Source: Demequina sp. NBRC 110057
GTDB taxonomy: Bacteria; Actinomycetota; Actinomycetes; Actinomycetales; Demequinaceae
Direction of reading: 5' to 3'
Length of the DNA: 64,000 bases
Assembly: GCF_002090175.1 (NCBI RefSeq)
Contig: NZ_BBRN01000006.1
Span: 372,001-436,000 of the forward strand
Position 1 is the stretch's first letter. Each line of letters opens with the position of its first letter. The notes beneath the pieces are model-generated. The model was not told where the DNA came from, made no database searches, and saw nothing but the letters and a program-made list of their open reading frames with translations. Of the stretch, positions 1 to 64,000 are shown in pieces. The position numbers and the translations under genes were made by a program.

Positions 1-581
1 TGCTCGCCGCCGAGGCGAGCGTGAAGCTGACGCGCCTGACCAAGGGGCCGATGGGCCCCAATGACTGGGAGCGCCTCGCGGTCAAGGCCGCGGAGATCGC
101 CAAGGCGCCGCTGTTCATCGACGACTCGCCCAACATGACGCTCATGGAGATCCGCGCCAAGTGCCGCCGTCTCAAGCAGCAGCACGACCTCAAGCTCGTG
201 GTCCTCGACTACCTGCAGCTGATGAGCTCGGGCCGCAAGGTCGAGTCCCGTCAGCAGGAGGTCTCCGAGTTCTCGCGTGCGCTGAAGCTGCTGGCGAAGG
301 AGATCGACGTGCCGGTGATCGCGATCTCGCAGCTGAACCGTGGCTCCGAGCAGCGCGGCGACAAGAAGCCGATGCTGTCCGACATGCGTGAGTCCGGCGC
401 CATCGAGCAGGACGCCGACATCGTCATCCTGCTGCACCGCGACGACGCGTACGACCGCGACAACCGCCCGGGCGAGGCCGACTTCATCGTTGCCAAGCAC
501 CGTGCCGGACCCACCGACACCATCGCGGTGGCGTTCAAGAAGGACTACGCCCACTTCACGGACATGGCCCCCGACATGTGA
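1..581 (+). CDS. dnaB: Replicative DNA helicase DnaB, C-terminal part
   Basis: This is the 3' end of the hexameric replicative helicase that unwinds DNA at the fork. The reading frame is open from base 3 and the gene begins outside the window. The visible part is the end of the RecA-like ATPase domain: a Walker B segment (VVLDYLQLM), the ISQLNRG stretch, the loop SDMRESGAIEQDAD and the closing VAKHRAGPT region, all typical of DnaB. No intein is present in this part. The stop codon at 579-581 lies just before a hydrolase that has its own promoter, so the two are probably separate transcription units. Identity is certain from the motifs; only the 5' part is missing. Confidence 0.96.
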   Translation, partial: LAAEASVKLTRLTKGPMGPNDWERLAVKAAEIAKAPLFIDDSPNMTLMEIRAKCRRLKQQHDLKLVVLDYLQLMSSGRKVESRQQEVSEFSRALKLLAKEIDVPVIAISQLNRGSEQRGDKKPMLSDMRESGAIEQDADIVILLHRDDAYDRDNRPGEADFIVAKHRAGPTDTIAVAFKKDYAHFTDMAPDM

Positions 582-591
582 TCTGGCCGCG

Positions 592-597
592 TAGGGT
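592..597 (+). promoter_or_regulatory. Candidate -10 box for a leaderless transcript
   Basis: TAGGGT lies 7 nt before the ATG at 605, and no Shine-Dalgarno sequence separates them. In actinobacteria such TANNNT boxes, placed 6-8 nt before a start codon, commonly give leaderless mRNAs. This favours ATG 605 over the in-frame GTG at 578. Confidence 0.5.
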
Positions 598-604
598 CGG
601 CGGC

Positions 605-1432
605 ATGCTTGCGCGCGTCGAGGGCCCCGTCCACGGCATCCCGGTGGTGCTGCTCCACGGCTTCGCGGTCGATCATCGGATCCTCACCTCGCTCGAGCCC
701 GTCTTCGACAGCGCCGGCGCCTGGCGGCGGCACTACCTCGACCTGCCCGGTCACGGCACCACGCCGGGCGATGGGGTGGCCTCCGCGAGGGACGTGGCCG
801 ATGCGGTGGTCGCCTGGGTCGAGGACACCCTGGGCGACGCGCCGTTCGCGATCGTCGGGAACTCCTTTGGTGGGCAGATCGCCCGCGAGGTCGCGCACCG
901 GCTTCGCGCGAGGGTGCTGGGCCTGGCGCTCATCGTGCCGGTGATTGAGCCGGTTCACGAGCGGCGCGACCGGCCGGCACGCACCGCGTTGCGTGAGGAC
1001 CCGGGTGTCGTCGCGACCATCACCGTCGAGGCGGAGGGGTACGCCGACATGGCCGTCGACCCCACTCCCGCCGACGCAGCGGCCTTCGTCGCCCACGTGG
1101 CGCCTGGCCTCGGTGCCGCCGACGGCGCGACCCTTGACCGCATCGGCCGTGACTACGCGATTGACCCCTCCCCCGAGGAGGCGTCATCGGAGCAGTTCGC
1201 GGCGCCCGCGCTTATCCTGACCGGGCGCCAGGACCACAGCGTGGGTTATCGCGACGCGTGGGCGCTGCTCGACCACTACCCGCGTGCCACCTTTGCGGCG
1301 TTGGATGCCGCCGGGCACCACGCCCACCTTGAGCGGGATGCCCTCGCTCGGGCGCTCGTGACGGATTGGCTCGAGCGGGTCGCCCGCGAGCTCGCGTTCG
1401 CACCGCCGGCTCCGACCCCTCCCACTGGTTGA
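605..1432 (+). CDS. Alpha/beta hydrolase
   Basis: A 275-aa single-domain alpha/beta-hydrolase, predicted cytoplasmic. Visible landmarks are the oxyanion-hole HGFAVDH near residue 20, the nucleophile elbow GNSFGG (Ser), the acid in GRQDHS (Asp) and the catalytic His in GHHAH near the C-terminus. Such enzymes cleave esters, amides or C-C bonds; nothing in the sequence fixes the substrate. ATG 605 is chosen because of the -10 box directly upstream; a GTG at 578 would overlap dnaB by 4 bp. The stop codon lies inside the left arm of a 52-bp palindrome shared with the convergent LacI gene. Confidence 0.85.
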   Translation: MLARVEGPVHGIPVVLLHGFAVDHRILTSLEPVFDSAGAWRRHYLDLPGHGTTPGDGVASARDVADAVVAWVEDTLGDAPFAIVGNSFGGQIAREVAHRLRARVLGLALIVPVIEPVHERRDRPARTALREDPGVVATITVEAEGYADMAVDPTPADAAAFVAHVAPGLGAADGATLDRIGRDYAIDPSPEEASSEQFAAPALILTGRQDHSVGYRDAWALLDHYPRATFAALDAAGHHAHLERDALARALVTDWLERVARELAFAPPAPTPPTG

Positions 1433-1475
1433 TTTTGGTCAACCAAGGGCCCTTAACTGACCAAAATTAACCAGT
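1424..1475. repeat. 52-bp palindromic element, copy 1
   Basis: An inverted repeat with roughly 20-nt arms (left arm reads ACTGGTTGATTTTGGTCAAC) around a short GC-rich centre. A second 52-bp copy lies at 11166-11217 and matches at 44 of 52 positions. The element sits between the convergent hydrolase and LacI genes. Each arm supplies the last codons of one gene: ACT-GGT-TGA for the hydrolase and, on the other strand, ACT-GGT-TAA for LacI. It could be a bidirectional terminator or a member of a dispersed palindromic repeat family. Confidence 0.85.
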
Positions 1476-2525
1476 CTGGGCGCGGCTCACCGACGCGGAA
1501 CGAGGCGGCGCCGTCGACGCGCGCAGGACGAGCTCCGTCGGCACCGTGACGTCGGGGATCTCGGCGGTGCGGGGTGTGCCGATCTGGTCCATGACCAGGC
1601 GGAACAGCTGGGTGCCGATGGTCGTGAAGTGCTGCTTAACGGTGGTCAGCGGCGGCTGGGTGAAGCGGCTCAGGGACACGTCGTCGAACCCGATCACGGA
1701 GACGTCCTCCGGCACGCGGCGGCCAGCCTCGTGGAGAGCGGCCAGGACGCCGAAGGCGGTCTCGTCGTTCGCGCAGGCGATGGCCGTCACCTCGGGGTCC
1801 GCGGCCAGGGCCGTGCCAGCGGTGTAGCCGGAGTCCGCGGTCCAGTCCCCCACGTGTGGCTCGGGAACCTCGGCCCCCGCCTGGACCAGCCCGGTGCGCC
1901 ACCCGGCGCGGCGCAGGCGTGCAGGCTCGGAGTCCTCCGGCCCCGCCACGTAGTGCACCGTCCGGTGGCCGAGGCTCAGCAGGTGGTCCACGGCCATGCG
2001 CGAACTGTTGAGCTCGTCGGACACCACGCACGGGTAGACGCCGTGCACTCGCGAGTCGCTCACGGCGACGGGCATGCCGGTCGGCAGCGCGAGCTGCTCG
2101 GTGGAGTGCCCCTCGGAGCGGATGATGATGAGGCCGTCGACGGTCTGGTGGCGGAGGCGATTGGCCGCGGGCGTCCAGCCATCGTGCGCCGCGTCCTGCA
2201 CGGTGACGAGGGTGACGCCGTAGCCCTCGGCCTGGGCGGCGCGCAGGACGGCGTCGGTGATCATCGACTCGCCGGTGCGGTCGAAGCGGTGGGCCAGCAG
2301 CCCGATGCTGCCGAACCGGCCGTCACGCAGCGCCCGGGCGGCGTGGTTGGGCGAGTAGCCGAGCTGTTCCATGGCGCGCAGGACCCTGTCGCGGGTCTCC
2401 TGGCGCACCGCATCGGACCCGGTGGAGACCCGGGAGACGGTCTGGGCGGACACCTCGGCGAGGCGGGCGACATCCCTGATGGACGGTCCCCTCGTGTGAC
2501 CGCCGCGTGCATCGTTGCGCGGCAT
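1467..2525 (-). CDS. LacI-family repressor of the galactoside operon
   Basis: A 352-aa LacI/GalR regulator. The N-terminal helix-turn-helix is SIRDVARLAEVSAQTVSR (about residues 15-32), with the hinge at NHAARALRDGRFGSIG, followed by a periplasmic-binding-protein-like sugar-sensing domain ending in the usual GFDDVSLSRFTQPPLTTV stretch. ATG 2525 is chosen because it places the HTH at the usual distance from the start; an upstream ATG at 2561 is possible. The gene is divergent from a sugar ABC transporter and galactosidase operon and is its likely regulator. The ligand is unknown, probably a galactoside or galactose. Confidence 0.9.
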   Translation of the reverse strand: MPRNDARGGHTRGPSIRDVARLAEVSAQTVSRVSTGSDAVRQETRDRVLRAMEQLGYSPNHAARALRDGRFGSIGLLAHRFDRTGESMITDAVLRAAQAEGYGVTLVTVQDAAHDGWTPAANRLRHQTVDGLIIIRSEGHSTEQLALPTGMPVAVSDSRVHGVYPCVVSDELNSSRMAVDHLLSLGHRTVHYVAGPEDSEPARLRRAGWRTGLVQAGAEVPEPHVGDWTADSGYTAGTALAADPEVTAIACANDETAFGVLAALHEAGRRVPEDVSVIGFDDVSLSRFTQPPLTTVKQHFTTIGTQLFRLVMDQIGTPRTAEIPDVTVPTELVLRASTAPPRSASVSRAQTG

Positions 2526-2662
2526 GCGGTGAGTGTAGGGGCAAGTCTGCCCCGGCGCCATGTTGACGTTCCCAAAGCCGGTTTCACTCGCTGAACGGCG
2601 GTCAGATCCCGTTACCTGATCGTGATGAAAGCGATGGTTCCCCTGCCGGGACTGTGTTGCTA

Positions 2663-2676
2663 TGTTAACGAGAACA
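2663..2676. promoter_or_regulatory. Candidate LacI-type operator
   Basis: TGTTAACGAGAACA is an imperfect 14-bp palindrome (outer TGTT/AACA) with the central CG typical of LacI/GalR operators. It lies in the divergent region between the LacI gene and the sugar-binding lipoprotein, about 135 bp before the latter. TATGTT at 2661-2666 overlaps it and could be a -10 box. Assignment to the adjacent LacI protein is inference. Confidence 0.55.
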
Positions 2677-2810
2677 ACCCCTGGGGAGGGGCCCGGCAGA
2701 GGTCGATGTCGACCGCCTCCGGCCCTCACGCGGGGGGAGTTCATGACCGGTGGGCGTTCGACGTGGTACGCCCGGTTTCCGGCACGACCCGAACCGAAGG
2801 GTGGTCAACG

Positions 2811-4130
2811 ATGACCAAGTTCCGTTCCGGCGTGGTGATGGCCGCAGCCGCCACACTCGCCTTCAGCCTTACCGCCTGCTCCAGCTCCGACGACACCACC
2901 GAGGGTTCGGGCGGCGACTCATCCGCCGCGGCCGCCGGTGACAACACCCTCACCGTCTGGGCGTGGGACCCGGCGTTCAACATCTACGCGATGGAGGAGG
3001 CCGAGAAGGTCTACCAGGAGGAGCACCCCGACTTCACCCTGGACATCCAGGAGGTCACCTGGGAGGACCTGCAGCCCCGCCTCACCACGCTTGCCCAGTC
3101 GCAGGAGTTCGACGAGCTCCCCGACATCTTCCTCATGCAGAACAACGCGTTCCAGAAGAACGCGATCAACTACCCCGACCTCTTCACGGACATCACCGAC
3201 TCGCCCATCGCGCTCGACGAGTTCCCCGAGGGTGTCGTGGCCTACTCGACCGTCGACGGCGCCAACTACGGAGTGCCGTTCGACTCGGGCACCGCGGTCA
3301 GCGCGCTGCGCACGGACATCCTGGAGGAGGCCGGCTACACGGTCGACGACTTCACGGACATCTCGTGGGACGAGTACATCGAGAAGGGCAAGGACGTCCT
3401 CGCCAAGACCGGCAAGCCCATGCTGTCCGGCATCGCGGGCGAGCCCGACACCATCCTGATGATGCTCCAGTCGGCCGGACAGAGCCTGTTCGACGACGAG
3501 GGCAACCCCACCATCACCGACAACGCGGCGCTGTCCAGCGCGATCGACCTGTACTCGCAGATGGTCGAGTCGGGCATCTACCTCGAGGTCAACTCGTGGG
3601 ACGAGTACATCGGCTCGCTGGTCAACGGCAACGTGGCCGGCACCATCAACGGCATCTGGATCTCGGGCTCGTTGCAGACCGCCGAGGACCAGGCCGGCAA
3701 CTGGGCCATGACCAACCTGCCGATGATCGAGGGCGTCGACGGCGCCACGCACTACTCGGCGAACGGCGGCTCCTCGTGGGCCATCAGCTCCAACGCCAAC
3801 GTGGAGCTTGCCGAGGACTTCCTGGCCTCGACCTTCGCCGGCTCGACCGAGCTGTACGACACGATCCTGCCCTCCGCCGGTGCAGTCGCCAACTGGCTGC
3901 CCGCCGGTGACTCGGACGTCTACGCCGAGCCCCAGGAGTTCTACGGCGGCCAGCCCGTCTACGCCGACGTGATCTCCTTCGGCGCCGAGGTCCCCGCCAA
4001 CAACACGGGTGCCTACTACTACGAGGCCCGCGACGCCGTCGGTGTCGCCATCACGCAGATCATGGGTGGCACCGACGCCGCCTCTGCCCTCGGCGAGGCG
4101 CAGAGCACCGTCGAATTCGCGATGAACTAA
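2811..4130 (+). CDS. ABC sugar transporter, extracellular solute-binding lipoprotein (family 1)
   Basis: A 439-aa binding lipoprotein that should capture an oligosaccharide outside the membrane for the two permeases downstream. The N-terminus MTKFRSGVVMAAAATLAFSL is a signal peptide ending in the lipobox LTAC; Cys is followed by a Ser/Asp/Gly-rich linker, then a family-1 fold that begins NTLTVWAWDP. ATG 2811 gives a normal signal peptide, and AAGGGTGG lies upstream; earlier in-frame starts would add non-signal sequence. First gene of a galactoside operon. The ligand is probably an alpha- or beta-galactoside, inferred only from the enzymes encoded downstream. Confidence 0.92.
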   Translation: MTKFRSGVVMAAAATLAFSLTACSSSDDTTEGSGGDSSAAAAGDNTLTVWAWDPAFNIYAMEEAEKVYQEEHPDFTLDIQEVTWEDLQPRLTTLAQSQEFDELPDIFLMQNNAFQKNAINYPDLFTDITDSPIALDEFPEGVVAYSTVDGANYGVPFDSGTAVSALRTDILEEAGYTVDDFTDISWDEYIEKGKDVLAKTGKPMLSGIAGEPDTILMMLQSAGQSLFDDEGNPTITDNAALSSAIDLYSQMVESGIYLEVNSWDEYIGSLVNGNVAGTINGIWISGSLQTAEDQAGNWAMTNLPMIEGVDGATHYSANGGSSWAISSNANVELAEDFLASTFAGSTELYDTILPSAGAVANWLPAGDSDVYAEPQEFYGGQPVYADVISFGAEVPANNTGAYYYEARDAVGVAITQIMGGTDAASALGEAQSTVEFAMN

Positions 4131-4146
4131 CCCCCATCCGAACCTA

Positions 4147-4177
4147 GGGAGGGGGTCGGCACGCCCGGCCCCCTCCC
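4147..4177 (+). terminator. Intercistronic hairpin, possible attenuator
   Basis: Perfect 9-bp arms GGGAGGGGG and CCCCCTCCC with a 13-nt loop lie in the 68-bp gap between the binding-protein gene and the first permease. There is no T-tract. Such hairpins often end or stabilise part of the transcript so that the binding protein is made in excess over the permeases. Confidence 0.55.
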
Positions 4178-4198
4178 GCACCCCCCTCGGAGATCCCT

Positions 4199-5155
4199 GT
4201 GTCAACGATGACCCCCGTGGCGCTCGAGAAGCGCCCCTCGCGCGACAAGCGCAAGGGCGGCGCCAAGCGCGAACTGTCGCCCGCGGCCCGCCGCCGCAGC
4301 CTCACCGGCTGGGCCTTCCTCATCCCGGCCGCCGCCCTCATCGGCCTCATGATGTTCTGGCCGATGTTCCAGGCCCTGCTGCTGTCGTTCCAGACCGGCC
4401 GCGGCTCCGCGCTGGACTGGGCCGACCCCCTGACCTTCAACTACTCGCGCATGCTGGAAGACGACATCTTCCGGCTGACGCTCACCAACACGCTGCTGTA
4501 CCTGGTGATCCAGGTGCCGATCATGCTGATCTCGGCGCTGGTGCTCGCGAACATCCTCAACAACCCCAAGCTGCGCTGGAAGGGCTTCTGGCGCACCGCG
4601 ATCTTCGTGCCCGCAGCGATCTCGCTCGTGTCCTACTCGCTGGTGTTCCGCACCATCTTCGCGACGGACGGGCTGGTCAACGACGCCCTCCTCGGCATCG
4701 GCCTCATCGACGGGCCCATCAACTGGCTAGGCGAGACCGACACCGCCCGCCTGGTGATCATCCTCGGCCTGCTGTGGCGCTGGACGGGCTTCAACGTCAT
4801 CTTCTACCTGGCGGCGCTGCAGAACATCGATCCCACGACGCTCGAGGCCGCCAAGATGGACGGCGCCGGCCCCATCCGCACCTTCTTCTCCGTGACCATC
4901 CCGCAGATGAAGCCGATGATCCTGCTCACCGTGATCATGTCGACCAACGGCACCATCCAGATGTTCGACGAGTCGTACAACCTGACGCGTGGCGGGCCCG
5001 CGAACACCACGATGACGATGTCGCACTACCTGTTCGACGTGTCCTTCCAGAACAACCCCAACTTCGGCTACGGCGCCGCGCTGTCCTACGTGATCCTCAT
5101 CATCGTGGCCGTGCTCGCCGCCATCCAGATGAAGGTCGGTGACAAGCGTGACTGA
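4199..5155 (+). CDS. ABC sugar transporter permease 1
   Basis: A 318-aa MalF/UgpA-type inner-membrane permease. A positively charged cytoplasmic N-terminus is followed by about six membrane segments, the first being GWAFLIPAAALIGLMMFWPM. The ABC-coupling EAA loop reads EAAKMDGAGPIRTFFSVTIP, the site where the ATPase docks. GTG 4199 is preferred because GGAG at 4189-4192 is 6 nt upstream; ATG 4208 is an alternative. Its partners are the binding protein before it and the second permease after it. No ATPase is encoded in this operon. Confidence 0.92.
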   Translation: MSTMTPVALEKRPSRDKRKGGAKRELSPAARRRSLTGWAFLIPAAALIGLMMFWPMFQALLLSFQTGRGSALDWADPLTFNYSRMLEDDIFRLTLTNTLLYLVIQVPIMLISALVLANILNNPKLRWKGFWRTAIFVPAAISLVSYSLVFRTIFATDGLVNDALLGIGLIDGPINWLGETDTARLVIILGLLWRWTGFNVIFYLAALQNIDPTTLEAAKMDGAGPIRTFFSVTIPQMKPMILLTVIMSTNGTIQMFDESYNLTRGGPANTTMTMSHYLFDVSFQNNPNFGYGAALSYVILIIVAVLAAIQMKVGDKRD

Positions 5156-5999
5156 CGTGGCCATGGCGCCCGCGAAGGCGCCCACCCGAGCGACCGCGCG
5201 CTGGCGCGGCGTGCCCAAGTACGTGTTCCTGTCGATCGTGGCGCTGCTGTCCATCGGCCCGCTGTACTTCATGGTCGTCTCCGCGACCAACACCACCCAG
5301 GACGTGCTCGCCTCGAGCATGCTGCCCGGCACCAACCTGTTGGCCAACTGGCAGTCGCTCACCGAGTTCCAGGACGTGGGCTCGGCGATGTACCACTCGA
5401 TCATCAACGCCGTGGTGACGACGGTGCTCGCCCTCGTGGTGTGCTCGATCGCCGGCTACGGCTTCGAGGTCTACCACTCGCCCAACAAGGACCGCCTCAT
5501 GTGGGTCCTCATGCTCGCGATGATGATCCCGTTCGCGGCGACGATGATCCCCCTGTTCCAGCTCTTCGCGGACGCGGGCCTCATCAACTCGACCTGGGCA
5601 GTGGTGCTCCCCGCGATCGCGACGCCGCTGCTCATCCTGCTGTTCAGGCAGTCGGCCCGCAGCTTCCCGCACGAGATCATCGAGGCGGCGCGCCTGGACG
5701 GGCTGAAGGAGGTCGCGATCTTCTTCCGCATGTTCGTGCCCACCATGAAGCCCACCTACGCTGCCGCGGCGGTCATCACCTTCATGACCGCGTGGAACAA
5801 CTTCCTGTGGCCCAAGGTCATCCTGGTGAACCCCGACTACCAGACCATGCCGATGCTGATCTCGAACTTCACCGGCGGTTACGTGGTCGACTACGGCGCG
5901 CTCATGCTCGCGGTGCTCATCACCTCGCTTCCCACCATCATCATCTTCTTTGTCCTGCAGCGGTCGTTCGTCGCGGGATTCACTGGAGTCGTCAAGTGA
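5148..5999 (+). CDS. ABC sugar transporter permease 2
   Basis: A MalG/UgpE-type permease of 283 aa with about six membrane segments (first near KYVFLSIVALLSIGPLYFMV). Its EAA loop is EAARLDGLKEVAIFFRMFVP, followed by the typical AWNNFLWP motif. The 5' end overlaps the first permease. GTG codons at 5139, 5148 and 5157 and ATG 5163 are all possible; 5148 is a compromise. With its partner it forms the membrane channel of the sugar importer; energy probably comes from a shared ATPase encoded elsewhere, as with MsiK-type proteins in actinobacteria. Confidence 0.9.
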   Translation: MTDVAMAPAKAPTRATARWRGVPKYVFLSIVALLSIGPLYFMVVSATNTTQDVLASSMLPGTNLLANWQSLTEFQDVGSAMYHSIINAVVTTVLALVVCSIAGYGFEVYHSPNKDRLMWVLMLAMMIPFAATMIPLFQLFADAGLINSTWAVVLPAIATPLLILLFRQSARSFPHEIIEAARLDGLKEVAIFFRMFVPTMKPTYAAAAVITFMTAWNNFLWPKVILVNPDYQTMPMLISNFTGGYVVDYGALMLAVLITSLPTIIIFFVLQRSFVAGFTGVVK

Positions 6000-8900
6000 C
6001 CTTCGACATCACCCGCATCACCGACCCCGAGTACGTCCACGAGAACCGCAGGAAGGCTCACAGCGACCACCGCTGGTTCGCCTCGGCCGACGAGGCGGCG
6101 ACGGGCGTGAGTTCCTTCGAGCAGAGCCTCAACGGCCTGTGGAAGGTGCACCACGCCAAGAACCCCACGATGGTCATCGACGGCTGGGAGAGCCCCGACT
6201 ACGACGTCGACGGCTGGGACGACATCCCCGTGCCCGCGCACCTGCAGATGCACGGCTACGACCGCCCGCAGTACACGAACGTGCAGTACCCGTGGGATGG
6301 CGCGGAGGACCTCGAGCCGGGCCAGGTGCCCACGCGGTTCAACCCCGTCGCCAGCTACGTGAGGCCGTTCACGCTCGACCGCCCCGTGGCGGACGGCGAG
6401 CGCGTCTCGGTCACCTTCCACGGCGCCGAAAGTGCCGTGGCAGTGTGGCTGAACGGCGCGTACGTGGGCTGGGCGACGGACTCGTTCACCCCCAGCGAGT
6501 TTGACCTCACTGAGCACCTCGTCGACGGCGAGAACCGCCTGGCGGTGCAGGTGTTCCGGTGGACGGCAGCCTCGTGGCTCGAGGACCAAGACTTCTTCCG
6601 CTTCCACGGGATCTTCCGCGACGTCACGCTGTATCGCCGTCCCAGCACGCACGCCGAGGACCTGCGCCTCGAGACGTCCGTGGCGCCCGACCGCCTCACC
6701 GCGACCGTCGCCCTCGACGTCCGCATCGAGGGCTGCGGGGAGGGCGTGGGAAGCGTCAGGGCTCGCCTGGGCGACGGCACCGAACTGTCGGCCGATGCCT
6801 CGGGTCGCCTCACGGCGACGCTCGCCGAGCCGCGGCTGTGGAGCGCGGAGGACCCGTACCTCCACGACCTCACCGTCGAGGTGCTCGACGGCGCCGGCGA
6901 GGTGGCCGAGGTCATCCCTCAGCGCATCGGCCTGCGCCAGGTGGTGATCGAGGACGCCCAGATCAAGGTCAACGGCGAGCGCGTGGTGTTCTACGGCACC
7001 AACCGCCACGAGTTCGGCCCCCGCGGCCGCGTCGTGACGCGCGAGGAGATCGCCGAGGACCTCAGGATCATGAAGCGCGCCAACATCAACGCGGTGCGCA
7101 CCAGCCACTACCCCAACCAGACCGCCTTCTACGAGCTGTGCGACGAGATCGGCCTGTACGTCATCGACGAGATGAACCTCGAGACCCACGGCATGTGGGA
7201 CAAGGTGGCGTACGGCGAGCTCACGGTCGAGCAGGCGTTGCCTGGCGACCGCCCCGAGTGGCGCGCCGCGCTCATGGACCGTGCCGCGAGCATGTTCGAG
7301 CGCGACAAGAACCACGCGAGCATCGTCATCTGGTCGCTGGGCAACGAGTCGTTCGGCGGCTCCGTGCTGCTCGAGGTGGGCGACTGGTTCCGCTCCACCG
7401 ACCCCTCGCGTCCCGTGCACTACGAGGGCGTTCACTGGGATCCGCGCTACCCGCAGACCACGGACATCACCAGCCAGATGTACACGTTCGCGGCGGATGT
7501 CGAAGAGCACCTGCGCACCCACCGCGACAAGCCGTTCCTGCTGTGCGAGTTCGCTCACTCGATGGGCAACTCGTTCGGCGCGGTCGACAAGTACATGGAC
7601 CTCACCGAGTCCGACCCGCTGTTCCAGGGCGGCTTCATCTGGGACTTCGTTGACCAGACCCTGCCGCTGACGGACCGCTACGGCGTGGACTTCCTGGGGT
7701 ACGGAGGCGACCACGGCGAGGCCCCGCACGACGCGGAGTTCTCGGCCAACGGCATCGTCTTCGCCGACCGCACCACCACGCCCGCGTACCAGGAGGTGCG
7801 CTACCTCTACCAGCCGCTGCGCACGGTCATCGGGGATGGCGAGTTCCAGGTGCGCAGCCGCCGCCTGTTCACGGGCACCGGCGACGTCGAGGCGATCGTG
7901 ACCCTGGCGCGCGAGGGAGTCACGCTGCGCGAGGAGCGCGTCGCGATCGACGTCCCCGCGGGCCAGACGCGCTCGTACCCGCTGCCGTTCGCGGTGCCCG
8001 CGTCCGGCGAGCACACCGTCGAGGTGTCGTACCGCCTGGTGCGCTCCGCGTCGTGGGCCCCGGCCGGCTACGAGATCGGCTGGGAGCAGGCGGTCGTGGG
8101 GACGGCCGATGCTGTGGTCACCACCGCATCGGCCCCTCGCGTGGTCGAGTCGACGCACAACGTCGGCGTCCACGGGCCGCACTTCTCGGTGCTCTTCTCC
8201 CGCCTGCACGGCGGGCTGGTCTCGTACCGCTACGGGCGCACCTCGGACGGCGGTCACGAGCTGCTGCGCGACATGCCGCAGCCCAGCTTCTGGCACGCCC
8301 CCACGTCGAACGAGCGGGGCTGGGGAATGCCGTTCCGCGACGGCCAGTGGCTGCTCGCGAGCCGCTACCGCAAGCGTCGCGAGGGCCACGAGAAGCCGAC
8401 CGTGACGCGCCACGATGACTCGGTGTCGATCGCCTACTTCTACGACCTGCCCACCGTGCCGGTGAGCGAGGTGGACGTGACGTACCGCGTGTTCGGGGAC
8501 GGCCGCGTGGAGGTGACGGTGGACCTGCGCCCCGGCGAGGGTCTTCCCGATGCGCCCGAGATGGGTTTCCAGATCGACGTGGACGCCGACCTGCGTCACC
8601 TCACCTGGTACGGCGAGGGTCCGCACGAGTCCTACGTGGACCGTCGCGGGGGCGCCCGCCTGGGCCGCTGGGAGGCCGATGTGCGCGACCAGCTCACGCC
8701 GTACGTGCGGCCGCAGGAGTCGGGAAGCCACACGGGAGTGCGGTGGGCCGAGGTGATGAGCGACGCCGGCCTTGGCCTACGCCTCGATAGCGTGGACGGC
8801 ATGGAGCTGTCCGCGCTGCCGTGGAGCCCGTACGAGGTGGAGAACGCCCGCCACCCGAACGAGTTGCCGCCCATCCACCGCACCGTCCTGCGTCCGGCAC

Positions 8901-9016
8901 TGATGCGCCGCGGCGCGGGCGGCGACCAGTCCTGGGGTGCCATGACCCACCCCGAGTACCGGGTCCCGACGGGAAGCCTCTCCTTCACGTTCGGATTCCA
9001 GGGAGTGCTGCGCTGA
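5996..9016 (+). CDS. lacZ: Beta-galactosidase, GH2 (LacZ type)
   Basis: A 1006-aa cytoplasmic enzyme that hydrolyses terminal beta-D-galactosides. Order: N-terminal jelly roll with the substrate-loop region (about residues 30-210), Ig-like domain, TIM barrel from about 310, then the C-terminal Bgal_small_N domain (about 720-1000). The acid/base Glu451 is in WSLGNES and the nucleophile Glu518 in LLCEFAHSMGNS. Length matches E. coli LacZ. GTG 5996 overlaps the permease stop by 4 bp (GTGA) and has GGAG 7 nt upstream. No signal peptide, so it acts on imported sugar. Confidence 0.95.
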   Translation: MTFDITRITDPEYVHENRRKAHSDHRWFASADEAATGVSSFEQSLNGLWKVHHAKNPTMVIDGWESPDYDVDGWDDIPVPAHLQMHGYDRPQYTNVQYPWDGAEDLEPGQVPTRFNPVASYVRPFTLDRPVADGERVSVTFHGAESAVAVWLNGAYVGWATDSFTPSEFDLTEHLVDGENRLAVQVFRWTAASWLEDQDFFRFHGIFRDVTLYRRPSTHAEDLRLETSVAPDRLTATVALDVRIEGCGEGVGSVRARLGDGTELSADASGRLTATLAEPRLWSAEDPYLHDLTVEVLDGAGEVAEVIPQRIGLRQVVIEDAQIKVNGERVVFYGTNRHEFGPRGRVVTREEIAEDLRIMKRANINAVRTSHYPNQTAFYELCDEIGLYVIDEMNLETHGMWDKVAYGELTVEQALPGDRPEWRAALMDRAASMFERDKNHASIVIWSLGNESFGGSVLLEVGDWFRSTDPSRPVHYEGVHWDPRYPQTTDITSQMYTFAADVEEHLRTHRDKPFLLCEFAHSMGNSFGAVDKYMDLTESDPLFQGGFIWDFVDQTLPLTDRYGVDFLGYGGDHGEAPHDAEFSANGIVFADRTTTPAYQEVRYLYQPLRTVIGDGEFQVRSRRLFTGTGDVEAIVTLAREGVTLREERVAIDVPAGQTRSYPLPFAVPASGEHTVEVSYRLVRSASWAPAGYEIGWEQAVVGTADAVVTTASAPRVVESTHNVGVHGPHFSVLFSRLHGGLVSYRYGRTSDGGHELLRDMPQPSFWHAPTSNERGWGMPFRDGQWLLASRYRKRREGHEKPTVTRHDDSVSIAYFYDLPTVPVSEVDVTYRVFGDGRVEVTVDLRPGEGLPDAPEMGFQIDVDADLRHLTWYGEGPHESYVDRRGGARLGRWEADVRDQLTPYVRPQESGSHTGVRWAEVMSDAGLGLRLDSVDGMELSALPWSPYEVENARHPNELPPIHRTVLRPALMRRGAGGDQSWGAMTHPEYRVPTGSLSFTFGFQGVLR

Positions 9017-11148
9017 GCGCCGCCCCCGCCTCGCACGGCGCCGTCCTCGTCGACGGCGCCGTGCGCCTGTCCGCGCCAGGGGTCGAGGTAGTCCTCGACC
9101 TCGCGCCCGGCTACCCCGTGGTGCTCCACTGGGGTGCGCCGCTGGGCGACGTTGAGGTCGCGGACCTGCGCGTGTTGACCGCCGGTGCGGTGCCCGGCGC
9201 CGACCTCGACGATCTCGCCGACCCCGGCATGCTGCGCGAGAACGCCCGCGGCTTCACCGGCCGGCCCGCCCTGCGAGGCCACCGCGGTGGCGGAGCGTTT
9301 TCCCCGTTGTTTGCGGTGGAGGCGGTCGCGGTCGAGGGCTCGCGCGCCGTGGTGCGGATGGCCGATGCGGCCGCCGGGCTCACGCTCGACCTCACCCTGA
9401 GCATGACGCCCCAGGGAGTGCTGCTGATCGACCAGGCGCTCACCAATGCCGGCGAGGGCGACTACAGCCTCGACGAGCTGTCCGCCTGGCTTCCCGTCCC
9501 CGACCGCGCCACCGAGACGCTCGACTTCTCGGGCCGCTGGCTGCTGGAGCGTCAGCCCCAGCGCCTGCCCTTCGCGCCGGGTCTGCGCCTGCGCGAGGGG
9601 CAGGAGGGGCGCTCCGGCCACGACCACACCGTCGTCCAGTGCGCCCTCACCCCCGACGCGACCACCGAGCGCGGCGAGGTGTGGGCGCTGGGAGTCCTCT
9701 GGAGCGGGGGCATCCGCCACCTGGCCGAGCGCGACGTGCGCGGCCGCGGCGCCCTCGGTGCCGGGGAACTGCTCGAGGCGGGCGAGGCCGAGCTCGCGCC
9801 CGGCGACACGTACGCCGCACCCACCGTGGCGGCGCTGTACTCATCGGCCGGCCTCGACGGCCTCTCGGCCGCGTCGCACGCGTGGCTGCGGTCGCGGCCG
9901 GGCCGTGCCGCATCGGCCAGGCCCCTGACCCTGAACGTGTGGGAGGCCGTGTACTTCGACCACGACCTCGACACCCTCACGCGGCTCGCGGACCGCGCCG
10001 CCGCGGTGGGCGTCGAAAGGTTCGTGCTCGACGACGGCTGGTTCGGATCGCGCCGCGACGACACGAGCGGCCTGGGCGACTGGGTGGTCTCGGACGAGGC
10101 GTGGCCCACGGGGCTCGCTCCCCTGGCCGAGCACGTCCACGGCCTCGGCCTCCAGTTCGGCCTGTGGTTCGAGGGCGAGATGGTGAACCCCGACTCCGAC
10201 CTCTACCGCGCCCACCCCGACTGGATCCTGCAGGTCCCCGGCCGGGTGCCTCCCCTCGCGCGCCAGCAGCTGGTGCTCGGCCTCGTCAACCCCGAGGCGT
10301 ACACGCACGTCCTGGAGTCCGTGAGCGCGCTCGTGGGCGAGCACAGCATCGACTACCTGAAGTGGGATCACAACCGTTTCCTCACCGACGCCGGCCACGC
10401 CGGCACCCCTGCGGCGCGCGAGCAGACCCTCGCGATCTACCGGCTGTTCGACGAGCTCAAGGCCCGTCACCCCGGGCTCGAGATCGAGTCGTGCGCCTCG
10501 GGTGGCGGACGCGTGGACCTCGGCATGGTGTTCCACGCGGATCGCTTCTGGACCTCTGACCAGAACGACCCGCTCGAGCGCCAGCAGATTCAGCGGTGGA
10601 CCTCGCTGGTGATCCCGCCGGAGATGCTGGGCAGCCACATCGGCCCCACCACCTCCCACACCACGGGCAGGACCCACGGGATCCAGCTGCGCGCGGTCAC
10701 GGCGCTCTTCGGGCATGCAGGCATCGAGTGGAACCTGCTCGACGCGACCGATGCCGAGCTCGAGGCGCTCACCGGCTGGACGGCCTTCTACCGGGAGCAT
10801 CGGGCACTGCTGCACGGCGGTCGCGTGGTGCGGGTCGAGCACCCGGACCCCGGCGCCGTGGTGCACGGAGTGGTGGCGTCCGATGCCTCGGCCGCCCTGT
10901 TCGCGTACGTCCAGGTCACGCCGGCGGCTGGCACGTCCCCCGCGGCGTTCCGCCTGCCGGGGCTGGATCCCGCCGCGCGCTACCGCGTGCGCCCGCACGA
11001 GTTCGCCCCCGCCGAGGCCATCCAGAAGGTCGCGCCCGCGTGGATGGATGGCGTCGAGGCGACGGGCGCCGCGCTCGATCGCGTGGGGCTGCGCCCGCCG
11101 ATCCTGCGCCCCGAGCAGGCGCTGCTCGTCGTCGTCGAGCGAATCTAG
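9013..11148 (+). CDS. Alpha-galactosidase, GH36, with a likely CTG start
   Basis: About 711 aa, the usual length for bacterial GH36 enzymes, which remove terminal alpha-galactose from melibiose/raffinose-type sugars. The nucleophile Asp452 is in YLKWDHN and the acid/base Asp516 in WTSDQNDPLERQ; CASGGGRVDLGM lies between them. No ATG or GTG lies near the expected N-terminus. CTG at 9013 overlaps the beta-galactosidase stop (CTGA) and has GGAG 7 nt upstream, the same spacing as the gene before it. The first conventional in-frame start is GTG 9061, which would cut into the N-terminal beta domain. Last gene of the galactoside operon. Confidence 0.9.
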   Translation: MSAAPASHGAVLVDGAVRLSAPGVEVVLDLAPGYPVVLHWGAPLGDVEVADLRVLTAGAVPGADLDDLADPGMLRENARGFTGRPALRGHRGGGAFSPLFAVEAVAVEGSRAVVRMADAAAGLTLDLTLSMTPQGVLLIDQALTNAGEGDYSLDELSAWLPVPDRATETLDFSGRWLLERQPQRLPFAPGLRLREGQEGRSGHDHTVVQCALTPDATTERGEVWALGVLWSGGIRHLAERDVRGRGALGAGELLEAGEAELAPGDTYAAPTVAALYSSAGLDGLSAASHAWLRSRPGRAASARPLTLNVWEAVYFDHDLDTLTRLADRAAAVGVERFVLDDGWFGSRRDDTSGLGDWVVSDEAWPTGLAPLAEHVHGLGLQFGLWFEGEMVNPDSDLYRAHPDWILQVPGRVPPLARQQLVLGLVNPEAYTHVLESVSALVGEHSIDYLKWDHNRFLTDAGHAGTPAAREQTLAIYRLFDELKARHPGLEIESCASGGGRVDLGMVFHADRFWTSDQNDPLERQQIQRWTSLVIPPEMLGSHIGPTTSHTTGRTHGIQLRAVTALFGHAGIEWNLLDATDAELEALTGWTAFYREHRALLHGGRVVRVEHPDPGAVVHGVVASDASAALFAYVQVTPAAGTSPAAFRLPGLDPAARYRVRPHEFAPAEAIQKVAPAWMDGVEATGAALDRVGLRPPILRPEQALLVVVERI

Positions 11149-11165
11149 TTTCCTCCCCCTCCCCG

Positions 11166-11217
11166 ACTGGTGGATTTTGGTCAACGAAGACCCCTTACTT
11201 GACCAAAATCAACTAGT
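11166..11217. repeat. 52-bp palindromic element, copy 2
   Basis: The same element as at 1424-1475, with 44 of 52 identical positions and the same length. The left arm starts ACTGGTGGATTTTGG and the right arm ends ACCAAAATCAACTAGT. It lies 17 bp after the alpha-galactosidase stop and before the zinc-chaperone promoter, so it may end the galactoside transcript. The two copies flank the locus exactly. Confidence 0.85.
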
Positions 11218-11227
11218 CATCGACGCA

Positions 11228-11248
11228 GAACGATAACCGTTATCATTC
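11228..11248. promoter_or_regulatory. Zur-like operator before the zinc chaperone
   Basis: GATAAC-C-GTTATC is a perfect 6-1-6 palindrome at 11232-11244. The symmetry extends to GAA and TTC on the outside, with one mismatch per side, giving a 21-bp site. It closely resembles the AATGATAATCATTATCATT-type boxes of actinobacterial Zur. Its position about 95 bp before an AztD-like zinc chaperone supports zinc-dependent repression. A Fur-type regulator is the main alternative. Confidence 0.7.
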
Positions 11249-11342
11249 TCTGGTACCGTGGAGACCGAGGCGACCGCAGACGCGAGCCTCGGTCACACTC
11301 CCCGACTTCACGAGAGAGGCCGGCGCCCGCGCCGGATTCACC

Positions 11343-12650
11343 ATGACTGACACCGTTCTGAAGCGCCCCGCCCTGATCGCGGGCGCCGGCGTGCTCATGC
11401 TCGCCCTGGCTGGCTGCGCCACCGACGCCGCCGACGAGACCTCCGCCACCGCATCGGCCACCGCCGAGGCCCACGACGAGCACGACCACGACCACGAGGC
11501 GGAGGAGGCCGCCGCGACCGAGAACGCCGCCAAGACCCCGCGCCTCGTCGCCACCTACGACGGCGGCATCGTGGTGCTGGACGCCTCGACGCTCGAGACC
11601 GTCTCCGACATCGAGCTCGCCGGCTTCAACCGCCTGAACGACGCCGGCGACGGCCGCCACGTCGCGGTCTCGACCACGGGCGGATTCCAGATCCTCGACG
11701 CGGGCACCTGGTCGCAGGCGCACGGCGACCACTCGCACTACTTCACTTCCGAGCCCGCCCTCACCGAGCTCACCATCGAGGCCACCACGCCCGGCCACGT
11801 CGTCAACCACGACGGCCTCACCGCGCTGTTCGACGACGGCACCGGCGAGGTCACCGTCGTCGAGTCCGACGAGTGGACCCACATGGTCGAGGAGGGCCAC
11901 CTCGACGTGGTCTCCGAGTACACGGCCGATGAGGCGCACCACGGCGTCGCGGTCGCGACCGAGGATGGCGACATGCTCGTGACGATCGGCAACGAGGACG
12001 CCCGCACCGGCGCCATGCTGCTGGACGAGGACGGCGAGACCATCGTCAGCTCCGACCAGTGCCCCGGCGTCCACGGCGAGACCGCCTTCGTCAACGCCTC
12101 CGACGAGGAGCTCATCATGGTGGGCTGCGAGGATGGCGCTCTCGTCTTCCACGACGACCACGTCCACAAGCTCGACGGCGGCGCCGGGTACGCGCGCTCG
12201 GGCAACCTGTTCTCCGCCGACGGCTCCGACGTGGTGCTCGGCGACTACAAGACCGACCCCGAGGGCACCCTCACCCAGGTCGCCGTCATCGACACCGCCG
12301 CCGAGACCATCACCGCTGTCGACCCGTTCGACGGCTCCGGCGCCGAGTACACCTTCCGCGGCCTCGGCCGCGGCGACGACGGCGAGCTGCTGGTGCTGGG
12401 CACCGACGGCACCCTGCGCGTGCTCGACGAGTCCGGCTCGCTCCAGACCACCATCGACGTCATCGACGCGTGGGAGGTCCCCGAGGAGTGGCAGTCGGCC
12501 CAGCCGGCCCTCATCGCCCTCGACGGCATGGCCTACGTCACCGAGCCCGCCACGGGCGAGATCCACATCGTCGACTACGTGGGCGGCGAGGTGTGGAAGT
12601 CGGCCGACGTCGGCGTCACCATGAACGAGATCGTGGGCGTCACGGGCTAA
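11343..12650 (+). CDS. aztD: AztD-like zinc-chaperone lipoprotein
   Basis: A 435-aa lipoprotein: signal peptide with lipobox LALAGC (about residues 15-24), a His/Asp/Glu-rich tail AHDEHDHDHEAEEAA (about 41-55) suited to binding zinc, then a beta-propeller-like repeat domain starting PRLVATYDGGIVVLD. GFNRLNDAGDGRHV, HGDHSHY and PGHVVNHDG match what I know of AztD, which passes zinc to the AztC binding protein of an ABC importer. No aztABC genes are in the window. An SD-like GAGAGAGG at 11312-11319 is separated from ATG 11343 by a small GC hairpin (11320-11335). Expected to respond to zinc through the Zur-like box. Confidence 0.8.
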   Translation: MTDTVLKRPALIAGAGVLMLALAGCATDAADETSATASATAEAHDEHDHDHEAEEAAATENAAKTPRLVATYDGGIVVLDASTLETVSDIELAGFNRLNDAGDGRHVAVSTTGGFQILDAGTWSQAHGDHSHYFTSEPALTELTIEATTPGHVVNHDGLTALFDDGTGEVTVVESDEWTHMVEEGHLDVVSEYTADEAHHGVAVATEDGDMLVTIGNEDARTGAMLLDEDGETIVSSDQCPGVHGETAFVNASDEELIMVGCEDGALVFHDDHVHKLDGGAGYARSGNLFSADGSDVVLGDYKTDPEGTLTQVAVIDTAAETITAVDPFDGSGAEYTFRGLGRGDDGELLVLGTDGTLRVLDESGSLQTTIDVIDAWEVPEEWQSAQPALIALDGMAYVTEPATGEIHIVDYVGGEVWKSADVGVTMNEIVGVTG

Positions 12651-12667
12651 CCCGTCACCCGCGCAGC

Positions 12668-12709
12668 GCGGCCGTCGCCGCTTCAGGGGCGGCGGCCGCG
12701 TCGCGTTTT
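12668..12709 (+). terminator. Rho-independent terminator after aztD
   Basis: A GC-rich stem (12668-12681 with 12686-12699, 11 of 14 pairs) is followed by GTCGCGTTTT. It lies 17 bp after the aztD stop. Its stem overlaps the last codons of the convergent epimerase gene. Confidence 0.7.
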
Positions 12710-13642
12710 CCCTGCTCGCAGGGTGAAGGCGGCCGATGCCGTGGCCCCCGGCTCGAGCACGATGAGGCCGATGCCGGAGTTCAGCGCGTCGGGCGGGCAG
12801 GTCATGGGCTCCACGGCGACGCTCGCGCGCCGGTCGGCGCCCGCGGCCTCGTCCGCCGTGTAGACCTGCAGCCAGCGATACCCGGCGTCGATCTCCATCT
12901 CGACCGCCGTGCCGGCCGGGCCGTCGAGGGCGACCCGCGCGTTCCCGCTCGCGTCCCGCTCCAGGTCCCCGTAGGTGTGGTTGAGGGCGAGGCCCGCGAG
13001 CGGCCGTCCCCCGCGGAGGTCGAGACCGGGTCCCACATGGCCGATGCCCCCGGGCAGCAGCCGCTCCGGGGTCGCCGCCGCAACAGTCGCGGCGGGCACG
13101 GCCAGGGCCCAGCCGTCGGCGGCGCCGGGGCCCGGCATCGTGCCCGTCCCGGCGCCCGCCACTAGGTACGGGTGTACTCCCCACCCGAGCGGCGCCGCCT
13201 CGTCGTCGAGGTTGGTGGCGGTCACCGTGTGGACGACCCCGCGCTCGGTGACCGCCACCGTCACCGCGAGGTCCACGCGCCAGGGGTAGCCGGCATCGGC
13301 CCCCAGCACGGTGCCGAGCGTCACCGCCACGGGTGACGCGAGCCGCCACCGCCATCGCCTGTCCGCGACACGGCCGTGCAGGGCGGTGCGCCGCTCGGGC
13401 TCGTCGATCCCCACGTCGTACCGGCGTCCGCGCCAGGTGAAGCCGCCGTCGGCGAGCCTGCCGGGCCACGGCGCGAGCATGGCGCCGCGGTAGTCGCCGG
13501 GTGCCGCGGCACCCGGCTCCGCGGCGGTGATGAGCGGATCTCCCAGGAACGATGCCGCGGCGAGCATCGCGCCGAGCGAGGACACGACGGCCTTGTAGCC
13601 GTGAGCCGCGAGGGTGCGGACCTCCGCGTCAGGACCGGGCAT
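12683..13642 (-). CDS. Aldose 1-epimerase family protein
   Basis: A 319-aa galactose-mutarotase-like protein. Typical family features are APWPGRLADGGFTW, the first catalytic His in TALHG, the second in WGVHPYL, and the base Glu in VAVEPMTCPPDALN. These enzymes interconvert alpha and beta anomers of free sugars. ATG 13642 overlaps the DUF5107 gene by 14 bp, so translation is probably coupled. It is the last gene of an operon led by a GH35 beta-galactosidase and may process the released galactose. The C-terminus TRRGRRP is encoded within the stem of the aztD terminator. Confidence 0.85.
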   Translation of the reverse strand: MPGPDAEVRTLAAHGYKAVVSSLGAMLAAASFLGDPLITAAEPGAAAPGDYRGAMLAPWPGRLADGGFTWRGRRYDVGIDEPERRTALHGRVADRRWRWRLASPVAVTLGTVLGADAGYPWRVDLAVTVAVTERGVVHTVTATNLDDEAAPLGWGVHPYLVAGAGTGTMPGPGAADGWALAVPAATVAAATPERLLPGGIGHVGPGLDLRGGRPLAGLALNHTYGDLERDASGNARVALDGPAGTAVEMEIDAGYRWLQVYTADEAAGADRRASVAVEPMTCPPDALNSGIGLIVLEPGATASAAFTLRAGKTRRGRRP

Positions 13643-16556
13643 CCGTCTCCTCGCGCACGAACAGCAGGAGGTCGGGAAGGCTCGTGGCGAAGTAGTCCGT
13701 CACCCCGTCCTCGCGGACCGGCGCCGGCGGCGCGTAGCGCGGGCGCGCCTCGCCGAGGCTGCGCGGAGGATCGACGATGCCGCGGCCCAGCACCGCATTC
13801 GCGGCGTCCCACGCGCCGAGCGCCCTCCCCTCGCCACCCTCCCACGGGTGGAAGGGGCGCGTCTCGAGGATCGCGAGGGCGTCGTCGGCCCGGCCGGAGG
13901 CCGTGAGGAGCTCGGCGTACTCGATGGTGAGGTCGTCACGGGTCAGCACCAGGCCGCGGACGGCCTCGAGTGCCGTGAGGCGGGCCGCTGCCGGGTGGCC
14001 CAGTCGCGCCGCCAACTGGTCACGCTCGTAAAGCAGGCGCGCGTCGCCCGGGGCGGCGGCCACTGCCTGCTCGTAGCGCGACCAGGCGAGAGCGTCGTCG
14101 TGGGTGACGCAGTACGCGGCGAGCCCTGCGTTGCGCAGCACCAGGGGCTCGGTCAGCCCGAGCGCGATCGCCTCCTCCCACAGCCGCGCCGCCTCGACGT
14201 GCCTGCCGGCGCCGTACAGCAGCATGCCGAGCAGCACCCGGGCGGGGGCGTCGGAGGGATCCGCCGCGAGGGCCGCCACCAGCGCGTCGTGGGCGTCCAG
14301 CCCGGAGGGGAAGCACAGGCGCCGGTCGGCGGCGCGCGCCGCCTGTCGCCGGGCGGCGGCCTCGTCGCCGCGACCCGCGCGTTCGAGGAGCCGGGCGGCA
14401 ATGTAGTGCGCGACCGGCGCGACGGTGCCGGTTCCCGAGGGCCCGAGGACCACCGCGGCGTCGAGCGCCGTCAGCGCGCCGTCCACGTCGCCGGCCTTGC
14501 CCAGGTCGAGCGCGACGTCCACGAGGGTGCCGGGGTCGGCGTTCACGGGGCGACCCGCGAGGGTGCGCAGCGTCGCGTCGAGCCTGTCGGCGTCCAGCGC
14601 GCGCTCGAGCACGGCCGCCGCCTCGGCGGCGCGGCCCAGGCGGCGCAGCACGATGGCCCGCACGGCGGCGCGCCTGGCGTCGTGGCTCGCCACCCCGTCC
14701 AGCGAGTCGAGCACCCTCAGCGCCGCGCGGTGCCGGCCGCGCCGCGCGAGCGAGCGCGAGAGTTCGAGCCCCGCCGCCGCGGCCCACGTGCCGTCCCAGC
14801 CGGCCTTTCCCCACGCCGCTTCGGCCTCCTCGTCGCGGCCCAGCCGGGCGAGGATCAGGCCGGCGAGGTAGAACGCCTCGGCGTCGGCGGGATTCGCGTT
14901 GCGGCGAGTGAGGCGGTCCAGTGCGTGTTCGACGCGCTCCAGCGCCTCGGCGTAGCGACCGGCGCGATACAGGCGGTCGGCCATTGCCACGAGCGTGGGG
15001 ACGTGGCCGGGGTCGCGCGCGAGCGCGCGCTCCCAGTACGTCTCGGGGGACCGGGTGGGGTGCCGGTACTGGGCGAGGTGAAGCCCCGTGAGGTACAGCT
15101 CGTCCACGGACTCCGTGGCATCGGGGGTGGGCGGCTCGGTGGCGATCCACGGCTCCTCGTCGTCCACCCGGGCCGGCTCCCACCGCACCAGCAGCGAGCC
15201 GGAGGCGTCGGCGAGCTCCACCGTGGCATCGGCCCGCGAGACGTCGGCACGGAGGCTCGCCACCTCGCCGGGGGCGAGGTCCACGAGAGCCTCGGCCACC
15301 GGCTCGCCGCCCACGAGGATGCGCGCCCGCGCGCCCGCCTGCGGTGAGGTGACCGCGAACGTCGCGACCAGCGGGCCGTCCTGGCTGACGTTGACGGCGG
15401 CATCGGGCGTCGCCTGGTGCGCGGGGCCGATGCCCGGGATCGGGTACCAAGACTGCGTGAAGGTCTTGGTCTCGCCCGGCAGGAGCCAGGAGAAGTCCGG
15501 CTGGTTGTCGGTGTAGACGCCGGCCATGAGCTCCACGTAGGGGCCGTCTCCATCCGTGAGCTGGTCGTCCCAGGCATGCCCGAACGGCGCATTTCCCCAG
15601 GTCCACTGCTTCTTGCCGGGGGACACGCGGCGCTCGGCCCAGTGCACGAACCCGGCGCGCGCCGCGTGGTCGTAGCCGCCGAAGAAGTCCTGTTGCGAGT
15701 CCACGATCATGTACGAGGTGGGCACGGGGATGTTGCGGTACCAGTCGAGGCGATCGACGCCCTCCTGCTCCGCGGCAAGCGCCGGATAGTCGACGTTGTA
15801 GTACGGGCGGTCCGCCGAGGGGAACGCGGTGAGCGCCCGGCGCGCGTGGTCGGCGACGTACCTCACGTCCTCGGGGAAGAACGACTGGTAGTCGTCGTGG
15901 ACGCGCGCGGCGACGTTGGACCACCACAGGAAGGTCTGGCGCTCGCTCGAGCGGTTGTGGACGCGCACCGCGAGCTCGACCACGGAGCTGTCGGGCCGCA
16001 GCCGGATGCCGTGCTGGGCCGCCATGCGCGCGAACGGGTCGTGGTCGTGGCACCACAGGGTGACGGTGCCGTCGGCGTCGCGCTCGATCTCCGTCTCGAC
16101 GGGCAGGTAGGTGGCGGGGCGGTGGTGCTGCGGCCAGTTGAACTCGACGCCGCCGCTGATCCACGGGCCCGCGAGCCCCACGAGCGCGGGCTTGATGACG
16201 TTATTGCGATAGAAGAAGTCGTAGCCAGTGGTCTTGTCGTAGCCGATGTGGATGCGGCCGCCCAACTCCGGCAGCACCACCAGCCGGACGTACGCGTTCT
16301 CGAGGTGCACCGCGCGCCAGTCGCGGGCGACGGGGGAGTCAGCGATCGACTCCGTGAACGGCAGCGGGTAGACCCGCCCGCTCGAGCCCTGGTAGACGCG
16401 TCGGTCCAGGTAGAGCGGGTAGTCGCAGGGTTCGCCCGCCTCGTAGGTGCGGATGGTCAGCGGCTCCTCCCACGCGACGGCGCCGCCAGCCGCGAGGGTC
16501 GCTGCGTGCTCGCCGGTCGCCTCCGGCAGGACGATGCTGTCGGGCCCGGCGTTCAT
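13629..16556 (-). CDS. DUF5107 protein with TPR repeats
   Basis: A 975-aa cytoplasmic protein. The N-terminal half (about residues 25-400) is the DUF5107 beta-rich domain, recognised by LVVLPELGGRIHIGYDKTT, YRNNVIKPALVGL and WISGGVEFNWPQHHRP; it resembles sugar-binding folds of epimerases and GH family proteins. The C-terminal half (about 480-950) consists of helical tetratricopeptide repeats. The catalytic role of DUF5107 is not established to my knowledge. It sits between GH35 and an epimerase with 4-bp and 14-bp overlaps, so a direct role in handling the same sugar is likely. The conserved His/Glu pairs (EFNWPQHH) could be an active site; that is inference. Confidence 0.82.
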   Translation of the reverse strand: MNAGPDSIVLPEATGEHAATLAAGGAVAWEEPLTIRTYEAGEPCDYPLYLDRRVYQGSSGRVYPLPFTESIADSPVARDWRAVHLENAYVRLVVLPELGGRIHIGYDKTTGYDFFYRNNVIKPALVGLAGPWISGGVEFNWPQHHRPATYLPVETEIERDADGTVTLWCHDHDPFARMAAQHGIRLRPDSSVVELAVRVHNRSSERQTFLWWSNVAARVHDDYQSFFPEDVRYVADHARRALTAFPSADRPYYNVDYPALAAEQEGVDRLDWYRNIPVPTSYMIVDSQQDFFGGYDHAARAGFVHWAERRVSPGKKQWTWGNAPFGHAWDDQLTDGDGPYVELMAGVYTDNQPDFSWLLPGETKTFTQSWYPIPGIGPAHQATPDAAVNVSQDGPLVATFAVTSPQAGARARILVGGEPVAEALVDLAPGEVASLRADVSRADATVELADASGSLLVRWEPARVDDEEPWIATEPPTPDATESVDELYLTGLHLAQYRHPTRSPETYWERALARDPGHVPTLVAMADRLYRAGRYAEALERVEHALDRLTRRNANPADAEAFYLAGLILARLGRDEEAEAAWGKAGWDGTWAAAAGLELSRSLARRGRHRAALRVLDSLDGVASHDARRAAVRAIVLRRLGRAAEAAAVLERALDADRLDATLRTLAGRPVNADPGTLVDVALDLGKAGDVDGALTALDAAVVLGPSGTGTVAPVAHYIAARLLERAGRGDEAAARRQAARAADRRLCFPSGLDAHDALVAALAADPSDAPARVLLGMLLYGAGRHVEAARLWEEAIALGLTEPLVLRNAGLAAYCVTHDDALAWSRYEQAVAAAPGDARLLYERDQLAARLGHPAAARLTALEAVRGLVLTRDDLTIEYAELLTASGRADDALAILETRPFHPWEGGEGRALGAWDAANAVLGRGIVDPPRSLGEARPRYAPPAPVREDGVTDYFATSLPDLLLFVREETDARS

Positions 16557-18916
16557 CGGCTCGCCTCCGTGGCGGTGAGGGTGACGCGGCCGATGCGGTG
16601 GATGGCGAGCGAGCGCACGCTCACCCCATCGGGCACCGGCCGCATGCTCGGGTCCACCCAGACGCCGGTGGCGTCGCTCCAGGGGAGCAGCTCGAGCGTC
16701 ACGTCCTCGCCGTCAGTGACGTCGATGTCCCACGCCCTGCCGTGCCAGAAGTGGTCGCTCACCACCTCGCCGGCCCTGAGGGCGCGGCCCACGTCGCCGG
16801 TCCACTCGACGCGCAGGAGGGCGCGGTCGGCCCCGGCGACCGCGCCCGCGGGGATCGCGACGTCGACGCTCGCCGCCCCGGAGAAGTCGGTGGGGGCGCT
16901 GAGGCGGTCCATGGGTCCGCCGCGCGTGGGGGAGGGTGCGTCGGCCTCGAGGGGACCGGGCGTCGCAAGCGGCACCCGTCCGGCGGCCGAGGTGACCGTG
17001 ACACGGGCCCAGCCGGTCGCATCGGCGCCCTGGAGGCCGATCTCGCCGCCGTCGACCTCCAGGTCCGCGGGGGCCGGCAGGATCGCGAGGTGCGCCTCGG
17101 GCTCGGTGGGGTGGATCACGAGGTGGCCGGCCGATGCCGTGACGGGCTGGTCGGCGAGGATCAGGCGCTCGCGGCCCAGCACGTCCAGGACGTAGGCGCG
17201 GTTGGCGGTGGCCTCGTCGAGGATGAGCAGCCGCGTGCCGTCGAGGTCGACGATGGTGGTGTCGGAGGGGTCGGCGGTGAGGCGCACGACGGTGTGGCCG
17301 CCGTGGGTGGTGACGGTCGCCGGGCCGGTGACGGCCGCCGGGCCCGCGACGACGAGCTCGACCGGGACGCCGTCGGTGGCGGTGAGGACCACCAGCTCGT
17401 CGCCGTCGTCGAGCGTGAGCCTCGTGAGGACCTGTGCCGTCGCGGAGCGCAGGGTGTGGCGAGCGAGCGGCAGGTTCACGGGCCAGGCGACGTGGACGCC
17501 CGCCGGCAGCGTCACGGGAGCGGTGGGGAGCGTCACGGTGTCTCCCGCGAGCGTCACCGCGAACTGCACGTCGTCGACGGCCGGCAGCGGCCGGCGAGCC
17601 GGCTGGTAGGTGGTGGCGAAGACGTAGCCGCGTGATGCATCGGCCCTCACCGCCCAGCGCAGGGCATCGTCGCCGCCCACGGTGCTCGTCATGGCGGCGA
17701 GGGCGGCGCCGTCGGTGTGGAGCCACAGGTGTTGGCGGCGCAGCAGGTGGTGGTGGAGGCGCACCTGGCCGTGCTCGCCGAGCGGCGCGTGGAAGTCGTA
17801 CGTGCGCGTGGGGACGTCGTTGGGGTAGCCGGTGGCGTGGCTTTCTTGCTGGGTGCCCGCGGCGCCGATGCGCTGCGTGCCTCCCGAGTACATGTAGTAG
17901 CCCTGCCACACGGAGCCCGATCCGATCTTGGCGTGGGCGAGCGCCGCGACGTCGCGCTCGGTGACGAGCGGCCTGCGGTGGTAGGCGACGTGCATGCCGC
18001 CGCCCAGCTCGCAGGTGGCGAAGGGGACGGCGGAGTCGTCCTTCAGGGTGACGGCGCCCTCGGCGACGCTCACGCCGTCGAGGGCCTCGCGCAGGTCGGC
18101 ACCCACCGTGAGGTCGTCCCGCACCGTCGAGTAGTGGAAGTGGACGGGAGCGAATGACGGCCAGTCCGTCTGTTCGTCCTCCCAGAAGCCGTCGACGTAG
18201 GCGCTGTAGACGGGTAGCAGCGTGTCCGGGACCTGCGCGCCTCCCCAGCCGGTCGCGGTCCACAGGGGGACGGCGAGCCCCGCCTCCTCGGCGAGGCGGC
18301 GCAGCGTGGCGAGGTGCTCGGGCTGGTCGTAGAGCTCGTTGTCCATCTGCGCGGCGATGATCGGCCCGCCCTCGGCGTGGGTCAGGCCCCGCAGCTGCGC
18401 GACGATCTCGCCGTAGAGGCGGCGCACCAGGTCGAGGTAGCCGGGGTCGTCGGTGCGCGGGGTGACGGGGAGGGCGAGCAGCCAGTCGGGGAAGCCACCG
18501 TGGCGGGCCTCGCCGTGCGCCCACGGGCCCATGCGCACGACCACGTCGAGTCCGTGCTCGCCCGCTAGCTGCACGAACGCGCGCAGGTCGAGGTTGCCGT
18601 CCCAGCGGAAATCGCCGGCGCGGGGCTCGTGCGCCTGCCACAGGACATACGTCGCCACCGAGGTGAGGCCGCCTGCCTTGGCGTGGGCGAGAACGTCGTC
18701 CCAGCGCTCGCGGGGAAGGCGCGAGTAGTGGATCTCGCCCGTGATGGGGAACGCGGGGGCGCCGCCACGCTCCACGGAGCGGCTGGTGACCTCGATGCGG
18801 TCCGCGGTGCCGGCGGCCTCGCCCAGGGGTAGGTGGCCCCGGCGCGGAGCCTCTGGGGTGGCGAGCGTGATGGTGTGCGCCGGCATCGTCGCCGGCCGTG
18901 ATGCGTCCGTGGCCAT
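16553..18916 (-). CDS. Beta-galactosidase, GH35
   Basis: A 787-aa protein whose N-terminal TIM barrel is of GH35 type: GEIHYSRLPRERWDD, GPWAHGEARHGGFPDWL, the acid/base Glu194 in AAQMDNELYD and the nucleophile Glu303 in CELGGGMH. The C-terminal half (about 400-787) is made of beta domains. The acid/base segment DNELYD departs from the usual NEYG, so this is a divergent branch. No signal peptide. ATG 18916 is used; ATG 18886 is possible. First gene of the three-gene operon down to 12683; the divergent AraC regulator probably controls it. The substrate is likely a beta-galactoside, but specificity is uncertain. Confidence 0.83.
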   Translation of the reverse strand: MATDASRPATMPAHTITLATPEAPRRGHLPLGEAAGTADRIEVTSRSVERGGAPAFPITGEIHYSRLPRERWDDVLAHAKAGGLTSVATYVLWQAHEPRAGDFRWDGNLDLRAFVQLAGEHGLDVVVRMGPWAHGEARHGGFPDWLLALPVTPRTDDPGYLDLVRRLYGEIVAQLRGLTHAEGGPIIAAQMDNELYDQPEHLATLRRLAEEAGLAVPLWTATGWGGAQVPDTLLPVYSAYVDGFWEDEQTDWPSFAPVHFHYSTVRDDLTVGADLREALDGVSVAEGAVTLKDDSAVPFATCELGGGMHVAYHRRPLVTERDVAALAHAKIGSGSVWQGYYMYSGGTQRIGAAGTQQESHATGYPNDVPTRTYDFHAPLGEHGQVRLHHHLLRRQHLWLHTDGAALAAMTSTVGGDDALRWAVRADASRGYVFATTYQPARRPLPAVDDVQFAVTLAGDTVTLPTAPVTLPAGVHVAWPVNLPLARHTLRSATAQVLTRLTLDDGDELVVLTATDGVPVELVVAGPAAVTGPATVTTHGGHTVVRLTADPSDTTIVDLDGTRLLILDEATANRAYVLDVLGRERLILADQPVTASAGHLVIHPTEPEAHLAILPAPADLEVDGGEIGLQGADATGWARVTVTSAAGRVPLATPGPLEADAPSPTRGGPMDRLSAPTDFSGAASVDVAIPAGAVAGADRALLRVEWTGDVGRALRAGEVVSDHFWHGRAWDIDVTDGEDVTLELLPWSDATGVWVDPSMRPVPDGVSVRSLAIHRIGRVTLTATEASR

Positions 18917-18942
18917 GGGGCAAGCCTATGGAGATTGCGGGG

Positions 18943-18996
18943 TGGCATGAATGGCGATTTGCGCTTGGTGTATGGACAAAACGATGGTTCATGCCA
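18943..18996. promoter_or_regulatory. Paired 9-bp inverted half-sites, likely AraC-type operator
   Basis: TGGCATGAA (18943-18951) and its exact reverse complement TTCATGCCA (18988-18996) lie 45 bp apart, start to start, in the short divergent region between the GH35 operon and the AraC gene. The spacing is about four helical turns. This suits a dimeric regulator binding both sites. That the adjacent AraC protein is the binder is inference. Confidence 0.6.
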
Positions 18997-19006
18997 GGGT
19001 AGGAGC

Positions 19007-19870
19007 GTGACCATTCCCGACGGGTTCGCGCGCGAGCGGCTGTGCGTGGTGCCTCGCCCCGAGGTGACGCAGGCGCTCGCCCGTCCCGTGACCCGGCGCC
19101 TCGTGGTGACCGACGCCGGGATGTTTCCCGAGGCTCGCGGGCATGGGCGTACCAGGGAGCACGGGGCGCGCGAGGCGATCGTGATGGTCTGCGCGCGGGG
19201 GGCCGGCTGGGTCGAGGTCGCCGGACGCCGGTACGCGGTGAGCACGGGCGACGCGGTGGTGCTGCCGCCAGGCCGGCCGCATCGCTATGGGGCGTCGCCC
19301 TCGGCGCCGTGGACGCTGTGGTGGTGTCACCTGCGCGGAGCCGACGTCGACGAGCTCCTCGAGGCGACCGGCGCCGGCGCGGACCGCCCGGTGATCGGGC
19401 TCAACCGACCCGAGCGCGTCATCGGCCTCCTGGACGAGGTGGTGACGGCGCTCGAGGGTGGCGCGACGCCCGCCGGGCTGCTCACCGCATCGGGCGCCGC
19501 GTGGCGGATGCTCGCGCAGGTGGCGGCCGACCGCGTGACCCCCGGCTCCGGCAGCCCGCTGGAGCGGGCCATCGGCCACCTGGAGGACAACGTGGCGCGC
19601 ACGGTCAGCGTGGGTGAGGTTGCCGCCCTCGTGGGAGTGTCCCCGTCGCACCTGGGGGCGCTGTTCCGTGGGGCCACCGGCGGCGGCGTGCTCGCGTATC
19701 AGTCCTCGCTGAGGATGGGCCGCGCTCGCGGGCTGCTCGACGGGACGGAGATGAGCGTCGGCGAGATTGCCGCTGCCGTGGGCTACGAGGACCCGCTGTA
19801 CTTCTCGCGCCGATTCTCGCGGGCGCATGGGCTCAGTCCCAGCGCGTACCGGGCGCTCGGCAAGGGCTAG
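19007..19870 (+). CDS. AraC-family regulator of the GH35 operon
   Basis: A 287-aa regulator with an N-terminal AraC-binding cupin for a sugar (GAGWVEVAGRRYAVSTGDAVVLPPGRPHRYG, about residues 67-97 in two pieces) and a C-terminal double HTH (VSVGEVAALVGVSPSHLGAL, then SVGEIAAAVGYEDPLYFSRR). GTG 19007 gives the usual family N-terminus (DGFARERLCVVPRP). AGGAG ends only one base before it, so the start is uncertain; ATG 18947 is an alternative that would overlap the operator. It is divergent from the GH35-DUF5107-epimerase operon and is its likely galactoside-sensing activator. Confidence 0.88.
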   Translation: MTIPDGFARERLCVVPRPEVTQALARPVTRRLVVTDAGMFPEARGHGRTREHGAREAIVMVCARGAGWVEVAGRRYAVSTGDAVVLPPGRPHRYGASPSAPWTLWWCHLRGADVDELLEATGAGADRPVIGLNRPERVIGLLDEVVTALEGGATPAGLLTASGAAWRMLAQVAADRVTPGSGSPLERAIGHLEDNVARTVSVGEVAALVGVSPSHLGALFRGATGGGVLAYQSSLRMGRARGLLDGTEMSVGEIAAAVGYEDPLYFSRRFSRAHGLSPSAYRALGKG

Positions 19871-19919
19871 CGGCGGCGGCCTGGGACGGGCGGCGCACGC
19901 GGCGCGCCTCCCGTCGCGG

Positions 19920-19925
19920 TAGTTT
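19920..19925 (+). promoter_or_regulatory. Candidate -10 box for a leaderless transcript
   Basis: TAGTTT ends 6 nt before ATG 19932 and no Shine-Dalgarno sequence intervenes. It suggests an independent leaderless mRNA for the second aldose epimerase rather than read-through from AraC. Confidence 0.5.
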
Positions 19926-19931
19926 CGCCTC

Positions 19932-20831
19932 ATGAGCCTTACCGGACAGCAGATCACCCTCACCCACGGCGACCAGGTCGCCACGCTCGCCTCGCTGGGA
20001 GCGGCGCTGCGGATCTACACCGTGGGCGGCCGCGACGTGGTCCTGCCCTACGGCGAAGACGAGTTCCCTCCCGCGTTCGCCGGCATGGTCCTCGCCCCGT
20101 GGCCCAACCGCCTGCGCGACGGCCAGTACACGTTCGCCGGTGAGGAGCTGCAGGTGCCGGTGTCCGAGCCCGACCGCGGCACGGCGCTGCACGGCCTCGC
20201 CTCCTTCCAGTACTGGACCGTCGAGTCGGTGGCCGATGCGTCGGTCACCTTCACGCTCGACCTCGCCCCGAGCCCGGGTTATCCGTTCCAGCTCGCGCTC
20301 GCGACCACGTATACGCTGTCCGATGCCGGCCTCGCCATCACTACCGAGGCCCGCAACGTCGGCGCGACTGCCCTGCCCTACGGCGTGGGCTTCCACCCCT
20401 GGTTCGCCCCCGGCGGCACCGAGCTCGACGCGTGCACGCTGCAGCTCACCGCTGGTCAGAACGTGACGGTCGACGAGCGCCTGCTTCCCACCGGCGCGGT
20501 GGACGTCTCCGGCACCTTCGACATCCGTGAGGCGCGCTCCCTCGCCGGCGTCGGCTTCGACGACGCCTGGGTGGCGCCCTCGCAGGACGGCGAGGGTCGC
20601 TCGTGGGCGCGCCTGGGATGGGCCGACGGCTCCACGGTCGAGATCTGGGCCGACTCCGAGGCCAAGGCCTGGCAGATCTGCACCGGCGACCACGTGGACA
20701 GCATCCGCCGCGCGGGCGTCGCGATCGAGCCGATGTCCTGCATCGCCGACGCCTTCCGCACCGGCGACGACCTCATCACGCTCGAGCCGGGAGCCTCGCA
20801 CTCCCTCACGTGGGGCGTGCGGCTGGTCTAG
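19932..20831 (+). CDS. Aldose 1-epimerase
   Basis: A 299-aa galactose-mutarotase-like enzyme converting anomers of free hexoses. Family marks are APWPNRLRDGQYTF, the His in TALHGLASF, the second His in YGVGFHPWF and the base Glu in GVAIEPMSCIADAF. It is related to, but distinct from, the epimerase encoded at 12683-13642. No signal peptide, so cytoplasmic. The next gene begins 3 bp after its stop, and the two are probably co-transcribed from the leaderless promoter. With two beta-galactosidases and an alpha-galactosidase nearby, anomer conversion of released galactose is a reasonable role. Confidence 0.9.
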   Translation: MSLTGQQITLTHGDQVATLASLGAALRIYTVGGRDVVLPYGEDEFPPAFAGMVLAPWPNRLRDGQYTFAGEELQVPVSEPDRGTALHGLASFQYWTVESVADASVTFTLDLAPSPGYPFQLALATTYTLSDAGLAITTEARNVGATALPYGVGFHPWFAPGGTELDACTLQLTAGQNVTVDERLLPTGAVDVSGTFDIREARSLAGVGFDDAWVAPSQDGEGRSWARLGWADGSTVEIWADSEAKAWQICTGDHVDSIRRAGVAIEPMSCIADAFRTGDDLITLEPGASHSLTWGVRLV

Positions 20832-20834
20832 GCC

Positions 20835-21665
20835 GTGACAGTCGATCCGGGCGGCGTGGGCCCCGGCGCACCGCGGCGCACCGTGCTGGTGGGCTGCGGC
20901 AAGCTGGGGCTGCGGCTGTCGACGCTGCTCATGGCGGACGGCGGCGAGGTGGTCGCGCTGCGGCGCGACGCTTCGGGCCTGCCCGCGTCGGTCCGGGCGG
21001 TCGAGGCGGATCTCACCGCGCCCCTGGCGCAGTCGCTGCCGGCCGCCGACGCGATGGTGATCACGCTCCCGCCGTCCGTCGATCCCCGCGGGTACCCCGT
21101 GGTGCTGCGCCACCTTCGCGACGCGCTGCCGTCGACGCCCCCGCGGACCGTCTTCGTGTCCTCGACAGGCGTCTTCGAGGGGTGGGATGGACGCCAGCCC
21201 ATCACAGAGGCGGATGTCCCGCGGCCCCGCAGCGAGCGCGCGCGGAGAATCCACGACGGCGAACTCGCGGCAATCGACCTGTTCGATGCGGTCGTGATCC
21301 GCCCGGCGGGAATCTACGGCCCGGGCCGCCACTTCCTGGTGCGGACGGTGCGCGACGCGCGGCCCGTGAACCCGCGCACCCGCACCAACCGGATCCACGA
21401 GAGCGACCTGGTGAGGGCGCTGGACCTGCTGGTGCGCGGCGGAACGGTCCCCGACGTGCTGCACGCGGTCGATGCCGCCCCCGCGCCGCTCGGCGACGTC
21501 ACCGGATTCATCGCGGGCCTGATGGGCGTCGAGCCGCCGCCGGACGGCGGCGAGGAGGGCGGCCCCGGCAACGTCTTCGACGGCAGGCTCCTGCGCGATT
21601 TCCTCGGCGGCCTCGACTATCCCAGCTACCGCGAGGGCTACCGGGAGATGCTGGAGAAGCAGTAG
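20835..21665 (+). CDS. NAD(P)-dependent epimerase/dehydratase family protein
   Basis: A 276-aa extended-SDR Rossmann protein of the YeeZ-like type. The nucleotide site VLVGCGKLGLRL lies near residues 17-28; SSTGVF (about 114) and RPAGIYGPGRH (about 158) are the usual downstream motifs. The classical YxxxK pair is not evident, as in YeeZ-type members, so catalysis is uncertain. GTG 20835 starts 3 bp after the epimerase stop, implying an operon. Substrate unknown. Confidence 0.8.
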   Translation: MTVDPGGVGPGAPRRTVLVGCGKLGLRLSTLLMADGGEVVALRRDASGLPASVRAVEADLTAPLAQSLPAADAMVITLPPSVDPRGYPVVLRHLRDALPSTPPRTVFVSSTGVFEGWDGRQPITEADVPRPRSERARRIHDGELAAIDLFDAVVIRPAGIYGPGRHFLVRTVRDARPVNPRTRTNRIHESDLVRALDLLVRGGTVPDVLHAVDAAPAPLGDVTGFIAGLMGVEPPPDGGEEGGPGNVFDGRLLRDFLGGLDYPSYREGYREMLEKQ

Positions 21666-21675
21666 TCGCGCGGCG

Positions 21676-22236
21676 TCAGTCGCGCCGCAGCATCACCACG
21701 TCGGTCTCGCGGTTGCCGCCCACCACGAAGGTGCGCGCGCCCACCTGCGTGAAGCCGTGCCGGCGGTAGAACGCCTGGGCACGTAGGTTCTCGTCGTTGG
21801 TGCCGAGCCACACGGCGCCGATGCCGTGGGCGTCCCGCGTGGCGGACACCGCCGCCTCCATGAGTCGGCCGGCAAGGCCGCCGCCGTGGGCCTCGGCGCG
21901 CACGTAGATCTTCGACAGCTCGTGGATGAGGTGGGTCTCGGCCCCGGCCGCCTCGAGCGCGAGGGCGGCCTCGGGGTCCCCGCACGGGCCGAACGTCGCG
22001 AGGGCGTACCCGTCCAGGCGGCCGGCGACCCCTGCATCGGCCACCAGGACGAACTGGGCGGGGTCGGCGATCCAGCCGCCGATCACGTCGGCGTTGAGCT
22101 TGGTCGCGATGTGCTCGGCCATGGCCTCGGGCGGCGTGCTTGCCGGGCAGGCGAGCGGGAAGGTCGCCGCGGCGAGGTCGACAAGCGCCGGGACGTCCGA
22201 TGCTGTGGCGGGGCGAATCGTATGCGCGGCGGTCAT
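21676..22236 (-). CDS. GNAT-family N-acetyltransferase
   Basis: A 186-aa GNAT acetyltransferase. The acetyl-CoA-binding segment is KIYVRAEAHGGGLAGRLMEA, followed by VWLGTNDENLRAQAFYRRHGF, which is the typical end of the fold. It transfers acetyl from acetyl-CoA to an amine or similar acceptor; the substrate cannot be told. ATG 22236 is used because it starts just before the first conserved strand (HTIRPATASDVPAL); longer upstream frames look non-coding. Convergent with the SDR gene, with a 10-bp gap between the stops. Confidence 0.88.
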   Translation of the reverse strand: MTAAHTIRPATASDVPALVDLAAATFPLACPASTPPEAMAEHIATKLNADVIGGWIADPAQFVLVADAGVAGRLDGYALATFGPCGDPEAALALEAAGAETHLIHELSKIYVRAEAHGGGLAGRLMEAAVSATRDAHGIGAVWLGTNDENLRAQAFYRRHGFTQVGARTFVVGGNRETDVVMLRRD

Positions 22237-22433
22237 ACGGGAAGTCTTGCATGCGGCGCGCACCCTGCGAGGACGTGAATCCACGGGCGGCCGGCGCTGG
22301 GAGAGGTGACTTATCGGGACCGCGCAGCACGCAGCGTGGTCGGCGGTAGTGACATAGTACATCCGATCGGTCGCTCGCTGAGCCGAGAAGTTACGCGGCT
22401 GTGCTGACGGGTGCACGGCATACGCGGGGTGTG
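22237..22433. other. Intergenic region at the edge of the uronate block
   Basis: A stretch of 197 bp with no credible gene. It must hold the GNAT promoter (minus strand) and the 3' end of the minus-strand uronate operon. I see only short, weak symmetries such as CGATCGGTCGCTCG and no clear terminator or operator. Base composition becomes less GC-rich to the right of this point. Confidence 0.5.
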
Positions 22434-23300
22434 TCAGAGCGAGGCGAGGACCCCGTGGAGGTATTCGCCGCTGACCTCGAAACTCCGCACAGGCGAATCC
22501 TCGATCCAGTTCTGATGAGTCTCGACCACGACGGCTTCTACGTGAGCGTCACGCGCCTGGGCAATGAGTGCCGCGACCGGGAGGTTTCCTCGGCCAAGTT
22601 CGACGGGACCGTACTTGTCGATAGGAGTGAGCGAGGTGCCTCGTCGGACGCTCCCTCGATCGGTGAGATGCATGAGCTCGACCCGACGGCCCAGGCGCTC
22701 CAGGAGGGAAAGCGGGTCGACGCCGGCCGTTGCGGCCCAGTAGCAGTCGAGTTCGAAGCCCACGGCGCCGGCGTCCGTGAGGTCGACCAGTGCGTCGAAT
22801 GCCGTGGCGCCGGGCTCGCAGCGCCTGAACTCGACGTTGTGGTTGTGATAGCCGAGCCGTATCCCGTGGGCGCCGAGGCGTGTGCCGACAGTGTTGAGGC
22901 GCGTGGCGAGGCTCGTGACCGCCTGGAGGTCGGTGTAGTCGAAGCGGTACATGCCCGTGACGACTATCCGCTCGGTGCGGAGCGCGCGGGCGTCTGCGAT
23001 CACCGCGTCAATGTCGGATTCGATCCGCTCGAGCGATTCGTGGAGTGCGATCACGGAAAGGGGGAACTCCGCAAGGAGGGCCGGCCACGGGAGCCGCCCA
23101 CCTCGCCCCGCAGGCATGCCAGCGGCCCGGGTCAGCGCACGCACGAGCCATGGCGTCGGTCGCGTCTGAAAGCCGTTGACCTCGATCCCGTCGTACCCGG
23201 CATCGACGAGTGCTTGGAGGGTCTCCCGCGCGCCCCTTTCGGAACCGACGACCGTTCCTAGCTGGATCTGCTGAACGGCGGTGAGTGGACGATGCGTCAC
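22434..23300 (-). CDS. Sugar phosphate isomerase/epimerase (AP-endonuclease 2-like TIM barrel)
   Basis: A 288-aa xylose-isomerase-like TIM barrel. Metal-binding-type residues are visible in GYDGIEVNGF, GIRLGYHNHNVEFRR, FELDCYWAATAGVDP and VELMHLTDRG, the usual Glu/His/Asp/His set. Such enzymes isomerise or epimerise keto-sugars and related acids. GTG 23300 overlaps the upstream reductase stop (GTGA). It is the last gene of a uxaC-uxuB-like operon, so a uronate, lactone or keto-sugar substrate is plausible but not shown. Confidence 0.82.
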   Translation of the reverse strand: MTHRPLTAVQQIQLGTVVGSERGARETLQALVDAGYDGIEVNGFQTRPTPWLVRALTRAAGMPAGRGGRLPWPALLAEFPLSVIALHESLERIESDIDAVIADARALRTERIVVTGMYRFDYTDLQAVTSLATRLNTVGTRLGAHGIRLGYHNHNVEFRRCEPGATAFDALVDLTDAGAVGFELDCYWAATAGVDPLSLLERLGRRVELMHLTDRGSVRRGTSLTPIDKYGPVELGRGNLPVAALIAQARDAHVEAVVVETHQNWIEDSPVRSFEVSGEYLHGVLASL

Positions 23301-24679
23301 TGGTGCGCGCGCTCGGCAGGGGCGGTGCTTGCCCGACGCACGAGTCCGATGAAACCGGACTGTGCGCCCAGGCTTGCGTCGACGAGCGCCACCAGCGCGG
23401 CCACGGGATCGCTCGTCGCAATGGCATCTTCGATCTCGTCGTGCAAGGCGTCCCGGGCTCCTCGTCCTTCCAGCATCGCCTGAGCCCATGCGCCGACGAT
23501 TGCTGCGGCCCCCGCGGCGGACCGACCGGCGGCGATTTCGCGCTTCGCGACGGGCACGACGCGGACGCGGATCTTCGCGAGTGAGTCCTCCGCGATCTGG
23601 GCAAGCGCATGCAAGATTCGGGGATTCTCGAACCTCTTCCACAGCTCGCGGCAGTACGATGCCGCATCGACCTCCGCGGGGAGGTGACGGATGGCCTCGG
23701 ACCACCATCCCTCGACGATGTCACGGCATGTGGGATCCTGCGTAGCGTCCGCGACGGTGGCGTGGCCGCGCGCTGGGCCCAGGTTCGCCAACGCGGTGTG
23801 CGCGCCGTTGAGGAGCCACAGTTTTCGATCTTCATACGGTGCGATGTCCTCGACGAACGTCGCTCCCGCGTCCTCCCATGAGGGACGCCCCGCAGGGAAG
23901 TCGCCGCTCAGCACCCAACTGGCAAACGGCTCGGTGACCACGGGGACGGCATCACGCGTCGCGTCCGCCTCGAGGACGTCGCGACCGAGTGGCGTGGCGC
24001 GCGGGGTGATGCGATCAACCGAGGTGGAGACGAACGACACGTTCGCTTCGATCCACGGCCACAGGTCGGTCGAGGCTGCTGAGGCGAAGTTCCTGAGCCC
24101 GTCGCGGACGAACTCACCGTTGTGGGGGACGTTGTCGCAGGGCACGATCGCGAGAGGGCCTCCGCCTGCGCGCCGACGTGCGTCGAGCCCCGCGGCCAAC
24201 ACCGCAAGCGGGGTGATGGGCGCTCCCGATCCACTGTTGAGCGCCGCGAGGTCGTGGCGCACGTCGGGGTCGTCGAGAAGAGCCCCCGACGAGTCGATGC
24301 GGTAGGCGCTCTCGGTCACGGTGACGGTGATGATGGCTGTCGCAGGAGCCGCGACGCGTGCGAGAAAGGTGGCGAAGTCTGCGATCGAGTGGACCTCGAC
24401 AATGCTCTCCATCACCTCGACCTGATCTGCGTCGGCACCGCGCACGGTCAGCGTGTACCGACAGTCTTGGCGACGCAACGCCGCGACAAGGTCGTCGCCC
24501 GCGGATCGTGCGCGCCCCGTAAAGGCCGCGATGCCCCACCGCTCGGAGTCGCGCGCATGGGCGGTGAACCATGCCTGGTGTGCACGATGGAACGCGCCAA
24601 GGCCCAGATGAACGATGCGCACGGGCGGAATCGGCGTCGTGCGTCGCGAGCCAATGAGGGGTCCCGAAAAATCCGTCAC
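23297..24679 (-). CDS. uxuB: Mannitol-dehydrogenase family oxidoreductase, probable fructuronate reductase
   Basis: A 460-aa long-chain NAD-dependent polyol/uronate dehydrogenase. The N-terminal Rossmann segment is RIVHLGLGAFHRAHQAWF; CDNVPHNG and TEPFASWVLSGDFPAGRP are family signatures, and the C-terminal catalytic Lys region is DRKLWLLNGAHTALAN. UxuB converts D-fructuronate to D-mannonate. GTG 24679 overlaps the uxaC stop by 4 bp, and the pathway is otherwise complete in the window, so fructuronate reductase is favoured over tagaturonate reductase or mannitol dehydrogenase. Confidence 0.87.
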   Translation of the reverse strand: MTDFSGPLIGSRRTTPIPPVRIVHLGLGAFHRAHQAWFTAHARDSERWGIAAFTGRARSAGDDLVAALRRQDCRYTLTVRGADADQVEVMESIVEVHSIADFATFLARVAAPATAIITVTVTESAYRIDSSGALLDDPDVRHDLAALNSGSGAPITPLAVLAAGLDARRRAGGGPLAIVPCDNVPHNGEFVRDGLRNFASAASTDLWPWIEANVSFVSTSVDRITPRATPLGRDVLEADATRDAVPVVTEPFASWVLSGDFPAGRPSWEDAGATFVEDIAPYEDRKLWLLNGAHTALANLGPARGHATVADATQDPTCRDIVEGWWSEAIRHLPAEVDAASYCRELWKRFENPRILHALAQIAEDSLAKIRVRVVPVAKREIAAGRSAAGAAAIVGAWAQAMLEGRGARDALHDEIEDAIATSDPVAALVALVDASLGAQSGFIGLVRRASTAPAERAHQ

Positions 24680-26076
24680 AGTTTGAATACCTTCCGGGGA
24701 ATGGCGCCGACGATGTCGCGCATCACCTCGGCCGCTTCGCTCTCGGGCAGGCGCCCCTCGACCACGATCTTGGCAAGGTAGGACGCGTCGCTGCGGCGAG
24801 CGACGTCGTGACGCGCCGGGATGGACAGAAAGGCGCGCGTATCGTCGATGAAGCCTGAGGTCCGGTAGAAGCCCGCTGTTTCCGAGACGGCGCCTCGGAA
24901 ACGCGCCATCGCATCGGGCGCGTCCAAGAACCACCAGGGTGCACCCACGTACACGCTGGGATAAAAGCCGGCGAGGGGAGCGAGCTCGCGCGAGAACACG
25001 GTCTCGTCGATGGTGAACAGCACGAGATGAAAGTCACGAGCCGTACCGAACGACTGCAGAAGCGGGCGCAGATTGTCGGTGTACTCCGTCCGAAGTGGGA
25101 TGTCGTGGCCGGTGTCGGGACCAAAGCGCTGGAACGTCTCGGTGTGGTGATTGCGGCGAACCCCGGGATGGATCGTCATGACGAGTCCGTCATCAACGCT
25201 CATCGCGGCCATCTGCCAGAGCATGTGGCCCCGAAATTCGCGGGCTTGAGCCTCGTTCAGTTCTCCGGCCACCGCGGCGTCGAATAACGCTTGCGCATCG
25301 ACACCTTCCAGCGTCGTCGTGTACGGGTCGATGACACCATGATCGGCCGATACGGCGCCCTGCGCGATGAACCGTTCACGCTGACTGCGGATCGCATCGA
25401 GGTACCCGGCGAAGGTGAGAGGCGCCTCGACTGACTCCACGAGCCGAGCGACGTTCTGAGCAAACCGCGGCGCCTGAGGGTCGACATACACGTCCGGGCG
25501 AAAGGTAGGCAGAACCCGGCCGCTGAACGTCGGATCCGCGGCGAGCCTTTGATGGTGTCGAAGGTCGTCGAGCGGATCGTCGGTGGTCGCGAGCACCTCG
25601 ATCCCGAAGCGCTCGAAGAGCGCCCTTGGCCTAAAGTCTGGCCGGGAAAGCTGGTCGGCGATGGCGTCGTAGGTGGCGTCCGCATTGGCGGTCGACAGGG
25701 TCTCCTCGATCCCAAACACGTCGGCGAGTGCGTCGGTCAGCCATATCCGCGAAGCAGTCCCGGCGAAGGCGCGCCAGTGCGTGCACAGTGCGCGCCAGGC
25801 CTCGCGAGGCTCCACCGTCGAGCCGCCCACTCCGAGCGCTGCGAGCGGGACGCCCTGGGCGTGGAGGAGCCGGGTGATGTAGTGATCGTGGACGAGAAGG
25901 AGGTCCGCCGGGTCCCGAAATGGCGTGTCGTCGGCAAGCCATGCGGCGGGCACGTGCCCGTGTGGCGAAACGATCGGTGCAGCCTCGACCTCGGCAAGGA
26001 GCCTCGCGGCAATGCGCCGAGTCGCAGGGTCCGCGGGAAGAAGGCGCTCCGGATCGCGGGAAGACGTCATTGGCAT
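24676..26076 (-). CDS. uxaC: Glucuronate isomerase
   Basis: A 466-aa UxaC, an amidohydrolase-like TIM-barrel enzyme that isomerises D-glucuronate to D-fructuronate (and galacturonate to tagaturonate). Typical segments are VSPHGHVPAAWLADD near the N-terminus, VHDHYITRLLHAQGV, and MTIHPGVRRNHHTETFQRFG. Length matches the family (about 470 aa). ATG 26076 lies 7 nt after a -10-like TTGAAT, suggesting a leaderless transcript; ATG 26070 is an alternative. First gene of the three-gene minus-strand operon, and controlled through the LacI-type operator upstream. Confidence 0.95.
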   Translation of the reverse strand: MPMTSSRDPERLLPADPATRRIAARLLAEVEAAPIVSPHGHVPAAWLADDTPFRDPADLLLVHDHYITRLLHAQGVPLAALGVGGSTVEPREAWRALCTHWRAFAGTASRIWLTDALADVFGIEETLSTANADATYDAIADQLSRPDFRPRALFERFGIEVLATTDDPLDDLRHHQRLAADPTFSGRVLPTFRPDVYVDPQAPRFAQNVARLVESVEAPLTFAGYLDAIRSQRERFIAQGAVSADHGVIDPYTTTLEGVDAQALFDAAVAGELNEAQAREFRGHMLWQMAAMSVDDGLVMTIHPGVRRNHHTETFQRFGPDTGHDIPLRTEYTDNLRPLLQSFGTARDFHLVLFTIDETVFSRELAPLAGFYPSVYVGAPWWFLDAPDAMARFRGAVSETAGFYRTSGFIDDTRAFLSIPARHDVARRSDASYLAKIVVEGRLPESEAAEVMRDIVGAIPRKVFKL

Positions 26077-26083
26077 ACGGGAT

Positions 26084-26124
26084 ATTCAAGCCCTGTGCGA
26101 CATCGATTGTCAATCGGTTGCCAA
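26084..26124 (-). promoter_or_regulatory. uxaC promoter with overlapping LacI-type operator
   Basis: On the minus strand the -35 box TTGACA (26108-26113) and -10 TTGAAT (26084-26089) are 18 bp apart. The 18-bp operator TTGTCAATCGGTTGCCAA at 26107-26124 (7 of 9 symmetric pairs, central CG) covers the -35 box. Four similar sites lie at 27335, 32011, 33771 and 52902. Confidence 0.7.
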
Positions 26125-26177
26125 CCAGACGCTCGGGCACGCGCGGTGATGCGTGGCGCTCGGCGACCGCCCGTGCG

Positions 26178-27215
26178 TCAGTTCTGGCGCACGGTGCCCG
26201 TGGAGCCTCTCACGACGAGTTCAGTGGTGACATCCGCCGTCCCATCCACTGGCTCGCCGACCCCGATGGTGCGGAGGAGGTGGCGTACTGCATCGGAACC
26301 GAGGCCGCGCAGATCACTGCGAACGGTGGTGAGGGGCGGGGTGATGAGTTCGGCGGCGAAGATGTCGTCAAAACCCGCGACTGAGAGGTCATCGGGAACG
26401 CGCAACCCTCGACGAGTCGCCTCCTGGATGAGGCCGATGGCGACGAGGTCGTTGTATGCGACGACTGCCGTCGCGCCCGAGGCCTCCGCGCGCTCGAACG
26501 CGGCAGCGCCGCCGGCGAGGGTGGGCGAGTGTGGGCCGATCTCGAAGATCGCGATGCCGTGCGACCGGGCCGCGTGGAGCAGCGCTTCCCAGCGGCGTGA
26601 GCTCATCCAGGACCTACTGGGCCCGCCAAGGAACGCGATGGATCGGTGCCCCAACTCGTCGAGATGATCCACGAGCTGTTGTGCACCGTGTGAGGGGTCA
26701 CTCGCCAGGTGGGGAATGCCTTTTACCTCGCGGTTTAGGGTGATCAACGGCTTGCGTTCAGCGAGCCTGACAATTTCCTTATCGGGCAGTCGTGTGGTGC
26801 CGAGAATGACTCCATCGACCGCAGGGGTGATGCGCTCGACAGTGTTGGCCTCGACGGCGCCCGATTCTTGAGACTCCGAGATCACAAGGGTGTAGCCCGC
26901 GATGCTCGCCGCCCGTTCCGCGCCACGGATGGTCTCGAACACGACGGGGTTGGTGATGTCCGCGACGATGAGTGCGATCGTGTTTGTTCGCCCCGTGGGG
27001 AGTGCGCGTGCCAGCGGATTGATCTGGAAATGCAACTCATCCGCCGCCGCACGGATGCGCGCCTCGGTCTTCGCGCTCACTCGACCCGGTTGGTTGAGGG
27101 CACGCGAGACGGTGGAGGGATTCACACCCGCGGCTTCCGCGATGTCGTAGATGGTGGCGGCGCCAGACTTCCGGCGGCGGCCAGAAGAGGCAACGCTCTC
27201 CGCGGCATCAGTCAT
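26178..27215 (-). CDS. LacI-family regulator of the uronate regulon
   Basis: A 345-aa repressor. The HTH is TIYDIAEAAGVNPSTVSRAL (about residues 21-40) with the hinge INPLARALPTGRT, followed by the sugar-binding domain ending GFDDIFAAELITPPLTTVR. ATG 27215 has a strong GGAGGA upstream. It lies between the uxaC and eda operons, each of which carries a related 18-bp operator. It is therefore the natural candidate for all five sites in the window, with glucuronate, fructuronate or a pathway product as inducer. The assignment is inference from position and site similarity. Confidence 0.9.
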   Translation of the reverse strand: MTDAAESVASSGRRRKSGAATIYDIAEAAGVNPSTVSRALNQPGRVSAKTEARIRAAADELHFQINPLARALPTGRTNTIALIVADITNPVVFETIRGAERAASIAGYTLVISESQESGAVEANTVERITPAVDGVILGTTRLPDKEIVRLAERKPLITLNREVKGIPHLASDPSHGAQQLVDHLDELGHRSIAFLGGPSRSWMSSRRWEALLHAARSHGIAIFEIGPHSPTLAGGAAAFERAEASGATAVVAYNDLVAIGLIQEATRRGLRVPDDLSVAGFDDIFAAELITPPLTTVRSDLRGLGSDAVRHLLRTIGVGEPVDGTADVTTELVVRGSTGTVRQN

Positions 27216-27334
27216 GAGTCCTCCTGTCAGCCCGAATGGTAGCCGGTGCGTCTTTGCGACCGCCTACCTGTCCATCCGTGAACGGACCATCACGGCGTGA
27301 TTAATGCGCCGTGGTGTTGTACGGTTCCACCCTA

Positions 27335-27352
27335 ATGGCATTCGGTTGCCAA
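27335..27352. promoter_or_regulatory. LacI-type operator before eda
   Basis: ATGGCATTCGGTTGCCAA matches the other four sites most closely in its right half (GGTTGCCAA); 6 of 9 pairs are symmetric. It lies about 100 bp before eda. The promoter boxes here are unclear, so it may act as a roadblock. Confidence 0.6.
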
Positions 27353-27449
27353 ACGAGCATCGACGCTTGCTGGCATCGGTGGTCGGTGCGGCGACGGCAT
27401 GAGATCAACAGCGATGCGGCTGTTGGGGACGCTGATGAGGAGCGAAAGC

Positions 27450-28097
27450 ATGGCGAGTGTGAGTGACGTGCTGTCCGGGTTGGGTGAGCATCGGTTGGTG
27501 CCGGTGGTGGTGCTGGATGCCGCGGCCGATGCCTCGGGTCTGGCCGAGGCGTTGGTTTCTGGTGGTTTGCCGGTGGCGGAGGTGACGTTCCGCACGCCTG
27601 CTGCAGCGGAGTCGATCCGGGTAATGGCCGCGCGTGGCGACATGATCGTGGGTGCGGGCACGGTGCTCACCGCAGCTCAGGTGGATGAGGCTGCCGATGC
27701 CGGTGCTTCCTATGTGGTCTCGCCCGGCCTGTCACGTGCGGTGGTCGAGCGGTGCGGCGAGCGTGGCGTGCTGGCGCTGCCCGGTGCCGTGACGGCGTCC
27801 GAGGTGATGGCGGCCCTCGAGCTGGGGGTGACGACGGTGAAGTTCTTCCCCGCGGAGACTTCCGGTGGTGCCGCGGCGGTGAAGGCCTTGGCGGCTCCGT
27901 TCAAGGACGTGAGGTTCGTGCCGACTGGGGGGATTGGGCCGAAGAATCTTCACGAGTATCTGTCGATCCCTGCCGTGCATGCGGTCGGGGGCTCGTGGAT
28001 GGTCCCGCGCGACCTGATCGCCTCGGGTGACTTTGACGAAGTGGAGCGTCTGACGGCCCAGGCCGTGGCGCTGGCGGGCAGGGAGGCCCTGGTATGA
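27450..28097 (+). CDS. eda: KDPG aldolase
   Basis: A 215-aa 2-keto-3-deoxy-6-phosphogluconate aldolase, the last step of hexuronate breakdown, giving pyruvate and glyceraldehyde 3-phosphate. Visible are the Glu in PVAEVTFRTP, the DMIVGAGTVLT and VSPGLSRAVV strands and the Schiff-base Lys in TTVKFFPAE. ATG 27450 has GAGGAG 7 nt upstream. It overlaps kdgK by ATGA. The stretch from eda to kdgK still carries the common GGCCGATGC/GCATCGGCC motif that is lost further right. Confidence 0.94.
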   Translation: MASVSDVLSGLGEHRLVPVVVLDAAADASGLAEALVSGGLPVAEVTFRTPAAAESIRVMAARGDMIVGAGTVLTAAQVDEAADAGASYVVSPGLSRAVVERCGERGVLALPGAVTASEVMAALELGVTTVKFFPAETSGGAAAVKALAAPFKDVRFVPTGGIGPKNLHEYLSIPAVHAVGGSWMVPRDLIASGDFDEVERLTAQAVALAGREALV

Positions 28098-29197
28098 CCG
28101 TGCTGAGTGTGAAGCCCGCATCCGAGTGCCGTTTCGATGCTGTGTCGCTTGGTGAGGTGATGCTGCGCCTGGATCCCGGTGAGGGACGCATCCGCACCGC
28201 CAGGTCCTTTACGGCCTGGGAGGGCGGGGGCGAGTACAACGTCTCTCGCGGCCTGGCTCGAGCGTTCGGATACCGCACCGGGATCGTCACGGCGTTGGCG
28301 GATAACGAGGTCGGGCATCTAGTGGAGAACCTGATCCTCGCCGGCGGAGTCGACATCAGCAATGTGGTGTGGAAGGCGTATGACGGCATCGGCCGCCAGG
28401 TCAGGAATGGCCTGAACTTCACCGAGCGTGGCTTCGGAGTCAGGGGCGCCGTGGGCGTCTCGGACCGCGGCCACACGGCCGCCTCCCAACTCACCGCGCA
28501 GGACGTGGACTTCGATCGCCTCTTCGGTGAGCTGGGCGTGCGGTGGCTTCACACCGGCGGTATCTACGCGGCCCTGTCCGACACGGCCGCCGAGACGGTC
28601 ATCGCGGCCGTCGAGGCCGCCCACCGTCACGGCACCGTCGTCTCGTACGACCTGAACTACAGGCCGAGTCTGTGGAAGGCCATTGGTGGCAAGGAGCGTG
28701 CCCAGGAGGTCAACCGCGCGATCGCCCCTCATGTCGACGTGATGATCGGCAACGAGGAGGACTTCACCGCCTCCCTCGGCTTCGAAGTCCCCGGCGTTGA
28801 CGAGGACCTCGCCGAGCTCGACGTTGCCGGCTTCGAGTCGATGATCGGCGCCGCTGCTGAGGCGTTCCCCAACTTCCAGGTCATCGCCACCACGATGCGT
28901 GGCGTGAAGAGCGCGACCGTGAACGACTGGGGAGCCCTGGCCTGGTCCAAGGACACCGGCGTCGTGCGTGCCACCCAAAGGGATGGCCTGGAGATCCTGG
29001 ACCGTGTGGGCGGAGGCGACTCCTTCGCGTCCGGCCTCATCCACGGCTTGCTCGAGGGCGAAACCCTCGAGTGTGCCGTCAACCTCGGCGCCGCCCACGG
29101 CGCCCTGGCCATGACGACCCCGGGCGACACGACCATGGCCACCAAGGCCGAGGTCCACAAGCTCGCCGCCGGCGGCGGCGCCCGCGTCGACCGCTAA
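28094..29197 (+). CDS. kdgK: 2-keto-3-deoxygluconate kinase (PfkB family)
   Basis: A 367-aa PfkB-type kinase that phosphorylates KDG to KDPG with ATP. Features: SLGEVMLRLDPGEGRI at the start, WEGGGEYNVSRGLARAFG (substrate region), SYDLNYRPSLWK, and the ATP-site/catalytic-base motif DRVGGGDSFASGL. It is slightly longer than typical KdgK. ATG 28094 overlaps the eda stop, so translation is coupled. Cytoplasmic. The neighbours eda and uxuA fix its place in the pathway. Confidence 0.92.
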   Translation: MTVLSVKPASECRFDAVSLGEVMLRLDPGEGRIRTARSFTAWEGGGEYNVSRGLARAFGYRTGIVTALADNEVGHLVENLILAGGVDISNVVWKAYDGIGRQVRNGLNFTERGFGVRGAVGVSDRGHTAASQLTAQDVDFDRLFGELGVRWLHTGGIYAALSDTAAETVIAAVEAAHRHGTVVSYDLNYRPSLWKAIGGKERAQEVNRAIAPHVDVMIGNEEDFTASLGFEVPGVDEDLAELDVAGFESMIGAAAEAFPNFQVIATTMRGVKSATVNDWGALAWSKDTGVVRATQRDGLEILDRVGGGDSFASGLIHGLLEGETLECAVNLGAAHGALAMTTPGDTTMATKAEVHKLAAGGGARVDR

Positions 29198-29236
29198 ACC
29201 ACAGCATCGGCCACAAGAAAGCAGAAGGATCACCTG

Positions 29237-30457
29237 ATGGAGAAGACCTGGCGTTGGTACGGGCCCGCAGACAGCGTGACGCTGTCGCAGGTGCGTCAGA
29301 CGGACGCGACCGGGGTCGTGACTGCCCTGCACCACATCGCGAACGGCGAGGTGTGGAGCGTCGACGAGATCAGGAAGCGTCAGCGCGAGTGCGCGGACGC
29401 TGGGCTCACATGGTCCATCGTCGAATCCGTCCCCGTCCACGAGGACATTCGCCGCGGTGCCCCCGGCCGCGACGGGTGGATCGACAAGTACTGCCAGACG
29501 TTGCGCCACCTCGCGGAGTGCGGCATCGACATGGTCTGCTACAACTTCATGCCCGCGCTGGACTGGACGCGTACCGACCTCGACTGGCCGCTTCCCAACG
29601 GCGGTACCGCGCTGCGCTTCGACGCAGACGCCGTTGCTGCCTTCGACATGTGGGTCCTCGAGCGTGAGGGCGCGGAGGCTAGTTACTCTCCAGCGCGACT
29701 CGAGAGTGCCCGAGCATGGCTCGATGCCGCCTCGCAGGACGAGGTCGACCGTGTGACCACCACCCTGCTCGCCGGGCTTCCCGGCGCCGAGGAGTCCTAC
29801 TCGGTGGAGGAGTTCCGCGACGCCCTTGCCGCGTATGCCGGGCAGACTCACGAGTCCATGCGCGACAACCTTGCCTACTTCCTGGAGCGGGTCATCCCTG
29901 TCGCCGAGGAGGTCGGCGTGCGGATGGCCATCCATCCCGATGACCCGCCGTTCGACCTCTTCGGCATCCCGCGTGTGGTGTCGACGATGGAGGACGCGCA
30001 GTGGATTCTGGACGCCGTCCCCAGCCCCGCGAATGGCCTGACCCTGTGTGTGGGCTCGTACGGAGTGCGTGCCGACAACGATGTGGTCGAGATGGCTCGG
30101 CGGTTCGCGGATCGCATCTACTTCTCCCACCTGCGGTCGACCCGCCGCGAGGAGGACCCCGACTCGTTCCACGAGGCCGTCCACATTGACGGCGACATCG
30201 ACATCGTCGGCGTGGTGCGCGCATTGGTGGTCGAGGAGCGTCGCCGGGGCGCCGACGGCCCACGGATCTCCATCCGCTCGGACCATGGCCACAGGATCTT
30301 GGACGACCTGACGCGCGACTCGGCCCCCGGCTATCCGCTCATCGGCCGTATGAAGGGCCTCGCCGAGGTACGTGGGGTGGAGCTCGCCGTCAACCACGCG
30401 CTCGACGCGGCATCGGAGCCGGACCCTGCCATCCATGCTCAGCAGACCGGAAGGTGA
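29237..30457 (+). CDS. uxuA: Mannonate dehydratase
   Basis: A 406-aa UxuA that dehydrates D-mannonate to 2-keto-3-deoxygluconate. Characteristic segments are MRWYGP-like WRWYGPADSVTL at the start, ECGIDMVCYNFMPALDWTRT, the metal-site pieces MAIHPDDPPF and YFSHLRSTRR, and RSDHGHRIL near the end. Length fits the family (about 390-400 aa). GAAGGA precedes ATG 29237. The GH43 gene starts 5 bp after its stop, so release and breakdown of sugars are encoded on one transcript. Confidence 0.95.
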   Translation: MEKTWRWYGPADSVTLSQVRQTDATGVVTALHHIANGEVWSVDEIRKRQRECADAGLTWSIVESVPVHEDIRRGAPGRDGWIDKYCQTLRHLAECGIDMVCYNFMPALDWTRTDLDWPLPNGGTALRFDADAVAAFDMWVLEREGAEASYSPARLESARAWLDAASQDEVDRVTTTLLAGLPGAEESYSVEEFRDALAAYAGQTHESMRDNLAYFLERVIPVAEEVGVRMAIHPDDPPFDLFGIPRVVSTMEDAQWILDAVPSPANGLTLCVGSYGVRADNDVVEMARRFADRIYFSHLRSTRREEDPDSFHEAVHIDGDIDIVGVVRALVVEERRRGADGPRISIRSDHGHRILDDLTRDSAPGYPLIGRMKGLAEVRGVELAVNHALDAASEPDPAIHAQQTGR

Positions 30458-30462
30458 AACAC

Positions 30463-31932
30463 ATGGACACGCCCATCATCGCCGGCTTTCACCCGGACCC
30501 TTCCGTCTGTCGCGTAGGTGAGTGGTTTTACCTCGCCAACTCATCGTTCGAATACGTGCCCGGCGTGCCCATCCACCGATCTCGAGACCTCGTATCCTGG
30601 GAACTCGTGGGACACGCCCTGCCGGACGCGGCGTCAGTCAACGCGCCCCTCGGTGCGGAGGGCGCAAGCAAGGGGATCTTTGCTCCGACCCTGCGCCATC
30701 ACGATGGCCGGTTCTGGCTGACCACCACCAGTATCCGTTCGGTGATGAACGGCCAAATGATCACCTGGGCCGACGACCCTGCTGGGCCGTGGTCGTCTCC
30801 GGTCTTCGTTCCCGGTACCCCGGGCATCGATCCCGACCTGACGTGGGACGAGGACGGAACGTGCTACCTCACGTACAAGGGATTCATGCCCTCGGGCATC
30901 CACCAGGTGGCAATCGATCCGCTCACCGGGACCGTCCTTGGCGACGACACAGTGATCTGGGAGGGGAGCGGACTCGCTGAGTGCGAGGGACCACACGTCT
31001 TTCGGCGCGACCGATGGTGGTACTTGCTCGTTGCCGAAGGCGGCACGCACACGGGGCATGGAATCTCGATAGCGCGTTCGCTCGAGATTGGCGGCCCGTA
31101 CGAATCTTGCCCGCAGACCCCGTTCTATACGCATCGCTCGACCAATGCGCCCGTGCAGGCAACGGGTCACGGCGACATGGTGGAACTCGCCGATGGTCGC
31201 TGGGCGATGGTGCACCTCGGCATTCGCCAGCGGGGCTCCTTCCCGCGCTTCCACGTGCTGGGACGAGAGACCTTCGCGGTAGGCATCGACTGGGTCGACG
31301 GATGGCCAGTGGTCGACGAAGAGAGCTTTCTGGCGCCCCGGGTCGACGGTTCGTATACCGATGAATTCGACCAAGGAGGCCTCGACCCGCACTGGGTCGC
31401 CCCGGGCGAGGCTCCGCGTGACCTCGCAACGCTTCCCCACGACGGCGGGGTGCGCCTGGGTGAAGGCCGTGCGGCCGACGCGGGCGAGCAGGGCCGTGCA
31501 CTCTGCCGCCGAGTGACCGATCACGACTGGGAAGCCGTGGTGGAGTTGGGTGAAGGGGACCTGTGCGTCTCTGTCCGATTGGACGCCAGCCACTGGTACG
31601 GCATCGAGCGCGTGGGGTCCACCATCCGTGCCCGAGCCGTCAGCGCGCCACTCGACCAGATCTTCGCCGGTGTGGAGTCGCTCCCGGGCGACCGTGTGGT
31701 GCTGAACGCACGCACGGCCGGGAACTCGGGTTTTGGGCTTGGGCCCGACACCGTCACGCTGGCGGTGGATCGCCAGGGGGAGCGCCTAGTCCTTGCCGAG
31801 CTCGACGGTCGTCACCTCTCGACGGAGGTCGCCGGGGGCTTTACCGGTCGCATGCTCGCGCTTGAAGCGCTCGGCGGGTCAGCAACATTTGCGAAGGTGA
31901 CGTACACGTCGATCGCTGCTCCCGCGGCTTAG
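30463..31932 (+). CDS. Glycoside hydrolase GH43 (xylosidase/arabinofuranosidase-like)
   Basis: A 489-aa two-domain GH43. The N-terminal five-bladed propeller (about residues 1-300) has the base Asp12 in AGFHPDPS, the pKa-modulating Asp in GIDPDLTWD and the acid Glu in AECEGPHVF. The C-terminal beta-sandwich (about 310-489, beginning TDEFDQGGLDPHW) is the GH43 C2 domain of beta-xylosidases. No signal peptide. ATG 30463 is chosen with GGAAGG 8 nt upstream; GTG 30454 overlaps uxuA. It probably removes xylose or arabinose from imported oligosaccharides. Confidence 0.88.
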   Translation: MDTPIIAGFHPDPSVCRVGEWFYLANSSFEYVPGVPIHRSRDLVSWELVGHALPDAASVNAPLGAEGASKGIFAPTLRHHDGRFWLTTTSIRSVMNGQMITWADDPAGPWSSPVFVPGTPGIDPDLTWDEDGTCYLTYKGFMPSGIHQVAIDPLTGTVLGDDTVIWEGSGLAECEGPHVFRRDRWWYLLVAEGGTHTGHGISIARSLEIGGPYESCPQTPFYTHRSTNAPVQATGHGDMVELADGRWAMVHLGIRQRGSFPRFHVLGRETFAVGIDWVDGWPVVDEESFLAPRVDGSYTDEFDQGGLDPHWVAPGEAPRDLATLPHDGGVRLGEGRAADAGEQGRALCRRVTDHDWEAVVELGEGDLCVSVRLDASHWYGIERVGSTIRARAVSAPLDQIFAGVESLPGDRVVLNARTAGNSGFGLGPDTVTLAVDRQGERLVLAELDGRHLSTEVAGGFTGRMLALEALGGSATFAKVTYTSIAAPAA

Positions 31933-32010
31933 GTTCTACTCCCGAGCGACCCGCACTCCCGGGGGGACCGCGCCTCGACACGAGTCGATGACAACGATTC
32001 GGTCACGCTC

Positions 32011-32028
32011 TAGGCAACCGGTTGCTTA
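32011..32028. promoter_or_regulatory. LacI-type operator in the promoter of the family-5 binding protein
   Basis: TAGGCAACCGGTTGCTTA is the most symmetric of the five sites (8 of 9 pairs, central CCGG). Its right half contains TTGCTT (32022-32027), which is 18 bp from TTCACT (32046-32051) and could be the -35 box. A TetR-type site follows after 3 bp. Confidence 0.7.
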
Positions 32029-32031
32029 AAG

Positions 32032-32051
32032 AGTAACCACCGTGGTTCACT
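32032..32051. promoter_or_regulatory. TetR-type operator, second copy
   Basis: AGTAACCACCGTGGTTCACT is nearly the 19-bp palindrome found between the rhamnosidase and TetR genes at 50824-50842, with one inserted C in the right arm and one change in the centre. It lies in the spacer and -10 region of the promoter for the binding-protein gene. The lead-in also matches: TTGCTTAAAG here, TTGTTTAAAG at the rhamnosidase. Confidence 0.7.
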
Positions 32052-32125
32052 AAGGGTGCCAGAGAAGGACGGGCGTGACGCCCCCGCACCTCTCGGACCT
32101 CTGCATTTACGACAAAGGAGTTCAC

Positions 32126-33715
32126 ATGCAGCACATGACGCCACGTGCGCCGTCGACGCGGATGCGCGCCGGTGCGGCCGTAGCCATCGGCGCGCTTGTC
32201 GCCCTGGCCGGTTGTTCGAGCAACGAGGGCGCTGCCGAGCCGTCCGGATCCTCCGAGGAGACCACGGCCGCCGTCGCGGGGCCCACCACGCTCCAGATCT
32301 CTACGAACCGCGCGCCGTCCCCTTTTGACCCTGTGCAGATGCAGCGCGGAACTGACGCTCTTATCTGGGGCTCGATCTACGACACGATGTTCATCATCGG
32401 TCCGGATGGGGAGCTCGTGCCCCACCTCGCCGAGTCGTACGAGTACTCGGACGACGGGCTGCAGCTCACGCTCCATCTTCGCGAGGGCCTGACGTTCTCC
32501 AATGGCGGTCCCGCCACGGCCGAGGACTACGCCGCGACGCTGCTGTATGTGCGTGACAACCCGGGCTCCAATCAGACGCTCACCGACCGCATCGAGAGCG
32601 TCGAGGCCGTCGATGAGACGACCGTCGAGATCACCTTCAGCCAGCCCGACCCTGGCTTCCTGTTCGATCTGACGAGCAGCATTGGGATCATCGCTGACCC
32701 GGAGCTGATGACGGAAGAGTCGTACGGCCTTGAGCCCATCGGTGCGGGCCCGTACGTCCTCGACACCGACGCATCGCTCGCCGGCACCGAGTATGTCCTC
32801 ACTAAGCGCGACGACTATTGGAACGCCGACGCTTACCCGTTCGAAGAAATCACGGTGAGCGTGATCGCCGATGCGACCGCCATCGAGAACGCGCTGCGTG
32901 CGGGTGAGCTTGACATCGCCAACGTGTCGTCCCAGGTAGCGCCGCAGTTTGAGGCAGACGCGAACTTCACCCTTCAGTCGTTGCAGGCGAGCTCGTCGAT
33001 CTTCATCGATATCGCGGATCGAGACGGAACTGTAGCTCCGGCCCTCGCAGACGTCCGGGTCCGTCAGGCCATCAATATGGCCTTCGACCGTGAGGGTATG
33101 GTCACCAACCTGCTGGGCGGCACCGGCATCCCCGCGCACCAGATGTTCTTCCCCTCGACCTCCGGGTACGACCCCGAGCTCGAGGGCTACTATCCCTACG
33201 ACCTCGAGGGCGCGAAGGCGCTCATGGAGGAGGCGGGGTACGGAGACGGCTTCACCATCGACATGCCGTCCCTCGTGTATACGACGACATTCGAGCCAGC
33301 GGTGACTCAGGCGCTGGCTGACATTGGGATCACGGTGAACTGGACCTCGGTTCCGCCGCAGGACACCGTGTCGGCGCTGCTGTCGGGCGAGTACCCCGTG
33401 GTCATGTGGTTCGCCTCGACCCTGCCCTCGCCGAATGAAGTCGATGACTACTACGGCACCACAGCGTTGCTCAACCCGTTCCGCACGACGGACCCCGAGC
33501 TCGACCCGCTTCTCGCGGAGGCCGACGCCGTCGCTGACGCTTCGACGGCTGGGGACCTGTACCAAGAGATCAACCGCACGGCGACGGAGCTCGCCTGGTA
33601 TGCCCCGCTGTTCTTCACTGGGCAGCAGTTCGCCTCGCGCACCGGATACGAGTACATCGGTACCGAGAGCCAGCAGTCGGTTCGCATCGAGAGTTACGGC
33701 GTCAGCGCAGGCTGA
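32126..33715 (+). CDS. ABC transporter substrate-binding lipoprotein, family 5
   Basis: A 529-aa lipoprotein with a signal peptide and lipobox ALAGC (about residues 20-32), a Ser/Glu-rich linker and a family-5 (DppA/OppA-like) fold: PHLAESYEYSDDGLQLTLHLREG in two pieces near 95-120, and VRVRQAINMAFDREGMV near 310. Family-5 systems carry peptides but in actinobacteria also oligosaccharides; this context points to uronate- or rhamnose-containing glycosides. ATG 32126 has a strong AAAGGAG at 32114-32120. The gene has its own dual-operator promoter and is followed by a strong hairpin, so it is transcribed separately from the permeases. Confidence 0.9.
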   Translation: MQHMTPRAPSTRMRAGAAVAIGALVALAGCSSNEGAAEPSGSSEETTAAVAGPTTLQISTNRAPSPFDPVQMQRGTDALIWGSIYDTMFIIGPDGELVPHLAESYEYSDDGLQLTLHLREGLTFSNGGPATAEDYAATLLYVRDNPGSNQTLTDRIESVEAVDETTVEITFSQPDPGFLFDLTSSIGIIADPELMTEESYGLEPIGAGPYVLDTDASLAGTEYVLTKRDDYWNADAYPFEEITVSVIADATAIENALRAGELDIANVSSQVAPQFEADANFTLQSLQASSSIFIDIADRDGTVAPALADVRVRQAINMAFDREGMVTNLLGGTGIPAHQMFFPSTSGYDPELEGYYPYDLEGAKALMEEAGYGDGFTIDMPSLVYTTTFEPAVTQALADIGITVNWTSVPPQDTVSALLSGEYPVVMWFASTLPSPNEVDDYYGTTALLNPFRTTDPELDPLLAEADAVADASTAGDLYQEINRTATELAWYAPLFFTGQQFASRTGYEYIGTESQQSVRIESYGVSAG

Positions 33716-33720
33716 CCTCG

Positions 33721-33752
33721 GCCGGGCCGTCGGGACATCCCGACGGCCCGGC
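33721..33752 (+). terminator. Strong hairpin after the binding-protein gene
   Basis: A perfect 14-bp stem (GCCGGGCCGTCGGG with its complement) and a 4-nt loop begin 5 bp after the stop codon. There is no T-tract, but the stem is strong enough to be a terminator or an mRNA end protector. Confidence 0.75.
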
Positions 33753-33770
33753 GCACGTCGGCCTCGCGGG

Positions 33771-33788
33771 TTGGCAATCGGTTGTCAA
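33771..33788. promoter_or_regulatory. LacI-type operator before the permease operon
   Basis: TTGGCAATCGGTTGTCAA (7 of 9 symmetric pairs, central CG). The right half holds TTGTCA (33782-33787), a good -35 box; CATCCT at 33806-33811 is 18 bp further on. It gives the permease/ATPase genes a promoter independent of the binding protein. Confidence 0.65.
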
Positions 33789-33922
33789 ATATGTTTGAAT
33801 GGCCGCATCCTCGCCCAGTACTGCCGCGACGATGCGGCAGAGGATATTCGGCGAAACCCTGTCGCAGGGCCCTCGTCGCACTGGCGCATACGTAGGAAGA
33901 AAGTCAAAGCAAGGGTGGAGCA

Positions 33923-34864
33923 ATGCTGCTTTTCACATTGAGACGGGTGCTCTTCGGCATCGTCCTTTTCGTCATCGTCTCGTTTACCACCATGTGGCTG
34001 CTCAGCTTCTCGTTCGATAGCATCATCGGCAGCAAGCTGGGTGCGGCCGCAAATGTCGATTCGATCGCCGCGATGAAGGCGGATCTTGGCCTCGACAGGC
34101 CGGTGCCGGTGCTCTACGTGGAGTGGCTGAACAACCTGGTCCATGGCGATCTCGGTTCGTCGTTCTTCACCGGTCAGCCTGTGATCGAGGCGCTACCAAG
34201 CCGACTCGCCGTCACGTTGTCGATCGTGGGGCCGGCGCTCATCATTTCAGCGATCGTGGCGATTGTGCTCGGGACGCTCGCTGCTACGCGAGGTGGCGCC
34301 GTCGACAAGGCGGCCCAGGGGCTCATGCTGACGGGGTACCTGATTCCCAACCTGCTCATCGCGATCGTCCTCGTGGTGGTCTTTGCGGTCAATCTCCAGT
34401 GGCTCCCCGCGACGGGGTACACGCCACTGAGTGAGGACCCCGGTAAGTGGCTTCAGTCCATCACCTTGCCGGTCATTGCTATGGCGTTCGGCGGCGCGGC
34501 AAACATGGCGAACCAGGTGCGCGGCACGATGATCGACGAGCTTCGCAAGGACTACATCCGTACGTTGCGCACGCGCGGCGTGCCCATGCGCGCCATCATC
34601 ATTCGCCATGCGCTACGCAACGCCGCCGGACCCGCGCTGACCGTCTTTGGTTTGACCTTCATCACTCTTTTCGGCGCTGCGCTCTTTATTGAGCAGGTCT
34701 TCGCCCTGCCCGGCTTCGGGACGTACAGCTTCAACGTTGCCCTCCAGGGTGACTTTCCCGTGCTCATGGGCCTCACTGCGTGGGGAGTGGGACTGACCAT
34801 CGGCGTGAACCTCTTGATCGACGTAGCCAATGGATGGCTGAACCCGAAGGCGAGGCAGTACTAA
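33923..34864 (+). CDS. ABC transporter permease (DppB type)
   Basis: A 313-aa inner-membrane permease with about six membrane segments, the first being GIVLFVIVSFTTMWLLSF. The family-typical pieces are DLGLDRPVPVLYVEWLNNLV-HGDLGSSF near residues 55-80, the coupling loop ELRKDYIRTLRTRGVP and EQVFALPGFG near the end. ATG 33923 has GGTGGAG upstream. Its stop and the start of the next gene share one base (TAATG). It pairs with the fused permease-ATPase next to it to form the channel for the family-5 importer. Confidence 0.93.
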   Translation: MLLFTLRRVLFGIVLFVIVSFTTMWLLSFSFDSIIGSKLGAAANVDSIAAMKADLGLDRPVPVLYVEWLNNLVHGDLGSSFFTGQPVIEALPSRLAVTLSIVGPALIISAIVAIVLGTLAATRGGAVDKAAQGLMLTGYLIPNLLIAIVLVVVFAVNLQWLPATGYTPLSEDPGKWLQSITLPVIAMAFGGAANMANQVRGTMIDELRKDYIRTLRTRGVPMRAIIIRHALRNAAGPALTVFGLTFITLFGAALFIEQVFALPGFGTYSFNVALQGDFPVLMGLTAWGVGLTIGVNLLIDVANGWLNPKARQY

Positions 34865-36663
34865 TGGCTACCGAGATCACCTCCGACGTGGTGACATCCG
34901 CACTCCCGGCGTCGGCGGAAGAAAACGAAGTGCGCCGCAATGCCTTTCAGCGGCTGCTTCGGGACCCTCAGGCCGTCATCACGGGAAGCATCATCCTCGT
35001 CTTCATCGTGCTGGGGCTTCTCGCCAACGTGATCCCGGCCCATGGGCCCAACGAGGTGGTGCTGTCGGCGACCAACGCGCCTCCCGGTACCGAGGGCTAC
35101 CCCCTCGGCGCGGATGCCACAGGTCGCGACATCCTCTCGAGGCTTCTCCACTCGATCAATACGGCCATGGTCGCCGGCATCATCGGTGCTGGCATCGCGC
35201 TCATCATCGGCATGACCCTCGGCCTCATTGGTGGCTACTTCGATCGCTTTCGGACGCCCGTCGAGTGGGGTGCCACGATTATTCAGACCTTCCCCGGTCT
35301 GCTCCTGTTGATCGTTCTGATGCCGTTGACGGGCGGTGATTATCGCTGGACGATGGCCATCTTCGGCGTGTTGCTCACCCCTGGCATTTACCGCATCGTC
35401 CGCAACCAGACGGTGGGGGTGAGCCGAGAGCTGTACGTCGACGCGGCGCGGGTGTCCGGCGTGACGGATTTCCGCATCCTTGGACGCCACATCCTTTCCG
35501 TGGTGCGCGGGCCCGTCATCGTCGCCACGACGTTTCTCTTCGGTTCAGCCATCGGTACGCAGGCGGGACTCGCGTTTCTCGGTGTCGGTTCCAAGGAGAT
35601 CCCCAGTTTCGGATCGATGATCAGCGACGGCTTCCGCAACCTCTACATCGCACCGTCCCAGTACATCTGGCCCGCTGTCGCCCTTGGTGTGCTGAACGGC
35701 GCGTTCGTCCTGTTCGGAAATGCGCTGCGAGACACGTTCGAGGGAGCGAGGCCGAAGGCCGAGAAGATCGAGGCCACCGCTGTGGTCGAGGGCTTTGCGG
35801 CCGACGACGTCGCCGATTCTGGGCAGCTCGTGCAGGTGCGTGACCTTGGCATCGCGTATCGCTCGCCGGGTGGTCACCTCAACGAGGTGGTCCGTGGTGT
35901 GGATCTCGAGATTCGCATGGGCGAGACGCTTGGACTTGTGGGCGAATCCGGCTCAGGTAAGACTCAAACTGCCTTTGGTGTGCTGGGAGTCCTTCCCGCC
36001 GAGGCCATCGTGACCAGGGGGTCAGTGCGTCTCGAGGGCCGCGAGCTTCTCGGCATGTCTCAGGCCGACCTGAATCGTTTGCGCGGCTCCTCCATCGCGT
36101 ACATCCCGCAGGAGCCGATGGCGAACCTGGACCCCGTTTATACGGTGGGGCGGCAGTTGGTCGAGGGGATCATGGCCTCCACGCAGGTGTCGAAGGCCGC
36201 TGCGAAGGAGCGGGCACTCGAGTTGTTGGGTCGTGTAGGGATTCCCGACCCGGCGCGCACGTTCGGTGCGTATCCTCACGAGATTTCCGGCGGCATGGCT
36301 CAACGTGTGCTGATTGCGGGAGCCATCGCTCCCAAGCCCAAGCTCTTGATTGCCGACGAGCCGACCACCGCGTTGGACGTCACAGTCCAGGCAGACATTC
36401 TCGATTTGCTGCGCGACCTGCAGGCTGAGATGGGAATGGGCATCATCCTCGTCACCCACAACTTCGGCGTGGTGGCGGACATCTGTGATCGGCTCGCGGT
36501 CATGCAGCAGGGCGAGATCGTCGAGTCCGGAACGACGGTGGAGGTCTTCGCGAATCCGCAGCACTCGTACACGAAGATGCTGCTGAACTCGATCCTCGAC
36601 GAAGAGACGATTCGTACCGATCCGCCGATGGCGGCGGCGGGTGCGCGAGAGGGGGCACGATGA
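34864..36663 (+). CDS. Fused ABC permease (DppC type) and ATPase (DppD type)
   Basis: A 599-aa fusion. The N-terminal part (about residues 1-300) is a DppC-like permease: YPLGADATGRDILSRLLHS, coupling loop ELYVDAARVSGVTDFRILGR, and AGLAFLGVGSKEIPSFGSMI. The C-terminal part (about 320-590) is a full ATPase: Walker A GESGSGKT, Q-loop PQEPMANLDP, signature SGGMAQR and Walker B LLIADEPTTALDV, with the switch His in VTHNFG. The two are usually separate proteins. ATG 34864 follows the previous stop directly. Energises uptake together with the next ATPase. Confidence 0.94.
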   Translation: MATEITSDVVTSALPASAEENEVRRNAFQRLLRDPQAVITGSIILVFIVLGLLANVIPAHGPNEVVLSATNAPPGTEGYPLGADATGRDILSRLLHSINTAMVAGIIGAGIALIIGMTLGLIGGYFDRFRTPVEWGATIIQTFPGLLLLIVLMPLTGGDYRWTMAIFGVLLTPGIYRIVRNQTVGVSRELYVDAARVSGVTDFRILGRHILSVVRGPVIVATTFLFGSAIGTQAGLAFLGVGSKEIPSFGSMISDGFRNLYIAPSQYIWPAVALGVLNGAFVLFGNALRDTFEGARPKAEKIEATAVVEGFAADDVADSGQLVQVRDLGIAYRSPGGHLNEVVRGVDLEIRMGETLGLVGESGSGKTQTAFGVLGVLPAEAIVTRGSVRLEGRELLGMSQADLNRLRGSSIAYIPQEPMANLDPVYTVGRQLVEGIMASTQVSKAAAKERALELLGRVGIPDPARTFGAYPHEISGGMAQRVLIAGAIAPKPKLLIADEPTTALDVTVQADILDLLRDLQAEMGMGIILVTHNFGVVADICDRLAVMQQGEIVESGTTVEVFANPQHSYTKMLLNSILDEETIRTDPPMAAAGAREGAR

Positions 36664-37541
36664 ACACGCCGTTGCTGGAAGCCAAGGGCCTGAAGGTGGC
36701 ATACCCCGTCAAGGGCTTTCGCAAGCCCCCCGTGGAGATCGTGCACGGCGTCGATTTCACTATTCGCCGGGGTGAGACGCTCGGCATCGTCGGTGAGTCA
36801 GGGTCGGGGAAGACCACCATCGGACGAGCCATTCTCGGGCTAGCGCCGATTTCTGGTGGGACTTTAACGTACGACGGCCACGACCTCGCGAGCATGAATG
36901 CCCAGCAGCGGAGGAAGCTGTCGCGTGAGATCCAGGTCGTCTTCCAGGACCCGTACAGCTCACTAAATCCGTCCCTGACGATTGGCGCCACGCTTGCCGA
37001 GCCGTTGATTGTCCAGGGTTGGGACAAGGCGAAGGCGACGCGGCGAGTGCTCGACCTCCTCGACCGCGTGGGCCTCCCGAAGAACGCCGCCCAACGTCTC
37101 CCGAGAGAGTTCTCGGGAGGTCAGCGTCAACGCGTGGCTATCGCCCGCGCCTTGGCCCCCGGTCCCAGGCTGATTGTGTGTGACGAACCGGTATCAGCGC
37201 TCGACCTGTCGACGCAGGCGACCGTCATGGACCTCTTCATCGAGATTCAGCGTGAGACGGGAGTGGCGTACCTGTTTGTCTCGCACGACCTCGCGGTGGT
37301 TCGCCACATTAGCCATCGCGTCGGCGTGGTGTACGCCGGTGACATCGTCGAGCAGGGCCGCACGGGTGACGTCACGGTGACGCCCCAGCACCCCTATACC
37401 CAACGCCTGCTCCTCGCCGCGCCGATTGCGGACCCGGGCCTCCAAGCGCAGCGGCGTACCGAGCGTCGCGAGTTGCGAGCAGCTCAAGAGCACCTCAGCG
37501 CGACGGAGGCATCCTCTGCGTCCCGACCTGACGCCGCGTAA
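36660..37541 (+). CDS. ABC transporter ATP-binding protein (DppF type)
   Basis: A 293-aa ATPase: Walker A GESGSGKT (about residue 43), Q-loop FQDPYSSLNPS, signature SGGQRQR, Walker B LIVCDEPVSALDL and the H-loop VSHDLAV. The C-terminal tail with PQHPYTQRLLLAAP is the usual oligopeptide-type end. ATG 36660 overlaps the fusion gene by 4 bp. It forms the second half of the heterodimeric ATPase of the family-5 importer. Confidence 0.95.
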   Translation: MNTPLLEAKGLKVAYPVKGFRKPPVEIVHGVDFTIRRGETLGIVGESGSGKTTIGRAILGLAPISGGTLTYDGHDLASMNAQQRRKLSREIQVVFQDPYSSLNPSLTIGATLAEPLIVQGWDKAKATRRVLDLLDRVGLPKNAAQRLPREFSGGQRQRVAIARALAPGPRLIVCDEPVSALDLSTQATVMDLFIEIQRETGVAYLFVSHDLAVVRHISHRVGVVYAGDIVEQGRTGDVTVTPQHPYTQRLLLAAPIADPGLQAQRRTERRELRAAQEHLSATEASSASRPDAA

Positions 37542-37598
37542 GCACGCCTCCACATTCCCGCGGCCCCGCGGCCGCAACACGACTACTAAGGACATCGC

Positions 37599-38819
37599 AT
37601 GACTACATTTCCCGACGGATTTCTCTGGGGTGCCGCGACCGCCGGGCACCAGATCGAGGGCAACAACGTCAACAGCGACTGGTGGGCTCGCGAGCAGATG
37701 ATGCCAGGCATGGAGCTGTCGGGTGACGCCGTCGACAGCTACCACCGCTATCGCGAAGACATCGCGCTGCTTGCCGAGGCGGGCCTCACCTCGTACCGCT
37801 TCAGCCTCGAGTGGTCCCGCATCGAACCGGTGCGCGGATACTTCTCGAAGGCGGAACTCGCGCACTATCGCCGCATGATCGACTTCTGCCTCGACAACGG
37901 CGTCACCCCCGTGGTGACCCTGCAGCACTTCACCACCCCTCAGTGGTTCGCAGCGCTCGGGGGCTGGGACGGCCCCGAGGCCGAGGAACTCTTCTGCGCC
38001 TACGTGGAGCAGGCGTGCACCATCCTTGACGGCGTCGAGTGGGTCGTCACCATGAACGAGCCGAATATGCAGGCGGCGATCATGACGATGATGCGCCACC
38101 TTGGCGCTGGGGGCGGCGAGTGGACCAGCCCCACCGTCGAGGCGGAAGGTGACGAGGACAAGAAGCAGTCTCACAGCGAGTTCCTTACCTACGCGGACCC
38201 CGAGATCGGCAAGTTGTTCGGGCGCATCCACCACGCCGCGCGCGCGATCGTGCGCGAGCGCACGGGTGCCAAGGTGGGATGGACCATCGCTGCCGGCGCG
38301 CTCACTGCTGCGCCAGGCGGCGAGGAGAAGCTCCTCCAGATCCGTTACGGCAAGGAGGATGTGTACTGGGAGGGCAGTCGCGGCGACGACTTCGTGGGAG
38401 TGCAGGCTTACTCGAGCCAGGAGGTCGACGCGAACGGTCTCGTGCCACACCCGCCGCATCCCGACAACACGCTCGTCGGCACGGCGTTCCGTCCTGACTC
38501 GCTCGCGATGGCCGTGCGCCACGCCTGGGAGGTGAGCGAGCACACGCCGATCATGATCACCGAGAACGGGATCGCCACCGCGGACGACTCGCAGCGCGTG
38601 CGCTACACCCGCGAAGCACTCGAGGGACTGCACGCGACGATAGAGGACGGGATCGACGTGCGTGGCTATCTCCACTGGAGCCTTCTCGACAATTTCGAGT
38701 GGGGTCACTGGGAGCCCACCTTCGGCCTCATCGCGGTTGACCGCGAGACCTTCGAGCGCACCCCCAAGCCGAGCCTCGCGTGGCTGGGCCGGGTCGCCAA
38801 AGCAAACGCGCTCGCGTGA
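37599..38819 (+). CDS. Glycoside hydrolase GH1 (beta-glycosidase)
   Basis: A 406-aa GH1 TIM barrel, shorter than the usual 440-480 aa. Start FPDGFLWGAATAGHQIEGN is canonical; the acid/base Glu154 is in VTMNEPN and the nucleophile Glu322 in MITENG; the end LLDNFEWGHWEPTFGL is the aglycone-site signature. It removes beta-linked glucose, galactose, fucose or similar residues; the exact sugar cannot be told. No signal peptide. AAGGA precedes ATG 37599. A strong hairpin follows. Confidence 0.92.
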   Translation: MTTFPDGFLWGAATAGHQIEGNNVNSDWWAREQMMPGMELSGDAVDSYHRYREDIALLAEAGLTSYRFSLEWSRIEPVRGYFSKAELAHYRRMIDFCLDNGVTPVVTLQHFTTPQWFAALGGWDGPEAEELFCAYVEQACTILDGVEWVVTMNEPNMQAAIMTMMRHLGAGGGEWTSPTVEAEGDEDKKQSHSEFLTYADPEIGKLFGRIHHAARAIVRERTGAKVGWTIAAGALTAAPGGEEKLLQIRYGKEDVYWEGSRGDDFVGVQAYSSQEVDANGLVPHPPHPDNTLVGTAFRPDSLAMAVRHAWEVSEHTPIMITENGIATADDSQRVRYTREALEGLHATIEDGIDVRGYLHWSLLDNFEWGHWEPTFGLIAVDRETFERTPKPSLAWLGRVAKANALA

Positions 38820-38824
38820 TCCCC

Positions 38825-38853
38825 AGGGCGCCGGCCGTTGTGGCCGGCGCCCT
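38825..38853 (+). terminator. Hairpin after the GH1 gene
   Basis: A perfect 12-bp stem AGGGCGCCGGCC with its complement and a 5-nt loop starts 5 bp after the GH1 stop and ends 38 bp before the SDR start. No T-tract. Either a terminator or a processing/stabilising element within the operon. Confidence 0.65.
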
Positions 38854-38891
38854 GCCCCGATTTCCCCCTCACCCCGATTCCAGGAGTACCC

Positions 38892-39716
38892 GTGAACTTC
38901 GCCATGCCCGACGTCGTCGTGCCCCCACTGTCAGACCTCACCTCGCTGCGTGGCCGCGTCGCGGTGGTCACCGGGGGCGCGCAGGGAATCGGCCGGGCCA
39001 TCGCGAACCGCCTTGCCGAGGCGGGTGCGTCGGTCGCCATCGCAGACCGCAACGGTGACGCCGCGTCAAGCGTTGCGCGCGCGATCGCCGAGGAGCATGG
39101 TGTACGCGCGCACGGCATCGCTGTGGACGTCGCGGATGGTGAGTCCGTCGACCGCGCTGCCACGCTGGTGGTTTCCGAGCTCGGTGGCCTGGACGTGTGG
39201 GTTAACAACGCGGGCTTGTTCCCGTCTGCGCCACTCGATGTCATGTCCGACGATGACTGGGACAGGGTCTTCGCCGTGAACGTCCGCGGGGTTCGCAACG
39301 GCATTAAGGCTGCTGCCGCGCGGATGGGTGAGAGCGGCGGTGTCGTGGTGAACATCGCGTCGCTCGCCGCTTTCGAGGGGACGGCGCCGGGACTGTCCGC
39401 GTACGTGAGTTCGAAGCACGCGGTGCGTGGACTGACGCGTCAGGCGGCCATCGAGCTCGCGCCGCGCGGGATCCGTGTGCTCGGCGTGGCGCCCACGTTT
39501 GTCATGACCGAGGGCACCATGGCGGCCGGTGCTGCCACTATGCAGGCGGCACAAGCCGCGGGTGAAGGCGTGCCCTCCATGCCCGCGCCCGCCACCCTCA
39601 TCGGCCGGCAGGGAACCGCCGACGACATCGCGCGGGTCGCGCTCTTTTGTGCATCGAATCTCTCCGCGGTCATGACCGGAAGCACCCTTCTCGCCGACGC
39701 CGGAGCCACGGCATAG
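38892..39716 (+). CDS. Short-chain dehydrogenase/reductase
   Basis: A 274-aa classical SDR with the cofactor site TGGAQGIGRA (about residues 28-37), NNAG (about 107), the catalytic Ser in NIASLAAF and the YVSSK (Y-x-x-x-K) pair. Asp in IADRNGD after the second strand suggests NAD(H) rather than NADP(H). GTG 38892 has AGGAG 5 nt upstream. It lies between a GH1 and a beta-glucuronidase gene, so it probably oxidises or reduces a released sugar or aglycone. A sugar dehydrogenase (for example for L-rhamnose) is one possibility, without direct evidence. Confidence 0.87.
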   Translation: MNFAMPDVVVPPLSDLTSLRGRVAVVTGGAQGIGRAIANRLAEAGASVAIADRNGDAASSVARAIAEEHGVRAHGIAVDVADGESVDRAATLVVSELGGLDVWVNNAGLFPSAPLDVMSDDDWDRVFAVNVRGVRNGIKAAAARMGESGGVVVNIASLAAFEGTAPGLSAYVSSKHAVRGLTRQAAIELAPRGIRVLGVAPTFVMTEGTMAAGAATMQAAQAAGEGVPSMPAPATLIGRQGTADDIARVALFCASNLSAVMTGSTLLADAGATA

Positions 39717-39776
39717 CCGAGCGCATCCGGCGCGAGCAGCATACGAGAGCAACGCGACTAAGACGAAGGATCACCC

Positions 39777-41588
39777 ATGCTGAAGCCCAAGATGACGCCC
39801 ACCCGTGAGCTGGTGAGCCTGGACGGGACATGGCGGTTCGACCTTGACTCCAGACTTGGGCAGCGTCCGTGGGAGGCTCCCCTCGACACTTCGCTCGAGG
39901 CGGCGGTGCCGGCGAGCTACAACGACCTGTTCGTGGACGAGGAGATCCGCAACCACGTGGGTTGGGCCTATTACCAGCGCATGGTTCAGGTGCCGCGCGG
40001 CTGGGGCGCGGAGCGCATCTATCTTCGCTTCGATGCCGCGACCCACGCCGCGAAGGTATACGTAGACGACGTGTTCGTCGGAGAGCACGTGGGCGGCTAC
40101 ACGCCCTTCGCGATCGACGTCACCGACCATGTGGACGCCGGACAGCCATTCCGGCTCACCGTCGCCGTGTCAGGCGACCTCACCAACGAGACGATCCCCC
40201 CAGGCAAGATCGAGGTGGGAATGACCGGCAGGCAGAGCCAGACCTACTTCCACGACTTCTACAACTACGCGGGCCTCGCACGTTCGGTGTGGCTGTGCAC
40301 CACACCCCATGACCGCATCGAGGACGTGGTCGTCACGACGGACTACGAGGGGGCCGACGGGGCGGTGACCTATCGCGCGGACGTCGCCGGCTCCGGCTCC
40401 GGCGCCGTCCGCGTCAGCCTTGCCGATGCGGACGGTGCCGTGGTCGCGGAGGCGACTGGAGCATCGGGCGTCCTCAGTGTCACCGACGTGACCCTGTGGA
40501 AGCCGGGATCTGCCTACCTTTACGACCTGACCGTCGAGTTACTCGACGGCGACGCTGTCATCGACTCCTACACGCTTCCCGTTGGCGTGCGCACTGTGGA
40601 GGTGCGCGGGACCCAGTTCCTGATCAACGGAGAGCGGTTCTACTTCACGGGCTTTGGCAAGCACGAGGACACCCCCGTCCGCGGCAAGGGGCACGACGAC
40701 GCGTACATGGTGCACGACTTCCACCTCATGGACTGGATCGGCGCCAACTCGTTCCGCACCTCCCACTACCCGTATGCCGAGGAGGTGCTGGAGTTCGCCG
40801 ACCGCCACGGCATCGTCGTCATTGATGAGACAGCGGCGGTGGGTCTCAACATGGGAGTCGTCGGCGGCATGTCCGGTACGCCGCCGTTTCCCACTTTCTC
40901 CGAGCAGTACGCGAACGACATCACCCAGGCGGCGCACGCGCAACACATTCGCGAGCTGATCACTCGCGACCGCAACCACCCGTCGGTCGTGATGTGGTGC
41001 CTCGCCAACGAGCCTGCCTCGAACGAGGACGGCGCACGCGAGTACTTTGAGCCTCTCGTGACGCTGGCACGGGAGCTCGATCCGACCCGACCGATGGCCT
41101 ATGCGCTGGTGATGTTTGCGACCTTCGAGAACGACCAGTGCATAGACCTCTTCGACGTCGTGTGTATGAACAGGTATTACGGCTGGTATGTCGCATCCGG
41201 CGACCTCGCGACCGCAGAGATGTACCTGGCGGGGGACATCAAGGGGTGGATTGAGCGCACCGGCAAACCGATCATGATGACCGAGTACGGCGCAGACACG
41301 ATGGAGGGCCTCCATTCCGTACATACGCAGGTGTGGACCGAGGAGTACCAGCGGGACTACCTGGAGATGAACCACCGCGTCTTCGACCGGTTCCCCGAGT
41401 TCGTGGGCGAGCAGATCTGGAACTTCGCCGACTTCGCCACCACCAACGCCATTCACCGCGTCGGCGGAAACAAGAAGGGAGTCTTCACGCGTGACCGTCG
41501 CCCCAAGTCGGTCGCCTTCGACCTCCGCAAGCGCTGGACGGGTCTCGCGGGACGCAAGCCCGGCACCGACGCCTCAGGGCAGGGCTGA
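39777..41588 (+). CDS. uidA: Beta-glucuronidase, GH2
   Basis: A 603-aa enzyme, the same length as E. coli GUS, releasing D-glucuronate from beta-glucuronides. Order: sugar-binding jelly roll (about 1-180), Ig-like domain (180-275), TIM barrel (275-600). Acid/base Glu412 is in CLANEP, nucleophile Glu503 in MMTEYGAD, and NRYYGWY precedes it. Asn565 and Lys567 in GNKKG form the N-x-K motif that grips the uronate carboxylate. These numbers are one less than in E. coli. No signal peptide. GAAGGA precedes ATG 39777. The product feeds UxaC. Confidence 0.94.
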   Translation: MLKPKMTPTRELVSLDGTWRFDLDSRLGQRPWEAPLDTSLEAAVPASYNDLFVDEEIRNHVGWAYYQRMVQVPRGWGAERIYLRFDAATHAAKVYVDDVFVGEHVGGYTPFAIDVTDHVDAGQPFRLTVAVSGDLTNETIPPGKIEVGMTGRQSQTYFHDFYNYAGLARSVWLCTTPHDRIEDVVVTTDYEGADGAVTYRADVAGSGSGAVRVSLADADGAVVAEATGASGVLSVTDVTLWKPGSAYLYDLTVELLDGDAVIDSYTLPVGVRTVEVRGTQFLINGERFYFTGFGKHEDTPVRGKGHDDAYMVHDFHLMDWIGANSFRTSHYPYAEEVLEFADRHGIVVIDETAAVGLNMGVVGGMSGTPPFPTFSEQYANDITQAAHAQHIRELITRDRNHPSVVMWCLANEPASNEDGAREYFEPLVTLARELDPTRPMAYALVMFATFENDQCIDLFDVVCMNRYYGWYVASGDLATAEMYLAGDIKGWIERTGKPIMMTEYGADTMEGLHSVHTQVWTEEYQRDYLEMNHRVFDRFPEFVGEQIWNFADFATTNAIHRVGGNKKGVFTRDRRPKSVAFDLRKRWTGLAGRKPGTDASGQG

Positions 41589-41593
41589 CGCCG

Positions 41594-42565
41594 ATGGCGC
41601 GCTGGGGAATCATCGGAACGGGCGACATCTCCGCACGAGTTCTCGCCGACCTCAAGCGCACGCCCGGCGCCGAGGTCACCGCCGTCTGGGGGCGCGACGA
41701 GGCGCGCACCCAGGCGTTCGCTGCCGCGCACGGTATCGAGGCGAGCACCGTCGATCGGGAGGCAGTGTTCGCACGCGACGACGTGGACATCGTTTACATC
41801 GCGACGCCTGCACACACCCACCGCGACATCGCGGTAGTGGCTCTTGAGGCGGGCAAGGACGTGCTTGTCGAGAAGCCGATGGCTACCTCAGCGCGTGAGG
41901 TGCAGGACATCTTCGAGGCTGCGGCGCGCGCCGACCGTTTCGCGATGGAAGCGATGTGGATGCGCTTCAATCCACTCCACGTCGACGTCCGTCAACGGGT
42001 CGAGTCCGGCGAGATCGGTACGCCGAGCAGCGTGCGTGCGAGCTTCGGCACGCCCTTCTTTCCACGTCCGCGCGTGCAGCGGCCGGAGCAGGGTGGCAGC
42101 TCCCTGCTCGATCGCGGCATCTACGCGGTGACGCTCGCGCACTGGTTCCTCGGCGAACCGAACGCGGTGCACGCTCAGGCCACCTTCGTTGACGGCGTCG
42201 ATGTCCGTGGCCATGCGACGCTTGAGCACGAGCGGGGCTTCTCGCAGATCTCATGGTCGAGCATGGAGTTCCTCGATCTCTCCGCGGCCGTCGCGGGCGA
42301 GCGTGGATGGATCTCGATCGATCCGATGTTCTGGGCGGGCTCGTCGGCCAAGGTGCATGCCGGCTCGATGGAGCGCATCTTCCAGTCTCCTGGGCCCGTC
42401 AGCCATCCGCGCGTCGGCAATGGGTACGGCCCGATGCTCGCCTCGGTGGAGGACGCGCTCGCGGCTGGTCTGAGGCAGCACCCTGCGCACGACGGCGAAA
42501 CCACCGTCGCTGTGGCGCGCACCCTTGACATGATCCTGGGCGCCGCGACGCGCCCCACACCTTGA
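41594..42565 (+). CDS. Gfo/Idh/MocA-family oxidoreductase
   Basis: A 323-aa NAD(P)-dependent sugar oxidoreductase. The N-terminal Rossmann motif is GIIGTGDISARVLADL, followed by the family EKP motif VEKPMATS (about residue 95) and a C-terminal alpha/beta domain with DRGIYAVTLAHW. It starts 5 bp after the beta-glucuronidase stop. Such proteins oxidise ring hydroxyls or act on inositols, and some take part in 3-keto-glycoside cleavage. The partner genes expected for that route are not next to it. Substrate unknown. Confidence 0.88.
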   Translation: MARWGIIGTGDISARVLADLKRTPGAEVTAVWGRDEARTQAFAAAHGIEASTVDREAVFARDDVDIVYIATPAHTHRDIAVVALEAGKDVLVEKPMATSAREVQDIFEAAARADRFAMEAMWMRFNPLHVDVRQRVESGEIGTPSSVRASFGTPFFPRPRVQRPEQGGSSLLDRGIYAVTLAHWFLGEPNAVHAQATFVDGVDVRGHATLEHERGFSQISWSSMEFLDLSAAVAGERGWISIDPMFWAGSSAKVHAGSMERIFQSPGPVSHPRVGNGYGPMLASVEDALAAGLRQHPAHDGETTVAVARTLDMILGAATRPTP

Positions 42566-42576
42566 ACGGAGCACGC

Positions 42577-44364
42577 GTGACCGACTACTACTGCAACCCG
42601 CTCGACCTCGAGTACCGCTACCAGGAAACACGCTTCTCCGGCATGGTCCAGGGCATGCAGATCGCGCCCGCGCGCCGCAGCGTGCATCGCGAAGCGGCCG
42701 ACCCCTCGATAGTGCGCTACCAGGGTCGATACTTCATGTTCGTGTCGATGTCCCGGGGGTTTTGGCACTCCGCGGACCTTGCTTCATGGACGTACCAGCC
42801 CACGGAAAAGCTGCCTGCGTACGACTACGCCCCGGACGTGCGTGTGGTCAACGGTTCACTCCTCATCAGCGCCTCGCGCAAGGGCAAGGAGTGCCCGTTT
42901 TTCCGTAGCGACAACCCGCTATCCGACGATTTCATCGAGGTCAGCCCCGGCAGCTTCGCCTTCTGGGACCCGGCGGTGTTCCAGGACGATGACGGCCGAG
43001 TCTTCCTGTACTGGGGTTGTGACGCAGTGCTCCCCATCTACGGCGTCGAACTCGACGACCAGCTGCGTCCGATCGGAGATCCAGCTGAACTCATACACGC
43101 GGACGTGGAGACTCGCGGCTGGGAGCGCCCCGGTGAGAACCACGTGGTGCCCGAGCCCACGACCGACCTCGAGCGCAAGATCGCACAGTTCTCCGCGGCG
43201 GGCCCGTTTCTCGAAGGTGCGTGGATGACCCGCGTCGGCGAGCGTTACTACCTCCAATACGCGGGACCTGGCACCCAGTGGAACACGTACGCGGATGGCT
43301 ACTTCGTGTCCGATTCCCCGCTAGGTCCGTTCACGTACTCCGACGAAAGTCCGTTCTCCTATAAGCCGGGAGGGTTCATCACGGGCGCTGGCCACGGCAG
43401 CACCTTCGAGGATGAGCACGGCAACTGGTGGCACGCGGCGACGATGCGGATTAGCGTGAACGACATCTTTGAGCGTCGGGTCGGGATCTTTCCGGCCGGT
43501 TTCGACGATGACGGCGTCTTGTACTGCAATCAGGAGTTTGCCGACTACCCGACGGCGGTTCCCCGCACCACGGTGGATCCCCGGGACGTCACCGAGCCCG
43601 AGTGGATGCTGCTGTCCTACAAGGCCACGACGTCTGCGTCGTCCGCCAAGGAGGGGTTCACGTCCGACAAGGCGACCGACGAGGACATCAGGACCTGGTG
43701 GGCAGCGGGTTCCTCGGGCGAGGGTGAGTGGATAGCCGTCGACCTGGGCGAGGAGATGCGCGTCTCCGCACTGCAGATCAACCTCGCCGACGAGAACCTC
43801 GCATCGAGCGCTCCCGAAAACACCGACGGCGCCGACATGGGCCACACCTGGCGAAGCATCTACAGCGAGCACGATGCGGCACTGATCCGGATCGAGGGCT
43901 CCGTGGACGGTGAGACCTGGGACGTGCTGCACGACGGCGCCGCTGAAGGCCGCGATCGTCCTCACGCGCTCATCGTGCTCGACGCGGCCACGCCATTGCG
44001 CCACGTGCGGGTCATCGGCCTTCAGGTCCCGTTCTCAGGGACCTTCGCCGTCAGCGGCCTGCGAGTGTTCGGGCGTGCGCCTGGAGAACGGCCAAGCGCC
44101 GTGGATGCGCCTAGGGCTGTCCGCGCCGAGGGCCGCACCGCCGTCGTCGAATGGGACGGTGTCGCGGGCGCTCTCGGCTACAACGTGCGGTTCGGCAGTC
44201 GCGCCGACAAGCTCTATCGCAGCTGGATGGTGTACGGATCGACCCGCCTCGACATCCCTGCCCTCAATGCCGGCACGGATGTGTGGGTGGCAGTGGACGC
44301 CTTCAACGGTAGTGGCGTCTCGCGAGGCGAGCCGGTGCGAGCGGTCGCGGCCGAGGTGGAGTGA
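42577..44364 (+). CDS. GH43 protein with discoidin-like and Fn3 domains
   Basis: A 595-aa multidomain protein without a signal peptide. The N-terminal GH43 propeller (about residues 35-330) shows HREAADPSIVRYQGRY (base Asp), FAFWDPAVFQDDDG and FLEGAWMTRVG (acid Glu). A discoidin/F5-F8C-like domain follows (about 345-500; CFVTSD-like start TSASSAKEGFTSDKATDED), then a fibronectin type III domain (about 510-595). GTG 42577 with GGAG 6 nt upstream is preferred over TTG 42562. Binding domains are usual in secreted enzymes, so their presence here is odd. Specificity unknown. Confidence 0.85.
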   Translation: MTDYYCNPLDLEYRYQETRFSGMVQGMQIAPARRSVHREAADPSIVRYQGRYFMFVSMSRGFWHSADLASWTYQPTEKLPAYDYAPDVRVVNGSLLISASRKGKECPFFRSDNPLSDDFIEVSPGSFAFWDPAVFQDDDGRVFLYWGCDAVLPIYGVELDDQLRPIGDPAELIHADVETRGWERPGENHVVPEPTTDLERKIAQFSAAGPFLEGAWMTRVGERYYLQYAGPGTQWNTYADGYFVSDSPLGPFTYSDESPFSYKPGGFITGAGHGSTFEDEHGNWWHAATMRISVNDIFERRVGIFPAGFDDDGVLYCNQEFADYPTAVPRTTVDPRDVTEPEWMLLSYKATTSASSAKEGFTSDKATDEDIRTWWAAGSSGEGEWIAVDLGEEMRVSALQINLADENLASSAPENTDGADMGHTWRSIYSEHDAALIRIEGSVDGETWDVLHDGAAEGRDRPHALIVLDAATPLRHVRVIGLQVPFSGTFAVSGLRVFGRAPGERPSAVDAPRAVRAEGRTAVVEWDGVAGALGYNVRFGSRADKLYRSWMVYGSTRLDIPALNAGTDVWVAVDAFNGSGVSRGEPVRAVAAEVE

Positions 44365-44371
44365 CGTCAAC

Positions 44372-44392
44372 GGTCAGCGGTCAGCGGTCAGC
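44372..44392. repeat. Three tandem copies of a 7-bp unit
   Basis: GGTCAGC is repeated three times without a gap. It lies between the GH43 stop and the AraC gene and crosses the AraC stop codon, so changes in copy number could alter the C-terminus SADR. Confidence 0.85.
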
Positions 44393-45649
44393 GGACTGCC
44401 GCGTCGTGGTGCGACGTTCGGGCAAGTCCGGTGCATGTGCGTGCGCTGAGCGGTAGGAGGTTGGCGTGACGCCGTGTACCTGGCGGAACACCTTCACGAA
44501 GTAGTTCGCGTCGTCGTAACCGACATACGCGGCGATGTCGCGAACGGTTCTCGAGGTGGTCGCGAGCAGCCGCGTCGCACGGTGAACGCGACGCTCCGCA
44601 ACGTACTTCGCGATGGTGGTGCCCGTGGCGTCCTTGAACCGTCGTGTGAGGGTTGAGGTCGACACGCCGATCCGTGCCGCTAGTGCGGTGGGGGACACCG
44701 GCTGACTGAGGTGGAGCTCGATCTCATCGAGAGCCCGCCTGACGATCGGCGGGTAGCCGGCCCGCTGGTGCCGGCGTACTGCGCGACTGAACGCGGAGAT
44801 CATCTGCGCGTTGAACTCGGCAGAACGGCGAGCATCGGCGGTGTGGCCAATCCGATGCAGGCGCTGGGCATACTCCTGCGAGATCGCGTCGATCGTGACT
44901 CCAGGTACCCCGCCGCGCTGCGCTGCCACACGCGCCATGATCCTCAGAATCGTGGTGCCGAGGTAGGGGGTAGTGAGATAGGTGATGGTCGAAGGGGTGC
45001 TCGACAGGCGCGCGAGGGTGTCCAGGGCCTCGTGTGTCGACCCGTCCGCGATTGCGTCCATGAAGCGCTGCTCGAGTCGGTATCTCTCCTCGACGACCTC
45101 GAGCGATGCCGACTGCCGCGCCTCGTCCGCGTCTGGGTCGAGGCGGCCACCCGCTGCCATGATCCGTTGAAGAGCTCCGATCGAGTCGCGTACGCCTGCA
45201 GCGCGGAGGGCGGCGGAAGCGCCGCGATGGGCATACTCCGCGTCGACGATCGCGTAGCGCGTCCGGTAGAGGCGGTACAGCGCGGCGTGTGATCGCGGCA
45301 GGGCATTCGCCCTCACCAGTTCGGGCACGGTTTCTGGGTAGATCGCCTCGTGCGTGTACGGACCGACGATCAGTACATGCGTTCCCCACCGTGCCAATGC
45401 CACCGCCATCCCCAGTGGCTCGCAGAGTTCGTGGATCACCTGTGTCGGCATATCCTCGATCGTTTGTCGCAGTACAGAAGCCGTCAAGGCGGGCTGGAGT
45501 TCGGGATCGAAACAGTGGTCGGCCTCGAACACGGTCAAGGTGGAGGCGAGGGCGGTCGTGATCTGCACGGAGCAGCCGAGGACCTCTTCAATCGCCTCAA
45601 TCGCGGCCCTGGCCGGGGCATCGTTGCCAGTTCGCCGTGAGCCGTGCAC
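44381..45649 (-). CDS. AraC-family regulator with large N-terminal domain
   Basis: A 422-aa regulator. The C-terminal double HTH is clear: SPTALAARIGVSTSTLTRRF and then RTVRDIAAYVGYDDANYFVKVF (about residues 318-395). The 300-aa N-terminal part, with VLGCSVQITTALASTLTVF at the start, resembles the PocR-like sensor region of YesN/AraC regulators and is predicted cytoplasmic. GTG 45649 is supported by GGGGAG 5 nt upstream. It is divergent from a GH2 gene and is its probable regulator. Confidence 0.88.
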   Translation of the reverse strand: MHGSRRTGNDAPARAAIEAIEEVLGCSVQITTALASTLTVFEADHCFDPELQPALTASVLRQTIEDMPTQVIHELCEPLGMAVALARWGTHVLIVGPYTHEAIYPETVPELVRANALPRSHAALYRLYRTRYAIVDAEYAHRGASAALRAAGVRDSIGALQRIMAAGGRLDPDADEARQSASLEVVEERYRLEQRFMDAIADGSTHEALDTLARLSSTPSTITYLTTPYLGTTILRIMARVAAQRGGVPGVTIDAISQEYAQRLHRIGHTADARRSAEFNAQMISAFSRAVRRHQRAGYPPIVRRALDEIELHLSQPVSPTALAARIGVSTSTLTRRFKDATGTTIAKYVAERRVHRATRLLATTSRTVRDIAAYVGYDDANYFVKVFRQVHGVTPTSYRSAHAHAPDLPERRTTTRQSADR

Positions 45650-45672
45650 CGTTGCTCCCCACCTAGTCTCGC

Positions 45673-45701
45673 AGTTCTGCAGAATTCATTCTAGTTCTGC
45701 A
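45673..45701. promoter_or_regulatory. Direct-repeat operator, AraC type
   Basis: AGTTCTGCA occurs at 45673-45681 and again at 45693-45701, 20 bp apart and in the same orientation. This is about two helical turns, the spacing of tandem half-sites for AraC monomers. It lies between the divergent AraC and GH2 genes. TTCTGCAGAA at 45675-45684 is also a perfect palindrome. Confidence 0.6.
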
Positions 45702-45788
45702 TGATGAGTCCTATCACCTGCGGGCACATGACTCCTACCGTGAGCACAGGCCGACGAGTGTCGGCCCCATGCGCCAAAGGAGCCCGCC

Positions 45789-48026
45789 ATGACCACCCGT
45801 TTCGCCCCTGCCCACCGGCGAGAGGCCCTCATCCTCGACGGTTGGGCCTTCGCCCCCGCGGAGATGCCCCTCGATTCGACCTGGGAACAGGTGGCGGCAG
45901 AGGGCGCCGCGACGACCGTTCCGCACACGTGGAACGCGGTCGATGGGCAAGCGGGCGGCGAGTACCGCCGTGGCCGCTCGACCTACGCGCGCAAGATCGT
46001 CGCAAATGCGGGTGCGGCCGAGACCTGGATCGAGTTCGAGGGCGTGAACTCCACCGCCCTCGTCTCCATGGGAGGGCGCGTGCTACGTCAGCACGACGGC
46101 GGCTATTCGACGTTTCGCGTCAACCTCACCGACGCGCTTGTCGATGGCGAGGGCACCGTCATCGTGATCGTCGACAATGCCGCGAACGAGACGGTGTACC
46201 CCCAGCGGGCGGACTTCACGTTCTATGGCGGCATCTATCGCGACGTGCGCCTCATCGAGGTGCCCGCTACCCACCTCGTACTCCACGACGACGGCCCGGG
46301 TCTGCAGGTGACGCCCGCGCTCGCGGGTGACCGCGCGGACGTCGCGCTGAGCGCGCGCGTTGCTGGTGCCGCCGAGGCCCGGGTCCGGTTCACGATCGAC
46401 GGTGAGGCAGACGTCACGGTTCCTGTCGTCGCGGGCGCCGCCGAGGCCGTTCTCGTCATCGATCATGTGCGCCGCTGGCACGGTCTTCGTGACCCGCACC
46501 TGTACACGGCGCGGGCCGAGGTCCTCGTCGGCGAAGAGATCGTCGATGGTGTGGAGCTGCGCTTTGGGTGCCGCGAATTCAGTATCGACGCTGATCGTGG
46601 GTTCCTGCTCAACGGCGAGGAGTACCCCCTGCGTGGAGTGTCGCGCCACCAGGATCTCCAGGGTGTGGGCAACGCGATCACCGAGGAGATGAAGCAGCAG
46701 GATCTCGCTCTGATCAAGGAGATTGGCGCGACCACGGTCCGCCTTGCGCACTATCAGCACGATCAGCGCTTCTACGATCTTTGCGACGAGGCGGGTCTCG
46801 TTGTCTGGGCGGAGATTCCGCAGATCACGGTGTTCCTGCCCGGTGCGGTCCAGAACGCCCGCGATCAGCTCACCGAGCTCATTGTGCAGAACCGCCATCA
46901 CGCGAGCATTGTCTGCTGGGGCCTGTCGAACGAGATCACGCTTGCCGGTGCTGGCGAGGATGTGCAGGCCGCCCATCACGACCTCAATGACCTCGCCCAC
47001 GAGCTCGACGGCACTCGCCCCACGGTCATGGCAAACCTTTTCCTGCTCGAGACGGACCACCCGCTCGTGACGCTGCCAGACGTGATGTCCTACAACCTCT
47101 ACTTCGGTTGGTATGTGGGCGAGGCCCCGGACAACGACACGTGGCTCGACGACTTCCACACGGCGAACCCGACGACGCCTATCGGCCTGTCGGAGTATGG
47201 CGCCGATGCCAACCCGCTGTACCAATCCGCAAACCCCACCAAGGGCGACTACACGGAGACCTACCAGGCGCTCTATCACGAGCACATGGTGGAGATGATC
47301 GAAGCGCGTCCCTGGCTGTGGGCGACCCACGTGTGGAACCTCGCGGACTTCGGCTCCGCCGGCCGTGACGAGGGTGGTGCGACTGGCCGCAACCAGAAGG
47401 GCCTCGTCTCGTTCGATCGCACCCTCAAGAAGGATGCGTTCTACGTCTATAAGGCGGCATGGTCGACTGAACCGTTCGTGCACGTCGCGGGTCGTCGCCG
47501 CCCTGATCGCGCAGAGGCGAACACCGAGGTGGTCGTGTACTCCAATCAGCGCGAGGTCACCCTCGAGGTCGACGGCAAGGTACATGGTGTCGCCACTGGC
47601 GACCGGGTATTCCGTTTCGATGTGCCGATCACGGGCGAGCACCGGATCACCGCGCGCGCCGACGGGGTGTCGGACACGATCGAGGTGCGCAAGGTGGAGA
47701 GTGTGCCCGAAGCGCAGGTGATGCCGACCACGACTATCGCCAACTGGTTTGACGACGCGGACCTTCCCGCGCCCGAGGGTTACTTCTCGATCCGCGACAG
47801 CCTTGGTGATATCAAGCAGACCGAGGCGGGCGCGCAGCTCCTCGCGACGGTCATGGAGGCGATGGCTACCAGCCGCGGAGAGGTGGGCCGCGGGGTCGAG
47901 ATTCCGCCTGCGATGCAGGCGATCGTTGACCGCATGAGCGTGGAGAAGCTCCTGAGCCAGGCCGGCAGCGTGCCGCCCGAGCAGGTGGCGGCGCTCAACG
48001 CGCAATTGAACCTGATCGCCAAGTAA
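45789..48026 (+). CDS. Glycoside hydrolase GH2 with C-terminal helical extension
   Basis: A 745-aa GH2 enzyme of the shorter beta-galactosidase/glucuronidase type. N-terminal jelly roll (about 1-180), Ig-like domain, TIM barrel with GLSNEI (acid/base Glu) and GLSEYGADANPLY (nucleophile Glu), then RNQKGLVSFDR and a DUF4982-like beta domain. N-Q-K matches the N-x-K uronate motif but is also seen in other GH2 groups, so the substrate stays open. Residues from about 641 on are mostly helical and unlike standard GH2. AAAGGAG precedes ATG 45789. No signal peptide. Confidence 0.85.
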   Translation: MTTRFAPAHRREALILDGWAFAPAEMPLDSTWEQVAAEGAATTVPHTWNAVDGQAGGEYRRGRSTYARKIVANAGAAETWIEFEGVNSTALVSMGGRVLRQHDGGYSTFRVNLTDALVDGEGTVIVIVDNAANETVYPQRADFTFYGGIYRDVRLIEVPATHLVLHDDGPGLQVTPALAGDRADVALSARVAGAAEARVRFTIDGEADVTVPVVAGAAEAVLVIDHVRRWHGLRDPHLYTARAEVLVGEEIVDGVELRFGCREFSIDADRGFLLNGEEYPLRGVSRHQDLQGVGNAITEEMKQQDLALIKEIGATTVRLAHYQHDQRFYDLCDEAGLVVWAEIPQITVFLPGAVQNARDQLTELIVQNRHHASIVCWGLSNEITLAGAGEDVQAAHHDLNDLAHELDGTRPTVMANLFLLETDHPLVTLPDVMSYNLYFGWYVGEAPDNDTWLDDFHTANPTTPIGLSEYGADANPLYQSANPTKGDYTETYQALYHEHMVEMIEARPWLWATHVWNLADFGSAGRDEGGATGRNQKGLVSFDRTLKKDAFYVYKAAWSTEPFVHVAGRRRPDRAEANTEVVVYSNQREVTLEVDGKVHGVATGDRVFRFDVPITGEHRITARADGVSDTIEVRKVESVPEAQVMPTTTIANWFDDADLPAPEGYFSIRDSLGDIKQTEAGAQLLATVMEAMATSRGEVGRGVEIPPAMQAIVDRMSVEKLLSQAGSVPPEQVAALNAQLNLIAK

Positions 48027-48029
48027 CGG

Positions 48030-48078
48030 GGCCGTTAAACGGCCGTGCAAGCGGGCCCGCCATGTGGCGGGCCCGCTT
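48030..48078. terminator. Bidirectional terminator
   Basis: Two hairpins follow each other between convergent genes: GGCCGT-TAA-ACGGCC (48030-48044) and a perfect 13-bp stem with 4-nt loop, AAGCGGGCCCGCC and its complement (48049-48078). The second has A/T bases at its base on both strands, so it can serve both the GH2 and the rhamnosidase transcripts. Confidence 0.75.
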
Positions 48079-48085
48079 CGTCGTG

Positions 48086-50743
48086 TCAGGCCGTGGCCGC
48101 GGCCAAAGGGACTCGCACCACGGTGCCGCCGGCGTCGACGGCGATGGACTCGCCCAGGGGACCGACGATTGTCCCGGACGTGGACGCCGGGGCATCGACG
48201 CTGATTTCAAGCTGATCGCCCTCGACGCGCCATGCCACCGTGATCCGACCACGCGGAGTGTCGTGATGGCCCTTCGCCCAGGTGAGGTTCGCATGCGGGT
48301 GGGGCCGCACGGTGAACCGCTCCCAGCCCACAGAATCCGCCGGTTGACGCAACCCCAGGGTGTGGGTGTGGAGGAACCGGACGACTGCGCCCTTGCTGTA
48401 ATGGTTCAGGGACTCGTGCGGCTCGCCCTCGAGGTCGACGCCGTCCCAGTCTTCCCAGATGGTCGTCGCGCCGCGGCCCACCATGTTCAGCCAGGAGGGC
48501 TCGGTGCGCTGGTAGAGCAGGGAGTACGCGACATCGGCATGACCGGCATCGGACAGGGTCGGCAGCAGGTGCCCGGTAGCGAGGAAGCCTGTGGTGAGGT
48601 GATCGTCAGCCTCGTGCACGAGCTCGACGAGGCGCGCCGCGGCGTCATCGGTCTGGTCGTGGGGGATAAGGCCGAACGACAGGGCTCGCGCGTAGCCCGC
48701 CTGGGAGTCGCCCGCCGTGCGGCCGTCGCCCATGAGGTACTCGGTCCGCCAGGCGTCCAGGACCTTCGCCGCTAGTTCCTCATAGCGTCGAGCTTCCTCT
48801 CCCTTACCCAGCACCACGGCGATGCTCGCGAGCGTAGACGAGGAGAGGTAGAGGTAAGCGGTGCCCACCTCCCCCTTGTCCGCCATGAACCATTCCATGG
48901 GGTTGTCCTGCAACGGATTCGCGCGCGAGCCGTCCGCGTTGCGAGGCACTGGCTCAGTCCACTCTCCCCAGTGAAATGAGCCGTCCCACAGGTACTGCTC
49001 ATGAGGCGCGGCTTCGGGCTGGGTGCGCTGGCGCGCGATGTGGCGCGCGGACCGAGCGTTGCTTGCAGCCCAGTCGACCCACTGGACCATCGCGTCCCAG
49101 TTCTCTGTGAGGACCGTCTCGTCGCCGTAGGACTTGTACATCTCCCACGGCACCAGCACGATGGCATCGCCCCAGCCTGCCGAGCCGGTCATCATCGCGA
49201 ACTGGTCGTTGAGCTTGAGCTTGATGCGGCGCCCGTCCGGCGAGAAGTTGGCGACACGTCCGTCGGGAAGTTGGTCGTCCCGCACGGACCTCAGCCACTT
49301 GCGCGAGAAGCCGAGCACGTCGTAGAGGCGTGTCGCCGTGGGTGCGAACACTTGGTAGTCGCCGGTCCAGGCGAGGCGTTCGCGCGTGGGGCAATCGGTC
49401 GGCACGTCGACGGCGTTACCGCGAAAGCTCCAGTCGGCGATCTCATGGAGGCGGTTGAGTGCCGCGTCGCTGCATGAGAAGGATCCCGTGCGCTCGAGAT
49501 CCGTATGGACCACTCGCATCGACACCGAAGCGGGATCGAACGGCGCGCCGTCGCGCGTCACGCGCGCGAACTGGAAGCCATGGATGGTGTGCCGGGGCTC
49601 AAACGTCGTGCCCGAGCCATCGGAGATGACTTCGTCGCGTTGCACGAACTGCTTGGTCGGTTCACCCGGCCGATGCGAGTCGAGGTGGCGCGTTTGCAGA
49701 TCCCCACCGTCGTACGCGAACTCTCCGTACTCAATTGTCGTGCGCGTGCCGCGTGTCCCGAGGTCTGACATCGCAATCCAGCCCGAGGCGTTCTGGCCAA
49801 AATCGATGACCCATGTGGAGTCGGAGACTTGCCACGCCGAGGCCGCCCTCAAGGTGGCGGTGGCCCGTACTGGCGGCGCCGGCGACCACGAGACAGGGGG
49901 TGCTTGGACGGCGGGGAGAGTCACGGGCATGGGCTCTGACTCGGCGGTGAGGTCGACCTTTTGACCCTCCATGAGGTCGGCCGCGACGATGCGTGAGCGG
50001 CAAACGGTCCACGAATGATCCGTACGGATCACGCGCCGTGAGCCGTCACGGAGGTCGAGGTGGACCTCCGCGCGTACTCCGGGGGTGTCGCCCCATTCGG
50101 CGGGGATGCGAAAAGCCCCCACGAGCCCCTGGTACCACCCGGCGGACACGGTGAGCTCGAGTCTGTTGGCTCCCGCGACGATCAGGTCCGTGACGTCGTA
50201 CGCCTGGGCGTACAGGGTGATGTCGTAGGAGGACGTTCCTGGCGCGAGCTCGGTGGAGCCCACGCGCGCCCCGTTGACTGTGGCGTCGTAAACTCCGAGC
50301 GCCGTGGCGTAGAGGCGCGCCCGCACGACGTCGGCGTCGACGGTGAATGCCTGGCTGAAGGTGTGGGCGGGAAGGTGTCCGCGGGAGGCCTCGGCCGACG
50401 CTGGCAGGGCAAGCCATGCGGCGCTCCAATCCTCATCAAGCAGACCACATTCGAACGAATGTGGGACGCTCCACTCGCCTCCGGTGGCACGCACGCGCCA
50501 TGCGACGCGTTGGCGGCTCGCAAGGGGCTCATAAGGCCACGGCACCTCAAATGTGCCCTGGGCAACGCGGTGAATGCTCGTTGGGCCATCGTCGATGCGC
50601 GTTTCAATCTCGTACACGGCGGCGCTGTCCGCGCCGGGGCCGGGTGTCCACGTGAGCCGAGGCTCGCTCCCCGTCACCGTCACGGTGTCTCCGCCTGCAT
50701 CGACGCGGAGGCGGCTCGGGGTGATGGAGCATGGAGCGTTCAT
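48086..50743 (-). CDS. Alpha-L-rhamnosidase, GH78
   Basis: An 885-aa enzyme releasing terminal alpha-L-rhamnose. N-terminal beta domains (about 1-330; WSAAWLALP, LGVYDATVNGARVG) precede the (alpha/alpha)6 barrel (about 430-780) with the catalytic-acid region DVPTDCPTRERLAWTGD and the base region WEDWDGVDLEGEPHESLNHY; a small C-terminal beta domain ends it. Lengths and motifs fit bacterial GH78. ATG 50743 has AAGGAG upstream. No signal peptide. Divergent from a TetR gene whose probable operator sits in its promoter. Confidence 0.94.
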   Translation of the reverse strand: MNAPCSITPSRLRVDAGGDTVTVTGSEPRLTWTPGPGADSAAVYEIETRIDDGPTSIHRVAQGTFEVPWPYEPLASRQRVAWRVRATGGEWSVPHSFECGLLDEDWSAAWLALPASAEASRGHLPAHTFSQAFTVDADVVRARLYATALGVYDATVNGARVGSTELAPGTSSYDITLYAQAYDVTDLIVAGANRLELTVSAGWYQGLVGAFRIPAEWGDTPGVRAEVHLDLRDGSRRVIRTDHSWTVCRSRIVAADLMEGQKVDLTAESEPMPVTLPAVQAPPVSWSPAPPVRATATLRAASAWQVSDSTWVIDFGQNASGWIAMSDLGTRGTRTTIEYGEFAYDGGDLQTRHLDSHRPGEPTKQFVQRDEVISDGSGTTFEPRHTIHGFQFARVTRDGAPFDPASVSMRVVHTDLERTGSFSCSDAALNRLHEIADWSFRGNAVDVPTDCPTRERLAWTGDYQVFAPTATRLYDVLGFSRKWLRSVRDDQLPDGRVANFSPDGRRIKLKLNDQFAMMTGSAGWGDAIVLVPWEMYKSYGDETVLTENWDAMVQWVDWAASNARSARHIARQRTQPEAAPHEQYLWDGSFHWGEWTEPVPRNADGSRANPLQDNPMEWFMADKGEVGTAYLYLSSSTLASIAVVLGKGEEARRYEELAAKVLDAWRTEYLMGDGRTAGDSQAGYARALSFGLIPHDQTDDAAARLVELVHEADDHLTTGFLATGHLLPTLSDAGHADVAYSLLYQRTEPSWLNMVGRGATTIWEDWDGVDLEGEPHESLNHYSKGAVVRFLHTHTLGLRQPADSVGWERFTVRPHPHANLTWAKGHHDTPRGRITVAWRVEGDQLEISVDAPASTSGTIVGPLGESIAVDAGGTVVRVPLAAATA

Positions 50744-50821
50744 GAGACTCCTTCGTCTGGGTGGGCTCGGCCGTAAGGGTGGCGGTTTGAGTGGTCCCCT
50801 ACGCGCCACGATCGTGAAGAA

Positions 50822-50850
50822 ACAGTAACCAACGTGGTTACTTTAAACAA
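50822..50850 (-). promoter_or_regulatory. Rhamnosidase promoter with TetR-type operator
   Basis: On the minus strand, -35 TTGTTT (50845-50850) and -10 TACTGT (50822-50827) are 17 bp apart. The 19-bp palindrome AGTAACCA-ACG-TGGTTACT (50824-50842, perfect 8-bp arms) fills the spacer and covers most of the -10 box. This geometry fits simple repression. The TetR gene is transcribed the other way. Confidence 0.78.
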
Positions 50851-50912
50851 GCGATAGGCTCTGACGGCGACGCGCAGAAGCGCGGCGGCGTCCGGTGACG
50901 GGAGGCGGCGCG

Positions 50913-51518
50913 ATGGCAGACGAAGGAGCCGGCGCGGAGGTGCGCAGGCGAGGGCCAAACTCCTCGACCCCCGCCAGGCGAGCCCAGTTGGCGCGAGCGG
51001 CACTGGAGAGTTTCGCGGAGCACGGCTACGAGCGCGCGTCGCTGCGTGACATCGCCGCACGTGCGGGCGTCACTCACGCGGCAGTACTGCGCCACTATGC
51101 GGACAAGGACGAACTGCTGGTCGCGGCGCTTGAACTGCGCGATCAAGAGGACGCCGCCGTGAGCGAGCGTTTGCAAGATGCGCACGCCACGCGGTCGGAG
51201 ATCATTGATGCGATTTTCCGGCAGGAGTTCGCGGACCCAGGATTGCAACGGAACTGGTTGGCGCTGACCATTGCGGCCACCCACCCCGATCACCCCGCCC
51301 ATGACTTCTTCGTGCGCCGGCGTGAGCGCATGCGGGCGAACTTCCGCGACACCGTCCTCGTCGGCACAGGTGAAGAAGTCCTGACGGCGTCGGACAAGGT
51401 CACTCTCTTGCAGGCGCTGGTCGATGGCGCGCGGATTCAATCCCTGCTCGATCCCGAACGCGACGTCCTCCACTTGGTCGAGGTGGTGCTGGGGCTGGTG
51501 GCGGGACCGTCAGATTGA
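50913..51518 (+). CDS. TetR-family regulator
   Basis: A 201-aa TetR/AcrR protein. The N-terminal HTH is FAEHGYERASLRDIAARAGVTHAAVLRHYADKDELL read in pieces from about residue 35 to 68; the helical C-terminal domain should bind a ligand and dimerise. ATG 50913 has GGGAGG upstream. Divergent from the rhamnosidase, with a perfect 19-bp palindrome between them; a near copy lies in the family-5 binding-protein promoter. A rhamnoside, rhamnose or an aglycone could be the inducer. Its stop is 1 bp from the convergent MFS stop. Confidence 0.9.
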   Translation: MADEGAGAEVRRRGPNSSTPARRAQLARAALESFAEHGYERASLRDIAARAGVTHAAVLRHYADKDELLVAALELRDQEDAAVSERLQDAHATRSEIIDAIFRQEFADPGLQRNWLALTIAATHPDHPAHDFFVRRRERMRANFRDTVLVGTGEEVLTASDKVTLLQALVDGARIQSLLDPERDVLHLVEVVLGLVAGPSD

Positions 51519-51519
51519 C

Positions 51520-52824
51520 CTAGCGGACGCCCCGGATGGGCGCGACGAGCAGGCCACCGACGAGCGCCAACCCCGCGGCGACGAAGTACACAGGTTGGTA
51601 GTTGTCGTCACCTGCGAGGAGCACGATCCCGGCGGCGAGTGCGGGCGCGACGGCCTTCGGGATTTCGTTTGCCAGCTGCATGATGGCGACCCAGCGACCG
51701 GCGGCCGTACGGTCGGGGAGGACATCGAGCATCAGTGCTTGGTCGACCGCGCCGAAGATCCCGCTCGCGAGCCCGAAGATGACGGTGCCCACGATGTACA
51801 TCATGTTCGAGGTCACCAGGCCCACCGTCAGCAAGCCGGCCGCCATGATCAGGCCGCTCGCCATCACGAGGGGCTTGCGGCGCCCGATGCGGTCGGAGAC
51901 GACGCCCGAGCCGAGTGCGCCTGCCATGGTGAAGATCATGCTGACCCCGCCCGCGGTGGCGGTCAGTGCTGCGACGGCGGCGTCGTCGAGTCCGAGCCGC
52001 GAGCCGAGGAAATAGACCGAGTAGATCGACATCATGTACAGCGCGATGAACACCGCAAGCTTGCTGATCCATGCCCATGCAAAGTCGCGATGGTCGCGGG
52101 GGTCGAACACCATGTGCCGGAAGACGGTGGTGATCTTGACCCGCGTCGCGTCGAGGTAGAGGCTCGAGGGGTCATCCATGCGGACCATGAAGATCAGGGA
52201 CCCGATGCATGCGAGGACTGCCGGCACGACAAACATCGCGACGGGCATCGTGACCAAGGCTCCGGCGAGCACGATGCCCGCGATCGATGCGACTTGAGTC
52301 ACAGCCCCATTGATTCCCGCAACGATCCCTCGCTGAGACTCGGGCAGCTTGTCGCCCATGTGGGTAAGGATCATCGAGCCGGTCGTGACGAGCCCGAGGT
52401 ATCCCACGAGCCAGCCTGTCAGCACCACGGCGAAGTTGTCGCTCACGCCAATCATCGTGTAGCCGGCCAGGCCCGCGACGAGTCCGCCCAGCATCCACGG
52501 GCGACGTCGCCCCATGCGAGAACGGGTGGTGTCGCTGAGGATGCCAATGACGGGGTTCACGAAGATGAGAGCGACCGCCGCAGTGGTCAGCACGATCGCG
52601 AGCAGCGAGTTCTTGGCGTCCGGGTTGATCTCTTCGACCTTGATGGCGAGAGAAAACGTTCCGGGTGCAATGGTGGCGATCGGGATGGCGAACTGCGCCG
52701 CAAACATGAGTGCCATGTATCGCTTGGGCCAACGTGGCGGCTCGCTCGCGAGCTGCGGGGCCGCCTTCTCTGGTGCGGCGGTGGCCATGGCCGTGGCAAC
52801 GGCGTCGGGTTCGGGGTGACTCAT
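51520..52824 (-). CDS. MFS sugar transporter
   Basis: A 434-aa membrane protein with about 12 segments and both halves of an MFS/GPH-like carrier. The loop GILSDTTRSRMGRRRPWMLGG between segments 2 and 3 and GVVSDRIGRRKPLVMASG in the second half are the signature loops; they resemble sugar symporters of the SLC45/GPH kind. It probably imports a sugar or small glycoside with a cation. Its promoter carries a LacI-type operator of the uronate set, so it likely handles a uronide or uronate. GAGG precedes ATG 52824. Confidence 0.88.
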   Translation of the reverse strand: MSHPEPDAVATAMATAAPEKAAPQLASEPPRWPKRYMALMFAAQFAIPIATIAPGTFSLAIKVEEINPDAKNSLLAIVLTTAAVALIFVNPVIGILSDTTRSRMGRRRPWMLGGLVAGLAGYTMIGVSDNFAVVLTGWLVGYLGLVTTGSMILTHMGDKLPESQRGIVAGINGAVTQVASIAGIVLAGALVTMPVAMFVVPAVLACIGSLIFMVRMDDPSSLYLDATRVKITTVFRHMVFDPRDHRDFAWAWISKLAVFIALYMMSIYSVYFLGSRLGLDDAAVAALTATAGGVSMIFTMAGALGSGVVSDRIGRRKPLVMASGLIMAAGLLTVGLVTSNMMYIVGTVIFGLASGIFGAVDQALMLDVLPDRTAAGRWVAIMQLANEIPKAVAPALAAGIVLLAGDDNYQPVYFVAAGLALVGGLLVAPIRGVR

Positions 52825-52878
52825 AAGAACCTCGTTGTTCGGAATCGATCTAGGCGACTACGGTGCCGCCGACGCTGT

Positions 52879-52919
52879 ATTTGAGCATCGGATCGCACTA
52901 TTTGTCAACCGGTTGCCAA
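52879..52919 (-). promoter_or_regulatory. MFS promoter with overlapping LacI-type operator
   Basis: On the minus strand, -35 TTGACA (52903-52908) is 18 bp from TCAAAT (52879-52884). The operator TTGTCAACCGGTTGCCAA at 52902-52919 (8 of 9 symmetric pairs) covers the -35 box. The layout matches the uxaC promoter. Confidence 0.72.
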
Positions 52920-52992
52920 ACAAGGCGGGTGACCTGTCCTCTGACGTCGGCCAGGCGCGTGATCGACGGGAGTGCCCGTCAGGGACCAATCC

Positions 52993-55473
52993 CTACATCT
53001 CACCCTTGCGCGTGAGCCAGTTCATGGCGAGGTACCCCAGCGGAATGCGGATCCAGTACGTGATCACGCGGTAGATCAGCACCACGGGGGTCGCGACGGC
53101 GGTCGGCACTCCCGCGCCCACGAGGCCCGCGATGAGCGACGCCTCGACGGCGCCCAGTCCACCGGGGGTCGGCACCACGGCGCCGACGGCGTTGGACAGG
53201 AAGAACAGGATCGTGACGTCGATGATCGCGAGGTCCTGGCCGAACGCCTCGAGCGTGCAGAAGAACGTCCCCACGAAGGCGACGGTCTGCACCAGGTTGC
53301 CCGCGAGGCCCACGGCCAGGCGCCAGGGCTGGCCGAGGATCTGCACCAGGCGCGGCCAGGTCTGGCGCAGCGTCGGCATGATCTTGGCGAGCGTCCAGCG
53401 CCGCACCTTGGGGATCAGCATGAAAGCCGTGATGACGACGGCAGCGACGCCGATGCCGATGAGCACCGCCGTCGACGGCAGCGCCGCGAGCGTTCCCTGC
53501 GACCCCGTCACCAGGGTGAGGGTCAGGAGGCCGATGACGGTGACGACCACCGCGGAGACCTGCACCAGGGCGACGGTCGCCACGGCCAGGGGCCCGGTGA
53601 CCTTGCGCTTGGTGAGCAGGCGCAGGTTGAGCGCCGCGGGACCGACGCCGGCGGGCACGGCGACCGCGATGTACCCCGCGGCAACCTGCGCGAGCAGCAC
53701 CCGCATCCACGGCAGCCGCACGGGAGAGAAGGCGAGCATGGCGAGCGCGGCACCCACGTACGTGACGAAGGACCACAGCAGCGCGCCAAGGATCCACCAC
53801 GGGTTCGCGGTGCTGAGGGCGCCCACCACGTTCTGGGTGTTGAACGAGGTGAGGATGACGGTGCCGATGAGGACGGCGGCGCCGAAGAGCACCACGGTGC
53901 GCCATCCGAAACGGGCGATGTTCTGCTGCTCGATCTCCGCATCGGGCACCCGCGTGACGATGGCCGCACGCGTGTCCTTGAGCACGTCACCCTGCGCCTT
54001 GAGCGTGCGCTGGGTGGAGCGGGGAAGCACGATGGCCTGCAGCAGCGGCGCGACCTGCTCGACGATTCCCTCGCCCAGCGCCCGGAACGCGGCGTCGACG
54101 GCACGGTCGGGCCCCACGATGGTGGCCGTCGCGGCGAGGACCTGCACGTTGTCGAGGCGCCTGGCGAGCGTCGACGTGGCGACCTCGCCCATGTCCCAGC
54201 TGGTGATCCACACGAGCGGGGCGCCGGTGTCCTCGCCGTCGCTCACCAGGATGGTGTCGGACGTGATCTGGCGGTGCGAGACACCTGCGGCGTGCGCCTG
54301 CGCGAACTGCTCCCACACGGCGTCCAGCAGTGCGTCGTCCACCTCATCGGCCGTCATGTCGGACAGCGCGCGGGCGGCGACGGGGCGCTGGTAGACCACC
54401 AGCATGGTGTCCCGTGCCTGGCTCATGCCGAGGACGCGGGCGGTGCGCACCCCGGCGGCGCGCGCGGCGTGCGAGACCAGCGCGGTGGACTCGGCGGCGT
54501 GGCGCAGGCTGACCTCGGCGCGCGGGTCGATGCCGCGGAAGCGCAGCGTGCGCCACCACTTGGTGAGGAAGCCGGCGGTGTGCTGATCACCGTCGAGCGC
54601 GAGCACGATGAGGTGGTGGCCCTCGACGGTGGTGACGGCGTAGATGCGGCCGGAGCGGGTGCGGCCGATCGCGGCGGCGACGTCGTCCTGGGTCTCGGGA
54701 ACGTCGGTATCGCGGTGGTCGGCGCGGACGATGCGGCGAGGCTCGAACCCGGCCCGCCGAATGCCGTCGGCAAGCGTGGCCCCGTAGGCGCGGTCGGCGG
54801 TGGAGCCCACGGCCCAGCGCAGGATGAGGCCCGAGGCACGGCCGATCAGCACCACGGTTACCGCGGCGGGAAGCGTGACGATGCCGGAGATCACGCCGAC
54901 AGCGGCGGCGATCCATACGAAAGGCCACGACACGGACAGCACGCGCCTCGTCGAGCGCAGGCCGGCCGCGGTGAGCATCGCGGCGACGGCGGCGAGGTAG
55001 GCGGGAAGCTGCACCACCATGTCCCCGTCGGAGCCGCGCACCGACAGCGAGGTGATGAGCTCATCGGCCCCGAACTCGAGGGTGGTGATCGCGGCGATGA
55101 CGGTGACGATGAACGCCAGCACTCCCGCGCCGATCACCTCGAGGATGCGGCGAGGCTCGCGCCGGAAGCCAAGGTCGAGCACCACAGCGAGCGGCACCAC
55201 GATGGTGACGATGCCGGAGAAGATGTTGACCGGTGCGACAAGCAGTCGCTGCAGGACGCGGGCGAAGCCCTGGACGTCCTCGGTCAGGCCCTCCGTGGTG
55301 GCGGTGCCGTAGGCGCCCAGCAGCAGCACGAGCACGATGCCGAGCACCGTGAGGCTCGCCGCGAGGATGTCGGAGACGCGGTGCACGCGCGTCTCGGGGG
55401 CGTCCACCACCGTCACGCCGCGAAGCGGATCGACGCTGGCAGAGTCCTCCTGCGTCGCTCCGGGGCCGGCCAT
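52993..55473 (-). CDS. Membrane protein: pseudokinase-like domain plus UPF0104 flippase-like domain
   Basis: An 826-aa protein in three parts. An N-terminal membrane region (about 30-225) has five or six segments. A soluble kinase-like domain (about 230-450) has SHRQITSDTIL in place of the HRD loop and ITSWDMG in place of DFG, so key catalytic residues are changed. The C-terminal part (about 510-826) is the UPF0104/AglD/LPG-synthase transmembrane domain (VPAGVGPAALNLRLL, PTPGGLGAVEASLIAGL). Such domains occur in lipid flippases/synthases of the MprF type. ATG 55473 lies 7 nt after a -10-like box. Function unknown; signalling-linked lipid transfer is a guess. Confidence 0.82.
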   Translation of the reverse strand: MAGPGATQEDSASVDPLRGVTVVDAPETRVHRVSDILAASLTVLGIVLVLLLGAYGTATTEGLTEDVQGFARVLQRLLVAPVNIFSGIVTIVVPLAVVLDLGFRREPRRILEVIGAGVLAFIVTVIAAITTLEFGADELITSLSVRGSDGDMVVQLPAYLAAVAAMLTAAGLRSTRRVLSVSWPFVWIAAAVGVISGIVTLPAAVTVVLIGRASGLILRWAVGSTADRAYGATLADGIRRAGFEPRRIVRADHRDTDVPETQDDVAAAIGRTRSGRIYAVTTVEGHHLIVLALDGDQHTAGFLTKWWRTLRFRGIDPRAEVSLRHAAESTALVSHAARAAGVRTARVLGMSQARDTMLVVYQRPVAARALSDMTADEVDDALLDAVWEQFAQAHAAGVSHRQITSDTILVSDGEDTGAPLVWITSWDMGEVATSTLARRLDNVQVLAATATIVGPDRAVDAAFRALGEGIVEQVAPLLQAIVLPRSTQRTLKAQGDVLKDTRAAIVTRVPDAEIEQQNIARFGWRTVVLFGAAVLIGTVILTSFNTQNVVGALSTANPWWILGALLWSFVTYVGAALAMLAFSPVRLPWMRVLLAQVAAGYIAVAVPAGVGPAALNLRLLTKRKVTGPLAVATVALVQVSAVVVTVIGLLTLTLVTGSQGTLAALPSTAVLIGIGVAAVVITAFMLIPKVRRWTLAKIMPTLRQTWPRLVQILGQPWRLAVGLAGNLVQTVAFVGTFFCTLEAFGQDLAIIDVTILFFLSNAVGAVVPTPGGLGAVEASLIAGLVGAGVPTAVATPVVLIYRVITYWIRIPLGYLAMNWLTRKGEM

Positions 55474-55480
55474 GGCTCCG

Positions 55481-55486
55481 AGTGTA
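55481..55486 (-). promoter_or_regulatory. Candidate -10 box for a leaderless transcript
   Basis: On the minus strand TACACT lies 7 nt before ATG 55473. GGAG is present in the gap but too close to the start to act as a normal ribosome binding site. Confidence 0.45.
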
Positions 55487-55503
55487 GGAGGTACAGGCCC
55501 CGG

Positions 55504-56340
55504 TCAGCTCACCCCGAGCGCGTCGAGCCACTCGGCGGGCACCACCTCGGGCCCGATGAACGACACCGCGTCCAGGGTCCAATGCGCCAGGATCAGCGGC
55601 CCCAGGCGCCCCGTCCGGTGGAACCAGTACGCGAAGACGAGGCCCATGACGACGTTGCCCAGCGCCATCGGCCACCCCTGATACAGGTGATAGGCGCCGC
55701 GCAGCAGCGCCGACGCGAGGATGGCCGCGTACGGCGACCACCGCAGCTCCTTGAGCCGCGTCACCAGGTAGCCGACGGCGATCGTCTCCTCCAGCACGCC
55801 CGCCACGGCGGCCGAGAGCAGGAGGATGGTCGCGGCCCACCAGGCATCGGGCAGCCCCGAGGTGTCGATGCGGACCGTCTGGCCCAGCGCGCGCGACACG
55901 GCGTACAGCGCGAGACCGGGGATGCCGATGCAGGCCGCCAGCGCGAGCGCCCCGAGCGCGTCGCGTCGCAGGCCGTGCCTGCCGCCCGTGAGGCCCAGGC
56001 GCCTGTGGGCCGAGCGCCCACCCATGCTCAGCAGGTATAGCGCGAGCGCAACCGGCATGAGCAAATACGCCTGGCGCACCACCTGCGAGGCAAGGTCCAC
56101 CCAGTCGATCGAGGAGCGTGACGGGTTGAGCGTCGTGGACTGGTCGCCGATCGCCGGCTCGGCAAGGTAGCGCTCGATGAGCGTGAGCGCCGCCGTGATC
56201 GCGTAATAGCCGAGCGACAGCCCCAGGACGATGCCGATCTCGGCCTTGAGGCGGCGCGGGCTGGGGTTGGCGGGGCCGGTGGCGACAGCCGATGCCGCGG
56301 CCGGCTGGGTGCCGGCGTCCGGGGAGGAGCTCATGGTCAC
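55504..56340 (-). CDS. CPBP-family intramembrane protein (Abi/CAAX type)
   Basis: A 278-aa protein with about seven or eight membrane segments. CPBP motifs are visible: VLEETIAVGYLVTRL (the EE pair), LLRGAYHLYQGWPMALGN (first His) and FAYWFHRTGRLGPLILAHWTLD (second His). The usual Arg of EExxxR is absent. Members are glutamic-type or metal intramembrane proteases, or inactive relatives. The frame opens at GTG 56340; ATG 56334 is equally possible, with TAGGGT at 56344-56349 upstream on the minus strand. Divergent from a sigma factor gene, which may or may not reflect a functional link. Confidence 0.83.
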   Translation of the reverse strand: MTMSSSPDAGTQPAAASAVATGPANPSPRRLKAEIGIVLGLSLGYYAITAALTLIERYLAEPAIGDQSTTLNPSRSSIDWVDLASQVVRQAYLLMPVALALYLLSMGGRSAHRRLGLTGGRHGLRRDALGALALAACIGIPGLALYAVSRALGQTVRIDTSGLPDAWWAATILLLSAAVAGVLEETIAVGYLVTRLKELRWSPYAAILASALLRGAYHLYQGWPMALGNVVMGLVFAYWFHRTGRLGPLILAHWTLDAVSFIGPEVVPAEWLDALGVS

Positions 56341-56366
56341 GCCACCCTAACGAGCGGCGGGGGCGG

Positions 56367-56386
56367 GCCGTCACCAGGGTGACGGC
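56367..56386. promoter_or_regulatory. Perfect 20-bp inverted repeat between CPBP and sigma genes
   Basis: GCCGTCACC-AG-GGTGACGGC is a perfect palindrome apart from its two central bases. It is too tight to be a terminator hairpin and lies between divergent genes, 27 bp from one start and 79 bp from the other. It looks like an operator; the binder is unknown. Confidence 0.5.
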
Positions 56387-56464
56387 GGCATCGGCCCCCA
56401 ACGATTCGCGGCCCGAGCCGCGTTGTGTGGGCGACAATGCCAGCCAGGCCAGGGGAGGCAAGCG

Positions 56465-57004
56465 ATGGCGCGATGGGAGCCGATGCTCGACACGCTCATG
56501 AGGGAGCGTGCGGGAGGGCTGCTGGCCTATGCGCGCCTGCTCGCCGGCGACGACGCGGAGGACGTCCTCCAGGACGCTCTCGTGAAGGCGTTCTCAAGGG
56601 GACGTCGGTTCCCCAATGTGCCGATGGCGGAGGCGTACGTGCGCCGCACCATTCCGAGCGTCTTCATCGACCGTGTGCGCCGCGCCGGGGCCGCCCGCCG
56701 TGCCCACGACAAGCTCCGCGAGGTCCCGCCGCACCGGCCGGACAGCGCCGAGGTGCTCGACGTGCGCGCCGCGCTCGCGCGCCTCAGTCCCCGCGAGCGG
56801 GCGTGCATCGTGCTGCGGTTCTACGACGACCTCACGGTGCCGGGGATCGCGGACCGGCTCGGCATCGCCGAGGGCACGGTCAAGAGGTACCTGTCCGATG
56901 CGTCGGCGCGGCTGGCGCAGGAGCTCGACACGGTCGCCGACTGGCGTGCCGATCCGACCACGGTGCCGGTGGTGGCACCCCAGATGAAGGGAGCAGGGCG
57001 ATGA
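56465..57004 (+). CDS. ECF RNA polymerase sigma factor (SigE family-like)
   Basis: A 179-aa two-domain ECF sigma factor. Region 2 spans about residues 10-75 (LLAYARLLAGDDAEDVLQDALVKAF, AYVRRTIPSVFIDRVRR); region 4 spans about 105-160 (LSPRERACIVLRFYDDLTVPGIADRLGIAEGTVKRYLSDA, read in pieces) with its HTH. It directs RNA polymerase to a special promoter set. AGGGGAGG lies 6 nt before ATG 56465. The following gene overlaps by ATGA and encodes its probable anti-sigma factor. Confidence 0.9.
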   Translation: MARWEPMLDTLMRERAGGLLAYARLLAGDDAEDVLQDALVKAFSRGRRFPNVPMAEAYVRRTIPSVFIDRVRRAGAARRAHDKLREVPPHRPDSAEVLDVRAALARLSPRERACIVLRFYDDLTVPGIADRLGIAEGTVKRYLSDASARLAQELDTVADWRADPTTVPVVAPQMKGAGR

Positions 57005-57912
57005 ATGATCTGAGGGATCTGCTGCATGACGAGGCGCGCGGCGGGCACACGGGCGACGACTTCGCCCGGCGGTTCGGGGCGCAGGTGCGGGGGCGCGTGC
57101 GGCGTCGTCGCGCGGTGCACGCCGCCGGGGTGGGGTCGGCGGCGGCGGTGTCCGCCGGGGTCCTCGCCTTCGGCGGGATGGCGCTGGCGCAGGGGCGGAC
57201 CGCGTCGGTAGCGCCGGCGGGGCAGTCGGCGAGCCCCTCCGCGGGGGCATGCCTCGACGTTCCCACCGGCAGCGCCGACGAGGAGGTCACGATCAGCCTC
57301 GGCCCGGAGACGTCCCTTCCCGCCAGCACGGCCGCGCCGGATCAGTGGTCTGTCATCGACGGCGATACCGGGCTCACCACGCTGCAGGACGCCGCGAGCG
57401 GGGCAGTGCTGGCTGTCATCTCCACGGGCGCCGACGGCGACCTGGTGGTGCAGACCGCCGCCGATGCAGCGGTGACGGTGACGCCCGACGAGGACGGCCT
57501 CGCGGTGTTCAGCATCGCCGACGGCACCTGGGTGACCTGGGATGCGAACCTCAACGTGCAGCTCGACCGCACGAAGTCGATGCCGGACGGGGTCAGCGAG
57601 GCCGTCCCTGCCGAGCCCGCCGCCTACCCCGAGGCGGCCTTCGCGTGCGCACCCGAGCCGGCACTCGCGCCCGACGAGGCGCTCTACGCGTCCCTCGAGG
57701 CCGGCAGCGACCGGGTCCTGACGCTTCTCATGCCCAGGGCCGACGGCACCGCGGTGCTCACGCGTGAGGACGGCACCACCGAGGTCCTCCAGCCCACCGA
57801 GGACGGCACCTTCACCTTCGACGACATCGACGCCGACGGCGTCGCCACCCACGTCACCGTGGACCCCGATCCCGCGCAGGGCGAGAGCTCGGTCACCGTC
57901 GAGTTCGACTAG
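57001..57912 (+). CDS. Single-pass membrane protein, probable anti-sigma factor
   Basis: A 303-aa protein: a short charged cytoplasmic part (about residues 1-38, ending RGRVRRRRAV), one membrane segment (about 39-63) and an acidic extracellular domain of about 220 aa with a Ser/Ala-rich linker. No zinc-type HxxxCxxC motif is seen in the cytoplasmic part. ATG 57001 overlaps the sigma gene by 4 bp, the standard layout for a sigma/anti-sigma pair. The outer domain is repetitive in style (LEAGSDRVLTLLMP, REDGTTEVLQ). The signal it senses is unknown. Anti-sigma function is inferred from position and topology. Confidence 0.7.
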   Translation: MNDLRDLLHDEARGGHTGDDFARRFGAQVRGRVRRRRAVHAAGVGSAAAVSAGVLAFGGMALAQGRTASVAPAGQSASPSAGACLDVPTGSADEEVTISLGPETSLPASTAAPDQWSVIDGDTGLTTLQDAASGAVLAVISTGADGDLVVQTAADAAVTVTPDEDGLAVFSIADGTWVTWDANLNVQLDRTKSMPDGVSEAVPAEPAAYPEAAFACAPEPALAPDEALYASLEAGSDRVLTLLMPRADGTAVLTREDGTTEVLQPTEDGTFTFDDIDADGVATHVTVDPDPAQGESSVTVEFD

Positions 57913-57932
57913 CCGCCATCCGGTGTGACCAG

Positions 57933-57979
57933 TACGGCCGATGCGCCCGTCGCCCCAGGTGACGGGAGCATCGGCCGTA
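57933..57979 (+). terminator. Long hairpin after the sigma/anti-sigma operon
   Basis: 19-nt arms (left TACGGCCGATGCGCCCGTC) pair at 18 of 19 positions around a 9-nt loop. It begins 20 bp after the anti-sigma stop. Each arm contains one copy of the over-represented GGCCGATGC/GCATCGGCC motif. Its last bases overlap the -10 box of the next gene. Confidence 0.75.
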
Positions 57980-57983
57980 GTCT
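57978..57983 (+). promoter_or_regulatory. Candidate -10 box for a leaderless transcript
   Basis: TAGTCT ends 6 nt before ATG 57990 with no Shine-Dalgarno sequence. It overlaps the foot of the preceding hairpin by 2 bp. Confidence 0.5.
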
Positions 57984-57989
57984 CGAGGC

Positions 57990-58685
57990 ATGACCGTCGT
58001 CACCGCGATCCGCCGCTATCCCGTGAAGTCGATGGGAGGCGAGGCGCTCGACCGCGTCGACCTCGACCCGCGCGGCCTGGTGGGCGACCGCGGCTGGGCG
58101 GTGCGTGACGGCGACTCGAGGCTCGCCTCAGGAAAGAACACCAAGCGCATGGTGCGCCGCGATGGCGTCTTCGCGTTCCGCGCGGCGACGACCGCCGAGG
58201 GCGTCGTGGTGAGCGGGCCCGGCGGCAGGCACGGCCTCGCGGGAGACCCGACCGTCGACGCGTGGCTCACTGACGCGCTCGCGGCCGAGGTGGCCCTCGC
58301 GCCCGAGACCGACGTTCCCCACTTCGACGACGGCGCGGTGTCGCTGGTGGGCACAGCCACCCTCGACTGGTGCGCGCGAGAGCTCGGCGCCGACGCTGAC
58401 GCCCGCCGCCTGCGCGCCAACCTCGTGGTCGCGACCACGGAGCCCTTCGAGGAGGAGTCCTGGGAGGGCGAGGTGCGCATCGGCACGGCCGTGCTGCGGC
58501 CCGTCGGGCGCATCGAACGCTGCCGGACGATTGACCTGCCGCAGGACGGGCTTGCCGAGAAGACCCGCTGGCTGCAGCCGCTGGGAAAGTCCCGCGACCT
58601 GCGCGTGGCGATCTACCTCGACGTGGTCACTCCCGGCGAGGTGGCCGTGGGTGACCTGGTGACGGGCGCCTCCGCGAGCCACTGA
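57990..58685 (+). CDS. MOSC-domain protein
   Basis: A 231-aa protein of the YcbX/MOSC type. The N-terminal beta-barrel part begins VTAIRRYPVKSMGGEALDRV; the MOSC core carries the conserved Cys in RIERCRTIDLP (about residue 181) and ends with VAVGDLVTG. MOSC proteins bind molybdenum cofactor or transfer sulphur and detoxify N-hydroxylated bases; here the role is open. The 3' end overlaps the convergent ACT gene by 73 bp. Confidence 0.9.
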   Translation: MTVVTAIRRYPVKSMGGEALDRVDLDPRGLVGDRGWAVRDGDSRLASGKNTKRMVRRDGVFAFRAATTAEGVVVSGPGGRHGLAGDPTVDAWLTDALAAEVALAPETDVPHFDDGAVSLVGTATLDWCARELGADADARRLRANLVVATTEPFEEESWEGEVRIGTAVLRPVGRIERCRTIDLPQDGLAEKTRWLQPLGKSRDLRVAIYLDVVTPGEVAVGDLVTGASASH

Positions 58686-59098
58686 GCGTCGTCGGTACTG
58701 GCGTCGAGCGTGTGTCCCGCCCCGCGGAGCGCTCGCGTCGCCTCGTCGTGGCGGTCGCTGGGCGTCATCAGGACGTCGCCGTCGAAGGTGGAGATCACGA
58801 AGACCGGGCAGCCGATCGCCGCGAGAGGGTCCACCAGCCATGCCACCACGCCAGTCAGGCCGAACGGGATCGGCCCGCCGGCGTACAGCGCCCGCCACGG
58901 GCCGTCGAGTTCTGCTCCCGAGGGCGCCGCATCGGATCCGCAGACGATAGAGATCTCCTGGTCGGTCCGGGTGTAAGACACCAGGGACTCGGCGCGAACC
59001 AGGTCGGCGAGCACTGGAGCGACGTCCGTGTCGACGGGGAACCGCGCGATGACGTACTCGCCTGGCAGCGAGCGGAGGGGGACAGCAGGAAGAGGCAT
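58613..59098 (-). CDS. ACT-domain protein
   Basis: A 161-aa protein with two ACT-like units of the CASTOR/ACT_7 kind: EYVIARFPVDTDVAPVLADL with YTRTDQEISIVC in the first, and PFGLTGVVAWLVDPLAAIGCPVFVISTFDGDVLM in pieces in the second. ACT domains bind small ligands such as amino acids. No catalytic domain is attached. ATG 59098 is used since the fold begins shortly after. It overlaps the MOSC gene tail to tail, an unusually long convergent overlap. Confidence 0.83.
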   Translation of the reverse strand: MPLPAVPLRSLPGEYVIARFPVDTDVAPVLADLVRAESLVSYTRTDQEISIVCGSDAAPSGAELDGPWRALYAGGPIPFGLTGVVAWLVDPLAAIGCPVFVISTFDGDVLMTPSDRHDEATRALRGAGHTLDASTDDAQWLAEAPVTRSPTATSPGVTTSR

Positions 59099-59201
59099 GG
59101 ATGCACCCCGATCAGAAAACGCGGAAGGCAACCACACGGTGCCACGGCAATCGCGTTGCTACGACTGTAGCGAGTGGCACGCCTTCGCCCGCGCCGTGCT
59201 G

Positions 59202-59256
59202 CTGGCGGGACATGAGGGTCGATTCTCGAGCGAAAACGACGCTCATGTCCCGCCAG
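59202..59256. repeat. Long hairpin-forming inverted repeat
   Basis: CTGGCGGGACATGAG (59202-59216) and its exact complement (59242-59256) form a perfect 15-bp stem; after one mismatch the stem continues with GTCG/CGAC, leaving a 15-nt loop. It ends 15 bp before the purB stop on the minus strand and could terminate purB. The size and AT-containing loop also suit a dispersed palindromic repeat. Confidence 0.8.
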
Positions 59257-59270
59257 GAAGCAGCCCGAAC

Positions 59271-60704
59271 TCAGCGTAGGCAGGAATCCACCAGCTGCTC
59301 GGCGAGGCCCACGTACGTGCCGGGGGTCAGCGCGGCAAGGCGCGACTTGGTTTCGGCCGGCAGCTCGAGCCCGTCCACGAAGCTCCGGATCGCGTCGGCG
59401 TCGATGACGTGTCCGCGGGTGAGGTCCTTGAGGCGCTCGTAGGGGTTCTCCATGCCGGGCACGCCCGCGATCGCGGCGGCACGCATCGCCGACTGGATGG
59501 GCTCGGCGAGCACCTCCCACGACCCGTCGAGGTCGGCGGCGAGCGCCGCCTCGTTCACGGATAGGGCGCCAAGCCCGCGACGCACGTTGTCGATCGCGAG
59601 CAGCGAGTGGCCGAACGCGACGCCGATGTTGCGCTGCGTGGTCGAGTCGGTGAGGTCTCGCTGGAGCCGCGAGGTGACCAGCGTGGACGCGAGAGTGTCG
59701 AGCAGCGCCGCAGAGATCTCGAGGTTGGCCTCGGCGTTCTCGAAGCGGATGGGGTTGATCTTGTGCGGCATCGCGGAGGATCCGATCGCGCCGGCCACGG
59801 CGGCCTGCGCGAAGTAGCCCAGTGAGATGTACGTCCAGACGTCGGTCGCCAAGTTATGCAGAATGCGGCCGAAGCGGGCGACGTCCGCGTACAGCTCGGC
59901 CTGCCAGTCGTGGCTCTCGATCTGGGTGGTGAGCGGGTTCCAGGTGAGGCCGATGCCCTCGACGAACGTGCGCGACACCTCCACCCAGTCGGTGCCGGGG
60001 ACGGCGGCGGTGTGGGCGCCGAAGGTGCCGGTGGCGCCGTTGATCTTGCCCAGGTACTCCTGGCGCTCGATGCGGCTCAGCTGGCGGCCCAGGCGGTGCG
60101 CGAGCACCGCGAGCTCCTTGCCCAGCGTGGTGGGGGTGGCGGTCTGGCCGTGGGTGCGCGACAGCATCGGCACGGACTTGGTCTCGCGCGCGAGGTCGGC
60201 GACCTGCGAGACAAGCGACGACGCGGCGGGCAGCCACGCCTGCTCGACGGCGCCCTTCACCATGAGCGCGTAGGACAGGTTGTTGATGTCCTCCGAGGTG
60301 CACGCGAAGTGCACCAGCTCGGCGAGCGGCTCGAGCGACGTGCCCTCGATGCGGCGCTTGATGTAGTACTCGACGGCCTTGACGTCGTGGACCGTGACCT
60401 TCTCGATCTCGGCGTGCTCGCGGATGCCCTCGGCGCCGAACTCGGCGGGGATGGCGCGCAGCAGCTCCACCTCGTCCGCGGTGAGCTCGCGCGTGCCGGG
60501 CACGGCGGCGGTCGCGCACAGGTGGATGAACCACTCGACCTCGACGAACAGGCGCGCGCGGTTCAGCGCGGGCTCGCTCAGGTGGTCCACGAGCGGCGCG
60601 GCCGCGGAGCGGTAGCGGCCGTCCAGCGGGGTGAGCGCGATGGCGGGCTCGACGTCGGCGAGGGTCACATACGAGGCGGGGTTCCACTCAGTCACGGGCC
60701 TCAT
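59271..60704 (-). CDS. purB: Adenylosuccinate lyase
   Basis: A 477-aa PurB of the fumarase/aspartase superfamily, acting twice in purine synthesis (SAICAR to AICAR and adenylosuccinate to AMP). Visible are ALTPLDGRYR at the start, HFACTSEDINNLSYALM, SRTHGQTATPTTLGKE (catalytic His) and the signature GSSAMPHKINPIRFENAEAN with the mobile loop. ATG 60704 is used; GTG 60716 and GTG 60695 are in frame, and AACAAT 7 nt before 60695 could be a leaderless -10 box. Housekeeping gene. Confidence 0.95.
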   Translation of the reverse strand: MRPVTEWNPASYVTLADVEPAIALTPLDGRYRSAAAPLVDHLSEPALNRARLFVEVEWFIHLCATAAVPGTRELTADEVELLRAIPAEFGAEGIREHAEIEKVTVHDVKAVEYYIKRRIEGTSLEPLAELVHFACTSEDINNLSYALMVKGAVEQAWLPAASSLVSQVADLARETKSVPMLSRTHGQTATPTTLGKELAVLAHRLGRQLSRIERQEYLGKINGATGTFGAHTAAVPGTDWVEVSRTFVEGIGLTWNPLTTQIESHDWQAELYADVARFGRILHNLATDVWTYISLGYFAQAAVAGAIGSSAMPHKINPIRFENAEANLEISAALLDTLASTLVTSRLQRDLTDSTTQRNIGVAFGHSLLAIDNVRRGLGALSVNEAALAADLDGSWEVLAEPIQSAMRAAAIAGVPGMENPYERLKDLTRGHVIDADAIRSFVDGLELPAETKSRLAALTPGTYVGLAEQLVDSCLR

Positions 60705-60786
60705 TGTTCCATGCACAGGCCCAGGCGCCGGGGCGGCGCCTCCACACGCTGACGCGGGGCCGATGCTGCGGCCGGGTGGGCGAGCC

Positions 60787-60792
60787 TACGGT
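60787..60792 (+). promoter_or_regulatory. Candidate -10 box for a leaderless transcript
   Basis: TACGGT ends 6 nt before ATG 60799. No ribosome binding site lies between. It also separates this gene from the divergent purB. Confidence 0.5.
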
Positions 60793-60798
60793 CGCCAC

Positions 60799-61086
60799 AT
60801 GAGTGACCTGGGAGGCGCGTTCGACCTCTGGAGCCCCGTGGACGGGGTCCTGCCGGATCTGTGGCTGCCGACGGGGGAGATCGACCGCGCCGTCGAGCAG
60901 GCACGGGCAGCGTGCGACCGCCTCGACAGGGCGGACGACGTCACGTGGGCGTCCGCCGCCGGTGACCTTTACCGGGCCGAGCTCTCTGCCTTGCGGGGGC
61001 GCGTGGCAGCGATGACCGCCGCCGTGGAGGACGCGCGCGACGCGTGGTGGAGCCTGCAGGCCGTGGCGCGCGGGGCGGGTCAGTGA
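60799..61086 (+). CDS. Small helical protein, WXG100-like
   Basis: A 95-aa protein predicted to be two helices around a turn, with Trp residues at WASAAGDLYRAEL and DAWWSLQ. Length and pattern resemble WXG100/ESX-type partners, but the exact W-x-G turn is not present (W-A-S instead), so membership is not secure. It precedes, by 40 bp, a large protein with a helical N-terminus and a hydrolase domain, a layout seen with type VII secreted proteins. Confidence 0.55.
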   Translation: MSDLGGAFDLWSPVDGVLPDLWLPTGEIDRAVEQARAACDRLDRADDVTWASAAGDLYRAELSALRGRVAAMTAAVEDARDAWWSLQAVARGAGQ

Positions 61087-61116
61087 CAGGGCCGGTGACC
61101 GGGACAGTGACCGGGC
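61081..61116 (+). repeat. Three tandem 12-bp units
   Basis: CAGTGACAGGGC, CGGTGACCGGGA and CAGTGACCGGGC follow one another, each containing GTGACnGGG. The first unit holds the stop codon of the small helical protein. They fill most of the gap before the hydrolase gene. Confidence 0.8.
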
Positions 61117-61126
61117 GGGAGATCGC

Positions 61127-62605
61127 ATGACGCGGGAGGCGGACCCGATTCCGGTGGGCGTCGCCGGGGGCGCGGGCGGTACCGAGGCGGTCACGGAGGA
61201 CCTGGAGGCGGCGAGCGCGGTGCTCGCGGATGCGGGGGAGGCCCTCGAGGAGTGCCGTCGCGCGCTCGACGCGTGCCTCGCGCTGCTGGACGACGCCCAG
61301 CGCCACGCCGGGCCCGCCGTGGTGGGGGCCGTGACCAGGGCCGATGCCGCGGCCGGCCTGGCGCGGTGGGGCACCTCCGGCGCTGGCGCCCTGGAGCGAG
61401 ACGCCCACGACCTTGCCGTGCGCGTCGCCGACGTGGCGCGCACCTACGCCGACGCGGAGGAGCGGGCGCGCGGCGGCATCGGCCTCGTCACCGCGGTGCA
61501 GCGCTATGCCGCGGACACACTGGACACTGGCGCGTGGCTCACGCGGGCGGTCGTGGGCCTGGGGTGGGCGTTGTCGGTGCCGGGGACGATCGCGCGGCTG
61601 ACGGGAGACGATCCCGTCGGCGGAGCCCTCGCTCCGGACGAGGCCCCCGGCATGACCGGCTACCTCAACCGCGGCACGGTGGGCGCGCTCACCGCGACTC
61701 TCGGTGCCACTCCGGTGATGGGTCCGAGCACCTACGACGCCATCCTCACGGTGCTGCGAGGCATGCTCGGCGCGCTCGATACGGCCTTCGAGGCCTCCTA
61801 CGACGGCGCGAGCCCGCGCGGACCCCGCACGTCATCGGACGTGCCGCGGTCCATGGCCGACCTCGCCGCGGGGCTGGAGAGCTTCACGTATGTCGAGGAG
61901 GGTGTGGTCGCGGTCGACGAGCTGGTGGGCGCCGACGGCGTGCGCCGCTACGTGGTGACGATCCCCGGCACCTACGACAACGGGTTCTCCTCCGTGAACC
62001 CCTTCGACTGGCACGGCAACGGCACCGTGGAGGCTGGTGGCGTCTCGGACGCGATGCGGCTGACCGTCGACGCGATGGAGCGGATGGGCATCCCGCCGGG
62101 CGCCGAGGTGATGCTCGTAGGACACAGTCAGGGAGGCATGGTCGCCACGGCCGTGGCCGGGGCGCGGGGCATCCGTGAGCGCTTCAGGATCACCGATGTG
62201 GTGACATTCGGCTCACCCGTGGCGGACCTTCCCCACGTCGAGGGCGTCACGTACGCGCATGTCGAGGACGTCTCCGACTCGGTGCCCGCCCTGGACAAGG
62301 GCGGTAGGGACGAGGGCGCGAACGTCACCACCTGGTCGGCCGACGCCCGCGCCTCGAGCGACCCGGCCATCGCCGCCGCGGCCACCGGGGTGCTGTCGGT
62401 TCACGCCATGTCCACGTACCGCGCGACGGCTGGCGCCATCGACGCCCTGACGGACCCGTCGACGCAGGCGTGGAAGCGGCAGGTGAGCGGCTACACCACG
62501 TCGTTGAGCGCGACCCGGACGCTCTTCAGTCCCACGGCGCCGCGGGACCCGGAGCAGCCGGTGGAGGGGAGGGTGAGCCTCGTCAGTCCCGCGCCGAGCC
62601 GGTGA
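61127..62605 (+). CDS. Alpha/beta-hydrolase protein with helical N-terminal domain
   Basis: A 492-aa protein. Residues about 20-125 are helical and Ala-rich with heptad-like spacing, reminiscent of WXG/ESX-type domains. The C-terminal part (about 250-430) is an alpha/beta-hydrolase with the nucleophile elbow VGHSQGGM (Ser), PGTYDNGFSSVNPFDW before it, HVEDVSDSVP and a likely His in SVHAMSTY. It resembles lipase/esterase-type proteins of unknown role in actinobacteria. No signal peptide; if exported, it would need type VII secretion. GGGAG precedes ATG 61127. The 3' end overlaps the convergent gene by 23 bp. Confidence 0.72.
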   Translation: MTREADPIPVGVAGGAGGTEAVTEDLEAASAVLADAGEALEECRRALDACLALLDDAQRHAGPAVVGAVTRADAAAGLARWGTSGAGALERDAHDLAVRVADVARTYADAEERARGGIGLVTAVQRYAADTLDTGAWLTRAVVGLGWALSVPGTIARLTGDDPVGGALAPDEAPGMTGYLNRGTVGALTATLGATPVMGPSTYDAILTVLRGMLGALDTAFEASYDGASPRGPRTSSDVPRSMADLAAGLESFTYVEEGVVAVDELVGADGVRRYVVTIPGTYDNGFSSVNPFDWHGNGTVEAGGVSDAMRLTVDAMERMGIPPGAEVMLVGHSQGGMVATAVAGARGIRERFRITDVVTFGSPVADLPHVEGVTYAHVEDVSDSVPALDKGGRDEGANVTTWSADARASSDPAIAAAATGVLSVHAMSTYRATAGAIDALTDPSTQAWKRQVSGYTTSLSATRTLFSPTAPRDPEQPVEGRVSLVSPAPSR

Positions 62606-62969
62606 TGCCGCGCACGATCGACGAGATGATCGTGATGACCAGCGCGCCCACCAGCGCGAGCCAGAAGTCGCCGATCACCAGTTCGATGCCGCCGAACCAC
62701 GTGGTGACCCACGCCGCGAGCCACAGCACGAACCAGTTCACCACCAGGGCGAACAGCCCGAGCGTGAGGATGGTGATGGGGAGCGCGAGGATCTGCAGCA
62801 CGGGCTTGATGACCTGGTTCAGCAGCTGCAGGATCACTCCCACGGCGCCGAACACCAGGACGCGCGTCCACCATTCGCCCTCGCCGCCGGTGACGGCGAT
62901 GTCGAGCGGCAGCAGCGTCGCGAACCACACGCCCACGGCCATGGCCATCACATTCAGCACGAACCTCAT
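62583..62969 (-). CDS. Phage-holin-family (4-TM) membrane protein
   Basis: A 128-aa protein with four membrane segments, starting MRFVLNVMAMAVGVWFATLL. LLNQVIKPVLQILALPITIL and TLGLFALVVNWFVLWLA mark the Mycobacterium 4-TM phage holin family (PF04020). Despite the name, members are widespread chromosomal proteins of unknown function; no phage genes are nearby. ATG 62969 places the start at the first membrane segment; a GTG at 63005 would add 12 residues. Confidence 0.85.
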   Translation of the reverse strand: MRFVLNVMAMAVGVWFATLLPLDIAVTGGEGEWWTRVLVFGAVGVILQLLNQVIKPVLQILALPITILTLGLFALVVNWFVLWLAAWVTTWFGGIELVIGDFWLALVGALVITIISSIVRGITGSARD

Positions 62970-63022
62970 GCCCAGGAGTGTTCCACACTGGGGGGTCCTC
63001 GCCACCTGGCACCATGGTCGTC

Positions 63023-64000
63023 ATGAGCCTTCCCCAGCCGCGTCCCGCGGTCGCCGGCCTACCCGCCTACGTCCCCGGCGCGCGCGGCGCCGCGGACCGC
63101 CTGCCCCCCGTGAAGCTGTCGTCGAACGAGACGCCCTTCGACCCGCTTCCCTCGGTGGCGGCGGCGATCGCGCGCGCAGGCGACGGCATTCACCGCTACC
63201 CGGACATGTTCGCGGTGGAGCTTCACGAGCGCCTCGCCGCGCGCTTCGGCGTCGGCGCCGACCAGGTGGCCGTCGGCGGCGGATCGGTGGCGGTGCTCCA
63301 GCACATCCTCACCGCCTACTGCGCGCCCGGCGACGAAGTGCTGTTCGCGTGGCGCTCGTTCGAGGCCTACCCCATCCTCACCCACATCGCCGGCGCGACC
63401 CCGGTCATGGTCCCCGTCACGGCAGACGGCCGCCACGACCTCGACGCGATGATCGCCGCGGTGAGCGACCGCACCAAGGTCGCCATGCTGTGTTCGCCCA
63501 ACAACCCCACCGGGCCCGCCCTCACGCGCGACGAGTTCGCACGCTTCATGGCCGCGGTGCCGACATCGGTGCTCGTGGTCCTCGACGAGGCCTACGTGGA
63601 GTTCGTCACCGAGGCCGATGCGGTGGCGGGGCTGGAGGAGCTTCCCCGCCACGACAACCTGCTGGTGCTGCGCACCTTCTCGAAGGCGTATGGCCTGGCG
63701 GGAGCCCGCGTGGGCTTCGCGCTCGGTTCCGCTTCGCTCATCGCGCCGGTGCGGGCGTGCGTGACGCCCTTCTCGGTGTCGTCGGCGGCCCAGGCCGCGG
63801 CGCTCGCCTCGCTTGAGCCCGTCGCCGAGCAGGAGCTGCTCGAGCGGGTGCAGCAGGTGGTGGCCGAGCGCCCGCGCCTGCGTGACGGCCTGCGCGCGCT
63901 GGGCTGGGACGTCCCCGAGGCCCAGGGCAACTTCGTGTGGATCCCCGCGGGCGACCGCACCGTGGAGATCGCGGTGGCGCTCGCGGCGCTCGAGCCAGCG
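63023..64000 (+). CDS. hisC: HisC-like aminotransferase, 3' end beyond the window
   Basis: The first 326 codons of a class I/II PLP aminotransferase of the histidinol-phosphate/aromatic type. PPVKLSSNETPFDPLP is the N-terminal arm; VGGGSVAVLQHI, CSPNNPTGP (cofactor Asn), VVLDEAYVEF (Asp and Tyr) and the Schiff-base Lys in RTFSKAYGLAGARVG complete the active site. HisC makes histidinol phosphate; close relatives (Pat) act on phenylalanine, and the two cannot be separated here with certainty. ATG 63023 is used; ATG 63014 is also in frame. No his operon genes are visible. Confidence 0.9.
   Translation, partial: MSLPQPRPAVAGLPAYVPGARGAADRLPPVKLSSNETPFDPLPSVAAAIARAGDGIHRYPDMFAVELHERLAARFGVGADQVAVGGGSVAVLQHILTAYCAPGDEVLFAWRSFEAYPILTHIAGATPVMVPVTADGRHDLDAMIAAVSDRTKVAMLCSPNNPTGPALTRDEFARFMAAVPTSVLVVLDEAYVEFVTEADAVAGLEELPRHDNLLVLRTFSKAYGLAGARVGFALGSASLIAPVRACVTPFSVSSAAQAAALASLEPVAEQELLERVQQVVAERPRLRDGLRALGWDVPEAQGNFVWIPAGDRTVEIAVALAALEPA

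Follow-up and report, generated by a model that had tools for sequence, protein, structure and literature searches.

A candidate promoter for LacI- and TetR-family repressors in a glucuronate gene cluster of Demequina sp. NBRC 110057

The uxuAB promoter of E. coli is under the control of two repressors, UxuR and ExuR, which are related proteins. The promoter considered here, that of a solute-binding lipoprotein gene (SBP) in a window of 64,000 nucleotides (positions 372,001 to 436,000 of contig NZ_BBRN01000006.1), is similar in having two predicted local repressors on one promoter, but here these belong to unrelated families, and sister species differ in which operators they carry. LacI-family proteins govern local sugar regulons, including those of the uronate regulators UxuR, KdgR, ExuR and UxaR, and in a survey of the family more than one site was present upstream of about 20% of regulated operons (PMC4052901). 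The window shares with these regulons an even palindrome with a central CG and a local glucuronate gene cluster; however, the second operator at one of its promoters would belong to an unrelated TetR-family protein and not to the same LacI protein. Rhamnose and rhamnoside regulons also have local regulators of rhamnosidases and oligosaccharide carriers, drawn from the AraC, DeoR and LacI families, and the actinobacterial LacI-type RhaR regulon includes the ramA/rhmA rhamnosidases (PMC3870299), whereas the predicted rhamnosidase regulator of the window is a TetR-family protein with the operator GTAACCANNNTGGTTAC. This protein resembles BetI-type TetR repressors in its domains (PF00440 and PF13977) and in the short palindrome by its own gene and a divergent target, yet it falls far under the BetI cut-off (64 vs 201 bits) and its neighbours are glycoside, not choline, genes. 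In the open-licence literature we found no account of GH78 being repressed by a TetR protein through this operator, and open-licence papers on saponins and glycoalkaloids yielded no TetR regulator. Our reading of the sequences is that the SBP promoter is probably held by two unrelated repressors, the LacI-family protein encoded at 26178 acting at the -35 element and the TetR-family protein encoded at 50913 acting in the spacer.

The glucuronate cluster and its LacI-type operators

The genes of the cluster specify uronate catabolism (UxaC, UxuA, KDPG aldolase, a PfkB kinase and a beta-glucuronidase) together with glycosidases. Its relevant features are listed below; the sisters are two species, G008 and G019, that retain the same cluster.

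26106–26125, no strand: LacI-type operator of uxaC (glucuronate isomerase); 17/19, kept in sisters
26178–27215, minus strand: LacI-family protein, predicted repressor of the glucuronate cluster (PF00356/PF13377); DNA-binding region shared with sisters
27334–27353, no strand: LacI-type operator of the KDPG aldolase-kinase-UxuA-GH43 operon; 17/19, kept in sisters
32126–33715, plus strand: family-5 solute-binding lipoprotein (SBP; PF00496), predicted target of both repressors
33771–33789, plus strand: LacI-type operator of a separate dppB promoter, without a TetR site; 18/19, kept in sisters
33923–37541, plus strand: ABC transporter comprising DppB, a fused DppC-DppD permease-ATPase and DppF (fusion and DppF by Pfam domains)
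37599–39716, plus strand: GH1 glycosidase and SDR; most relatives have homologs in a tetR-MFS-GH78-GH1-SDR locus
39777–41588, plus strand: GH2 beta-glucuronidase (NF007538, above its curated cut-off)
48086–50743, minus strand: GH78 alpha-L-rhamnosidase, predicted TetR target (PF17389 and others)
52901–52920, no strand: LacI-type operator of the MFS carrier gene (51520–52824, minus strand); 17/19, kept in sisters

LacI-type sites, i.e. even palindromes with a central CG, occur at several promoters of the cluster. The motif TTGGCAATCGGTTGCCAAA is matched at five places in the window, with no further match at 14/19 or better. Counted by strand, there were eight hits of at least 15/19, compared with at most one per random 64 kb, all of them preceding cluster genes and conserved in the sisters. 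This enrichment belongs to the longer motif inside the cluster only, as the 12-mer at one mismatch was not enriched genome-wide over its control. From the clustering of these sites we infer that the LacI-family protein encoded at 26178 is their binder.

The dppB gene (33923–34864) was named from its context and from 85% identity to the sister cluster gene. A single frame of 598 aa (34867–36660, plus strand) encodes both the DppC-type permease (PF00528 at 115–291) and the DppD-type ATPase (PF00005 at 343–501), a fusion present in both sister species. Between SBP and the dppB promoter lies a GC-rich hairpin without a T-run (33726–33750), which may set the ratio of SBP to permease transcripts. 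Attempts at assignment did not place the SDR, for which fructuronate reductase was a guess.

The SBP promoter and the likely owner of its TetR-type site

Five features bear on the two predicted operators at the SBP promoter.

32011–32029, plus strand: LacI-type operator TAGGCAACCGGTTGCTTAA, over the likely SBP -35; 15/19 to the cluster LacI motif
32022–32051, plus strand: likely SBP core promoter, -35 TTGCTT (32022), N18, -10 TTCACT (32046)
32032–32051, plus strand: predicted TetR operator AGTAACCACCGTGGTTCACT in the SBP -35/-10 spacer, with an extra C in the right arm
50824–50842, no strand: predicted TetR operator AGTAACCAACGTGGTTACT, between GH78 and tetR, in the GH78 spacer (TTGTTT-N17-TACTGT, minus strand)
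50913–51518, plus strand: TetR-family repressor (PF00440 and PF13977); orthologs share the operator

The SBP promoter, GCAACCGGTTGCTTAAAGAGTAACCACCGTGGTTCACTAAGGG, precedes a gene starting at 32126. As the sequence-only reading had described, a LacI-type palindrome (TAGGCAACCGGTTGCTTA, 32011–32028, 8/9 pairs matched) is followed after a 3-bp gap by AGTAACCACCGTGGTTCACT, which nearly repeats the perfect palindrome AGTAACCA-ACG-TGGTTACT between GH78 and tetR, about 18 kb away. The 32032 site is this palindrome with one additional C in its right arm (GGTT-C-ACT), so that the left arm and core are perfect while the right outer arm is displaced by one base and full symmetry is lost. The extra C preserves a -10-like TTCACT that is also present in both sister species. 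That both TetR-type sites lie in a -35/-10 spacer was borne out, but the TTGyTTAAAG context said to precede both is displaced by 2 bp: at GH78 the site extends over the AG of TTGTTTAAAG, and TACTGT at N17 is the likely -10, compared with TTCACT at N18 for SBP. Placement of the SBP core promoter is likely from the equal spacing and the TTCACT in both sisters, which align with the window without gaps; a crude consensus scan of 31850–33950 for promoters and terminators returned nothing. The two predicted operators, with centres about 21 bp apart, overlap this one inferred core promoter, a credible dual site for LacI and TetR.

The TetR-type site is rare. Pattern searches, as opposed to matrix scans, of the 2.73-Mb genome placed exact GTAACCANNGTGGTT at two positions only, 32032–32047 and within 50824–50842. 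The site is not common at unrelated promoters, so the sequence-only reading withstood one of the tests that it named for its own refutation. At two mismatches the pattern gave 27 matches genome-wide and its reversed control also 27; with no excess at this level, weaker TetR sites cannot be called. No match to GTAACCANNNTGGTT was present in the 33 other genomes of the same genus in the order sample.

The palindrome is very probably the operator of the 50913 TetR protein, because all 24 TetR orthologs examined (53–62% identity; from Arthrobacter and relatives, Microbacterium, Agromyces, Streptomyces and G040 of the same genus) have GTAACC-N5-GGTTAC or a close variant of it directly in front of the tetR gene, many of them carrying two copies about 29 bp apart. 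The exact palindrome was present in 15 of the 16 whole genomes of relatives searched, G422 having a variant that the exact pattern misses. It was confined there to tetR loci, of which G421 has two, save for a single site in G414 with an odd core. A matrix built from 40 sites of relatives, with no window sequence included, ranked 50825 first in the window (28.8) and 32033 second (15.7, or 20.6 when the extra C is skipped), both above the best score among 40 random 64-kb sequences (12.5). The score of the 32032 site is nevertheless below those of most relatives' sites and its outer right arm is broken, so TetR may bind it weakly.

With a palindrome beside every examined ortholog and a DNA-binding region (of the type RASLRDIA..A..THAA.LRH[FY]) that is nearly invariant among palindrome owners, with a few single changes, the 50913 protein is the likely owner of both palindromes. 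It is very improbable that another regulator, e.g. a TetR paralog, owns both instead: the genome does contain at least 11 weaker TetR-family matches, but the palindrome accompanies this tetR gene in each of the orthologs examined, whereas its three nearest paralogs differ in their recognition helices and are not preceded by any perfect palindrome with 7-bp arms. The sequence-only reading had TetR repressing both genes; ownership of the two sites by the 50913 protein is a part that gained support, repression being predicted.

Operators in sister species and in other actinobacteria

The comparison with sister species covers two genomes, G008 and G019, that have the cluster and in which no TetR ortholog was found at E<=1e-25. 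Their LacI DNA-binding region is nearly the same as that of the window, and LacI-type sites occur in both at each of the five equivalent positions, including an orthologous operator at that of SBP. The SBP core promoter aligns gaplessly between sisters and window, with the same -10-like TTCACT and N18 spacing. In the sisters, however, this promoter is GGCAATCGGTTGC-GCAACCGATTGCC, a 26-bp inverted repeat that puts a second LacI-type operator into the spacer taken up in the window by the TetR operator, although the alignment shows the TetR operator coinciding only in part with the second LacI core. GH78 differs correspondingly: in the sisters it directly follows the MFS gene and has a LacI-type operator at its promoter, whereas in the window the two genes are separated by tetR, and a TetR operator but no LacI-type site is present at the GH78 promoter. 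With this exchange at SBP and at GH78, the TetR operator is present or absent together with tetR.

The inverted repeat of the sisters, GGCAATCGGTTGCGCAACCGATTGCC, is perfect (G019, L114, about 12680–12705; G008, L116, about 17802–17827) and is made up of two LacI-type operators that overlap, their centres being 11 bp apart.

These comparisons also bear on the reading in which SBP is controlled by LacI alone, 32032 being a TetR site that arose by chance or is decaying and does nothing. The broken right arm and lower score of 32032 fit such a reading, as do the SBP promoters of the more distant G043 and G031, which have a LacI-type operator alone, but within the core promoter of a gene linked by function there is a perfect 15-bp core that has only one other copy in 2.73 Mb, and in TetR-less sisters a LacI-type operator fills the same spacer; we consider the reading improbable. 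We regard the SBP promoter as very likely a target of both the LacI and the TetR repressors.

A tree of GH78 joins the window, G040, G008 and G019 (100/100), within which the window, G040 and the G008-G019 pair form an unresolved fork. All remaining rows of the tree have tetR beside GH78, a bias to be expected of rows fetched through tetR. An ancestral TetR that was lost in the sisters is plausible; alternatively, it was possibly gained in the window lineage.

In most relatives tetR is divergent from MFS-GH78-GH1-SDR, whereas GH1 and SDR of the window lie instead downstream of SBP-dppBCDF. Homologs of GH78, GH1 and SDR, and sometimes of GH43, GH2 or lacI, adjoin tetR elsewhere, and GH1 in most of these loci is 76–93% identical to that of the window (63% in one Streptomyces). 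At the MFS promoter, LacI-type sites adjoin the TetR operator in a set of four related Microbacterium loci, in G237 and in M. ureisolvens; the last encodes, about 5 kb from the locus, a LacI protein of nearly identical DNA-binding region. Among the 23 loci fetched through tetR there were no further LacI-type hits of at least 15/19 except two more in the G237 cluster; in those loci the TetR operator, judged by eye, takes up the -35/-10 spacer of about 17 bp between TTGNNN and TACTNT or a similar element. Counted by hand, the pairing of LacI and TetR sites occurs in at least three groups (two of Microbacterium and G237), and a TetR site at an SBP promoter was found in no other genome. The pairing is not confined to this genome. 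In Microbacterium sp. C7(2022), two tetR-MFS-GH78-GH1 loci (L152 and L153) each have TetR operators of their own.

Tentatively, and with slightly less than even confidence, we suggest that in glycoside clusters of actinobacteria two local repressors from unrelated families have repeatedly come to act at one regulatory slot, orthologous core promoters swapping TetR and LacI operators while the -35 and -10 elements stay in place. If so, a lineage could switch a transporter gene between control by LacI only and control by LacI and TetR together, and the rhamnosidase TetR would represent an undescribed group of glycoside-responsive repressors, for which an operator and targets can now be proposed beside MFS-GH78 genes in several genera. 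The SBP promoter offers a natural, testable case of the gain or loss of a second repressor with core elements fixed, with two sister species for comparison.

Proposed control logic

Our current working hypothesis is that the LacI-family protein sits over the SBP -35 and the TetR-family protein in the adjoining spacer, TetR also repressing GH78 and probably its own gene. Either bound repressor should block RNA polymerase at SBP, so that full transcription would need both released, i.e. an AND gate on two inducers. Gene content suggests a rhamnoside as the inducer of TetR and a uronate or its catabolite as that of LacI; the purpose may be uptake of a plant glycoside containing rhamnose and glucuronate.

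The AND logic would, however, be limited to the binding protein. The GH78 promoter has a TetR operator only, and release of TetR should suffice there; the dpp genes, uxaC, the KDPG-aldolase operon and MFS would need LacI released. The membrane and ATPase parts of the transporter, with GH1, SDR and the beta-glucuronidase, are predicted to depend on a LacI-only promoter that is kept in the sisters, and the MFS promoter is likewise LacI-only. The original proposal that uptake opens only when both signals are present is therefore not supported as it stands, and its strict form is weakened.

A softer alternative is that both proteins bind and TetR merely tunes SBP, a weak site, adjacent binding and read-through yielding a graded effect. 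The lower matrix score of the TetR site at SBP and the LacI-only promoters of dppB and MFS are in keeping with this, and the crude scan found no terminator between GH43 and SBP, so that read-through from the KDPG-aldolase operon is a possible leak softening the gate. Both operators nevertheless overlap core promoter elements, a position that normally gives strong repression by either protein, and we consider mere tuning rather unlikely. Repression of SBP by both proteins is the reading that we prefer.

An AraC-family gene (44381–45649, minus strand) lies divergent from a GH2 gene, with the imperfect inverted repeat GCAGAATTCATTCTAGTTCTGC between them (45679–45700), and is a possible third local regulator of the cluster.
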